Source: Hypomesus transpacificus (lineage: Eukaryota; Chordata; Actinopteri; Osmeriformes; Osmeridae). From it: 64,000 nt of DNA. The position numbers and the translations under genes were made by a program. This document shows, one piece after another, positions 1-64,000 of the stretch. Location of the stretch: contig NC_061078.1 in assembly GCF_021917145.1 (NCBI RefSeq), positions 6,460,547-6,524,546 on the forward strand. Direction: 5' to 3'. Each line of letters starts with the position of its first letter. Position 1 is the stretch's first letter. Under the pieces are notes generated by a model that was not told the DNA's origin, searched no databases, and saw only the letters and a program-made list of their open reading frames with translations.

Positions 1-2901
1 TGACAATGATGAAAACAGGGGGTAGGGGCACACAGGGCCTTAACAAGGCAACGTCCTCCATCAACATGAATGTAATACAGTTGGTAATACAGTTGACCCA
101 GATGGCAATAAGACCGTGCTGAGGCCACTGTGTTTAGTTGGAGATGAGACGGGCTACTATGTGGTCCAAATGGGCCGGGTCTATGGCTGTCAATCAGCAC
201 CAGGGTTATGCAGAGGTATTGTTAGATATGTGGAATAAGTCATGAATGCTAGTCATGTTCCTGCACTAACATAGAGGTCATTAGAAGTGTATTATAGAAT
301 CTATTTGCCACCGCCCTCTGCTTAGAGTAAAATGCTAGGACAGCACTGGTCTTATCACACAGGCACGCATGTGAGGTTAGACACGCACTGCATTTTTTGT
401 GAAGCATACAATCTCCCTGTCAGAGCTAGAAGACGAATCATCCCACTAGTTTAATTAACATCATCATGGCTTTGTGGTTCTCTGAGGAAATCATGGGTAT
501 AGTGGAGGAATAGCATTTGCATTCCCGCTCCACGCACCATCACACACCATGACTCTGTAGCAAAATATAGGTTGTTGTGCCATAAAGTGAAAAATAGGCG
601 GCACGAAATAAGCAGGCAGGAAAATCCAGAGTTGCTCTCTTATTATCACAACCTTATCACAGAAGAACGGAGGGACAACGGGAGGGAAATAGATGGGTGT
701 AGCACTTCACTGTCCTCAAGAGAAGGGGAAAGGCTTTCAATAGAGCATATCAGGGCCACTAAATCAGCTCGTCTGCCAGGGCCACACTGTCTGGAGAAAG
801 AGGGAAAACATCCTCATGTTTGCCAGACGCATGCTCATAGACCCAATTCCAGGAATATCTCTAAATATCTTCTCCGTTGGCAGTAGCTGCTGTACTGCTA
901 TGTGAGACAGATACACCATGCTATGCAAGCCCACCAAGAGCATAGCACATACCACAGAAACAAGGCCACTGCCCAACAGGTATGTGGCTAATGACCTAAC
1001 AAGCTAACTAGCTTGCTGCTGATAAATATCTTGCTAACTTGTCGCTTATGCCGACTAGTTAACTAGCCTTTTGCTGCTAACTAGGTAGCTACTTTGCTCT
1101 GCTACTGAGTCAAAGTAAAAAGAGGGGGACAATACAAGAACTGGGTAGCCTTCAGCATGCAAAGGTGCTGTTGTCAGCAGCTGGGAAGCTGAGAGGTAAA
1201 ATGGGTTTATTTCAAGAGACAGACGCTGACATTTTGAGTGTGTCAAAGAGCAGAGTTTGAATAGCCAAGGGTGGACCTTCGAGGGTAAGAGATATTCCAG
1301 TGGGAGGCAAGAGAGAGACCTTCCCTTCCCCCTCCAGGTGAAACACTATAAGTTGGGAGGGGCAGGGTTAGGTTGTCCAAAAGTCATCAGATTACCTTTC
1401 GTTCATTCTCTGTCTGTAGGACTGACCTACAAACAGTGGAAAAGTCACAGCGCTTCTCCTTCCAACATGCAAATGACTCGGCAGGTGTCCTCACCCCAGC
1501 AGCATGCATTGTTCTGTGAATGGCTCTGCACGCTCTCTACAGGTCTCAGTCTAAAGCGATAGGCGCTGTGGAAGACCATCATCTCTGTGATGCTGATGGC
1601 CAGCTGAGGAAGCAAGTTTATGGAATGTGTCAGCACTGACCTGCGTAGCTAATGGACCTGGATCTAATCACCAGGAAGCAATCTCATGGACCCAATCCAG
1701 AAGCTTCTCTAGTGCCCTTATAGGGAACTGTATTTAGCTTTGGCTAGCCCAAGGCAGCAGCGAAATGGTCAATGGCCATCGGATACTTCTGAGGACATGT
1801 AACTCATCTGTCTCTCAACAGTCATTCACAGTAAAAAATGTATACACCAACAACAAAAAACTTGCTGAAGTAGGTGAGGTTTTTTTATGTTGCACTTCCA
1901 ATGTCAATATCACTTTGGCTAACTCATACACATATGACATGTATAGAATTGACGAAGAATATCTGGCTGCTGGATATATTCCAGTAGGATTCACTGGCAC
2001 TTCCTCAAATGACTTCTGACAGGGAGACTTTGAAGGCATCTCATTGATCTAGTCTTATGAAGATGAGACTACACGGTCATTCATCTTTCAATACTCTGCA
2101 CTTGTTGTGGCCTATTTACTACTGTACCGCTACATTTGTCGAAAGGGTTATCCAAGGGCTTAGAGAGGCAGTCGCTGAAACAGATGTAGTCTTACCGGTT
2201 AGGGTCACTTCCTGAAATAGTAGAGCTGTGGTTTTCCTGCCATCTCAAAGGCCTCATCTACTGTAACAACAATGATGCAGCTGGTTAGGTCATAGAGACC
2301 AAATCAGAAACAGTTAGACATGTGGGCATACTGGAGATGTGAAGAACTGTCTTACTGTAGAAGTAAATTCAGTCCTGTCCACCAATGTCAGATTTCATTA
2401 GCTTCCTGGTCACACGCACGAGTTAGCTGGCCATCCCATCTGAAAAAGTTCAGCTCATTTGGCTTCAAGTCCATTAGCACGGGCAATTCTCTGGTCTGCT
2501 GGTGGCATTGGTTCCTAATATTTTGCACTATATTAAAATCAATAATTGTGAGCTTATTCTGAAAATCGTTTTAGACTTTTCTAAGCACATAAAAAACTTT
2601 GTTCTAATTGTGTTCCAAAAGTGTAACATCACTGAACACAAACATCCTGATACATTATGAGTAGGAGTCTGGCAAATTTGTTTTGTGTTGTTGCTTTGGA
2701 CAGCATACGTTTTCAGAGACAAACCACTCAGCCCTCTCTCGAAACTGTCAAAGTGCAATTTCTTTTTCAATCTTCCTTGTTTATGATTGCAGCCAATTCT
2801 GCTGTTGGGTTGATTGAAGACAATGCAATTCCAGTGGGTCGTATCAAGCTGTTTTACAGCACATAAAGCTAGAAGATTCCTTCAAAAGTAGGCACAATAT
2901 C

Positions 2902-3283
2902 TAGCCTGGCTGCCAGCCCAACTTCTCCCCGGCCACAAAAAAATTTGTTCGGGAAGTTGGGTCTGGAGGGTCTCGTATTGGGGACAACTACAGAAAACCA
3001 GAATCGGGACGGACCAATGAAATTGCCAGGGCGGGCTTTACATGATGATGGACAGATGATCAACAGTAACGTAATCAACAACGTCACGAAAGAGCGCTTG
3101 GGTTTAATTCATTTTCAACAAACAACATATTACGTTGCTCTGATTGGTTGTAGGTCTATCCAATTGCGCGAAGAGGCATTTGTTTTACGAGTTCGGTTGA
3201 AACACGCCCCGTAGTCACAGCCCAACGGAGAGTTTTCAGACTCATATTCTGACTAGAATTATGAGTATGACAACGTCAGGCTA
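2902..3283 (+). mobile_element. 382-bp non-autonomous DNA element with 9-bp TSD
   Basis: Element starting TAGCCTGG and ending CAGGCTA, so the termini form a short inverted repeat. It is flanked by a perfect 9-bp direct repeat CACAATATC (2893-2901 and 3284-3292), which is a target-site duplication. It is a shorter relative of the element at 26843-27363: both share their outer 150-200 bp on each side, but this copy lacks the helicase-like open frame in the middle. A subterminal palindrome lies near 3243-3268. Nine-base duplications fit Mutator-like or Merlin-like transposition. No transposase is encoded. Confidence 0.75.
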
Positions 3284-5597
3284 CACAATATCAGCACTTC
3301 TCCCCAACTTCCGTCCTTCCATGTCACATCACTTTGCAAATTCACACCTCAGAAGTAACCTTTATGACTTATCAATTGGAAGTGAAGGGTGAAGGTTCCC
3401 TTGCCTAATAGTAGCTCAATAATTTGGCTAAGTATGTCTCCTAACCGGGTCATTTCCTGTCTTCTTCTGCACCCAGTATTAAGGGGGTCTCTATTCATTC
3501 CCAGCTTTGGCAAACACACTTCACTGCAGTGACCCCAGTTTTCCTCCACATGCCAACTCTGTGACTCTGCCCTGCTCCCCCAACAATGGACTGCACTACT
3601 GTACTCCAATGCACACATTGTAGTCATAGCAAACTGCAGGTAGCCTAAATCCAGGCACATGGTCTGCATGATGTCAATACATTGCTACCAAACGAAGAAT
3701 GTAGCTGAGCTTTAAGCCAGCTCTGTGTGCATTTTTGACAGTATTAGCCTATCACAGCATTTCCATGTAGGTTCCTTTCGTTTAGCAGACATGGATGTAA
3801 ACAATATGAAGTTCAAGCCGGGACACGCACGGATACACATTGGCTCTGTAGCTCTAGGCTTGTCAGCGTAATCGGAATCATTTCACTTTTTCCATAAACA
3901 TCTAAAATATTTGCACTTGATGGTGCTTTGGGACTTTTCTCTATACCAATTAAAACAAAAACCAAAAAACATTTTTGAACCAGGCCTGAATAAACTTGTC
4001 ACCCTACCCCAAGAATGCAAGCCCAGCACTCGACCACAACAACTAAGGGCAGTCTGAACTTTTCAAACCACTGCAACTGTTTAGTCTGGAGCCTGCAGCA
4101 TGCTCAGGCTTCACCAGCATCAAAGAGCACTGTGGAGAGAGGCAGAGGGGGGGGGAAGAGATCTTTTTTCAGGGACCACAGTTTCAACACTGAAATATAA
4201 GCATGGGGGTTCAAGGCTGAAATAAAGAGGCGTAGAGGAATGAGAAGAGCTTTGCTCGCCAACCACTGTGCCGAAGCTGGGAATGAAAGCAGAGCAATTA
4301 AAAGATGGAGTTGCTGCTTGCAGATAAAGGGCTTTCCGAACTAGGCTAATAAAACTGCAAATAGAGGGGAATAATTTGGTCAGGGAATAGGCCTAATGTG
4401 AAAAGGACTGACTTTGCAAGTAGGGCGTCTGGTCTTCCTCCTGGCCCTCCACAGGCCAGGGTTGATTGTAAAATAATCTTGTTGCAGTAATGTGTTGCAT
4501 GCACGAGGAGAAGGTCACAGAGCACACTGGAGTTCTGAAAACTCTGCATCCTTTCAGGCAGCGTGTCTGCTAAGTGCAAGTCACGGCAATACAACTCACA
4601 TCTGGGAGGAAAGACACAGTTTTGAACACAGACTTGTCTTCTCCATCTTGATTTGCTAAGCCATGTCACACCCATCCTCCAAAGATCCCAAATTACCCCC
4701 TCCGGACAGATTTTCCACACTGAAAGTATTTTGTACTTGGAAACCACTGTAAGCCAGGATGAAAAACATCAGTGATGATGTGACCTCCGCAGCCTTGTCA
4801 GGCTGCCCCCCCCCCTCTTTCTCTCTCTCCTGCTCTCAGAAGCCTTCTGGAAGGCTGCAGCAGTTGACGTCACACACTCAGCTTGGAGGTGAAACGCTTG
4901 CTAGCCAGCACCTTATTCTCATTCTAATCACAGCATCCACCTTGCTTTCCTAAGCAGCATGCAGCACACACACACACACACACGACATGGCCTTAGGTGG
5001 TCAGCCTTGTCGACTCCATCTGTCTGAGGAGAGAGAAAGACTGGTTATTGACAGCAATCACTTCATCTTCAACATAACCCCTCCTGCTGCCGTCCCTCAC
5101 TGGTCGAGGATGTAGGCTAGAAAAAATCTCTTAAAAAGTTAAGACATTGAAAAGTAAAGTGCTTTGGTTGTTGGTTGTGGGCTGACATTTAGAATAGGCT
5201 CGACATGATTATGGCATGATAATGGGCTCCTTCCAATCCGATGGAGGGGTGGACTTGAATACAAAGTCCTGCATTTGTCGAGGTGCCCCCAGGGCTGGAG
5301 TGTGTGTGGGTGTTTGTGTGTGGCATCGATCTGGGATAGAGACGGTGTCAGTGTGTGTTTCGTCTTTTTGTTCCCATCCTCTAATAGGATAAACTCTGGG
5401 GGAGCCCTCTCTCCTTCTCTTTCTTTCCGTTTTCTGGGCCTGGCCTCTGCAGAGATTGAGATGGAGCTCCGTGGCAAGGGGCGTAGTGACACAGGCGGTG
5501 CGGCATGAAACCCGGGGCCACATAAACCATCCATCCCTGGGCGCAACGGGCATGCACTGCGACGGGGAGATAACACAGAAATCAGAGCCGCCCCGCA

Positions 5598-5635
5598 GTG
5601 TGTGTGTGTGTGTGTGTGTGTCTGTGTGTGTGTGT
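5598..5635. repeat. (GT)n microsatellite
   Basis: About 38 bp of alternating GT with one C interruption, in GLG1 intron 1. Confidence 0.95.
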
Positions 5636-7645
5636 AGGTGTCGGGGAGTGCGTCAGTGTCCTTATCAGAGGGTCTGTTCTCCTACAGGGCAAACGTCTCT
5701 CTCTGCTCTGTGTACACACATACACACACGCCACAGCTGTTGTCGCCCTGCTGAAGCCTCCACAGGTTTGCAAAGGACAGGTGCAAGCTGCCGACTGAAG
5801 CCCTGCTTCAATCGGCGTCTATACTACACACCCATGGAATACCCTTCAGTTATTGTTTATTGCCTTGCCTTCGCTATCAAACGTAACAGAGCTACAGAGG
5901 GAACATACCCTCCAGTTGGCCCCCACAAACAAGCTGAACGCAAGCATACCCACCCCCGGATAAAAAGTGGAATTTAAGCATATGAACACAGCAGGCTCTC
6001 GACAACGATTCAGCTGGTCTTCTTTTTAACCACTGGCAAAGAGAGGGAGGGAGACAATCTGGGGGCCACTTAATCAGCCTCAAAGTGACCATCCCTACAG
6101 TGTGACCCACACTGCCCTCAGCACTGCACTCCCACACACCTCCTCCACCAGCCTGTAATCATGCAGATGAGACGATGGCCACAGTCACACATTAAACAAG
6201 GCACTTCCAAGTCCATCAGACTGCAGAGGAGCTGAGGGGGAGGATACATCTGGCTCTCTGTGCTGACTGTGAAGATAATGTCATCAACATTCACTTCTGA
6301 CGTAAGCCAAGTCTGCCTTCAGCACACAGTAAACTTTAACAGTCTCCAGCACCACCCCCCCCACACACACACACACACACGCACACATCCCCACCAATGC
6401 ATCAACAGCGTTCCTCTTCATCCTCAGGATCAAAAGAAAAATCACCAATGAAGAAAACACTGTGGTAAACTATCCCAGGATTACACCGGTTTCTTATGCT
6501 CAGACTAACAACAACAGACACAGTGGCACATTCATCTTTTATGGGTGTTGATTAAGAAATCAACTATTTTTGAGAGATAGCGGAATGGGAGCGGGGGGGG
6601 GGGGGGGTGTAATTCGGTTAAACACTGGCTTGTTCATTTCTAACTTTGTTGGAAGAAGTAGTCTGGCTTCAGGGATTTTATGCTCCATGACTGTTCAGCA
6701 CAGAAGACCCGGTACTCCGCCATACAAGCCAGATCACGCCGGGTTGCAGGTCCATGCTGCGGCGCCAACCTCACTCCACGCACATAGGAGCCACCGCCAC
6801 AGGAAATAACATGTGACAGGGCGCGTGGATTAGGGCGGGAGTGAAGAGCGGTGAGGGTAGGTGGAAAGTGAGCGAGAAACAGAGTGTTGGAAACACGGCA
6901 TGTGAGCTGGTGAGCTGGAATAATGAGGACTTCCTCCAAGGAGTCTTTTGTGTTGTCACAACACTGTTCCTTCCGTCTTCATCTGGTACATTCAAGATAA
7001 AATAACTGTCTTTCCAAGCCAGCAGATATGCAGGCCTCAACCTTAATTCCCTGCCAAGTCAGACTACAGCACACAGAGTGCATCATTTTAATGGATCATT
7101 GGAATGGGATGGAAGTTCAGGGAGCATTTAAAGGCTAAGCTGCATCAGCAAAGCCAAGGTCTGAATAGAGAGACGAGAGCACTCTGGCCACCACTGTACA
7201 CCGCCACACTGGCCGCACGGTCAGGGCAGAGGGGCAGTCCGGGGGGGGGGGGCTCTTTTGTTACAGCAGTCTCCTGTAACCAGAATTTATACCATCACCC
7301 TCTGACCCCCTATCAGCACCATAACGAATGGCCATGACATTACATTTAAAACGGAGTGGAAGGCGGCATTAATTAAAAATCATCAAGGTCCACTCACTGG
7401 CACAAAATACCTTTTCCAAGCGTGAAGTGAAAGCACTGCAGTGACTGCAGTATCCGGCTGCCCACCTCCAGTTCTCTCGTTATCGTCCCCAACAATGAGC
7501 CCATTGCGACTCGGTCCAGAGTTTCTGTTCCCCATTAAGTAGTAAAGGTGGAAAAGATGGGTAATTTAGACACATTAGGGCCTTCATGGACAGCCTGAAT
7601 CACTGAGCTGCTGAAAGAGAGGTCTGCTTCAATGTGATATCAGGT

Positions 7646-7681
<36 letters not shown>

Positions 7682-7694
7682 GGGGGGGGGGGGG
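7646..7694. repeat. poly-G tract
   Basis: A run of 35 G, one T, then 13 G. Such tracts can form G-quadruplexes and are often mis-sized by sequencing, so the length is uncertain. Confidence 0.9.
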
Positions 7695-10133
7695 CAGGAC
7701 GGAGTGAGAAGAAGCGAGAGATGAGAAACGAGAAAAATGAACTACTAAACATGACTCACAAGCCTTAAACACAAGTCTCCCACAGACCCTTCTCCTCTAG
7801 TAGTCTCTCTCTCACTCCCCCACAACAAAACAGCCTACTCTGAGGACTAAAGACTGATGAACCATTGAGTTCTTCCTCTCCGTTCCCTGTGGGCGCCTTC
7901 CTCGTCCCTGGGGAGTCTTCCTCCAGATCAGTCACGCTCACCCTTTTGTTTACGGCTCATCCGTCTGTCAGGATTCTGCTCAAAATGCAGATGAGCAGAC
8001 GAACGACACCGGCTGATGCCAGGCAGACTCCGACACGCGGCAGCTGCCCCCAGCCTCGCGAGCGAGCGTCAGCGCTGATGATAGCGCTGCTGGGGTGTTG
8101 GGGAGTGGGAGGGGTTCGAACTGGGTCCCTGCCTAGAGCAGATGAGAGAGATCTATAGGAGCCATTTACCTCTTCAGAAGGCCACAGCTGTTACCGAGTT
8201 GGAGCGAAGTCATTATTTCAATAATTATGGTCCCACTCAGGGCCACGTTGGAGGAAGCTGCTGAAAGTCCTCGCCTCAGCAGATTTGAGGATGGCATTGT
8301 TGGGTACATTAGGTGGGGGGGGGGGGGGGGGGTGAATGGGGTGAATGCCAAGCATCCAAACATTTCTAAAATGCCAAATCAGAATTGAATGGTTACCATA
8401 CTTTTTATGATCAGAGTAGCTAGTCAAGCACCCCTCTTCCCCTCCCCTCCACCCACCACAACTGTGTGTCTGCAAACAGAGCAGAACACCGATGTGTAAT
8501 AAAGATTGATGGTCCTGGTTAACTGTGTGGTTTTTCTACACGCTGACACTGGCGTGGCACACTAGGCTGGCACACTGGGGCTGCAGCGTTGTCATGGTTT
8601 CAGATAACCAAAGCAAAACCAGAGACAGGAGTGAAAACAAGTTAATAGAATTTGAATACTGGAGCATGTCTGCTCGGCTGAATGGAGCGGAGTCAAGGTG
8701 TTGTTAGGCTTCTAGAGCGAGTCTAGATGCTGGGGGCATTAAGCCAGAGATGACATTTCAAATCCATCCTTTCACCAGTGTGAGAAACATCACGGCTTTA
8801 CTCGAAATCATGGCTAATAAAACAAACACACACACAACTCTGCCATCTCAGTAGATTAGAGAGGCTCAGAGAGAGAAGACAACTAAATGTTTCATCCTAC
8901 AGATAAAAGGCACAGGCCAGCCATAGAACCGAAGACAGAAATGAAAAGAAGATGGGTGGGGGGGAACTAAACTGGACTCAATAAAATGGGTCACGAGTCT
9001 TATCAGCAGACATAACAGCTACCGTGTCTCTGATCATCAGTGTGTCGCTGAGGGGTGTGAGAAACAGTCATTCTTAGAGGGCAGGGTGGATTCTTTAGTT
9101 TGCACTGATGTGTGGACTGCTCCAGTGATTTAGAAAGGACAGGGAGAAGGGAAAACAAGATGACTCTCCCAGTGCGATGGCAGTAGAGAGTTAAACCACA
9201 TATGGCTATAAACGTGTGACTGATTTGGGGTTTGGGGAGGGATTGGACCTTAACCTGACTGAACATGTAGTATTTCAGCAGTATTAACCTACTAAACAAA
9301 CTCTTAGAGTTGGAACTTGACAAGGTCCAAGACTGAAAATGCTGCTCAAGGCCTTTAATCTAAGAGAGAATTAATTACCCAGCAAAACATATTATAGCAT
9401 TTATAACCTCTTTTACAGTTAATTCGTCGAATCAGCAACAAAGATATGCGGTGGACGACAAAGTAAGACGTTGATAAATGATTATGATCATTAAACTGAT
9501 TCATTCACATAGCAATTTGGCTGATAAGAATCCCGACAAAAAAAATATTCAGTTTGGGGAAAGTGTAGATACACACCTCTAGCTCCCTCTACTAAAGGTT
9601 TCATAATTGTGAAAACACTCGCCTACAACAATGGGGGTGAAAATATCAGTCCTGTTGTCCCATATGATCAACATCGCTTAATCCCTGACGTACAAATACA
9701 ATGTACTCCTCCTGAAGAGTCGATACTGCCGAGGGTCAGGATAAGGTCCATCAAGACTAAAACAGACATAAGTTTTTATATCTGATGACAATCTCACACT
9801 CACAAGCCAAGTTGCACCGTTAACAGGATTTCAATGTATTAATTCCGTATGCAGAGTTGTAAATGGCAAGTGATCGATCTGTGTTCGTTGCAAATGCTTT
9901 CATCAAAATATTGCAACGCATGGCAAAAAGGCAAAACATGTTAATGTCAACACGGGTACAGTTAACTAAGAGTATATGGTGCACAGACTTCGACATTAGC
10001 TTGTGTTCTTTTGATTGTCGCATCAACTCTCACACAGCCAACACAACCAAGCAGCATTGCTTAACCCTATTTCAACACATGAAAACAAGGGGAACGGCCT
10101 CGCCCAAACTCCAGCATGCGTACCTCTTTTCTC

Positions 10134-10441
10134 TCCTGAAAACACTCAAGCACGGCTAGGTTGTTGGTCCAGGTGTTCTTCGGACAAAGCCGGGTCAAGT
10201 CCTCCCTGCAGGCCTCCTCTTCTGCCAGCTTCCAGCCGGCTGTCCTCCGTGGCTGCGAGGCCGCGGCAACCGGGACATCTTTGACTGGGACTGCCGCTCC
10301 GTTAAGCCCAGGAGCGTTTTGTTGGTTACCGAGTCCATTTCCAATTCCATTATTTTGTGTTTTAAATGCTTGAATGGTACAAATGCAGAATGACACGGAC
10401 ATCAACAGCAGAAGCAGCTGAACACGTCTACACGCCGCCAT
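10134..10441 (-). CDS. GLG1: Golgi glycoprotein 1 (MG-160/ESL-1), exon 1
   Basis: First coding exon of the Golgi sialoglycoprotein that binds FGFs and is also known as E-selectin ligand 1. The reverse strand gives an N-terminal signal peptide (MAACRR followed by a leucine run and a hydrophobic stretch to about residue 25). A low-complexity Asn/Gly/Gln/Pro region follows, then the start of the first cysteine-rich repeat with CREDLTRLCPKNTWTNNLAV, which is diagnostic for GLG1. The ATG at 10441 has a good context (A at -3, G at +4); an in-frame GTG upstream at 10480 is not a start. The exon ends in GAAAAGAG followed by a gtacgc donor, phase 2. The remaining exons are outside the window. The gene is transcribed towards the window start. 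Confidence 0.93.
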
Positions 10442-13099
<2,658 letters not shown>

Positions 13100-13257
13100 G
13101 AGAGAGAAAATAGAACAGACAGAGAGGGTATGATGGGATACATAGAAAAGTCGAGGGAAGCAGTGTGCAGCAAGAGACAGCGTTCAACGCAGAGAGATTG
13201 ATTGATAGCTGTGGACTTAGAGCTCTCATGTCATGTACTCAGCCTCAGCCTCACATG

Positions 13258-14270
13258 ACTGTAGGAAATATATTCCATGTACACGATGCATTACCATGAC
13301 AGGGCCCTGGAAATGGGTGTCTGTAGCTTCATTTTAATCGTTTGCGAAATAGACCTATCCATCAAAGTGTCCCTGTGGCAGGAAGTCTTATGAGATAAGG
13401 CTGTGCTGTTCTCTACAACATAGGATAGAAATCCGCATTGGAATGTGTTTTTAAACATCGTCAAAGTGTCGATCAATTTAAACCTGCTGCCTAAACATCG
13501 CTATTGCCCTTATAACTAAACACAAACAGATAACCTCAAAATGTCTTGAAAATAAAATTGAAAGACAACATTTGGAATGCTAGTAATTGATCACGCAATT
13601 CAATTGTGACGCAATAAAAACACATTTATTGGATAACTGGGTCATATGCGTGTGAATTTGTTGCTCACAGGTGCCATGGTAACATGCATCTGACCAGAAA
13701 CGTACCATATACTGTTGGCCCGGTAGGCTGCTAGAAATAACCTCCACTGTTTGGCCAAAAGTAGTTCACACCTGACCATCACGCCTGTATGAACTTGTTG
13801 GACTTACTGTTCCAAAACCATGGGCATAAATATGGAGTTGGGAGCGCTATCCACAATATTTTGGAGTGTGTCTGTGTGAATGTGCTTCCGTTCAGCCACA
13901 AGAGCATTAGGGAGGTTGGACACTGAGGATGGGTGATTAAAACTGGGATACCGATGGCAGCGATCCCAAATGTGTTGGATTTGAAGCAAATTCCAAATGT
14001 CTTTTAGAAAACCTTCCCAGAAGTGAAGCCAGTTACAAAAACAGAGTGGAAACCAACCCCATGATTTTGGAAGAGGTTAAACAAGCAGGTGAAATGACAT
14101 ATCAATATATTCCATATTCACAATGCATTACCGTAACAGGACCCTGGAAATGTGTGAGACTGTGGGCTCATTTTGATCATGTGTGAAACAGACCTATCCA
14201 TGAAAGTGTCCCTCAGACAGGGAGTATCTTCTGAGGCAAGGCTTTTGCCGTACTGTCCACACATGTACCT
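13258..14270. repeat. CFAP20 5'-end copy bounded by direct repeats
   Basis: The middle part (about 13418-14085) is a diverged copy of CFAP20 exon 1 start plus its upstream flank (about 23450-24020). It keeps the reverse-strand ATG and the residues MFKNTFQ-GFLS, then departs from the exon. Upstream blocks shared with the real gene include GGTGCCATGGTAACATGCAT, TTTGGCCAAAAGT and CTTCCCAGAAGTGAA. On both sides lie diverged direct repeats (13258-13415 and about 14098-14255) sharing GCATTACC, CCCTGGAAATG, CAGACCTATCCAT-like text and AAAGTGTCCCT. No downstream CFAP20 exon follows, so this is a non-functional 5' fragment. Confidence 0.75.
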
Positions 14271-16832
14271 GCCTCTGGAACCATGTTGGTTGGACAAGCC
14301 ACATGACAAACTTGACTTTCTTTGTGCTGTATGTTTTGGACAGCAGATCAAGAGCTCACAGGTTTAAATTCCCCTCTTTACAATACTTTGGAAAATAGTG
14401 TCTGTTGAAATAATTACGTTGTATTACATTCAGACAGTCAGCCAGTTATCACTTTAACAAGCTACCTTCTTTCTTTTACAAAAACGTTATACTAAAACCG
14501 ATACAGTCTCACCAGCAACCAGCCTACAATAGGCCTAACACACAGCACATCTTTGGCCTAGTGTGGAACTAAATTTTTTTGTGCACCAGCTTCAAATGAT
14601 TATGAATCCCACAATGAAGTGTGAGCCTTGAGTCACAGCACAGCCCTAGGCTACAGACATCTACTCTGTGATTCAGCAGTGTAATACACAGTCCTTCTGT
14701 CCACACACACAAATCAATAATGGAAGCTAAATGAATTTACTGCTCTCACTAGGAACGGAAATCAATTGGCAGTCCTCAGAGAAACACTGGATAGAAAAGG
14801 AGGTCTTGAACTCTGACAGCCAGAAGACAAGACGACAAGTAAAGGGAGAGAAGTAGCCTCGTTTTGTTAGTGGCATTACACTTTGGGGAAAAATGAGGTG
14901 AATGAATGGAGCTCAAAGACCAAAAACGATTTGTCTTTTCTCTGCGTAAGGCATCTCAAGGCTGCCCTGGGCTCTGGGATCTAATTAAAATGCTTTTTAC
15001 CTAGGTAAAACTTGTAATGCAAGTGTGCCCATGCAGCTGTAGTCTGTAAAAGGTGAATATGCCAGGATAACAGAAGTTGCACGTCAAACGGGTCATCCAA
15101 CATTTCCAAAGTTTGGACTAACTGATGAATTGGCTAATTGATTAATTAATTGATTAATTGATTGGTTGATTGATTGACTGGTGCCATGCTTGCTGGTGGA
15201 CGGCATGTCTCAGTGTTCAGTGACTTTTGTTGCTTTTCTTTTACAGTAAACTACTACCACATAGGACCCTCAGCACAGCAGGAAGAATTGACATGAAATA
15301 GAGCTGACTTTCTTGATGTCACAGGGTCTCACGCTTTCACCAGAAGGGGAAGCCATTGAGTAAATCATATTGAAAAGATAGAGGGAAGTGAGGGGAGAGA
15401 GAGACTTTTCTCTCTTTTCATCCCGATGACTAATAATAAAGTGTTTGTAGCATGAAAATGAAAGTGGGGATAAACTCAACTTTTAACTCAAGGATTAAAT
15501 CCCTCTTTCGCTTATGTTATGGCCTCAGTTTGTGAATTAAACAACTCTTGTTTCTTGGCTCCAACCAAAGAATTCTCAGCCAATAGTTAAAGGTCATATT
15601 CACTTGGAAATAAAAGTTAGACAGTCTCAAGCGTGGGAGAGATGTGAAGCAAAGCTTTATAAAAGTCCCTCATTCGTCTGCCTCATTAAGCGAATAATGA
15701 TGATGACACCGCTCATTTCCGAACAATAAATAAATAGATAAATGAAACGTGCTCATCCTTGACAAGTCTCATTAGAGTCAATTCAATTAGCAGACACCAC
15801 CAAGGCCAAATTCTTTCTCAACACTTCTCCATCCAGAACTGGCATCCGGAGGCCTTGATACTTACTGCACACTTACTTGATACTTAGTTCACCCACATTA
15901 ATACAAATTAAGAATATGGGGATACTTGCTTACTAATATGAGCATTAAGTGGAGAATTATATATGTGACCAGACCCTACGACATACAGAGCTAGATGCAG
16001 CATTGTCAAGATGTCAGGCAAACAAGAACACACTGTAAATCGTCAAGCAATATGAGAAGAGGAAGGTGATTTCGACGCACATCAATAGACAAATACCTAA
16101 CACCTCTGACTCAGGATGGTTCATTGGGAACGTGCAGACTGAAGTGGTGTAGAAGTCAATGTGCGGATCTTTCACAGATGACACAGCTTCACTGCATGTT
16201 TTAAAGGTTGTTATTTTGTATTATGACTACTCACACACACACACACATTCACCTACCCATCTCCCCCACCATCATAACCCCAAGGAATGTGGTTAAATCA
16301 ATTTCATTCCTTAGATTTCATAGCGATCTGATGCTGTTTATGTCTGTCTATGTTAAACACGTTTTAGGTGTTATGTTGAGCCTTACTGGTTCTGTGCCCA
16401 TATGGACTTGTGCTTAGTTATCAGGACTAACACAAGTAGATCCAGTGTAGATCTCTGCAGGACCTTTGAGGGCTTACCCGCCTCTACAGGAACAAGCCCA
16501 CCTCTCGCCTCAGATAATACCAAGGAGGATTATGGGAGCATGGAGCACAAATGGTAGCAACAACAAATACCAGTAGGCTTTGATCTTTAATTCCCTCTCT
16601 TTGAGGTCTGACAGCAAAACAGACTCTGACTCTGAAGACCTTTGATAAGGTCATTTAGTGTTTATAAACTGCTTTTTGGAATGGAACTTGATTTAATCTC
16701 ATCCCCAGTCGGCAATGTCTCTTACAATCCCAAACCAATCCCTTTTATCTTGTACTGTCATCTGGCTCTTATAGAACACACTGCAAAGCGGGAAACAAGT
16801 TCATTGAGGAATTCCACAAAATTGAAAGTAGC
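14271..16832. other. Intergenic between CFAP20 3' end and duplicated block
   Basis: No gene, RNA gene or named repeat recognised. An ATTGATTA-rich low-complexity patch lies near 15135-15180 and a short CA run near 16230-16246. Confidence 0.55.
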
Positions 16833-16838
16833 TTTATT
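16833..16838 (-). promoter_or_regulatory. CFAP20: CFAP20 poly(A) signal
   Basis: AATAAA on the reverse strand, about 30 nt after the CFAP20 stop codon, giving a very short 3' UTR. Confidence 0.7.
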
Positions 16839-16867
16839 TCTGGTATGTGTGTGACTGAGTTGGCTCC

Positions 16868-19800
16868 TCATGCCTTGGTCTTGTTTTGGACCGGCAGGTA
16901 GAGCTTGAACTCTGCAGGCAGCTCGTCCTCAGAGTAGAGGCGGTCAGAGAAGTACACCCGCCGAATACGGCAGTTTGCGTGGATCTGAAAAAAAAGAGGA
17001 CATCACACAGGAGACAAGTCCTGCCACAGTAATGACGAGAGGAATATGTAAATGCAATCAGAATCAATCAGAACGAATGGTCTGGACAGGGACTGAAAAA
17101 CGGCCCGGGACTTTGAAACACAAACAGGTGTTGTATCACCCGATGCATGACTCTCTGGATTGGCACCCCCTCGCGGGAGCGCGCACCATTCAAAGAGTGA
17201 AGGATTTCGTCTTGATATCGCATCCGAAAGAAAAAGGGGAGACAGAAGTCTCACATTATACCGTCTTTGTTGTTGAATTCAAGAGAAGGATGTCTGTTAT
17301 CTGTGTAAATATCAGATGCTATTTTCAACACAAAATCCTTAAAATTCGTCATTCAAACGCTATAGTAACGAACGCGAACCAACATTCTTGCTCCACGACA
17401 TCGCATTCTGAAGACATATACCCCAGTGTGATCATGATTACTGCTACACAAAATGTATTTTGTGTAGCAGGTTCAAAGTATTTCACATGGCATGGCTCTT
17501 TATACTAATGTATAGGTTCAAAGGCATGCGATTTTAATGCAGTTAGCCTGTACGTATAGGGTGGCTTCTTCAGACAGGTCGAAAACAACAGCCTTCTGAT
17601 CCAGAATAGGTTATCAGCTGTCCTGAAAAGGGACCAAAGGATCACATGCCGAGACTACAAAAGACAAGTACTAAAAACAATGTATCAACCATGTATCAAC
17701 ATCATTAGAACCATCAAATCCTTTTTTAAGATAGGTAATATTATTCTTATTGTTTAAGTCAATGAAATAAATGAAAAAATAAAACATCATACACATGTAT
17801 TGGTATTCAATTTATGCTATTAAATGTACACCACGATGGCGTAGAAAAGATAGAAACATATGCGGGGGGAGAGCATTTCATGGCAGGTTTTCCACTAGAT
17901 GTAAGTGCAATGCACCCCCTGCTAACCCTGACTAGGAAAGTGTCACATGCCTGAAACTTGCTGTGCTTACTCATACTAATGCCCTCAGTGTACATTAAGA
18001 ATCATTTGATGCTGGGATATACAGAACAGACAATAGAGGGGGGGTGCATCTCACGACAGGCTTGTTGTATTCCTTCTTGTCACAAAATGCACCCCCCGCT
18101 AACCCTGACTAGGAAAGTGTCACATGCCTGAAACTTACTGTGCTTACTCATACTAGTGCCCTCAGTGTACAGTAAGAATCATTTGATGCTGGGATATACA
18201 GAACAGACAATACAGGGGGGGTGCATCTCACGACAGGCTTAATGCACCCCCCGCTAACCCTGACTAGGAAAGTGTTACATGCCTGAAACTTGCTGTGCTT
18301 ACTCATACTAGTGCCCTCAGTGTACAGTAAGAATCATTTGATGCTGGGATATACAGAACTGCCTTGACATGAAAAAGTACTTTGTGAAGATGTACCTCAA
18401 TAAACATTAACAAAGAAAATAACACAAAACAGAGTCACGTATTTATCATACACTAGATTGTATTGTTCAAGTTCAAGTTTTTTTATTTGTCAGGTACACA
18501 GAACAACACAAGGTCAGACTGGGCACTGAAATTCTTAAGACAAGACAACGCAAGCACCTGTCATAACATATAAGTACACAGAACATAATTTATATCTATG
18601 CTGAGCTTAAAAAAGTGAAACTTCCTAAATATACAGATAGCAATAACTAATTGACTATACTAACCCTAATACTAAAACTTTCTAAATTACAGATTCCAAT
18701 AAATAATACGCTATACTAACCCTAAATGCACATAAAACCTATTTCAACCCTATAACCTATACTAACCTAAGTGGAGTACAGTACAATAGTGCAAAATTGC
18801 AGATCAGTGACTGTCAGTGACCATACAGGAGCCTGGTGGCGAGGTACAGTGAGGTACACTAGTGCAATGTTACTGGTAGTGCAACCAGTAGCTGAAAGTG
18901 ACAGTGTATAAGTGACTAGTGTGCAGTAAATCAATGTCCATATCAGTGTCAGTTCAGAAGTCTGATGGCCCTTGGGTAGAAACTGTTGTCCAGTCTGTGT
19001 GTGCGCGACCGGATGCTGCGGTAAAGCCTGCCAGAAGGCAACGGGGTAAAGAGACTGAAGGATGGGTGGGAACAGTCTCTTAGAATCTTGCCGGCTTTTC
19101 TTAGGCAACGTGTGTGGTAGGTGTCCTGTAGGGCTGGGAGCTTCCTGCCAATGATGAACTCAACAGAACGGACCACACTACGTAGGGCCTTGCAGCACCC
19201 TCCCTCATGCACGTCAGCAAGACAGCACATCGTGTGGTGTCCTTGCCTTAAAGGTGAATATACTGTACTATACATTACTTAAACAATGTGGTCAACCTCA
19301 AAGTCCGTAATATCTTTTTTCTTAAGGATAACTACTTTCATGCATGAATGTTTGTATGTATGAATGTTTGAGTATTTACTGTAATGGACCTTTATTTTTG
19401 TGGTTTAGGATTTTGGATCTTGTCAGACTATGTATTTATGTGATCATGCTTATCTACTAATCATGTTATCTTTAGTTTGCTGAGAAAATAATGAAGGGAG
19501 AGGCAATAAACATCAAAACAACACAGAAGGCAGTGAACAAGCTGAGGCTAGATGTAGCCACTGCCCTCCTCCGAGAAACTGGTGTGTTATTGTTTTAGCT
19601 GATCGTTGTCAATCTCCAAGCTCTTGGAAGTGCTTGTTTTTTAATACAGATGAGAGCATACAGTCAGTGAAGTACAATAATGAAAAATGTCATTTAACTG
19701 TTAACTTATTTGGTGGAATATTAATGAATACTGTTTGTCTTAACAGACAATCTCAGCAACCTGTGCCACTACTGTGGGATGGAGGACAAGGATGAGCCAC

Positions 19801-22800
19801 TATGGGTAATATTTAAAAAAATCATTACATATTTTTCAGTTTTTAGACTTCAAGATTAGTTTGATTTCTGTGATAATTATAAATTTGTATTTCATTATTA
19901 CAAGAATGACTAAATCAGAAACAGTACGATTAACACTCAGTTTAATAGAAGTGATGGTGCCCAAATTAAAGGACTTCCATTGTTAATCAATTTTCTAAGA
20001 TCTGCTGCGACATCTGTGGGAGATGGTACCACCACGAGTGCGTGCAGAGGCCTACACTGGAGGAGGACTACTGGTGCCTTGCATGCACATAATCCCCTAA
20101 ATAAGAAATGTGTTGTCATAAGTTAATTTGTCTGTATTGTTATATATTAGTTTGTGTGTCAAACAAAGTTTAATTATTATTTATCTATTTTCAAGTCATT
20201 TCGTATGACTTTCTGTAAACATGTTTTTTTAAATGTTATTTAATTTGTTTTGGAATTAATCATTGTTAGGCTGGTTTTAAGCTGGTGTTATTAAAATAAT
20301 ACTTTTGTGAAACAAAGGCTTCCTTTATATTTGGGGATTACCTGCATGAGTAAGTTTGGTGAGTGTGTGCATTGCACAAGATGGGGCTAGTATGAGTAAG
20401 CACAGTAAGTTTCAGGCATGTGACACTTTCCTAGTCAGGGTTAGCGGGGGATGCATTTTGTGACAAGAAGGAATACAACAAGCCTGTCGTGAGATGCACC
20501 CCCCCTGTATTGTCTGTTCTGTATATCCCAGCATCAAATTATTCTTAATGTACATTGAGGGCACTAGTATGAGTAAGCACAGCAAGTTTCAGGCATGTAA
20601 CACTTTCCTAGTCAGGGTTAACTGGGGGTGCATTTTGTGACAAGAAGGAATACAACAAGCCTGTCGTGAGATGCACCCCCCCTGTATTGTCTGTTCTGTA
20701 TATCCCAGCATCAAATGATTCTTACTGTACACTGAGGGCACTAGTATGAGTAAGCACAGTAAGTTTCAGGCATCTAACACTTTCCTAGTCAGGGTTAGCA
20801 GGAGGTGTATTAAGCCTGTCGTGAGATGCACCCCCCCTCTATTGTCTGTTCTGTATATCCCAGCATCAAATGATTCTTACTGTACACTGAGGGCACTAGT
20901 ATGAGTAAGCACAGTAAGTTTCAGGCATGTGACACTTTCCTAGTCAGGGTTAGCGGGGGGTGCATTTTGTGACAAGAAGGAATGAAACAAGCCTGTCGTG
21001 AGATGCACCCCCCCTCTATTGTCTGTTCTGTATATCCCAGCATCAAATGATTCTTACTGTACACTGAGGGCACTAGTATGAGTAAGCACAGTAAGTTTCA
21101 GGCATGTGACACTTTCCTAGTCAGGGTTAGCGGGGGGTGCATTTTGTGACAAGAAGGAATGAAACAAGCCTGTCGTGAGATGCACCCCCCCTGTATTGTC
21201 TGTTCTGTATATCCCAGCATCAAATGATTCTTACTGTACACTGAGGGCACTAGTATGAGTAAGCACAGTAAGTTTCAGGCATGTGACACTTTCCTAGTCA
21301 GGGTTAGCGGGGGGTGCATTTTGTGACAAGAAGGAATACAACAAGCCTGTCGTGAGATGCACCCCCCCTGTATTGTCTGTTCTGTATATCCCAGCATCAA
21401 ATGATTCTTACTGTACACTGAGGGCACTAGTATGAGTAAGCACAGTAAGTTTCAGGCATGTGACACTTTCCTAGTCAGGGTTAGCAGGGGGTGCATTAAG
21501 CCTGTCGTGAGATGCACCCCCCCTCTATTGTCTGTTCTGTATATCCCAGCATCAAATCATTCATACTGTACACTGAGGGCACTAGTATGAGTAAGCACAG
21601 TACGTTTCAGGCATGTCACACTGTCCTAGTCAGGGTTAACGGGGGGTGCATTGCACTTACATCCCATGGAAAACCTGCCATGAAATGCTCTCCCCCCACA
21701 TACGTTTCTATCCTTCTACGCCAGCATTATGTACATTTAATAGCATAAATTGAATACCAATACATGTGTATGTATAGGGTGGACAGGTCTGAAAACAGAA
21801 TAGTCCATGGTAGGTGAGGGATTATAATGTTTTATTTTTTCAATTATTTAATTGACTTAAACAATAAGAATAATATTTCCTATCTTTTTTGATGGTTCTT
21901 TTGATGTTGATACATGGCTGATACATTGTTTTTAGTACTTGTCTTTTGTAAGCTAGGCATCTGAACCTTTGGTCCCTTTTCAGGACAGCTGATAGCCTAT
22001 TCTGGATCAGAAGGCTGTTGTTTTCGACCTGTCTGAGTAACCCACCCTACGCACAGGCTAACTGCATTAAAATCGCATGCCTTTGAACCTATACATTAGT
22101 ATGAAGAGCCATGCCATGTGAAATACTTTGAACCTGCTACACAAAATACATTTTGTGTAGCAATAATCATGATCATACTGGGGTATATTTCCTCAGAATG
22201 CGATGTCGTGGAGCAAGAATGTTGGTTCGCGTATACCGTTTGAATGACGAATTTTAAGGATTTTGTGTTGAAAATAGCATCTGATATTTACACAGATAAC
22301 AGACATCCTTCTCTTGAATTCAACAACAAAGACGGTATAATGTGAGACTTCTGTCTCCCCTTCTTCTTTCGGATGCGATATCAAGACGAAATCCTTCACT
22401 CTTTGAATGGTGCGCGCTCACGCGAGGGGGTGCCAATCCAGAGAGTCATGCATCGGGTGATCAAGACGAAATCCTTCACTCTTTGAATGGTGCGCGCTCC
22501 CGCGAGGGGGTGCCAATACAGAAAGTCATGCATCGGGTGATACAACACCTGCCCACGACCGTGTATTATCATCTATATATTTTTTTAGCATTTTGCCGCT
22601 GCCGTTTGAACGGCCGTTAGGGAAATCTCCCGACGGCCAGTCCGACCCTGTTCACTGGTATATTTATCTTAGCTGTCTTATGCGTGTGATACAGTGGCTG
22701 AGATGGGACCAACCTGGACCCTCAAGGTCTCGATGTAATTGGTGCCGTAGGCCCGGCGGGTGAAGTCCGACAGGTTAAACTGGATCTGGTTCCAGCCGTC

Positions 22801-23492
22801 GTCCAACCTCATGGGCATGGTGCAGATGAAGGGTTTGACCCGGGTAGTGCTTTGGTAGTTGCTGGCCCGAAACCGACGCCGCACATTTTTATCATCTAGG
22901 ACCTAAACACACAATAGCCTACATCACCAAAGATCAGCATTGTTTAACTAGATAATAATTTATTCATATGACCTGTTTTAAACCGACTAACCCTAATACT
23001 TCATTGATTTATTGTCACTTTAGCTACACATATACATATTACCTGAACTTCGAAAGTGAAGTATTTCTTCAAGTTCTTGATGATCATGACAAGAAAGGGC
23101 AGTTTGATGCCAAGGGTTTTCTTTGGATCAGATGGGCAGGTGATGTATGTGGTGCTGTATGAAGAATATGGGAAAAAGAACAGCAGGAACAGAGGTCGGT
23201 TATGTTATTCGATTTAACAAGATAAACTGCCTTTGTAGAACTCACCTTACATTAGTTCCCTCAATCTCAAGAACCAATGACTGAATGTCATTATCTGTAA
23301 TTCTCTTGATATGCCCATTTCGCACCTGAAACAGACACATCCAGGTTGGCACATTGACATGGAGCACGAAACACAGACTTAAGTCACTGGAAAAATAAAG
23401 TTTCTTACCTTTGTATTCCATATATGCAAGGGCTTACTACCAATACTATAGAGAATGGATAGAAATCCACTTTGAAATGTGTTTTTAAACAT
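16868..23492 (-). CDS. CFAP20: Cilia- and flagella-associated protein 20
   Basis: Highly conserved DUF667 protein (also BUG22/GTL3/C16orf80) of the axoneme inner junction, centrioles and basal bodies. Five exons on the reverse strand: 23409-23492, 23246-23325, 23043-23154, 22714-22902, 16868-16984. The phases join exactly to 193 codons plus stop, the family's standard length. The protein begins [20 protein letters not shown], contains [20 protein letters not shown], and ends PVQNKTKA. It is almost unchanged from mammals, as expected for this protein. The first four exons are compact (introns of 83-140 bp), but intron 4 is 5.7 kb because of the foldback element at 17125-22551. Without that insertion the intron would be about 300 bp. 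All splice sites remain GT-AG, so the gene looks functional. Confidence 0.97.
17125..18359 (+). repeat. Left inverted arm of foldback element
   Basis: The outer part to about 17905 matches the reverse complement of about 21656-22551, with small indels. An 11-bp perfect hairpin GCTACACAAAA..TTTTGTGTAGC lies at 17443-17468 and is preserved in the other arm at 22136-22161. The inner part is about 2.5 units of the 177-bp satellite. Confidence 0.85.
18470..19262 (-). mobile_element. L2/Rex-like LINE 3' fragment
   Basis: The reverse strand encodes the end of a non-LTR retrotransposon reverse transcriptase ORF, with the typical tail motifs [20 protein letters not shown] and [12 protein letters not shown]. 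An AT-rich 3' UTR follows, ending in repeated TTGAA-type tail near 18470. The 5' end is truncated and it is nested in the foldback element core. It is inactive. Confidence 0.8.
19476..20092 (+). pseudogene. C-terminal exons of a PHD-finger protein inside the foldback element
   Basis: Three exons with good GT-AG borders and matching phases: 19476-19581, 19747-19805 and 20000-20092 (stop TAA). Together they encode about 86 residues: a lysine-rich helix, then CHYCG, then [16 protein letters not shown], and finally YWCLAC. This is the Cys4-His-Cys3 order of a PHD finger, with the zinc ligands all present. No upstream exons are found between the left arm and 19475; a LINE occupies that space. A PHD finger at the very C terminus is known in proteins of some eukaryotic DNA transposons (some Ginger1 elements carry PHD domains, as I recall it), but a captured host exon set is equally possible. 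It is probably 5'-truncated, hence called a pseudogene. Confidence 0.6.
20381..21655. repeat. 177/155-bp satellite array in right arm
   Basis: Tandem units with phase markers (CTGTCGTGAGATGCACC) at 20484, 20661, 20816, 20993, 21170, 21347 and 21502. Spacings are therefore 177, 155, 177, 177, 177 and 155 bp. The short units lack a TTTTGTGACAAGAAGGAATA-type block. Each full unit holds an internal inverted repeat, GGGGGGTGCA facing TGCACCCCCC. Inverted relatives occur at 17906-18359. Confidence 0.92.
22381..22540. repeat. 80-bp tandem duplication
   Basis: Two near-identical 80-bp units beginning TCAAGACGAAATCC and ending CATCGGGTGA at the outer end of the right arm. Confidence 0.95.
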
Positions 23493-24829
23493 CCTGGAGT
23501 CGAAGTGTTGATCAAAATATACTTACTGACAAAACATTCCTATCAACCTTAAACCTAAACACAAACAAATAACCTCAAAACGTATTGAAAATACAATTTA
23601 AATACGTATTTGGAATATTTGAATAATAATAAAACACGCAAACATCCAAATTTCTCGGATAAACTCTTGAGTGCGTCGTTTGCGTGGGATTATGTTGTTT
23701 AGGTGCCATGGTAACATGCATTTGACCATAAAGTGTTGGCTAGGGAGGCCGGTAAAGGCCTAATGAAACACAATTTGGCCAAAAGTGAAGACCTGATGAA
23801 CGTGTTGGACATCCTACAGGTACCAGTCTCCATGTCCACACCAAATTCGACAAAACATTTCTGAATCCTATCTCCCTAATGCTCTTCTGGCTGACTGGAT
23901 GCAAATCCCTCATCAATGTTCCAATGTCTACCGGTAAACTTTCCCAGAAGTGAAACTAGTTATAAAAACAAAGTGGGAACCAATTCTCCATATTAATGTC
24001 CATGATTTTGGTGTCCTTATACTAAGCACTGTCCATGCACTATTGGCCATTTAATTTGTATACTTTATGTATTAATATTATTTTTATTTAACCTATATCA
24101 ATGAAAATGAGGCAGAATTGTTTTGGGATCCTTTAGAGGTCCTTTCAATTTTGTTTAGAATTACAAGCATATTGTGTACAGGCTGGCAGATGAGACAGAA
24201 ACATATTTAATTAAACATATCATTTATGTATTTACATATGGCACATGCAGTACAAAGTTTTTAATGTATTTCCACATTCAACAACAAAGCCTGACCCATG
24301 TATGGCACACTATTCTGCTGTAATGTATGATTTTGTATAATTTAACAGTCACTATTGCCTTTCATAAAAGTGAAAGGTGAGACCGATTTTTGAAAAACAA
24401 TCAGATAACAGCCATTATTGGGAAAAGGGCTTTTGATTCAGCTGCTTTCAACCACTGAAAGAAAGAAAAAAAACTTTCACATTTCACCTGTAACAATCAA
24501 TCAATAGGGCCGACAAGATGCCTAGAAAGTTATTTTCAGTGCGACGCATTTTACACAAGATACCTTCGAGGCTCACTGCATGCTATGTTAAAATCAATCC
24601 AAGCATTGCTTTTTTGGGCAAGTGTGTGTGGGAAACACAGAACAGAAAAGTGTTTATCACATTCCTCCCTTAGATGTCTGTCTGTGCATGTAGGTTTCAG
24701 GCACACATTTGTGCTTATTCCTCTGAATATACAAACACACATTTGTATGGATGTTTACTTGCATTTCGCTGTGTGGATACTTGTGTGATTGTGTGTGTGT
24801 ATCCCGAGGTAGGTGTGTGTGTGTTCCTC
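23493..24829. other. CFAP20 promoter side and WDR59 3' UTR
   Basis: 23493-24020 is the upstream flank of CFAP20, copied at 13.4-14.1 kb. Below 24830 lies the WDR59 3' UTR; candidate reverse-strand AATAAA signals include 24083-24088. No other gene is seen. Confidence 0.5.
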
Positions 24830-27800
24830 TCAGAAGGTGCTCTGGAGCAGGCAGTGGCAGCCGCAGCCTGTGGGGCACTCATCCTGGGAGCGGAACCAGT
24901 CCATCATGTGGGTGGTGTGTCCTCCGTGGCCACAGCTCAAGCAGAAGTTGGAGGAGCCGCGGACCGCCACGTGACAGATGGCGCACTGGAAGGTGAATCG
25001 CTTACACACCGCACACTGGGTGCCACGGGCCTGGCTACGACAGTGACAACAGTACACACCAAACTCTGAGGGAGGAGGAGGAGGAAGAAGAGGAGGAAGG
25101 TTGGTATAAAAGGAAGCTAACAGCATGAGAGCGTACAGTCTATGCATTTCGACTTCTTCTATCTGTTGTTGGTGCTTGTGGTGCCATTGATGGGAGTGTG
25201 CTGCATGTCTTAGACTAACCAATGCCCTTGTGAGGCTCTGGAGGGCAGGAGGCAAATTTGAGCACATCGGCCCTCTTTTCTTTCAGCCCCCAGCGGTGCA
25301 GGATCTCTCCGTAGCACTTCTTAAAGTCATCAAACTGCAAGGTGTTGGCTGGGTCCAGGAGCCTAGCCCCAACGACACCACAGGACAGCAAGAGTAAGTA
25401 CTGAAGTTCTCACGTCTATTAACACCACATTAGTTTATCCCTTGCAATTGAAGCCACATCGTTATTCTCATGGTTACCTTTTATTCATGTCATGCTGTTC
25501 CCTCTCTCGCTCGCGCGGATCTGTGTAAACCTGGTTGGCATAGCGATATTCGTCAGGTGAGGATTCTCCCCAGGGTGCAGCATGTTCAGAGTCTCGAGCT
25601 GAGGAAACAAATATGAAGACAACGGTCTCATCCGTTCTGGTGGTACTGCGCTGTTTTGACAGTGGGTACCTATGCAGCATGTGTCTTTTGTTTGTTTACA
25701 TCGGGTTAGCATTATCCTATACCTCTATTGCCTGCACACACTCCTACAGAAGGTGAAATGTAATAAGTGCCAACTAATTCATAGTCCTGCAAAGCTAGTG
25801 TTTACAGATATTGTAAGAGGGTTGTGAGGGCTCTCTTCCTGTCTGAGTTGGGGGCTACCCTACCTATGTTCCAGGTGGTGGTGGTGGTGGATTCAGAGGT
25901 GCTGGAGCATGAGCCGGAGGTCACAGAGCTGGACGTGTAGCTGGGCTGAGAGGAGGAGAGGGTGGGAGAGAAGGGAGGAAGATGGAAAAGAGAAGAGAAA
26001 ACGGTTAATTAGATAATAATTAAAGTGCAAGACACAGAAAAGAGAGGGGTGAGTACTCAGCCTTTTAGCTAGTTTCAAAAATGTTTCAAACACCAGCCTA
26101 ACCCCCGATTGACAAACCTTCTCAGCATCATGATGCTTAGTAGGGGACTTACATAACGAGAGTGATGGGGAGGGAACGTGGAGGATCGTGAGGGATGGTG
26201 TCCGTACAGGGAAAAGTAGTCCTGAGGAACCCCCTGGGTTCTGAACACACTGCACAGCATGGCCAGGGTTTGTACATCACTCATCTGGCTGTAGTGGGCC
26301 AGACTGGGAAGAAAACAACACATTATTAAACATAGTAGAAAACATTTTTGCAGTGTATGTGGTTTATAACATTGTATACGTAGGTATGCATATAGTAGAC
26401 AAAGTTAGCTAGCAAGAAACTGTTGTGGTAGAGTATTCACATGTAAACATGCAGTGGAAGGGCTATTTAGAAAATAGGATTATAGGAAATGAATGCACAG
26501 TTAATTATGAAAATATGTATTTGTAGATTTACAGTCTTAATGGTTTGGCATTACATTCATGGTGTGAAAATATGTTTGGCATATACTATAGTCTAGTCTT
26601 AGTATTATATTATATATTTTTTATGTGCTCATGTTCTCTTCTGCTCTTATTTTTCCCCAGACTTTTGGGACCAGTTCATTAAAGGTTCAAATGAAATGAA
26701 ATAATAATAATTTGACAAGCTATATTTATATTTAAATGCAAAAAAAAAGAAAAAGACCACACTGACATTAGAGGAGGTTTCTCATAATGTAAAGGATATG
26801 AGGTTTTAATTACACCATTTATCATGCACTGATGCATAAAGGTAGCCTGACAGAATATGAGTCTGATACTGCTCCATTGGGCTGTAATTATGTGGCGTGT
26901 TTCAACTGAACCCAGAAAAAAAGCCTCTTTGTTCAATTGGATAGACCTACAACCAATCAGACCAACGTACTATGTTAACTGTTTCAGAGTCCCGTAGGAA
27001 GGATGGCAAAAACATGTTTTCGATCAACAAATGCCTTGATCGCGTTTCTCTGTTCCTCTTTCAAACTTAATGCGCTGTCGATGTCTTCTAAAACAGACAC
27101 GATGGCAGAATCTACACATCTCAGCTCTCCAGCGGCAGCCATGTTTGTTAAAAACAAATTAAACCAAGCGCTCTTTGGTGACGTGGTTGATTACGTTACT
27201 GTTGATCATCTGTCCATCATTGTATGAAGCCCGCCCTGACAATTTGATTGGTATGAACAGCTCTTGTTCAGGCATAGTTTTTCCCCAACGGAGCACTGCC
27301 AGACCGGACTTCCCGACCCAAAAATGTTGTGGGCGGGGCTAAATTTGGCTGGCACCCAGGATAGCATAAAGGAATATATATGGATGAAAAGACACTGGTG
27401 TGTCAATCCACTCACAGAGTCTCCAGCAGGTGGCGCCCAAACGGGTGTCTAGCCCAGGGAGTGTCAGCATCAGGGTCCATGTCTGGGCTGAGGTCCAGAC
27501 TAGTAGCAGCAGATGCCAGAGCCCACACCTAAGGAGTTAAGACATAGGCTTCTATATCACTGGATAAGGACTTATAATGGATATCCAGACTGGTGATGGA
27601 TGACTGGAGGAAGACTGGGCGTACCTTAGCCACGTCCCTGCGCCCCACTATCAGAGCAGCCGCTGCGTTCTTCTGGCATGTTTCCTGGATGTCATTCACA
27701 TTAAGACTGGAGGGGAGAGAACCCATACATTCAGGTCAGTTTCAAATTCCAAAAGGTGTTCATACAATAAGTGATATGTTTACAACACTGTTAGGGTTAG

Positions 27801-30800
27801 AAGTTCTAACCAGGTTATTGTCACCTACATGTATGTCTCCCCAAGGATCTTGTGGACGGGCAGCAGACAGGTGATCTCCTGGATGATGATCTTCCCTGCC
27901 AGCTTGATGGGCCTGTTGCTGTAGTCTGTTCCCTCTCGCTTGGTCTTGAAACGACGTGACTTCTGTAGGAAAATGAGGGAGGACCATCGAAGGATTTAAT
28001 ACAAAACAAAAAGAAATGGGTCTAATTCCTGAAATACATATTCTCGCAAAAGTTGTTGAAACTTCCAAAAATAATAACAATGAAAAAGAAAGAATTTGTA
28101 CATTTCTTATTAGCAAGGAATCACATGACCTTACCATAACCTTTGGATGTTACAGAGTGTTAGTGTCACATCAGAAGCGTTAGCCACCATTGGAGGTAGA
28201 AAGACAGACAGCGAGGGCAGGAGAGAGGGCAGCAACAATGGTTAATGCTTTAGGGGGTTATCCATGCTTGCTTGAACCACAGAGAGATGGAGAGACATGC
28301 TAGGAGCCAAAAGAGAAAATGAGTCAGAAAGGATCTGAATATAAAAGCCCAGACGAAGGGAGAGAGAGAGAGACAAGATGGGGGAGGGAGAGAGGGTGAG
28401 CTCAATACCGGACAGTCATGAATGGTCTGCAAAGACCAGCGGCGTGGGCCAGACATTGGGGGCTTCTGATTGGTGGAGATTGAGGGGGATCGAGTAGAAC
28501 ACACCAACGAGAGGGAGGTAAGGTGAGCAGGGAGAAGGAGAGGGGGAGGGCCCCTCCCCCATGGCCCCCGAGACAGGAACAGAGAGAGAACAGCTAGTCA
28601 GGGGGACAGCCAGTGCATTGGGGTGGGGGGCAGGAGCGAATGGTGAACAAAACACTAGACACGACAGAGCTTAAACATCATACCACTGGGCTAGGTCAGC
28701 ATAGGACATGGGGACTACTGCAACAACGTTCCAAACAAAGCATGAAGGCACATCAACGCAGCAAGGTGCAACGTAGGAATGTTTGTGTATATGTGTGTGT
28801 AGGGTTAGGGTTAGTGCCCGTTGCCCAGGTGACCTCACCCGCTCCTTGTAGTAGAAGGAGGAGATGGAGACGGTCTCCTTGTCGGAGCGCGTGGGGCTGC
28901 CGCTGTAAAGCCTCAAGGTGCTCTGAGACTCTGTCCTCATCTTCATAGGGGTCAGGATCCCACTGTGGTATGCTGACAGAGCAGAAAGAGACCTGGGAGA
29001 AAGCACACACACACATATTAACCCCCCTTATCCTACACACACACACAAACACCAAAGACTCACGCACATACACTAATTGTGGGCGTACCTGGGGGTGGGT
29101 TCTGTAGGGGGAACAGAGCGGTGCATGGTGATGGGTCTGGTGAAGTACACCAGGCAGCCCGTGCCACAGAAGCGTGCCCCCGAGGTGCGGGGGAAGGGGA
29201 TGTTGGCGTCCTGGTAGGAGCCATAGGTGTTTGTGACCCGGGGGAACGCTGGCAAGGTTGGGGTCACAGGGTTGGAGAGAACGTAGGGGTTGGCGGCTGT
29301 GCCATCTTCCTGGGTCTGGATATGGCATCATGGAATGCAATGAACATGTAAAGACTAAGGTTTCTTTTGATCGAAACGAGATACAGAGGTGTGTTTGAGT
29401 GAGTGAATGAGTCACCATGTAAGACTCCATGCAGGACACCAGCTGTCTGACACAGGGCTCCAGACAGTTCTGGTTCCTCTTCACCTTCTGGAGTGACGTA
29501 TCGGTCAGGATCTACACAGAGGAATGCACAACCATGAGTACCACTCAGTTGTCTTACAAGTGAGGACCGACAATTCATTCTCACTCAAAATCACGTTATC
29601 CCTAACCCTAACCAAATCCCTTAATGTAATTCTAACCCTATCAACCCTAGAAACACAGCTAGAAGTAGTGAGGGCCAGGAAAATGTCTTCACTAATTCCT
29701 TAGTTTGCTATATTTTGTGGGGACTTCTGATTCTCACAAGAATAGTAAAACCAACACACACAGTACCTTCTGTATTTTGGTTCTCATGGCGGTGGGGATG
29801 GAGGTGGGGCTGACAAACTGGAAGGCAGGGGCAGCATTGTTGGGGTATTGGGCTGGAAACTTGACCACCAAACGGACCTGGTGACTACCAAAGTGGGCTG
29901 ACACGATGCAGCTCCGGTTGACAGCATCCATCTGAACCCAGAGAAGCAATTCAGATTGCAGGGACACACACAAGTCATCAGGTACCACAATAAGGAACTG
30001 ATGTGCATTGCAATATTATTAATCCAAAACAATGAACAACTCTCCAGTTGTAAATACTATAATAATTGTATCTTACATTTTAAATGAATTTCAGATTGTT
30101 TAGTACATTTGGTCTTGCCAGACAAGCTGTGTTTGTTTCTTATAGTGACTTAGACTGGTCGTGGTTTGAGCCAGAGTATCTAGTCACCAGCTAATCAACA
30201 GCATAGGGCATCTGGAGAGGGTTTCTTTATGCATCTGTGAATGTGTGTGTGTGCGTGCGTGAGCCTCTAACCTCAACATTGACGTTCCGGATCTGCAGGT
30301 TGACGAGGGAGAACTCCTGCTGCAGGGTCTGGGGAAGACCTGGGGCTTCCTGTCTGCTGGAGCTGGGCCCTGACAGGTCCCCATCCTGGTCTGAACAGCC
30401 ACACACTCAGTACTGCTGCTTCAGTAGTACTAGGCACGGAACTACTCTTCAAATTCCTATCACTGCTGCTAGTCTGGTAAACATTTGTATTTGTGTACTG
30501 TGCATATTGTGTTGGTACTTTAACCTTGTGCGTAATGATAAGTTGCAGTTAAACTACAATTAAAGTCACCGTAGGGATTCTGTAAAAAGAGGCTAGACCT
30601 GTTGTTGGTGTGTTTGTTTTACCCAGCAGGTCGTCGATTGCGAGGCCGGAGCTGGGCTGGGGCTCATGGGGGGACAAGATCTTCTCAGACTCTGAGGTCA
30701 GAGACATCCCCTCCATCAACTCGTCTACTAAGTCATTAGAACACAGCTGTGGAGCACACACATGGGTCAGCTGTACTGTCTCTCTGTCTGACTACATGTT

Positions 30801-33740
30801 TGTTTGAATAAGTCAATGTATTCATCTGTCTCTCTGTCAGGGGGAACCTAACTTACCTTTTGAAGCTGTGGATCCACACGCCATATCCTAAGTGTCTGGT
30901 CTCTGGACCATGTGACCAACTGGTAGTCCTTAGACCCTGGCATATACAGGAGACAGAGAACCAAGGGTTAAAATCTTCTTGAACCTGCCAAATTGAAACT
31001 GCATGTTAAATCCAGAAACCATAGTTTTCACCTTGATTCACTCTGTCAGTTTATGAAAGGGCAGGTGTTCTTAATGCTGCGTGCACAGTGTAGGAGGGGC
31101 GACGAGGCAACAAAACGCTGGATCAGTGACGTCATATTGACAAACAGGGTGTGGACCATTCCGTCTAGTCCTTACCCTCCTTTTGCGGGCGCCACTGGAA
31201 CTCCAGCACCACATCGTCGTGTCCTACGAAGGCGTGGACAGGGCTGTTGAGATCCAACGTACTCCAGAGCAGCAGACTGTTCTCCCTCCTCAGCTGGGGA
31301 ACCATCACCGTCACCAAGCCGTTGGAGAAGGGCTGTGGGGGCGTGAGGGACACACATGTGTACACAGACCTGGTGATACTCAGAGCACACTACACTGTGA
31401 GAAGGGGGAGGGGTATTAGGGACACTCACAGTGTATCTAGCCTTCCACACTGGGACCTGGCAGGACAAGATGTTGAGGTACTTCCTTGGTTGTCTGTAGT
31501 CCCAGAACTAGGGAGAGAGAAAGAAAGAGGCAGATACATGAAAAATAGGATGGATGATTATGATGACATTTGGCTGCAGACTGCTGTGTGCAGTGACTTA
31601 CCCGTACAGAGTTGTCCTGACTGGACGTGGCTAGGATGTACTCGTTTTCAGGATGCCAGTCTAGACCATGGATCTTAGACAAGTGGGCTGCTACATACTC
31701 TACTGCTGTGTTGGGTTTCTAAAAAAAGAACTCAATTAATTAACCAATCAATTAATCAATCAATCCAAGTATATATTTTTGGTGGAGATGCAGTTAGTAG
31801 TCACATACTAACCCTCTTGTCCCATATCCTGACGTCTCCGTCATGACTGGAGGCAAGGATGTGCTGGTTCCGCCTGTTCCATTTGACCTGTGAAGCCCCC
31901 GCTAAAGAGGTCAAAAGAGACAGTCAAGAATTGGGATGGAGGAGAGGGAGGGAAGAACAAAGGGAGCATGAAACCAAATCTGTAAATGTGGTGAGAAAAC
32001 TTGTACTGAAATACTGATATCTTGAAGTGATTGCTCACCGACAGCTGAGAGTGCTACTGTAGGTTTCCGTGTGTCTCTGGGAGCAAACACAATACCAAAA
32101 ACAGATTTTTTTAAAAGATGTCTGTTTTATTACCATGCATAACCCCTGCGAGAGTTTCTTACCTGGTGTCCCATATATAGATGTAGGTGTCTACCGAGCT
32201 GGTGACTAGATACTCTGGCTCAAACCACGACCAGTCTAAATCACTATAAGAAACAAACACAGCTCGTCTGGCAAGACCAAATGTACTAAACAATCTGAAA
32301 TTCATTTAAAATTTAAGATACAATTATTATAGTATTTACAACTAGAGAGTTGTTTATTGTATTGGATTAATAATATTGCAATGCACATCAGTTCCTTATT
32401 GTGGTACCTGATGACTCGTGTGTGTCCCTGCAAGGATGTGTGGACCTCCCCACTCCCATCACGCCATGTGTACAGATCAACACGCTGGTTACTCTGCAAC
32501 AAGATTGATTTTCATTTAGACTGTGTGATATTTAACTGTCAGGGTTAAGGCGCCACCATGTGGCCATCCACAACCATAAATAAAGGTCTGAGCGATCTTT
32601 AAAAAAATTGAGCATTATTTTTGTGTGTGTTTGGTTACTTTTGATACTGGGACTTACAGAAGCAGCAAAGACATGGGATTCTGTCTTGTGAGGATTCCAT
32701 TGGACAGTGCCCACATCCCACTTGCTCTGGCGTCCAATTTTGCGAGGTGCTTCCGAAGGGGTCTCAAGGTTAACCACGTAAAGGAAGCGCCGTCTGCAAC
32801 AGAATGACATTCAGTGGGGATCATTCAAAACAAACAAAATCGTCTGGAAAGACTTGACAAACTCTGTATGAATAAGGATGATAACTAAACAGTGAACTGT
32901 ATTTTACTATTGCACTGTATTGTAATGTTAAGCAACCATCTACAACAGTCACCATTTGTGTCCCTATGAGGAATTTCAAACTTGCTCCGAACATGTAATA
33001 CGACTTTTCACTGGGCAGTGAGGCAATGTACCAGAGCTACACACCCTGACAGAACTGCATGGCGTCCCAGGCAATCCACTGACATAGCAGTTGCCTGCAA
33101 AATCAAACAGATAAGCGTCGACAGTTTCACAGCATTCAGAAAGTTCGGGTTTCTCGATAACTATTGTAACTATACGTCCATGTATTTAATAAGGTAGCAT
33201 TACAGGAAAACAGACATACCAATGAAGCTTTATCCACGGTAATAATTGTAAAAAATCTGAGAGTGAATGGAGTTTTGCAAGTTGGTGCAAATGAAAATAT
33301 ATGAGTTGTTGACTTCTAACGGTACATCAATGTTGTAATGTAAGTGCGGTGTAAACTTAATGATGTTGGTTCAGGTGCAGGTAGCTTAGTTAGGTGTTTA
33401 ATTCACGTGAATAATGACAAACCAAAAGTATCTATGTTCTGAACCGGATAATATTATCGTATACATGACATTAACATGCTGATGCAACTTCTGTGACGAT
33501 AATACAACAAAGGTATGTCCAAGACCGTTGGCAAGAGATTGGTTAAACATTAAAGGGTTGCTACTGGATTGCACTTAAATTATGAGCAACTAATGCTCTC
33601 CAATCATCCGCGTTTTCATAGCACTGCAATGCATCATATATTAACTCCAACTCGTTGTCTCCTGCACGACTACGTCTGTTAAGTACCTGTGCATCTCGGA
33701 ATTCGACCACCACATTCTCACTACTCCAGCGGGCAGCCAT
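24830..33740 (-). CDS. WDR59: GATOR2 complex protein WDR59
   Basis: Subunit of GATOR2, which relays amino-acid sufficiency to mTORC1 at the lysosome. Coding exons, first to last: 33687-33740, 33045-33094, 32658-32793, 32408-32493, 32163-32243, 32039-32076, 31813-31901, 31602-31718, 31430-31507, 31176-31332, 30857-30936, 30623-30746, 30272-30390, 29767-29931, 29416-29511, 29089-29315, 28839-28992, 27829-27962, 27625-27706, 27416-27528, 26153-26303, 25864-25945, 25478-25598, 25220-25362, 24830-25065. Phases close exactly to 970 aa (human about 974). Start MAARWSSENVVVEFRDAQ; N-terminal WD40 propeller about 1-330 (for example TSSQDNSVRFWD); RWD domain about 390-500 (VKFPAQYPNNAAP); C-terminal zinc-binding RING-like region about 895-970 with CxxC pairs, CGHGGHTTHMMDWF and CPTGCGCHC. 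All splice sites used are GT-AG. Intron 13 is mostly an inverted copy of exon 4-5 sequence, and intron 20 contains the 521-bp element. Confidence 0.97.
26843..27363 (-). mobile_element. 521-bp DNA element carrying a helicase-like first exon
   Basis: Related to the 2902-3283 element but in the opposite orientation. Termini are TAGCCTGA and CCAGGATA, flanked by a perfect 9-bp direct repeat GCATAAAGG (26834-26842 and 27364-27372). Its centre holds a 52-codon reverse-strand frame (26984-27142) that the shorter relative lacks. It lies in WDR59 intron 20, about 50 bp from the exon 20 donor. No transposase is present. Confidence 0.8.
26984..27142 (-). pseudogene. RecQ-like helicase N-terminal fragment
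   Basis: The frame begins MAAAGELRCVDSAIVSVLED and continues with SLKEEQRNAIKAFVDRKHVF, then AILPTG, ending at a stop. EEQ..AI.AF followed by VFAILPTG resembles the Q motif and the start of the Walker A region of RecQ/DEAD-type helicases, where a Gly-Lys-Ser/Thr would follow. Here the frame stops immediately after LPTGL, so the ATPase site is missing. It is contained in the mobile element above, so it reads as a captured or residual first exon. The ATG has a good context. Confidence 0.55.
29956..30192 (+). repeat. Inverted copy of WDR59 exon 4 end - intron 4 - exon 5 start
   Basis: 237 bp equal in length to 32197-32433 read in reverse complement, with about 7 mismatches by eye (about 97% identical). 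It includes the last 26 bp of exon 4 with its gt donor, all of intron 4, the acceptor, and 47 bp of exon 5. It fills most of WDR59 intron 13 (29932-30271). It is non-coding in WDR59 orientation. Confidence 0.93.
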
Positions 33741-33854
33741 CTTGCTCTACAACCAAAACAATAATCAACATTGCACGTCACATGTAAAAACGCGAGAGTT
33801 ACTTTTTCGTATCTGATTGGTTAATTTGCTGACGCGTGGAGTCTGCCATTCAAG
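33741..33854. promoter_or_regulatory. WDR59/NOB1 bidirectional promoter
   Basis: Only 114 bp separate the two start codons, which point away from each other. The interval contains CTGATTGGTTAAT (a CCAAT box on the reverse strand, near 33814-33826) and no TATA box. Both 5' UTRs must lie within or overlap it. Confidence 0.75.
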
Positions 33855-36153
33855 ATGGCTACTGCCTTGGTTGAGCATGTTGTCGCAGACGCAGGTGCAT
33901 TTTTGAAGAAAGTACCTCTCCAGGTGAGGATTATTTTACCAACTGATCTCCAAATGTTCTGCGCCAAAGAAATCATGCAAAGTTATGTATGAAGGGGGAT
34001 AACAGTATAGTGATCCTGCACTGTTGAGCTGTCTGAGAAACCATGTCGGGCAGTTTTTGTAGCTGCGGCACCTAATCTTAATGATCAGGGATGAGCATTT
34101 TACAAACGTTGCTTTTTTGTGTATTTAGGAAATTGGAAAGAATATCTACACCCTGAAAGATGTTGTGGATGAAATTCGTGATAAACCCACCCGGAGGAGC
34201 CTGTCGTTCCTACCATATCAGTTGAACTTCAAAAACCCTCAACCAGAACACATTCGATTCGGTAATGTTTGCAGTGTCTTTGTTTAACATATCTGTAAGT
34301 GGGAGATGTATCACTTACGGTCTTCCCGTGTTCTCATTTTTAGTCACTGAATTCTCAAAGAAGACCGGAGATTACCCCAGTCTGTCTGCCACCGATATAA
34401 AGGTCTTGGCCCTGACATACCAGCTGGAATTGGAAAATGTGGGGTCGGGCCATCTAAAAAAGGAGCCTGATGTCAAGGCACGTTAGCTATGTTCTGTATT
34501 TGTTTGTATTACGAAAGTGGATCGAAGACTATAGATTACACGATATCATTTGTTAATCTGTTGGATTTTAGGTTCAATTATGCAGCACAAAGCGGCATCC
34601 AGAGGCCCCAGTAAATGTAGCAGGATTCCACTTCCCATCAAAGGTAATGTTATGCTATGATGTCTCAAATACTGGATTAGGACATGCATTGTATGTAGCC
34701 AATGAACAACCACAAAACACCAATTTAAAAGCAATGTAGTGTAATTATAGTGCAGTATTGGTATCATAGCTATTCATTTGGACCCAAACAGAGGCCAGTA
34801 GAGGGTTTGGAAAGTCACCGACAGACTTCTGTACAGACTTCTCTTTCATCTGAGGAGTTTAACACTTTCCAGTTCTGGAGGAACCCTCTGCCCTGCATTG
34901 AGGCAGAGCTGTTTGAACTTCTGGTGAGTGGGTGTGACGTGGTCTCACTTGTAGGTCAAAATTGACTTCTTGAAATCCTTTCATTCATTTCCGCAATTAC
35001 TTAATAAAGTCTTTGGTCAACCGGCAGCATGTTGAGGACATCTCTGTATCAGATGGAACAGAGGTTGAGGAGGTGCTTGAGGACGGGGGCATTCACAGGG
35101 ATTCTGCAGAGCATCAAGAGTCAGAAGAACACTCTGTGGACCTGAGTGATGGTTCAGGAGAGGAGGAGGAGGAGGAAGAAGAAGAAGAAGAGGATGGTGA
35201 TGATGGTGGTGGTTGGATCACTCCCAGCAACATAAAACAGGTCCAGATGGAGACTGGCCACTGGACTTCTCTGGCGGATGTTAAAGTGGGATGCCTGACG
35301 ACAGATTTTGCCATGCAGGTAAATTCTGACTAAGGACTAAGCCACTGCATTGCAGTTCCTTTTGTATACGGCCTATTTTGTTGACATAAGACGTTTTTTT
35401 TTCTCTCTAGAATGTTCTAATTCAAATTGGACTGCATGTCCTCTCAATTAATGGAATGCTGATTAAGCAAGCAAGAAACTACATCCTGCGATGCCATGCT
35501 TGTTTCAAGTGAGTGCCAAAAAAAAAAAAAAAAAAGAAAGTGTTTGTATAGTGAAAGTTAACTAGTCACTTTTATTTCAGGACCACAACAAACATGAACA
35601 AGGCTTTCTGTCCCCATTGTGGTAACAAGACGCTAAAGAAGATAGCCGTGACCATCAATGAGGACGGCAGCATGCAGATGCATTTCTCCAAGAACCCCAA
35701 AGTGCTAAATCCTAAAGGAATGAAGGTGAGAAAGAGCATCTGCATCACTGGCAGAAAAAATCCTTGATACATCTGATCAGGTGGTCTATGAGGATCTGCT
35801 TTGTTGTCCAAAATGGCATTTAAATAGTATTTTATATTATCTATATCTTTATACATACACCTACTCTGTCCTGCCCCCTGTAGTACACACTACCCCTGCC
35901 AAAGGGAGGTAAACATGCCTGCAACCCCCACCTGGTGGAGGACCAGCGTTTCCCCCAGCAGAGACTGTCCCGCAAGGCCCGCCAGAAGACGGATGTCTTC
36001 AACCCTGACTACGTGGCGGGAGGCTCCCCGTTTACCGAGAACGACATCTACAGCCGCTCTGCCAACCTGAACATACGAGATAGCCAGTGTGGAGGGGGTA
36101 GGAGAAGGGCCAACCCCAACTCTGCACAGAAGAAGTTTGTCAAGAAGAAGTAA
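33855..36153 (+). CDS. NOB1: RNA-binding protein NOB1 (18S rRNA D-site endonuclease)
   Basis: Endonuclease that cuts 20S/18S-E pre-rRNA at site D in cytoplasmic pre-40S particles. Exons: 33855-33923, 34129-34261, 34344-34477, 34572-34643, 34792-34923, 35028-35318, 35411-35508, 35581-35725, 35884-36153; 447 aa (human 412). N-terminal PIN domain with the catalytic Asp12 in HVVADAGAF and the conserved TEFSKKTGDYPSLSATDI. An acidic linker of glutamates (about residues 218-235) is followed by GGGWITPSNIKQ. The zinc ribbon has C305xxC308 and C320xxC323. The basic C terminus ends AQKKFVKKK. Intron 3 needs a GC-AG splice: AAG|gcacgt after EPDVK; the only nearby GT breaks the frame. Confidence 0.97.
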
Positions 36154-36432
36154 TGGGCTCCACTAGCACATGACACCATGAGCCACTAATCTGTCAATTG
36201 ACCCTGTGAAATCATGCTGCAGTCTAATCTCTACATGCAGACTCTAGCAAAGCAAAAATCCAGCAACAGAATAGCTGCAACTGAATATAATACAATGTTA
36301 ATAACCTGGCTATATTTCTAAGGTTAACTTCATGCCATGCTCTGTTGAAATATTACAGAATAACTTTCATATTTTCTAAATCCAGTTGTGTATGGGCTTG
36401 TGCATGTAACCTGCAGACACATTTTGGCCCAA

Positions 36433-36438
36433 AATAAA
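36433..36438 (+). promoter_or_regulatory. NOB1: NOB1 poly(A) signal
   Basis: AATAAA about 280 nt after the NOB1 stop codon, in CCCAAAATAAATC. Confidence 0.7.
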
Positions 36439-36514
36439 TCTGTAGACAACCTGTAACTTTCTGCTCCTTATGTATGAGACCAAACATAAGAGGGCAAAGT
36501 CACTTTAGACTTGA

Positions 36515-36520
36515 TTTATT
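36515..36520 (-). promoter_or_regulatory. COG8: COG8 poly(A) signal
   Basis: AATAAA on the reverse strand, about 150 nt after the COG8 stop and only 77 bp from the oppositely oriented NOB1 signal. Confidence 0.65.
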
Positions 36521-36669
36521 GTCTCACCCATCTCAATTTCATAACAAAACCCATCCCACATCCATGGAAGAACATATGAAAACAGTAGGATATCTGAAAA
36601 TTTCAGTTACCTGTTATATATTAGGTTTGGCTAATGCCAAGCCAGTATTTCAGCATGTTATACTTAACA

Positions 36670-39242
36670 TTACTCCTCAAAGAGTTCACTGTCTGACTCT
36701 GAATCGTTGACCTCAGTGTCTGGTTCATTGTGTACAGCATCCATCGCAGGGTCAGAACTCTGGACTGATTCTGGGGGGATCGAACTCTCGGGTATTGCTT
36801 TCTCTCTGATTTCGGGGTCCACTATCGGTTCTAGTTTTGGTGGTGGTTCCTCTGCCGGTATCAGGCTGACATCAGATATGGGTTCTGGATCAGTTGTGGT
36901 CAGACTGCCCAGCTCTGTGCTGAGGTCCACTTCTGGAGCAGCTACTTCTCTTTCAGGCAGCACAAACTCCAGAGGTTGCAGAACCATGCAAACATCAATG
37001 CAACCAAGACTGTCATACTTGTGTACTTGTGTTGGAGGAACACCTAGACAACAGGATAAAGAATAATCATGTCAGTTGATAGTGGGTTGCACTTTATTCT
37101 GAAAAGGTTTGATCAGGTAGCACAAAAAAAAGATGGTACAGTTTCATATAAAATTGTATGAGGGCTGTGATAGCATGGTATACCGAGTATGAGAGCTAGC
37201 TGCGCAGGGGGGAAGAGGACTTGGAGACAGCGGTTGAGGAAAGGCACCATGTCCTCTGCGAAGGCACAGCAGAACTGGACAAACAGCTCCTTCTCCCTAC
37301 TGCTGAAGGCAGACTCCTCAGCACGGTGGAACACCAGGATGAGCTTGGTCACCTGTTGAAAGGAGGAGAAAGGGATAATACAGTCATGAAATGACAAGAT
37401 ACAATTCATTTGGCACTAACATGTCAACAGCATTTCACTTGGCTAAATGAACAACATTGCACACCCCAAAACACGTATCTAAATGGTAGCAGTCAGGAAA
37501 GGTAAAGTGCATATGTAGTAAGGCGACCTCAGACAGCAAGAGCGCCATCTATATCATATAAGAATTCGTAGCACAGCATCGCACCTTGAGAAGAGCATCC
37601 TCCAGATACTTGGTGACCTCTTGGGCTAGACCTATGGGGCAGCACAAACGCAGGTCATTGAAGGCAGTCAGGATGTTGTTGAGGAAGCAGGCCAAAGGGG
37701 GGAAGTCGAGAAGGGCCATGGGGGGTTGCAGGGTACCAGGCTGGGTACTGGGTGCCACAGGAGGAATGGTGCCACCCAACATGGAGGGCAAAGAGATCAG
37801 CGTATACATGTTCATGTCTTCCTGGAACTTGTCAACTGCCTCCTGGATGGCCTTGCGGAATGTATCTGTGGCCACTCGTTGAAACATGGGTGCCAGCTGT
37901 CCACGGAAGTCCGCCCCAACTCTGCTGAAGGACAAGCCGAAGTACATGCACTGGCCCAGCAGGGAATCAAGCCGACATCCCACCCCTCGCTGAAGGTCTC
38001 TATCCAGGGTCTCCAGGAACTCGGCCACCTTCTGCACAACCCAGCCATGGAAGATAGCGCTCTCGTTCACACCTTGGCCTCCAGGCGGCAGCAGCGGGTC
38101 CTCGTCAGAGAAGATAGCACGGTATTGGGTGATAATGTCAAAGAGGTGCACACGGCAGGCCTCAATGGTCTTGGTGATGTGGAAGTAGGGGTCATCATCG
38201 GGGACGGCGGCCAGGATGGAGTTCAGCCAGCTCCCACGAGCCTGGAGGAACTTGACTCGAAGCTCTGCCTCCTTGAAAACGTCCATCCTCCGCAGGTAGC
38301 CAATCACCCGCAAGCAGACAGGAAGTTGAGAGTTGCTGCGTAGCTGCTGCAACAGCTGGTTCAGCATGAGTTGAGCTGACTGACGCACCTCATGGACGAT
38401 TCCCTGACCGTAAAATAAAGATCATAAAATTAGTGCAAACATGAAAAGTTGTTGACTAATGAGACATGTTAGTACTATGGTTAGACAGAGAATACTATGA
38501 CTGTGCCTTCAGAGATCTAAACCTATTCCAAATATATGGCTGCCTCTTGTCTGCTATGCGACACTGTCAAAGAGCATTCCTTACTTGAATGACAGGCAGG
38601 GAAGAATGTTTCTTCTCCAATCTTTTTACATAAGCTGCCAGTTCCAGAGCCTCCTCATAGTAGCCGTTGCGTACGCAGGTGTCCATGAGCTGGGGAATCT
38701 CTAGAATTTCCAGGATCTCGGTGTGACGATTCAATGTGAGGCTGTTCATTCGCCGACTGACTCCGATCTCCTCTGCCTCCTTTATGAAACCCCTGAAGGT
38801 AGGGCAATAATCAAACAAGTTTATGACAAGTTTGTAACGATGGCACTAGTAAATGTTCGATTAGTAACCATTAGAGTGTGCACATCGATTTGACACATTG
38901 ATTTGACACTAACCTGCATTTTTCACCAAAGCTGGGCAACTTGTCAAGGAGTTTAGAAACGCTGCTCTCCACACGACCAAAGTCCTTGTAAATCTCTTCC
39001 GTGCAGTCAGCTGTTCGAATGAACGTCTTGTAGTTCGAGAAGGCAAGCTCCCGGGTTTGCTGCAATATCTGAGCTCTCTCCTCCGCTAATCTCTCCGGCT
39101 CCCGGTTTAATTTCTCTACACCGTAAGAACTGAGCTCAGACAAGTATGCTGCAAAATCCGGATTGTCCCTCCAGTTATCAGGGAAGCTGTCTTTGAATAT
39201 TGAAGCTAGAATACTCTCATCTTCCACGTCGACAGCTGCCAT
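36670..39242 (-). CDS. COG8: Conserved oligomeric Golgi complex subunit 8
   Basis: Lobe B subunit of the COG tether for retrograde intra-Golgi vesicles. Exons: 38914-39242, 38585-38792, 37585-38403, 37184-37352, 36670-37043; 632 aa (human 612). The N terminus ([20 protein letters not shown]) and helical region with [20 protein letters not shown] fit the coiled-coil Dor1-like domain. [20 protein letters not shown] and [20 protein letters not shown] are hallmark stretches, as is [14 protein letters not shown]-like [20 protein letters not shown] in exon 3. The C-terminal 120 residues are acidic and proline-rich with repeated PEP/EPPP motifs and are poorly conserved in the family. The large exon 3 encodes 273 residues. 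The gene runs convergently with NOB1. Confidence 0.97.
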
Positions 39243-40157
39243 GTTTGTAATCTGTCACTTCAACCCTGCAACGGATTTCCCGCCCAGCAATTTAGTAAAA
39301 ACCTTTAAAAATGACATATGTAACCACAATCAAAACGTGGAAAAGTCGATGTAAACATAATTTGTTTGTAGAATGTAGGAAACTGGCATATAAACTGCCG
39401 GAACTGCAGTCGCGTTGTGATTACGTCAGTAATTTGTGCAGTTGAAGAGGCGTCAACCTCAAAGGCTCAAAATACCTCAAAATACTTTAAAATGGCTATG
39501 ATGCAAACCCATTCAAACATGTCTGCGCCAGTTCAAGGCACGGTTTTATGAAAACGTATTTGATCTTAAACCTTTGTATACGGCATGCAGCAGTACGTAT
39601 TTAAAAGCAGCTGCTTTACCTACGAAGATACAATCCGGTACGCGTCACTGGCCAAAGAGAGCTCTCACTCTATTTCCGGGTTTGTGAGTTTTATTCCTTC
39701 AGAATAAAGCATAGTCTGTGAAGTGACCTAATGCGTTAATTCGCTGGTGCTAGCTCTAAAAACTAAAAACTATGGTTATATATGTTTATGATTTGTGAAA
39801 AGCAATAAAATAAACGAAATTCACATGACCACCACAACTGAACTACCAATACACATGTTGTTTGTAATGTATGAAACTTTGAAGCAGGCCTACCCAGGCC
39901 TACCCGTCGCTACGCTCCTGCTTTGAAGTATAATAGACTGGCATTGCTGCAGTGCTGTAACAGTGGAATGGAAGTGTACTACTGGTATTAACCTTGTTAA
40001 CCCTCAACTAATAAAAATAAATAGTCTCAAGACATTTATTTTGAAATTTGGTTCTGAAATCAACCGGAAGGAAGATTCCACAACCAAACTGGTTCACCCT
40101 CTTACACGTGGTTGCGTTGCTTTCTGAAGACTACATTTGAGTTACGAATTAGTCAAA
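39243..40157. other. COG8-NIP7 divergent intergenic region
   Basis: 915 bp between start codons of two divergent genes, so it must hold both promoters. No TATA box is evident and no other gene was seen. Confidence 0.5.
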
Positions 40158-41392
40158 ATGAGGCCGTTAACAGATGAAGAAACAAAGACTATGTTTGAAA
40201 AGCTCTCAAAATAGTGAGTAATTTGTCAACGTTAAATGCATTGAACTATTAGCTTGTTAGCTCCAGTCTAATGGAATAACGTAATTTATGTCTGTCATTA
40301 ATGAGAAGTAGCCTACGTTACCCCCCCCCCCCTCCCCCCCCCCCCCCCTATGCTCAGCTGCATATAGCAGGAATGTATTAAACTTAGTTAGGTAGCTTCC
40401 AATATGTTCATTATCTTTGTTTGTACTCATGTGTGATTTCCTTCTATTCCTAGCATTGGCGAAAACATCAAACTCCTAGTTGATAGACCCGATGGCTCAT
40501 ATTGCTTCAGGCTTCACAATGATCGTGTGTACTACTTAAGGTAAAATAACAATAACCAAATGCGTTTTTTTATTTTATTGAAAGAACAGCTTAGCGGACC
40601 AGTTTCATGACCGTGGTGGCACGTAGTTTAATGTGTATGTCTACTCAATAGTGAAAAACTACTGAAGTTGGCCACCAACATCGCCCGTGAAAAGTTGGTA
40701 TCCGTGGGTACATGCTTTGGGAAGTTCACCAAGACCGGGAAGTTCCGTCTGCACATCACTGCTCTCGATTTCCTAGCCCCCTATGCAAAGGTATGCTAAG
40801 GCCATGGATACTTAAGCACCTTTATTTTTGCCTTTGCAACACACCTTTCACTCATACACAAACAAAGCTTGTGGTAAACTACATTCTGAATTAACCCTGT
40901 CCATGTGTGCAGTTCAAAGTGTGGGTTAAGCCTGGAGCAGAGCAGTCCTACCTCTACGGCAACCATGTGTTGAAGTCTGGCCTGGGGAGAATCACTGAGA
41001 ATACAGCACAGTACCAGGGAGTGGTGGTCTACTCCATGTCGGATGTACCCCTGGTGAGTCTTGATTTATCAGTACCTAAATAAACTGTCACTTTATTGGA
41101 CAGACTGTAACTTGATTTACCGCTTTAATGAAGCTTGATTTATACAAGGCACTACGCATGTATCAATTTCTGATCAGAACAACTTTGAAGGAGGAAGTCT
41201 CATCGATATTTCCCCACATTAAGTTTAAAAACGTGTCTACTGCCAATAATTATTATTTTTTGTCTTTGTCAGGGTTTTGGAGTGGCTGCTAAGACCACTC
41301 AGGAGTGCAGGAAAGTGGACCCCATGTCCATTGTGGTGTTTCACCAGACAGATGTGGGAGAGTTCATCAGGAATGAGGACACGCTAACATAG
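40158..41392 (+). CDS. NIP7: 60S ribosome subunit biogenesis protein NIP7
   Basis: Nucleolar RNA-binding factor for pre-60S maturation, with a C-terminal PUA domain. Exons 40158-40213, 40454-40540, 40652-40790, 40913-41053, 41273-41392 join to exactly 180 aa, the standard length. The protein starts [20 protein letters not shown], contains [20 protein letters not shown], and the PUA region follows with [40 protein letters not shown] and a C terminus near [17 protein letters not shown]. All introns are GT-AG. Intron 1 contains a 28-bp C/T tract (40321-40348). A neighbouring gene, NOB1, acts in 40S maturation. Confidence 0.97.
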
Positions 41393-41564
41393 TGGATCTT
41401 AACATCACTAATTGGACTGTCAATCACCATTATAAAATGCTGTTGGAGAGGGTGCTGTCCTTCCACCTTGGGCCAATACTGTTGGAGAGAGCTACCAGAG
41501 TACAGCTGCTGTCTTCAAATCCCATTCTGAATGTAAACTGAATATTTTGTGTAGTAATTGAGCA

Positions 41565-41570
41565 AATAAA
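41565..41570 (+). promoter_or_regulatory. NIP7: NIP7 poly(A) signal
   Basis: AATAAA about 170 nt after the NIP7 stop codon. Confidence 0.65.
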
Positions 41571-42255
41571 TACCAATTAGTTTGTTTGTAAATCGATATA
41601 TTAATCCTGTGTAATGTTATTGTTCATGTGATATGGACCTAATAGTTTGAAATACAAAATCTGTCTAGTTGTCAATATATAACTTGGACTGTATGACTTA
41701 GTTTGTATAAATATGGACTGTTTGAGCAACATGTAAAATAACCCAAATCAAAGACAGTGTTGTTATTATTTGAGACCATTTGTGTGGAATGTACTGACTT
41801 GACAAACTTGTTTATTGTCAGACCACTGTACTGACATGCACTCTGGTGAAGGAAAAAACAGCCTGGTTGCTTTCAAATGCTACTAATAGAACTTAGTTTG
41901 TTCTTAGACATTTAAGTAAATACAGAAATCTAAGGAAACATTTATATCTTCATTTGCATAACATAAAAAAAATATTGTTTTATCAAATATAAATGCTGCC
42001 TGAATCCATATGTATGTACATTTCTGCTCATGTATTTTAACAAAACTAGTCTAAAAAATACCTGTACATACATCAGATAAAAATATAATAATTGAACGTT
42101 CATTACAGATTTCAAGCTTTATATGCCAAACAGAACCATACATTTCAAGAAGATCATTTTTTTCTTCCAAGATCTGATTATTCTGTCAGCCTCAGGGTTT
42201 CCCGTCAGGACCATCTTAACTGACATGAGTTTTCTTGTCTTTCAAACTTCTCCTT

Positions 42256-45200
42256 TCACGCTATATTTAGTTTCTTCATTGTCCTCCACCTGTCCTTGAT
42301 GTTGACTGCAGTTCGATCGCCGAACGGATAAGACGCCTTGATTCTTTCCCAGTGGCCTTCGCCATAGCGGGCCACTCCTTTCCGTAACCACTCGGTCTCC
42401 TCAAGGGACCACATCTGCAACAGCGAAAACTTGACTCAACCAGACAATATTGAAAGTATGAGTTTGAAAAAAATAAAATAAATGCTCAGTAATTGAAAGC
42501 AATAACAGTTAAACATTAGAACGTGTGCTAAATTAGGCTTGGAGCCAAATGTAACAAACTCCGTCAGAGGTATCGGTCAAATGTTCACCCCGCACTGGGT
42601 TCGAACTTACCACCTCTGACTTCCCAAGCTCCATCACTACCAACTACGCCAACAAAAAGCTAGCGATTCCTTGACGCGGGTGGCCTGTTACATACCTTAG
42701 GAGTGAGTTTCACCGATACACACCAGCTACACAAACACGATGCAAAAACGTGGCTTACCCTCCTCTTGCCCCCTGAATTTCTCGAAGAGGAGCTGTCGCC
42801 TGACCCTTAACAGAAAACACTGATGTAAGTTTTTTTCAAAGACTATGTAACCTACTGTCATCACTAACAAATACACATAAACACAGACAGCTACAGAGAG
42901 ATAAATTGTGTGTATAATTGAAATACCGTCTTTGAGAGGCGTGTTAAAGAGCGAGTCTTCTTCACTCCACGTAGTCTTGATTCCCTTTGCATGATTTAAC
43001 AACTTTTTCCTTCAAAAGAAAAGAAAGCATTAAATGTTGGCACAACTACTCGATTCCTAGACATACCCACATTTAACACTATATAACCATTACAAGGTGA
43101 AGGACTTACTCACAGCAGAATGTTACAACCAGCAGAGAAAATCGGGGTCAAATGACTACACAGTGAATTTAGTTCCTAAACCTGGAATAGTCATGTCTTG
43201 TTTTGATGTTCTTTTTTCGTAACCTCTCATCAAAACATCAAAGCATTAACAACACCATCAAAACGTAATACTGTTTTAGAGTGTGTAAAAAAAATAAACC
43301 CTTTCAAATCAAACTTTAAGTTGTTAAAAAAGTTCACAAACCACTTATGGTGGGGGTCCCCCTTTTGAGGGGTGTGATTCTTCTGGGGGGTGGAACTTTT
43401 CTTGGCTTGTCTTTTGGGAGATCCATCTGAGGAGTCATCCAGAGCACACACGTCCACGTCACTTTCACTTGAAATCCTGCATGAGACAAGCACGGATTCC
43501 TTTGTACAGCTTGCGCAAAACACTGAATGACACTTGCATCCAACACGTAAACAAGGGAACAAATGTTTAGTTACTAAGGGCAATACCTATATACACGCTT
43601 TCTACTTACTCATCAACCTCGCTAGGGGCTGGTCGCTTGCGGTGCTTCCTGGTGGGTGTTCTGCAGGCTGGCTGAGAAGACAGGGGGTCCTCCAGACTTC
43701 TGGATGGTCCAGCCAGTTTCTCAAGCTCCACTACAGGTGGTTCCTGCTCAGAGGCCACTGGTTCCTGCTCAGAGGCCACTGGTTCCTGCTGGGACAATTG
43801 GCTGTCTGGCTCCATCACCAGCCTGGCCATAGTGTGCAGCTTACTGCGTTTCTGCAAGGTTCTGGCAACCTTCTCCTCTTCAGGGACCTCCTGCACTGTG
43901 GGGACAACCTTCACCAGGGGGACCTCCTGCACCATGGGAACAACCTCCACCAGGGAGTCTTCCTGCACCGTGGGGACAACCTCCACCAGGGGGTCCTCCT
44001 GCACCGTGGGGACAACCTCCACCAGGGGGTCCTCCTGCACCGTGGGGACTAACTCCACCAAGGGGTCCTCCTGCACCATGGGGGCAATCTCCACCTCTGT
44101 TGCTGGGTACTTGTTGGCTTGGAAAGCCTCCATTCTGCTGCCTGAGTCTCTTTGGGAAGGATCGTCCTGATCTGGCTCCGCATCCGAGCCCTCTAAGGGG
44201 CTGGGGGAAAGGCACAGGAAGAAGGGGCCTGATTCTTTTTTTTTCCCCTTCTGCCACTCGTTCTCCAGCCGTGCAAATGAATTTTCCTCCCCAAGCTCCT
44301 TGGCCAGAGCTGTGACCGCATCCACGACGTGCGGGCGATTCAGAAGAAGAGGAGGAGGGGCACTGCCAGAAATAGGGAGAGACATATAGTCAGGTAGTTG
44401 AGCGATTAGGGAATCGGGCTAGTAATCAGAAGGTTGCCGGTTCAATTCCCAGCCGTGCGATATAGACGTTGTGCCCTTTGGCAAGGCACTTCACCCTCCT
44501 TGCCTCGGGGGAATGTCCCTGTACTTACTGTAAGTCGCTCTGGATAAGAGCGTGTGCTAAATGACTAAATTTATATAGGAAGGGACAGGGGATGAGGAAT
44601 GGGGAGAGACAAGCCGAGTTAGACATCATGGCCCATAAACTAAAACTGTTGCCCAAGGGAATTTGACAATGTGAAATGTTTTGATTCAATGGCATGATGT
44701 GTCTGTGATTCTACCTGGTGTCAGGCTTGTCTGCCGGGGGCTGTGGCAGATCCACGCTTGCATCTTGCTCTGTTGTGTTCTTTTTCTGCTCTGCAGCCTT
44801 TCTTCCCTCGATGAGCTGTTTTGCAACCTGTAATTCATAGGAGTCATACTGGTTTATTGGCAAAACAATAAGGGACTATATGTTTTTGGAAACACTGGGA
44901 ACACAAATAAGGGGACAACAGTGTTTTAATACACTGCTGTAGTGTTATTCTAGGGCTCAAGATTTCCTACCCTGGACAGGAAAGGAACACTTTCAAAGAA
45001 CAGGCTCTCACAGAACTGCACCATCTCTTCCCTGAACTGCTGGTACGTAACCTGCTCAAGCACGACATGCTTGTTAATCTTCTTGTTGATCAGGCCCATG
45101 AAAATAGCTTTCTGCAAAAAAATGAAAAATGTGGGTATGTTATTTGCAAATGGCTGATTTCTACATGCTAATTAAAGGCCTTGTTCACATCTGGCATGAA

Positions 45201-46801
45201 TATGTATCTTGCGTGATCCGACCACAAGTGTACAGCTCTAACTACAGGTGTGAATGGACTCAAAACGCATTGAGGACGCATTGAGATCCGATTGCTCACG
45301 CCACATTTGGAGGTGGTCTGGAGGGGGCATATAGTCACACAGTGTTTGTAAATGTGTCCTGGGCCAGACTTTCTCAATCCTGGTGCTCAGGACACATTGC
45401 ATTTCTTTTTTATGTTTCCCTCTTCCAACCCACTGGAATTTAATAAATGGGTCATTTCTGAGTTTGATAACAATCCATTCATTCGAACCACGTGTGTTGG
45501 AAGAGGGAAACGTTTCAAACATGCAGGACAGGAGGACCAGGATTGAGAAAGGCTGTCCCGGGCCACACTGAAGGACCACCTACTGTACTGATGTCAGATA
45601 CTTAAATTTGTCTTGTCACCTAAAATGCGTGTTAATGCCAGGTGTTAACAGGGCCCAAGTGGTCTTGGCTTTATGAGTGAGCTTACCTTTCCCACCATGC
45701 CTTTGGGGAAGTATCTTGTTAAGGCTTCCTTTGCTTTGTCATACTGCTTGTTCTTGATACAGAGTATTACCAGCTATATGGCAAAACAAAAACACAGTCA
45801 ATATATGTTATGTTCTAGACATGTAATCCTTTAAAGATTTACTTGGTGGCAATAATTGAACTTAGATTTTAATAACACAATTTGTTTCAATTCCAAACCT
45901 AGAAATTAGTTACAACCACTGTGGAGGTTGGCCACAGTGTCTTTGGTACACCCCACTCAGTTTCTCAGTCATTATTGTCTGTGTGGGTCTGAACACAGTG
46001 GAAAACTCACCATCTCCCGTATTGACTTGTGCACTTTCTTTAAATCTTGCTGACAAACATTTAAATCCTCACTGATGTTGTTCAATATAATGAAGGCTGA
46101 TTCCAGTGGTGTAGCAGGCTCAGACTCAAAGCAACAGTCTGTGGGTGTGAGAACAAGAGTGGTAAACAGTGGACCCTTCCATTTAATTGCATAATAACAC
46201 ATTTGATAAATAGATCCGGTTCCATAACATACATTTAACGTCTTAGTTATTATTACTCGATGACAACAACGCTGTATCCCATGACTGCTGTACTACACCG
46301 TCTTCACAGTCCATGCACTGACATTAACGTTAGTTCTGCATACCCAGTCTTTCACCGTCATTAATCCGGGAGAGAAACTGCATTATTTGTATCTTCCTAG
46401 GCATGACATCGGTAGATTCAAGCGGACGAACCAACAGATCTGGAAAATATTGAAAAATCAATTAGGTTAGGCACTAAGGCAGTTGGCAAGCTCAAGAATA
46501 ATATACTCAGTAATAGAATAAATTAGATGTAAGCAAGTGAACGGATAGCAAATGGGGTATTGCTGGCGTCAAAGGAATGGGAAAACTTGCCACCACTTTG
46601 CTAGCCACATTTCTTGTTGTGACGTGACTCACTTTGAAGTATGTCCCTGATTTCACAGAAATCTCTATACTTTCCATTTCTAAACGCACAAAGCGCCACT
46701 GATGTATAATAATCCACAATCCATCGATTGATGACACTTTCAACGATCATATTTCCGCCACTGTTTGTCACATCTCCTTCCATGTTTTCGTTTGCCGCCA
46801 T
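42256..46801 (-). CDS. TERF2: Telomeric repeat-binding factor 2 (terfa-like)
   Basis: Shelterin protein that binds double-stranded TTAGGG repeats as a dimer. Exons: 46633-46801, 46344-46439, 46011-46138, 45687-45773, 44971-45111, 44715-44827, 43610-44362, 43345-43476, 42927-43009, 42759-42805, 42256-42414; 635 aa. TRFH dimerisation domain about 18-205 ([48 protein letters not shown]). C-terminal telobox Myb domain 584-635 with [20 protein letters not shown] and the diagnostic [13 protein letters not shown]. The linker in exon 7 has 12-residue [12 protein letters not shown] and 7-residue EQEPVAS repeats. The N terminus lacks the basic Gly/Arg domain of mammalian TRF2 and is mildly acidic, as in TRF1; synteny beside NIP7 and COG8 supports TERF2. 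The start at 46801 has A at -3; an in-frame upstream ATG at 46843 is possible. Confidence 0.92.
42585..42660 (-). repeat. tRNA-like SINE head (tentative)
   Basis: The reverse strand reads TTGGCGTAGTTGGTAGTGATGG, resembling a pol III A box, and 30-40 nt later AAGTTCGAACCC, resembling a B box. No L2-like tail follows. It lies in the last TERF2 intron. It could be a degraded tRNA-derived SINE. Confidence 0.4.
44390..44572 (+). mobile_element. tRNA-derived SINE in TERF2 intron 6
   Basis: tRNA-like head with A box (GGTAGTTGAGCGATTAGGGA) and B box (GGTTCAATTCC), a core containing GGCAAGGCACTTCACCCT, and a tail GTAAGTCGCTCTGGATAAGA followed by GCTAAATGAC, shared with L2-type LINEs. Flanked by ATATAG at 44384-44389 and 44573-44578, a likely target-site duplication. 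Confidence 0.85.
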
Positions 46802-48668
46802 ACTTACTAACACAGTGTGACGAGGTGGAACACTGCTGAACAATATCCAATTTCGCTGATGTATAAGTCATATGGAGCGCCAACTCGCAATGGACTTTAC
46901 ACCAATCAACATGCCTTATTCCTTAGCTCTTCATCACTTACGTCATGACGCCCGAAAGCGAGAGAAAGGCAGTGGAAATACGAGCCAGATGCGCCATATA
47001 CCGTTGGTTGGCTATTCTTTTTTTATTCATCCTTAGTTTTTGAGGGATTCTAAATTCTCGGACACAATATTACACGAAATAAAAGCGTAATGCCATTGCC
47101 AGCAGTGGCAAGGTCGCAACATAGCTAAAAAGCATTAGTCTGGTCTGCATTCTGTAACTGTTCTTAAAACAGCAACTTTATACAAAATTAGATTCTACCA
47201 CAACTATCCAGTGTGTTAACATTGTATTAGGCTACTATGTATCATTTATCTCCAAATATAAAAAAAAAAAATCATTAAGACGGGAGAATGTATTCTTCTG
47301 AATTTATCAAGTTTATTATGCAAAATAACACATTATAAAGACAATTTGAGACATTTTAAAACAATCCATAATTCCATACGTGTTCATAATTAGCCTATAG
47401 ATGAAAGTCACCCGTGAGACCCAGTTGTAAAGCTCAATGATGATTCTTGATCATAATGTCTGAATGCGTCTTCAGCTTCTGCCCTGGGTAAAGAAACATA
47501 CTGTATATATGGCAACATGACTCCAAAGTTTAACTTACCCAAGATGGCATGTATAGCCTACTTGGCCGTGGGATATCCACAGATGGCAGGTCTACAACAA
47601 ATACTTTAAACTTGTGTGGATAAGCTAACAATTCTCCCACACATGTTGACGATTCCCAACAGGAATCTTCTGAAACTCATTCATTGATATTCCATACAAT
47701 TGTGCACCCTCAGCTTCTAGGAATAAAAGCTCTACAACTGCTCAGGTCTACCTTTGAGTCCATATGACAGATATCATTCAGCACTGCTCTCTCTGTAATG
47801 CACTGATCTCAGTAGATATATCAAATTGTCTCAGTATAGTCTCTGTTTTCCCTGCTACCCCTTAGTGCTAAAGTATAAATATAAAAATTAATGCCATACA
47901 TTCTACATAGTCAAAATGAAAGATTCTTAAGATACTTTGTTGAGAGTTAACTAAACCAGAGCAAAATTAGATCCTCTTCCTCACCAGCCTCAGATCGGGG
48001 AGAAACAAGTTATGAAAACTACAATTAAAATCAATGGGTAAGATGCTTCACAAACATGGCATTCATGTCGATGAAATTGAACTTAATTCCATACAATCCT
48101 TTGTTCATTTGTTTGTTGTAAGTTACTGAATGGGTAAACAGTGTTTTATAAGCATAAAATGATATTGAAGAGAAGCCTTGGTAATAAAAGGCTGTGACAC
48201 ACTTATCCTGCAGCTTTTTATACAAAACGTTTACAATGACAAACAAACAAAAAAGTGGAAAAACCTAGATCAAAAGATAAAACCAAAATCCCAAAGGCAA
48301 CAGATTCCTCTCTCTGGAATCAGTCTATGGGGCTTCTGTACAGTTACAAACACAATTCTCCATAGACTGCAGCTCCAAGCATCCGTAACAGGCAGAGATG
48401 CTCCATGATTGTCTGCAAATCCAGCTGGGATGTGCCAGGCTCCAGTTCCTAAAGGAGTTATCCATAATGTATTTGGATACTATATAGTGCACTTCAAGGC
48501 TCAGGGTGCAGGGCAGAGCAGTCCATGGTCAGGTCCTCTACAAATGGGGACCATCACAAGCATACACAATGTCCCTCTCCAACTGGTGCAAAGAAAGGCT
48601 TCAGGCCAACGCCTTTGAGTACTGATTAGTGCTTCATACCTACTATGCCCCCCCCCCCCAATCCTGTT
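46802..48668. other. TERF2 promoter side and intergenic
   Basis: 46802-47050 should hold the TERF2 5' UTR and promoter. The rest is AT-rich with no gene or named repeat recognised. Confidence 0.5.
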
Positions 48669-48674
48669 TTTATT
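48669..48674 (-). promoter_or_regulatory. ZDHHC7: Candidate ZDHHC7 poly(A) signal
   Basis: AATAAA on the reverse strand about 225 nt after the stop codon; a second candidate lies near 47311. Confidence 0.4.
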
Positions 48675-48898
48675 ATTCCATGACCGCAGCTCATAAAAAA
48701 TCTCAAAGTACCTCCTCCATACTCATGTAGACAGATATGGTACTTGTTTGTCTACATCAGTATGTCGAGGAGAGGACAGGACAGCCTCATCTCGCCCCTG
48801 TGTGAGCGACGCCAACTCAAAAATCCTTCCTTCTCAACCCTTGGACATGCCAGCAGGACAGTGGGATGACCCGTGAGCTGCACCCGGCCTCTGGCCCC

Positions 48899-51800
48899 TC
48901 AGACAGAGAACTCTGCCCCACCGTGGCGAGCACGTGTCATCAGAAGGCGACGCAGACGCAGGCCTGTGAAGGGGTTGAACCACAGCAGGGAGGGGGGGCC
49001 TCCAAACACGGCCCTCATCCCTTCCCAGCGGACACGGCGCTCCCAGGTGGGCTTCTCGTTCTTCAGCCGCTCGATCTCCTGCGACACACACACACACACA
49101 TTATATCAGCGTTTTTAAACGCAGGATTGGTACCAGGGAGGTATTCCTCTCTGAGACACGTGCAGTTTCCTCTGTGCCATAAACAGCAAAGCACTTACAG
49201 ACATTTAAACCCATGTGCCATTGCCATGGTGTATTCACCGTCACTTTCACTTGGCTCTAGTCTAGGCAGCTTGTGTATGCAGAGAGGCACTGTTGGCAGT
49301 GCCTTTGTACCCATGTATTCATGGGTACAAAGGGAGCTGGGAGGTCTGAATGATTAGCAGTTCAGTCACACTGATACATTTGTTTGGAGACTCAACAGTT
49401 CCTTACCTTTGTCATCTAGAAAGTGAGGGAGCAGTAACTGAAGGAGTGAGTCAGGCCCTGCAGTAGTATGACTCATCCTCACTATGAACTATTCTTTTTT
49501 CTGAAGGATGGTGGGAGAGGGAAGGGTGGGGGTAAAGGGTGTAACAGTAAATATGCAATGCATACTGTGGTCTCTAGAGGGAGGCAGGGGACAAATAGCT
49601 GACGAGTGCTTGTACAGCAAATGCATGTCTGCATCTATAGTCTGGTTGCATTTTTTCATTTTCTTTGATTAATTCATTAAAAAAAAAACTTTCATTCTCA
49701 TATTTATTTTAGACCATATTTATGTAAAAATCTTGGGTGTCTTAGACCTTAGCACAGTATTGTGTGTGTGCCCTGATTGAGCTTAAATTTCAAGGCCTTC
49801 CCTGATTGTGGTGTGTATTTTTAGAGCGTGTTCCTGTGGGTGGCTGAGATGGTGTGTATGTGTGGTTGTTTACGAGATTTGTGAAGGTGTGTGTGTGAGA
49901 GAGAGAGACAGACCATACAGGTGTGTGTTTGTGTGATGACTCACCGTCTCATCGTTGCAGATCGAGTGGATTTGGGTCCCGAACATGACAGTGGTGAAGA
50001 GGAGGAAGAGGACAGCTTCCAGACAGAGGAAAATCATGAGCATGACCGACACGGACGGAGAGAAGTCGCTGCACTCTGGGGGATGGGGCAAATGTGATCT
50101 GATCAATACACCCGTTAGGACAGTCATAGAATCTGAAGCCGATACCACTCTGAAGTTCCATTCTTTTACAGCATTATGATTAACACCGTGACCATTGAGA
50201 CACGACACATGATTAGAGTCAGCATTTCCTACAACACAACCAAAGTCACAACTCCTGTGCTGGGGTTTGACAGTTCACCCCCCATTTCCCCTGCTCCCTC
50301 CTGTGCTATAAACATGTGCTGTGCCTTGTCAACCTGGTGGAAGTCTATGTGTCGGATGAAATACTGTTCTCATCTACTGGTTCATGTCTCCAGACGGACC
50401 CACGAGGGAAGCTTAGATGGATGGTGGCTGTGAGGTGTGGCTGGCGTATTGCCCTTCTCTTACTTTCTCTTAGTTACTTTTCCTTTGAAGCAGGTGGTAG
50501 GAAGAGAAGTGCAACTCACCGTTCCACTGGACCTGGACACAGGTGAAGAAGTGGAAGACACTGAGGCCCAAGGCGTGGGCTGAGATCAAGGCTACATACA
50601 TCTGCAGGGAGGCGGAGGGGGCAGATGGAATTGGGAGAGAGAGAGAGAGTCATAATGTGAGCGTAGAGGGAGAGGGAATACATCTAAAAAGAAGAAACAG
50701 CAGGGAGAGTAAAGGAAACAGCGATGGAGACTGAAAGACAAAATAATTGGGAAGGAAAAGAAAGAATATGTGCTAAAGCTGGCTCTCCCTCCACTTACAG
50801 TGAACAGCACAAAGAACTTCTGATTCTTCTCCCCTACACAGTTGTTCACCCAGGGACAGTGGTGGTCCATCTTGCAGATGCATCTCTTACAAATACTGGG
50901 GGAAAAGAGACAAACCACAGTGCTCCGTCAGGGGCCTGCCCGCCTGGCAGCTGATGAAAACATGTCCATATCTGTCTCAAATGAGCTAGCAAGCTAATAA
51001 ACAGACACATTCCTTCATGGAATTAAATACACTGCAATAAAAAACATTCCGCAATTGCTGCTATGCTTGAACTGCGATGAGACATTTATTTCTCCATTAA
51101 CAGATGATGAATTCGTCCACAGACAACATCAAAACATTGGTGGTAAAATGCAGGATTGTTGGCACAGTCCCCTGAGCCGTTTCAGGAAGTAAACCTCCTT
51201 ATTAACCTCCCATGGAGAGAAGAGCCCATTTCCTCTCCTTTAATGTCACAGCTCAAATTGCTCCTCAATTAAACTGCTATTTCCACTTGTCAATAGCCCC
51301 CCCATTTGAGGTATTGCAGACAAATGAGAATCTAGATTGTTGGAGATGCAGAGCAACATGGCAACATGTGACACGCCCCTCTCATGTACATGTACAGATG
51401 TAATGTCTCACTTTCTAGATTAGTCACAAACAAAATACAAATTAAACAGAGCGAATGTACAACATGATTGACTAGATCAAACAAGTCCAAGAGGCAGTGT
51501 TAGTCCTAGCCAGTGTGTGTGGTGTGTCGTCCATCATGATGGGAGTCAGGTGGCTGAGCAGTGGAGAATCGGGCTAATAATCAGAAGGTCGCCAGTTCGA
51601 TTCCTGGCTGAGCTAAATGACGTTGTGTCCTTGGGCAAGGCACTTCACCCTACTTGCCTCTGGGGGGAATGTCCCTGTACTTACTGTAAGTCGCTCTGAA
51701 AAAGAGCGTCTGCTAAATGACTAAATGTAAATGTAATGACGGACCTGCAGTGATGAGCCCTCTCAGGCTTGATGCTGCAGCACTTGGGGCATTTGTAGAT

Positions 51801-52282
51801 GACCTCCCCTGGCTTCAGCTGCAGGCTGTCCATGTACTCCTTGGTGGCGTTGCCTTTGGGAACTGCACCCTGGAGGAGGAACCAGGAACAGAGGGAATGG
51901 AGCTGATTAGTAACATCACCACAATGATCGTTATTTAAAAAGATACTGCATTTGATTTTAAGATATCCTTACTGCAGTCATTTGGGAAAGGTCACTGTCA
52001 CTGTAGCTATACTGACCCTTTACCACTCTAATAAAGGGTCTTTGCCTCTCTCTAATTCTCTCACTCTCTTTGACACCAAGAATGAAAGAGATGTGATGAG
52101 TTAAATGTTGTCAGATTGGCTTAACATCCCGGTGACAGCTCCCTCAGATGATACTTAATGAACAGCACATGATACAGTGATATCAAGTTAACCAAATGAA
52201 AGGAATGAATGTGTACCACATGTTAATATTTATAATAGTATAATGTTTGTAATATATATTAACATTTCCATTTAGGCTAGTG

Positions 52283-52341
<59 letters not shown>

Positions 52342-52963
52342 CCTAGAACCCTTTTCTAATAGCGTTTTACTGTAGGAGTGCAGTGATCACGCTACAAGCT
52401 TCAAAGCAGCATGGCGGAGCCTTTCACTGTGAGAGGGTTGGTAGGGGGCAGGGGGATTAGCAGTGCTGACACTGATATCAGATTAACCTGCTCTGCCTTC
52501 TCTTTCTCCTCCCAACCAACCTATCACCGACATGCATGACCCCCCCGTCCACCACCTCCCAGCACTGACAAGTACAGGGAGGTACTTTTATTATTTCTCC
52601 CTAACCCTCGCCACACCCTCCCTCCCGCTCCCTTACCGGGTCAGTCAGCATGGCGCGCAGGTGCGAGCTCAATGCTAGCACGGCCAGCGAGTTGAAGGCT
52701 GCTCCATTGAGCAGCGAGTACCAGAAGCTCTTTCCAGGCAGCAGCATGACGAAGTTGACCACAAAGTTGGCGTAGAGCACCATGAACCAGGTCATGAAGG
52801 CACACACCATGCCACAGCTGTCCTGGATGAACCACACCTGCTCGGCTGCCTCCGCCCCTGCGGGGACCAGCCCCACCACGGCCCCTGCCTCCTCATCGTT
52901 GGCCGCCACCAGCAGCGGGTGGTGCTGCTCCATGTCGCGTAGACGCTGGGCTGATGACTGCAT
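48899..52963 (-). CDS. ZDHHC7: Palmitoyltransferase ZDHHC7
   Basis: Golgi S-acyltransferase that attaches palmitate to cysteines of membrane-associated proteins. Coding exons: 52637-52963, 51745-51869, 50799-50895, 50520-50601, 49945-50075, 48899-49078; 313 aa (human 308). Start [20 protein letters not shown]. Four membrane segments: [20 protein letters not shown], a second in exon 1 ([17 protein letters not shown]), [20 protein letters not shown] and [20 protein letters not shown]. The cysteine-rich domain has [15 protein letters not shown] and the catalytic Asp161-His-His-Cys164. Residue 158, normally Arg in CIRKMDHHC, is Cys here (TGC, one transition from CGC). The C terminus ends EFSV. 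A SINE touches the donor of the second coding exon (gtccgt). The exon 1 acceptor lies 1 nt before the ATG, so a 5' UTR exon exists upstream. Confidence 0.96.
49285..49332. repeat. Two back-to-back perfect hairpins
   Basis: AGGCACTG-TTGG-CAGTGCCT (49285-49304) overlaps by two bases with CTTTGTACCCATG-TATT-CATGGGTACAAAG (49303-49332). Both stems are perfect with 4-nt loops. Located in the last ZDHHC7 intron. Confidence 0.9.
51544..51743 (+). mobile_element. tRNA-derived SINE beside ZDHHC7 splice donor
   Basis: Same family as the 44390 copy: GTGGCTGAGCAG head, GCCAGTTCGATTCC B box, GGCAAGGCACTTCACCCT core, and AAGAGCGTCTGCTAAATGAC tail ending in an (AAATGTA) repeat. It is oriented opposite to ZDHHC7. 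Its 3' end lies within a few bases of the exon boundary at 51745. The flanks ATGATGG and ATGACGG may be a diverged target-site duplication. Confidence 0.85.
52288..52337. repeat. (AT)n microsatellite
   Basis: About 50 bp of alternating AT in ZDHHC7 intron 1 (coding numbering). Confidence 0.95.
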
Positions 52964-54514
52964 CCTACACCCTGGGCGGAGGGAAGGATGGAGGGAGGAA
53001 GACAGACAGAGAGAGACAGAGAGGGGGAAAGAAGGGAGAGAGGGTCAGAAAAAGACTGAAGACAAGAATGGAGAGAGGTGTATGGGAGGCAGAGACAGTA
53101 AAGCAGACAGCAGGACAGTGAGGCACACAAGTGTCTCAGTGATGTCAACATCCTTAACCAAGACAAAAGGCCAAGCCAGACAAGATTTTACACAGATAGT
53201 TTAGGAGTATAAATCCATTACCCAAACTAGTATAGTCCTTCCAGAAACATACAACCCCCAGGGGTAAGTCAACCTTATCCTTACCAGCCATAACCTACCC
53301 CCTCCCTTGCTGTACTGTGAAATAAGAGAGAGCATGGGAGATGCAAGGTATCACCCTCAATCCATTTAGATGGCTCCTGTGGCCCACTCTGGGAGACATC
53401 AGGCAGATAGGACGTCTTTGCTTGTGTGAAGGGCAGGGAGGAGTCGAGCAGTCAACGTGAGACGCTCCAGGAAACTGCCCAGAGATAAATGGATGACCTA
53501 GAACCTTAAGGGGGGAGCCATACTGAGGTGGAGGTGTGTGAGTCACAAGAACTATAAATAACCTCTGGACTCCCATGCAGGTGTCATGCTGACCTACCAT
53601 GCTGTAGCTAGGCTAACCAAACTAGGCCTAGGTCCCCTCAAGGTATGGAAAAACAAGAACAGTCTCCAGCTCAAAAAAAACAGCAGCTCACGGTTTTATT
53701 TATTATTTACCCAAGAATCGGATTTCCATCCATGCGTCCATCATGCACTACCCAACAGCTTTGTGCACTTCAAAAGGGCTGTTCTCTAAATTTAGCATCC
53801 ATCTAGCTTGCTATCAAATAGTTCTGCCAAGTAGAGGACAGGCCTCATTTGAGAGTTTCTACTCAGACACAATCAATAAACCACTCCAAAACACTGACGC
53901 CAACATTTGTCATTACCGAGGTAAGAGGGAGCAGCCGTGCCCAGACTGCCCTGCCAGCCAGGACCGTCCCAGCCTTCCTCCAAGCTTTAATTGAAACATC
54001 AAGCGGTTCGCTGATGTGTGTAATGCAGGGGTTAAGAAGTGTGAATGGTGTGGCATTGGAGTGTGCCAGCCTCTGATTCAAACTACCGCTGTCTGTTATG
54101 GTTTCACACCTGCTTATTAAACATCACCGCACTGCAAATGAACTTCTACAGGCTCGGAGTTCTCCAGGTTTATGAATACAAGTCAGGGGTGTTTCCTTGA
54201 GCGTGTTACCCATGCCTGATTCTGAAAGTGTCTCGAGGGTTCTGCTACTTTCTCTCAGGGCATTTAAATCAAACAAGACGTTTCCATTAATGCCCTGCTG
54301 TGCTGGCTCAGGGGGGCAGTCGATCTTCAGCTGACTAGGCTTGTCTGCAAATACCAGACGGCTCCAAAACCTTTTGTATAGTAGGAAGACCTGATGCCTG
54401 GTAGCTTGAGGTGTGGTTTCTTTGCTATATGGCTAGTAAATACAAGCCATTCCTTGACTTGACTGAAATACTGTAGAACTATGCACTTCTGATCATTTCC
54501 TTATGCACCATTTG

Positions 54515-54545
54515 TACTTTGCTTTGGATAAAAGTGTCTGCTAAC
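54515..54545 (+). repeat. L2-like tail fragment
   Basis: TTTGGATAAAAGTGTCTGCTAA matches the conserved 3' tail shared by teleost L2 LINEs and their SINEs. Confidence 0.55.
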
Positions 54546-55436
54546 CGAATAGAATGCCAATGTAGGACCTTTTAGCAAGTCGCATATCAACAAGGAGTGG
54601 TATAAATGCAAACTGGACGAGAACAAAAAGAACAGGGCCAGAATGGAGCAGGAGAATACAGAGGAGGCTGAGACCAATGAAAGCCGGATTTGAGTCATTT
54701 GAAAGAAAGACTACTGGCTGATGTCTCCAAAGCAAGGTGTTTGGTTGGAGTGATGAGATGTTGCTCTCTCCCAAGGCCCTAAGGACCTCCCTGATAATAC
54801 CTCACTTTTTCAACTGACAAACATGATCAACAACAAGACAAACTTTATGCACTGGCCTTGCTGGATCCTATATAACTGCTATACAAACCTGCCCCCTGCC
54901 AACCCAGCCAGAGGGAAATGGGTCAGGGTAAATTTGGCAATCATCAAACCATGTAACACAAAGCTGGGGCGGGGGGGGGGGGTATTTTGCAGCTTACGGG
55001 TGCCAGCTCTCACATCCCTCAACCTACTGGGGTGCCGAAACATTCTGTTCAGGGTGAAAACATAGTTCAGTGTTTCCTTTAGGATTTTTCTCAGCTGATA
55101 GGCCATTTCTAATTCTGAAGCAGCAGCGGCAAAATGTACAACTGAAACACTGCAGACATTTTCATTTCACCAAATCCTCAACAGACACCCCAAAACAAAG
55201 GAGATAACCAAAACTTGGAAAGCCAAGTGGAAAAAAAGTAGTAGCCTATATAGTGGCAAGTGAACAACAAGTGTAGTCTTTTCTTCATTAGCTTAAGAGG
55301 AACTCCCAGTAGTGTGTCAGGTGGAGCACTAGAGTACAGTATGCCAGTATCTGAGGACCAGGTTCATCCTGTCTGCTGCTTTCTAACCTACTGCGAGCCA
55401 ACGCCTGGCCTCAGCGCTGTTCGCCTGGGAGCCTTT

Positions 55437-55620
55437 CATTTACATAACATTTACATTTATTCATTTAGCAGACGCTTTTATACAAAGCGACTTCCAAGAG
55501 AGCGCTTTACAAAAGTACACAGGTCACTGATCATAACAACGAGATAGCCCTAAACATTGCAGGCGAAACATGAAGCATAGCATACATTGTGCAAAAACAA
55601 ATAAGGTGCCAAAGAGAAGT
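55437..55620 (-). repeat. L2/SINE-type repeat fragment
   Basis: TTTACATTTATTCATTTAGC followed by AGACGCTTTTATACAAAGCG is the reverse complement of the conserved L2-like tail. Sequence downstream to about 55620 probably belongs to the same repeat; the far boundary is not clear. Confidence 0.65.
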
Positions 55621-56315
55621 TTCATAACAATGATGCCACAACTGGCTGCACAGGCACAGTGATCTGGAGGTCAAGCATAATGTATAGTTACTGGCAATTT
55701 ATGGTGTTAAATCTATAATACAAACTTATCTCCACTTTTCCTTTCAAAGAATTTGAAAAAGCTGTCTCTGTCTTTAATGAAAGGAAGTTTGTGTGGCCTG
55801 GCTATAGCTGTATTGGTCTCCCTGGCCAGTGAAAGCTGGTCCATTAGGGCTGGAGCAGCTTCTCGTCCAGCTGTCTGCCCTCTCAGAGGGCACAGTGTAA
55901 GGGGCCTCCATGCCCCCTGCTAAACCCCTAAGGAGGCTACTGAACCAGGCCTGGCATCTCACCAAAGTCATCCTGGAAAAGGTCACCAGTCTGCCCTATC
56001 ACCAGACTGCTGGTGCACTCCGAGACACTTAGCTGACAAAAGGGAAACTTAGCACAAGGGTAAGGCCACCAGTAGATAAACAAAACAGATATGTCTTTAT
56101 AAAACACCCTCTACCTAGGCTGGGTTTGGCATCCTGGGTTTACATAACATTAACCCGACAAGGCCTAATTGTTTACATTTAAAAGGAAAGACCCTCAGGT
56201 CAGTCTGTGACTCACCTCACAGTCTTGTCCTCACAGCTGCATCTGGTCTACCATTGGCCAGATTTCAGGGAGGAAGGGAAGCTGTCTGCACCGCAACATC
56301 CAGATACCTGCATGT

Positions 56316-56317
<2 letters not shown>

Positions 56318-56351
<34 letters not shown>

Positions 56352-56396
56352 TCAAGACCAGTGCTTCTCACCCCCCCCCCCCCCCCCCCCCCCCCC
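56318..56396. repeat. (CA)n and poly-C tracts
   Basis: About 31 bp of CA at 56318-56348 and a 26-bp C run at 56371-56396. Confidence 0.95.
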
Positions 56397-57409
56397 ACGG
56401 AAATGGAAACAATCCTGCCCATCCTAATATAATCTGAATCAAAACGAGCAAAATACTCGTCTGTTCCCCTCTTTTAGCGTTACACAACAGGACACATAAG
56501 AAGAAAGTGTTTCAGCATTGTGAGTGCCTTGCAGTGCATTGTCCTACCTACAATAGAGGAACATGAACTGCCAGATAATATCTGTTTACAGCTTCAAGTT
56601 TCAATACAAGACTTATATTGACCATTCAACTACTCTACCTCCTCCATGTTATTTCCCTGTAGAAAGGCAAACTCCTAAATGTAGCAATAATACCAAGTAA
56701 GACTGCCCACTATTGTGGTATCAATAATATAAGCACTACTTCCCTTTGATTTAAGAGAACTCAATGATTTGCAATAGTGGGCTAATCACCCGACAGTCAC
56801 ACCCCTGGACTGAGGCTGAGCTCGGCTAATTAAAACGCAGGCTAAAAACTCAACTAGTCATAGTGCTAGTCAAGTACACGCTCCACACAACCTTAAGCGA
56901 ATTGCTAATCAAAACAGAAGTTTAACTATCAAGCTAGTTGTAAATGCTGCGAATCACGATCCTCCAGACAGAAACGGTTCTGCAGCAGCTGGAATTTCGA
57001 CGTTAGCAGGCACCTACGGCTAGGTAGTTTAAGTAATAGGATTTGGTTGTACTTTTTTCACCTGTTAGCTACTAGCATAGTGAAAGAAAAGTGCTCTACT
57101 ATTCAGGCAGGATCATCTCACTGTGTTGTTGCAGAGAATGCAGACTTACAACAATTAGCATTACAACTTGTAATACAAGTCGGTTGCTCGAGATCTTAAC
57201 GTTACCACGGTGTTCCGCAAGATGACCATCTTTGCAGCAAGTTGCTCCTAACAGTGCCCAATAAGCAAGCAATGACCCTCCCTAGTGCTAGCTAATGTAA
57301 GCTAGTAATATGAAAACGGGCAGGTTAAGGTAGCTAAGCTAGCTACAGTAGGCTCCTTGACAGCAGGACAAGCTTGCATTGAAAACGGATTTTGTCAGTG
57401 GCTTCTTAC

Positions 57410-57590
57410 CGCAGTATCCTTTAGTTCCAGGAGGGACTGTAATTGGACGTACTCAAAAAAGTACAAAGACGGAGAACCAATTAGGCTGATTACAAGATAA
57501 CCATACTACACTAATTCCACACGCAAACACAACCTCCTCTGAGCTCACACTAACAGCTGAGTGTCTGAAAAGCCTTCCGGATTCTTTCCG
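57410..57590 (-). other. ZDHHC7: Probable ZDHHC7 5' UTR exon and promoter
   Basis: On the reverse strand CCTGGAACTAAAGGATACTGCG is followed by a consensus donor gtaagaag at 57409. It precedes a coding exon whose acceptor is 1 nt before the ATG, so a non-coding first exon is required and this is the best candidate. An ATTGG/CCAAT-type motif lies near 57478. The 3' end of the exon (donor) is clear; the transcription start is not. Confidence 0.45.
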
Positions 57591-58145
57591 CACTCATCTC
57601 TGATTTAGTATTTCTGTCTCAACAGCGTCACCACAAGGATGAAATTTAATCCAACAACTGTAGTAAATTGCTTCTCCACCTAGAGGCGCTATTGAACTAT
57701 AAAGGGGCATTACTTCGTCCAGTAAGAGAACAAAATGACCATAGAGCCTATAGAGTTCCCAGTGTAATACGTACTATAACGAGTGTAAGTAAGTAGGTTA
57801 ATCAATGTATTATAATTGACAAATGTAGTTTTTGCAAACTAAACTTTACTCATTGGAAGCCTACAGAAATGTTTTACTGACTGTATACACAGAAACCAAA
57901 AATTGTCAGGAGTATCTAGTCAGGTGTAAGGTGATGACAGTTTGTTAATAATGTGTTAGTGTCCAAGTTTGACATTACACTGTTGTTCTGACATTCTGAC
58001 AATTTGTTTGTATTATAATACAAATCTATTGCTCTATCATACTCATCTTGTTTCTGTATTTTCCTGAATGTGTTTATGTAGTTCTGTACAGTCATTTCTG
58101 AGACCTAATTCATGCCTGAGTGAAGGTCTCCAAGTCTCCTGTGAG

Positions 58146-59003
58146 TGAGTGGAGATGGTTGTGGACTTCAGGAAGAACACAGCCCCACTCACCCCCATCA
58201 CCCTGTGTGACTCCCCAGTCAACACTGTGGAGTCATTCAGCTTCCTGGGCACCATCCTCTCCCAGGACCTCAAGTGGGAACTGAACATCAGCTCCCTCAC
58301 CAAGAAAGGACAACAGAGGATGTACTTCCTGCGGCAGCTGAAGAAATTCAACCTGCCAAAGACAATGATGGTGCACTTCTACACAGCCATCATTGAGTCA
58401 ATCCTCACCTCCTCCATCACCATCTGGTACGCTGCTGCCACTGCCAAGGACAAGAGCAGGCTGCAGCCTATCATCCGCACTGCGGAGAAGGTGATTGGCT
58501 GAACCTGCCTTCCCTCGAGGACCTGTACACCTCGAGGACCCTGAGGCGAGCGAAGAAGATTGTGGCCGACTCCTCCCACCCTGGACACTCCCTGTTTCAG
58601 TCACTCCCCTCCGGTAGAATGCTGCGGTCCATCAGGACCAAAACCTCATGCCACAAAAACAGTTTCTTCCCTTCCGCTGTTGGCCTCCTCAACAAGGCCA
58701 AGAGTTCACACTGACTTTAATGACTTCACGTCTTAAAACAATTAGCATTTTGCACTACATTACAATTCCAGTAATATTTGTATTTTATATTGTTAATTGG
58801 CAACTTATATTTTATTTTATGACAACTCATATTTTATTTTATTGTATATTTTATTTGAATTGCATTCCACTTAGTATTGATAGTTTATGTATCCTTAGTA
58901 TAGTTATATGCTACATGTCTATTGTATGCACATTCCGGCCAAAGCAAATTCCTTGTCTGTGCAAACTTTCATGGCGAATAAATCCCTTTCTGATTCTGAT
59001 AAT
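58146..59003 (+). mobile_element. L2-like LINE 3' fragment
   Basis: End of a non-LTR reverse transcriptase ORF in two frames (58149-58502, then to about 58713), so broken by a frameshift near 58500. Recognisable motifs are VESFSFLGTILSQDLKWELN, YTAIIESILTSSITIWY, LEDLYTSRTLRRAKKI and NSFFPSAVGLLNKAK. The AT-rich 3' UTR ends in AATAAATCCCTTTCTGATTC plus TGAT, a typical short-repeat L2 tail. Five-prime truncated and inactive. Confidence 0.85.
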
Positions 59004-62000
59004 ATCATACCTCCATGCCTCTGTGAGGCTGCAGACTTTCCCCAGTAGGGTGCAGCATGCTGGGCTTCCCCAATCCCCTCACATGGCTTCCCTGGGGGGG
59101 ATTAAGACCTGGGATAAACCATTTCCATTTCAAACCTTGCAGCATTGCAGTAGGACCTGAGGGCTTCTGTCCTCCCCTGTCCTGCTCCAGGATCTAGTCC
59201 AGCCGTCTGCCCGCCTAGCAATCCTTTCAAAGCAGCTTAACGGCTGAAGCAGGGCTGGAGGCCTTTCTATTGACATCCTCTCCATTACTGCGAGATGAGC
59301 AACTAGCTGGCATATGTATGTACAGTTAGAACTACCATGGCCAGATAGGCCTCGTCCTGCCTAACAGCCCTGTGCTTCACATCAAGGACCTCCGTGTAGG
59401 CCCTGTCTCTGCAACCAAGGCATGCAGCGGTATTTGATTTGGACATTTGACTCAATCAGATTTCTGTTTCGATTTAAATAATAAATGCAAAGTGCTCGTG
59501 TAGCAACATCTGTGCATTATAACACTGGCCACATCCGTGTGTTGGCAGTCAGGCCGGGAGTGCATTGAAGTTGAGCATCGTTGAGTGGAGTAGAGTGAAT
59601 CTGTGATGTGATGTGACGTGACCAGAGCCCGTCCACTTGTGTGTGTGTGTGTGTGTCTGTGTGTGTGTGTGTAAGGGATGAGAGGAGATGAAAGGCATGA
59701 CTTACATCAGAGAGGATGAGTTGCACATGAGGAACGCAATGTAACACTTTTAGGCATGTTTATGGAGTCTGCCGCATATGATGACAAAGATCATATAATT
59801 TCTCTGTATCTCATGAAGTATGCTGGCCTGTGTGTAAGAATGACCTTGCCCCTCCCTCCCTCCACCACCACCACCCTCCAAACTACCAAACAAGAAATAA
59901 GAGAAAGAGGGGGGATGGTGGGAGGAAGACATGAAGGGAAGGAGTAGGTGGGTGGATATATACCTCCTTACTCTCACCTCAGGTTGTATAGCTGGCACTG
60001 GTGAAAGATGTGATAGGATTAGAGTTAAGTCATCTACTAGCAGATGCCCCTGCTCCTTTGGGCTCATCTCTGCTAAGCATGGAAAGCTCCTAACGCACTA
60101 GAGAAGCTTACTCTATTTCAAAAAAAGGCCAAGAGGACAAGAGTGAGGAAATCAGCCAACCCCATTGGAGATCTGTTTCCATGCTGTAGGCCTTGCCAAG
60201 TATCTGAGAGAATATGAGGGTTGGATGGGGTGAGATTCACCAACCAGAGCCACGTCTGTGAACTTCTAAACCAACATTGGAGCTGGGTAAATTTTTTATA
60301 TCTTCTAAGTTCCGAGTCCTGCATGACATTCTGCCTACAATCGATACAAACTTTGTGGAGCTTTTAGGGCAACCAGACTTCTGCTTTTACAGGAGGAATG
60401 GGCACTGCACAATGTGTGTGCTCCAAGTGTCGACTAAGGATACTCCTCAGGCAAGACCTTGGCGTAGTAAAGGTGTGACTCATGGCTCACCCTAAGATGC
60501 GTGCTTTGCCGTGTGAGAGGCCTCCTAGTGTGCATCTCCAGAGTGGATGAAGTCACATCAATAATTCAATAGAGACAGACTTCCTCTGTCTCCCTCTCAT
60601 CCTCTTCTCTTTCCCTCTTTCTCTACCTCTCCCTGATGCCCTGTCCTCTTTCTTTCTGACTGACTGAACCTTCATGGCTCCAGAAAAATCCTGCTCTCTG
60701 CTTCTTAATCCACCTGAAACCACACACACACACACACAAACACATTCTCAACCACTTATACCAACACAATTTTAAAATATTTGCAACATCCTTTTTTCCA
60801 TCAGAACAGGCCAAAGTAATGGAGGGCTTTTAAGATTTTTTCTTTTTTAGGAACAAGACATCCAGTCATTACTTTTGAATGAGAGATTATGCTTAAAGGC
60901 TTGGTAATCCTGCTGGAAGGACTAACTAGAGATGGTCAGGACTGAAAGAAATGTTACTGTGGGACTTATCTACTGTAGGCTGTCTGTCATCTGATCCTGA
61001 AACAATTGACACACAGACACACAGATACACACACTGGTTTACTTACTGTCTAAGGGGAATATCATATTGTGTCTGTGATTGAGTGCTGATGCAGGGAGTG
61101 GCACAGGGGCTTATATTTTTGACTGTAAATCTGTGTCAACATGTGTTGTGTCCAGTATGTGAGTGCATGTCTGTGTTTGTATGGTGGAGGATGTGTGAAT
61201 GTGGGTGCTAGAGTAAAGGAAAAAAGAGTGTGGTAATCCAGTTCAAAGCACTTTCCTGAGCATCAGCATTCTATCGGGTCATAGCGAGAATGAAAGAGGC
61301 AGGAGAGACTGTCTCCATTAAAAGGGGCATTAGTGGGCATTATGGTGCTGATCTCACTAATCTGGATCATAGAGGTTGCAGATCATTTTACAGCCAGAGC
61401 TAGCTACCCCATACCCCATTCTGTCCTCTTTAACTCAGCTGTCAGCCCACTCCCATCTTTATAGCTATGCTTGGTTGTGGCTATACGTATAAAGGTCTGT
61501 CCTTTCCAAGCTGGTGCTACATAAAAAGGGAAAACGCTTTAAAGCGACTGGTTGCTATAGGTGGTACTAAACATCTGTATATTATTTTAAGTTCCCTTAA
61601 TTTATTTTTTTGTATTATTATTTCAAGTGCCAGCAAAGCTGGTAAGGGGGGTTTAAACGAGCATTTACTGTATAACAGAGGAGATGAAAATTAGCATTAA
61701 TATGTATGAAACGTTTGACTGAATAAATACATACATTTGGTTCTTGATGATTAGAATTGTTGATGACAAGAATTGTTGATGACAAGCTTGATAGAGTTGT
61801 TAGGGACCCACTGAAGTGTTTCACTGGGGGTTTTAAACACAAACCATATGCAGCTGCAAAAGAGCTTATCCAATTTAGACGGTAGGGCTCAAGTTAGCCT
61901 CATCAACTGCACACTGTCAAAAATTACTAAATCCAAAAGAATGAATGAAAAGCTCTCACACACACTCACACACACACAAAAACACACACCATTAGAGGAG

Positions 62001-64000
62001 TTGTGTCACCCCTTCATGCCCGGACCCTGTGGAACACATCTCCAGCATATCTTATTCATTGTCTATGTAGAGAACATGCTATGAATCATTGCCAGTCTGC
62101 ATAATTGCCAGTCTGAATACAGCAATAAGACACAACCAATCAAAAAATAGAAATCCTATCGAGGTTTACAGCCACTGACTGAGAAAAGAAACAGTGATTA
62201 AGCAGTGTGTTTGTGTAGGGTGGTTCAACAACATTCTCGGTGTATAGTGGACAATTTATGGTAGCCCATATTCTTGAAGTGAAGACAAAAGTATGTCGTT
62301 CGGACATGCCAATATTTACAGCTAACTAGGTTTGGTCATTACTCTGAAATGGCTTTTGCAGTAAAAAGAGACAAACATACCTGATATTCAAGAAGCATTA
62401 CTGCAGCTTTTTACTGTTACTGAGAAGCTTTATTTCGGAGGTAAGTGAGAAGCCTAAAAATTACATGGAATCATAATTAATTTCCCCCCAAACGTTTTTA
62501 AGGAGCAAGCATTTAGACGAGTTGTTGCGAATGGGGATTGAACATGATGGAGTGTACCACAAGCAAGGTCCTTGATAAAGGCAAAACCAAGAAAAAAGCA
62601 TGAACTCATTACTGAGGGTCACATAGCTGGCATCATCTGGAAATACAAACACCTTGCCAACCCAATGGGAAGGACCTTCTCACGAAAGCTACATAAGCTA
62701 CCCCACCACTCTTTATCATGGACCTCATGATGGGATGGGGTGTATGAGTATATGATTAAATGCAGATTGAATTGAACATCAGTTGGGACACACAGACAGC
62801 CTGGTTGATGGTGTAAATTGGAAACTGATAGAGCGGCTATGCGTAGGGAGGAAGAGGCACTGAGCAATCAGCCAGAGAGGGAGATTTGGAGCTAAGCTGG
62901 ACCACTTCAAAAAATGTCCTCCGAACCGAGTGGGTAGTATCAAACAGATGAGATGAAGAAGTTGAACTGCATTCTGGGAAACGAGACAGACTTCTTACTT
63001 GATCAGGAAAAAAGGGTGAAAATAGCCAGACTGATCTTCAGTTGAAATTAAAACTGATGAGTGACGGGAGGTAAACAGGAGTTTTCGTTAAGTAGAACTT
63101 CTCAGACATCATAGTACACACTGCTGATGGAAAGCCTCCCCAGGAATACCCAGGATTGTCCATTAGAAGGCTTGGGGTGGATGCCAATCTAACAATAAAC
63201 ATGTTCTGTTGTTGTCACACACACGAACTGACGGTGATCTGTAACCTTTGCAAAGCAACAATGGCAACAAAGTTGGCAGTCACTCCATACCCAGCAGGCT
63301 TTAACGGCTTAAATGAGATGCAGTGTTGGACACTGACCATTTCAGAATATATCTGTTTGATAAGAAGGAATGTGATATATGATCTTTTATTTTTTCAGTC
63401 AAAAAGCAAACCAGGTTATTGTTGATTAAAAATGATGCACAATATTGATGACAATATTTTTGCGGTGTCTCATGTACTTAGTTTTAACCAAATGTTAAGA
63501 CATGGATTCTGAGCAAAGTGGGCTGCCACCTTACTTGCTGCTCTGAGATGATTTAGGATAGGCTAAGCCAGGCCCACCCTTGTCATCTGTTATGATCTGT
63601 AGTTAGGTTATGGTCTACCATATTAAGACTGAAAACAAGGTATGAAGTTTACTCTTTCGTTGCTTCAGAATTCTGTATCCTTGCAAATCCTTTATTGTAC
63701 AATATCTTTATTGCACATCATTTCATGTGCTTATTTTCTGCAAACAATGTGAAAGGTGAGTCTTTAATTCCCCTCCACTCACACACACACAAATAATAAT
63801 GTTTTGTATTTTAGGAATAGAGCCCAGAATGACACCACAGCTGGTGTTGTCTTATGCAACACAAATAACGTCAAGCCGCTTCTCAGCGTGTCTCTGTGCT
63901 AGTGGCCATCAGCCCAACACATCAGCCTTTACCTCATTAGGCTTTAACCGCTTCAATAATGCAAAAAGAGCAATCCGGCAAACAGCTTAGTCTGATCTAC
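59004..64000. other. Gene-free tail of window
   Basis: No exon, RNA gene or named transposon recognised on either strand. Contains a GT tract at 59637-59672, CA tracts near 60721-60738 and 61960-61987, and an 18-bp tandem duplication (AATTGTTGATGACAAG) near 61756-61787. Confidence 0.5.

Follow-up and report, generated by a model that had tools for sequence, protein, structure and literature searches.

A probable non-autonomous Ginger1-type transposon with array-bearing foldback arms in CFAP20 intron 4 of Hypomesus transpacificus

The window analyzed here (a 64,000-nucleotide stretch of contig NC_061078.1 of Hypomesus transpacificus) contains a foldback-type insertion in CFAP20; the exon before it ends LRVQ and the one after it begins IHANC. 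Comparison of domains, ends and target sites with the published description of Ginger1 makes it very probable that this element is a recently mobile, non-autonomous teleost transposon of Ginger1 type, its terminal inverted repeats (TIRs) expanded into array-bearing foldback arms. The flanking exons are 4 and 5 as counted by eye (exons 1-3 were likewise recognized by eye), so that the original prediction was right to place the insertion in intron 4. The element appears to have lengthened this intron from ~0.3 to 5.7 kb, and the splice sites, judged by eye, remain intact. The features of the insertion are collected in Table 1.

Table 1. Coordinates of the CFAP20 insertion and its parts in the window
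Feature	Position	Strand	Remarks
Host CFAP20 intron 4	16985..22713	-	5.7 kb, of which ~0.3 kb non-element; splice sites read by eye
CAGG, left target-site tetramer	17125..17128	.	CCGG in paralogous empty sites
Left outer arm, type A	17129..17905	+	starts TGTTGTATCACCC; 99.5-99.7% identity to four other type-A arms compared
Left array, 3 units (177, 155, truncated)	17909..18359	+	every unit begins ATGCACCCCC
Core, left subterminal segment	18360..18465	+	also in copies without the LINE
LINE (non-LTR retrotransposon), 3' part	18466..19195	-	nested in longer copies, with RVT_1 domain there; approximate bounds
Internal-deletion junction	19191..19201	.	~6.8 kb of longer copies absent; identical junction in L012
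Ulp1-like (Peptidase_C48) exon, remainder	19201..19253	+	boundaries by eye
Transposase exon	19476..19581	+	boundaries by eye
Transposase exon, PHD finger first half	19747..19805	+	boundaries by eye
Last transposase exon, PHD finger second half and stop	20000..20092	+	boundaries by eye
Right array, 8 units of 155/177 bp, innermost truncated	20380..21652	-	opposite orientation to left array
Right outer arm, type B	21656..22459	-	with duplicated terminus, 98.9-99.3% identity to arms of C22 copy, L015, L023
Right terminus, tandem duplication of terminal 80 bp	22460..22547	-	ends ...CAACA
CCTG, right target-site tetramer	22548..22551	.	CCGG in paralogous empty sites

The two predicted arms do exist, at 17125-18359 (~1.2 kb) and 20380-22551 (~2.2 kb): they are inverted relative to each other, combine an outer part with an inner array, and enclose a core of 2 kb. 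Matched in inverted orientation, the outer arms are 93% identical over 661 bp and the arrays 97% over 451 bp; the longest perfect inverted match in the element is 204 bp. The tandem units had been described as 177 bp long throughout, each with an internal inverted pair. The tandem array is present, but its period is a mixture of 177 and 155 bp, set by the presence or absence of a 22-bp linker, and the pair ATGCACCCCCC / GGGGGGGTGCAT occurs in most units rather than all. GCACCCCC is likewise present in the array units in both orientations, accompanied in many units of the 177-bp type by TGTTGTAT. Across the family, arrays range from 1 to 12 units per arm. Folding one unit as single-stranded DNA gave nothing exceptional (z -1.36; 13 of 200 shuffles fold equally well).

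The rest of the genome bore out that the insertion is a mobile element: it has further copies, its ends can be defined, and paralogous empty sites exist. A search of the 437-Mb assembly with the outer arm gave at least 53 match rows, a lower bound in that 40 of 215 candidates were scored, although one copy can give several rows; eight matches, the window's own counted in, are full-length at ~100%. Identities of 99.5-99.7% between the left arm and four arms elsewhere indicate that the family is young. Alongside coding relatives, it includes several classes of deletion and young copies that are nearly identical, and some of its empty sites can be read. One copy on another contig, L012, has the same core and deletion junction as the window copy, suggesting that this derivative was probably mobilized in trans. 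An inversion of the L012 core relative to its arms was considered and rejected: both arms there are type A, and the apparent flip vanishes when the copy is read from the other side.

Most family ends read TGTTG...CAACA (terminus pattern with 3 mismatches allowed), and the tetramer CCGG adjoins 29 of the 41 outer ends, against a background of 62 in the 58,297 tetramers of the window outside the element; it stands on both sides in 6 of the 14 copies with both ends read. The window copy itself is flanked by CAGG and CCTG, and so has CCGG as neither of its own flanking tetramers. A single CCGG is found in three empty-site alignments representing two insertions (the window insertion against L021 and L018, and L010 against L020). 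A reading of CAGG...CCTG as no more than TIR sequence, with no target-site duplication (TSD), was rejected on the strength of the single CCGG in these paralogous sites. The same sites set the bounds of the element: the predicted extent, 17125..22551, does hold it, but the four bases at each edge correspond to CCGG in the empty sites and belong to the target, leaving 17129-22547 as the element proper. Alignments of single flanks to paralogous repeats place CCGG at the edge for the right end of L010, the left end of L016 and the right end of the window copy. Six further ends gave single-flank alignments without CCGG (L014 left, L019 right, L020 left and right, L021 left, L026 right); four of these alignments stop 4-6 bases before the edge, and those of L019 and L021 reach it. 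The flank of L024 (outer end at 1998) gave no match. An A three bases outside the terminus, giving CAGG in place of CCGG, recurs in the family.

The coding capacity of the family is best seen in two longer copies, C22 (~11.7 kb) and C13 (~14 kb), which hold a fuller core, including a nested LINE of ~2.1 kb, and the integrase exons that the window copy lacks. Their exons read as an H2C2 zinc-binding domain, a DDE integrase, a GPY motif, a Ulp1-like protease and a PHD finger. In Pfam scans, Integrase_H2C2 (PF17921) matched at 3.9e-15 and rve, in the C22 copy, at 9.4e-12, while PHD (1.0e-4, 22.7 bits) and Peptidase_C48 (0.0029, 17.9 bits) fell slightly under their cut-offs of 24 and 20.7; by phmmer, the PHD finger matched at 3.5e-8. 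Both longer copies have the DDE motifs GMDLIGK, LTDQGREF and LVERMNG, a GPY/F motif as FLGPY (a motif reading only), and candidate Ulp1 catalytic motifs, also by reading, HHHW / FLDPLG / QQDSTSCGV. The PHD-finger gene end predicted for the core of the window copy was correctly recognized, its final exons coding for that domain. The PHD exon reads CCDICG in C13 and in the window and AAICG in C22, where it therefore looks broken. A stretch partly similar by eye to the YPYY motif lies in the exon at L013:4497-4730; the likeness is at best partial, and no Pfam match was found there.

The published account of Ginger1 (Bao, Kapitonov and Jurka, 2010; PMC2836005) describes "Gypsy integrase related" DNA transposons of 2.6-7 kb with TIRs of 40-270 bp, a range rather than a defining rule. 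Their transposase, which resembles a retroviral integrase and is encoded by a gene with introns, has H2C2, DDE and GPY/F, with YPYY upstream of the zinc finger and a C-terminal Ulp1 or OTU domain, at times with PHD. In hydra, the 4-bp TSD is CCGG in 75% and CCGT/ACGG in 24%, with termini TGTNR. The present family agrees with this account, and above all with the hydra Ulp1-plus-PHD family Ginger1-9_HM, in its TGTNR-type termini, 4-bp, mostly CCGG, target site, integrase-type transposase with H2C2, DDE and GPY, C-terminal Ulp1 and PHD, and predicted introns. It departs from it in size: the window arms, with their variable internal arrays, far exceed the published TIR range, and the longer copies reach ~12-14 kb, nested LINE included. 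On these features, what is seen here is very probably a foldback architecture within the Ginger1 superfamily. A literature search, covering its sources in part, found no foldback-type Ginger elements. The vertebrate genes GIN1 and GIN2 are immobile host genes derived from Ginger1 transposases (PMC2836005, PMC3424704), in contrast to the mobile family with inverted repeats described here.

Another possibility is that the insertion belongs to the foldback elements of the P superfamily (Galileo-like) or of Mutator type. The original prediction had likened it to FB and Galileo, and the likeness holds for architecture, itself not a clade: long TIRs with a unique outer part and an inner tandem array. 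Drosophila Galileo, of the P superfamily, shares long TIRs with internal tandem repeats whose number varies between copies and between the arms of one copy, as well as deletion derivatives and chimeric copies with non-matching flanks (PMC3573991, PMC3688188). Tetris of D. virilis, a foldback element proposed to be a Mutator, has arms with tandem units, there of ~220 bp (PMC4079207); some Mutator elements encode Ulp1, and most foldback elements are said to belong to Mutator. Kinship is another matter. Galileo has a THAP-bearing P-type transposase, unrelated to the present one, and 7-bp flanking duplications (PMC3573991, PMC3688188); Tetris has TSDs of 8-10 bp, and its authors reportedly found no coding copy (PMC4079207). 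Here the target is 4 bp, mostly CCGG (29/41 ends), and rve and H2C2 domains and the GPY motif are encoded by the longer copies; the integrase exons in both of these count against either group unless the copies are chimeric. No THAP domain or Mutator transposase was matched among the ten peptides scanned, which cover part of the gene. Membership of either group is thus highly improbable.

It is similarly improbable that the insertion has been co-opted, its transcript within CFAP20 folding into a long duplex whose editing or processing regulates the gene. One intron does hold 204 bp of perfect and more than 600 bp of 93% inverted match, and this anatomy makes a long double-stranded RNA from intron 4 conceivable; the same appearance would, however, be expected of any intronic inverted repeat, and the near-identity of the left arm to its four counterparts speaks for a young family. 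Least credible is an artefact of assembly or duplication, in which a local duplication in inverted orientation or the collapse of a satellite would pass for a transposon: near-identical long inverted arms are difficult to assemble and the two arrays are unequal in unit number, but L012, which lies on another contig, repeats both the core and the deletion junction, ends are defined, flanks are mostly CCGG, empty sites are present, and the window's arms, 95.4% identical to each other, are each ~99% or more identical to arms elsewhere.

For a mobile Ginger1-type family, a working model would have a longer copy produce an integrase-type transposase that binds both termini, cuts the element out and inserts it at CCGG with a stagger of 4 bp. 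The window copy, its integrase exons lost, would have moved in trans, and arrays would expand and contract by unequal exchange or slippage. They may also hold secondary transposase-binding sites (cf. Galileo, where this was shown biochemically). A more elaborate and rather doubtful version is that the foldback design is convergent in an integrase-type transposon: units would contain a degenerate transposon end (GCACCCCC in both orientations, often with TGTTGTAT), arrays of 1-12 units would act as transposase landing pads helping a 12-14 kb element to pair its ends, and the recurrent A (CAGG for CCGG) would represent donor-flank nucleotides kept as a flap at integration. Terminus and array unit have two 8-mers in common, with order and strand preserved, a weak similarity. 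Such a pair within 60 bases arose in 0.84% of 5000 Markov-sampled pairs by a criterion fixed only after the motif was seen, and any two shared 8-mers in 12%; BLAST of the terminus against the unit without its linker gave no match longer than GCACCCCC.

If the assignment is right, a third transposase class, after P and Mutator, would lie behind the foldback design. Why do foldback arms evolve? Multi-site transposase binding, array drift and tolerance of long elements would become testable explanations in a vertebrate. The scattered, near-identical inverted arms are possible substrates for chromosomal inversions, as Galileo is in Drosophila, and a possible source of long intronic duplex RNA.

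From its domains as read in the sequence, its termini and its target duplication, the family to which the window insertion belongs is very probably Ginger1. The original prediction likened this foldback element to Drosophila FB or Galileo; that kinship is corrected by an integrase-type transposase with H2C2, DDE and GPY/F, by Ulp1 and PHD domains, by TGTNR termini and by a 4-bp CCGG duplication. Ginger1 is described (PMC2836005) as encoding a Gypsy-integrase-like transposase (YPYY, H2C2, DDE, GPY/F) whose C terminus has Ulp1 or OTU and in some cases PHD; the element termini read TGTNR, and 4 bp are duplicated, CCGG (75%) or CCGT/ACGG (24%). The family here shows each of these features, YPYY at best in part.

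Other copies do exist, as a dispersed family: the outer part of the left arm has at least 53 match rows in the 437-Mb assembly (376 contigs; window at G000:C19:6460547-6524546), eight of them full-length at ~100%, the window's own included. This is a lower bound, 40 of 215 first-look candidates having been scored, and one copy may give several rows. We compared 20 stretches, representing 18 copies besides the window's, and 11 short end stretches. Lengths run from ~1.6 kb (L028) to ~14 kb, and arms carry 1 to 12 array units in copies where the array was seen.

Two longer members, on contigs C22 and C13, are 98% identical over 11 kb and contain a transposase gene predicted from sequence to have many exons. 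Their order, on one strand, is: N-terminal exon, H2C2 (PF17921, 3.9e-15), integrase core (PF00665, 9.4e-12), GPY motif, proline-rich repeat, Ulp1-like protease (candidate motifs: H, D and Q/C) and PHD finger. In the window exons, PHD and Peptidase_C48 score slightly below the Pfam cut-offs; a phmmer comparison with solved PHD fingers gives a clear PHD match (3.5e-8). The last exon of the C22 copy looks broken, with AAICG in place of the CCDICG of the C13 copy and the window. In the longer copies, a LINE bearing an RVT_1 domain sits within the core (the segment between the arms), and the 3' end of this LINE is carried inside deletion derivatives; L019, L022 and L024, which are less alike (87-92%), are without it.

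The terminus pattern, with three mismatches allowed, found 44 ends in the sequences compared, or 41 without three inner copies of duplicated termini; most read TGTTGTATCACCC. The tetramer outside is CCGG at 29 of the 41 and CAGG at 5, with CAGT, CCAG, CCTG, GGGG, ACCC, TACG and CATG once each; in the window minus the element, CCGG makes up 62 of 58,297 tetramers. Both outer ends were read in 14 copies, and six of these are flanked by CCGG left and right (L010, L015, L018, L020, L022, L024). Some insertions lie within older repeats, so that other repeat copies can be used as empty sites. Such paralogous sites, each with a single CCGG, were found for two insertions: the flanks of the window copy, once joined, align through the point of insertion with L021:595-723 (107/133) and L018:6057-5997 (54/65), the CCGG lying at the element site in both, and those of L010 with L020:1522-1656 (122/141). 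Single-flank alignments gave a mixed picture: those of L010 right, L016 left and window right show CCGG at the edge, and those of L014 left, L019 right, both flanks of L020, L021 left and L026 right do not. Of the latter, the alignments of L014, L020 (both flanks) and L026 end 4-6 bases before the edge, and those of L019 and L021 reach it. On balance, the element probably inserts at CCGG-like sites and duplicates 4 bp there, with chimerism, insertion at other places or mutation of the flanks in some copies. CAGG, which puts an A at -3 in the direction of the element, occurs at 17125-17128 and 22548-22551 in the window, L009 right, L014 left and L026 right; the reverse form CCTG, read likewise, is that of L034. 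The recurrent CAGG could be donor flank retained as a flap at integration. Four copies have duplicated their own terminus, perhaps by aborted gap repair.

The two inverted arms with arrays were described correctly: left and right are 93% identical over 661 bp in their outer parts and up to 97% over 451 bp in the arrays, with a longest perfect inverted match of 204 bp. The uniform 177-bp period did not hold: the units (three left, eight right) mix 177 and 155 bp, the difference being a 22-bp linker. Most start with ATGCACCCCC(C) and, unless truncated, have GGGGGGGTGCAT near their end. The proposed bounds, 17125 and 22551, each include four bases from outside the element, the empty sites having a single CCGG there; on balance it spans 17129-22547.

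Galileo arm repeats contain additional transposase-binding sites (PMC3688188), and the arrays might likewise serve as secondary binding sites. Sequence support for this is slight: TGTTGTAT and GCACCCCC occur in identical order in the 92-bp terminus and in one of the 177-bp units, a post hoc criterion matched by 0.84% of 5000 randomised pairs; TGTTGTAT is absent from linker-less and from some linker-bearing units. We consider transposase binding by the arrays possible, at somewhat less than even chances; otherwise, they would be by-products of slippage and unequal exchange.

Core positions 1-842 of the window copy match 2604-3445 of the C22 copy, and 832-2027 match 10201-11394, so that ~6.8 kb is missing from the window copy. 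Its junction joins LINE to Ulp1 exon. The copy has lost the integrase exons and keeps only the end of Ulp1 together with the PHD finger. The identical junction in L012 (contig C11) suggests that the defective copy was mobilised in trans. Another break is common to L009 and L010, and a third to L015 and L023. In the outer-arm tree (25 arms; of 22 inner branches, 2 well supported and 18 open, bootstrap unsettled), one supported clade is type A (9 rows, 100/100), the other a set of young type-B arms (4 rows, 100/99). The window copy, C22 copy and L015 each pair a type-A with a type-B arm (94.7-95.4% between arms), and both arms of L009 and of L012 are type A (99.6-99.9%); from these mixed and same-type pairs, arms appear to have been exchanged or converted between copies, comparable to Galileo's chimeric copies.

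The host exons, on the minus strand, are those of CFAP20: joined, residues 1-100 of 101 match residues 93-192 of solved CFAP20 (3.1e-65). The element lies between exons 4 and 5 by our own count, in an intron of ~0.3 kb without it, with its transposase exons antisense to CFAP20. In the pre-mRNA, its arms could pair into dsRNA.

Locations and flanking tetramers (left/right) of family copies and other features; positions without a prefix are in the window
Feature	Location	Flanking tetramers
Window copy		CAGG/CCTG
Left inverted arm	17125-18359	
Right inverted arm	20380-22551	
C22 copy (L014+L013)	C22:5307255-5319006	CAGG/CCGG
C13 copy (L011+L027+L039)	C13:2562917 to ~2576969	CCGG left; right end degraded
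L009		CCGG/CCTG
L012		GGGG/CCGG
L019		CCGG/ACTG
L023		TACG/CCGG
L028		CCAG/CCGG
Duplicated terminus, step ~80 bp	22380-22539	
Duplicated terminus, step ~74 bp	L012:1925-1999	
Duplicated terminus, step ~59 bp	L022:1939-1998	
Duplicated terminus, step ~14 bp	L024:1998-2012	
Older dispersed repeat hosting the insertion	17080-17128 + 22552-22632; also L021:595-723, L018:5997-6057	
Proline/alanine-rich repeat after GPY motif (open frame 307 aa in C22 copy, 321 aa in C13 copy)	L013:1051-1971	
Nested LINE	L013:5063-6705; window part 18466-19195	
Frames presumably resembling GLG1, COG8 and DHHC palmitoyltransferase, flanking CFAP20 on either side	10067-10528, 37549-39254, 50592-50927	
Open frame, presumably resembling a non-LTR retrotransposon fragment	58149-58502	
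Open frame with 12-residue repeat, minus strand (36-bp tandem units at 43883-44095)	43606-44418	

Ginger-labelled elements have already been reported in teleost genomes, as annotation totals (PMC4746887), and Ginger1 relics in frog, coelacanth, turtle and alligator (PMC9004415); their occurrence in fish is thus not new. Among the matches listed from openly accessible papers, titles and abstract openings describe no foldback-type Ginger elements. The arms and longer copies of this family (to ~14 kb) exceed the published ranges (PMC2836005), which are 40-270 bp for TIRs and 2.6-7 kb for element length. Foldback arms seem to be new in Ginger1, making this family, as far as its sequence indicates, an architectural variant of a known superfamily.
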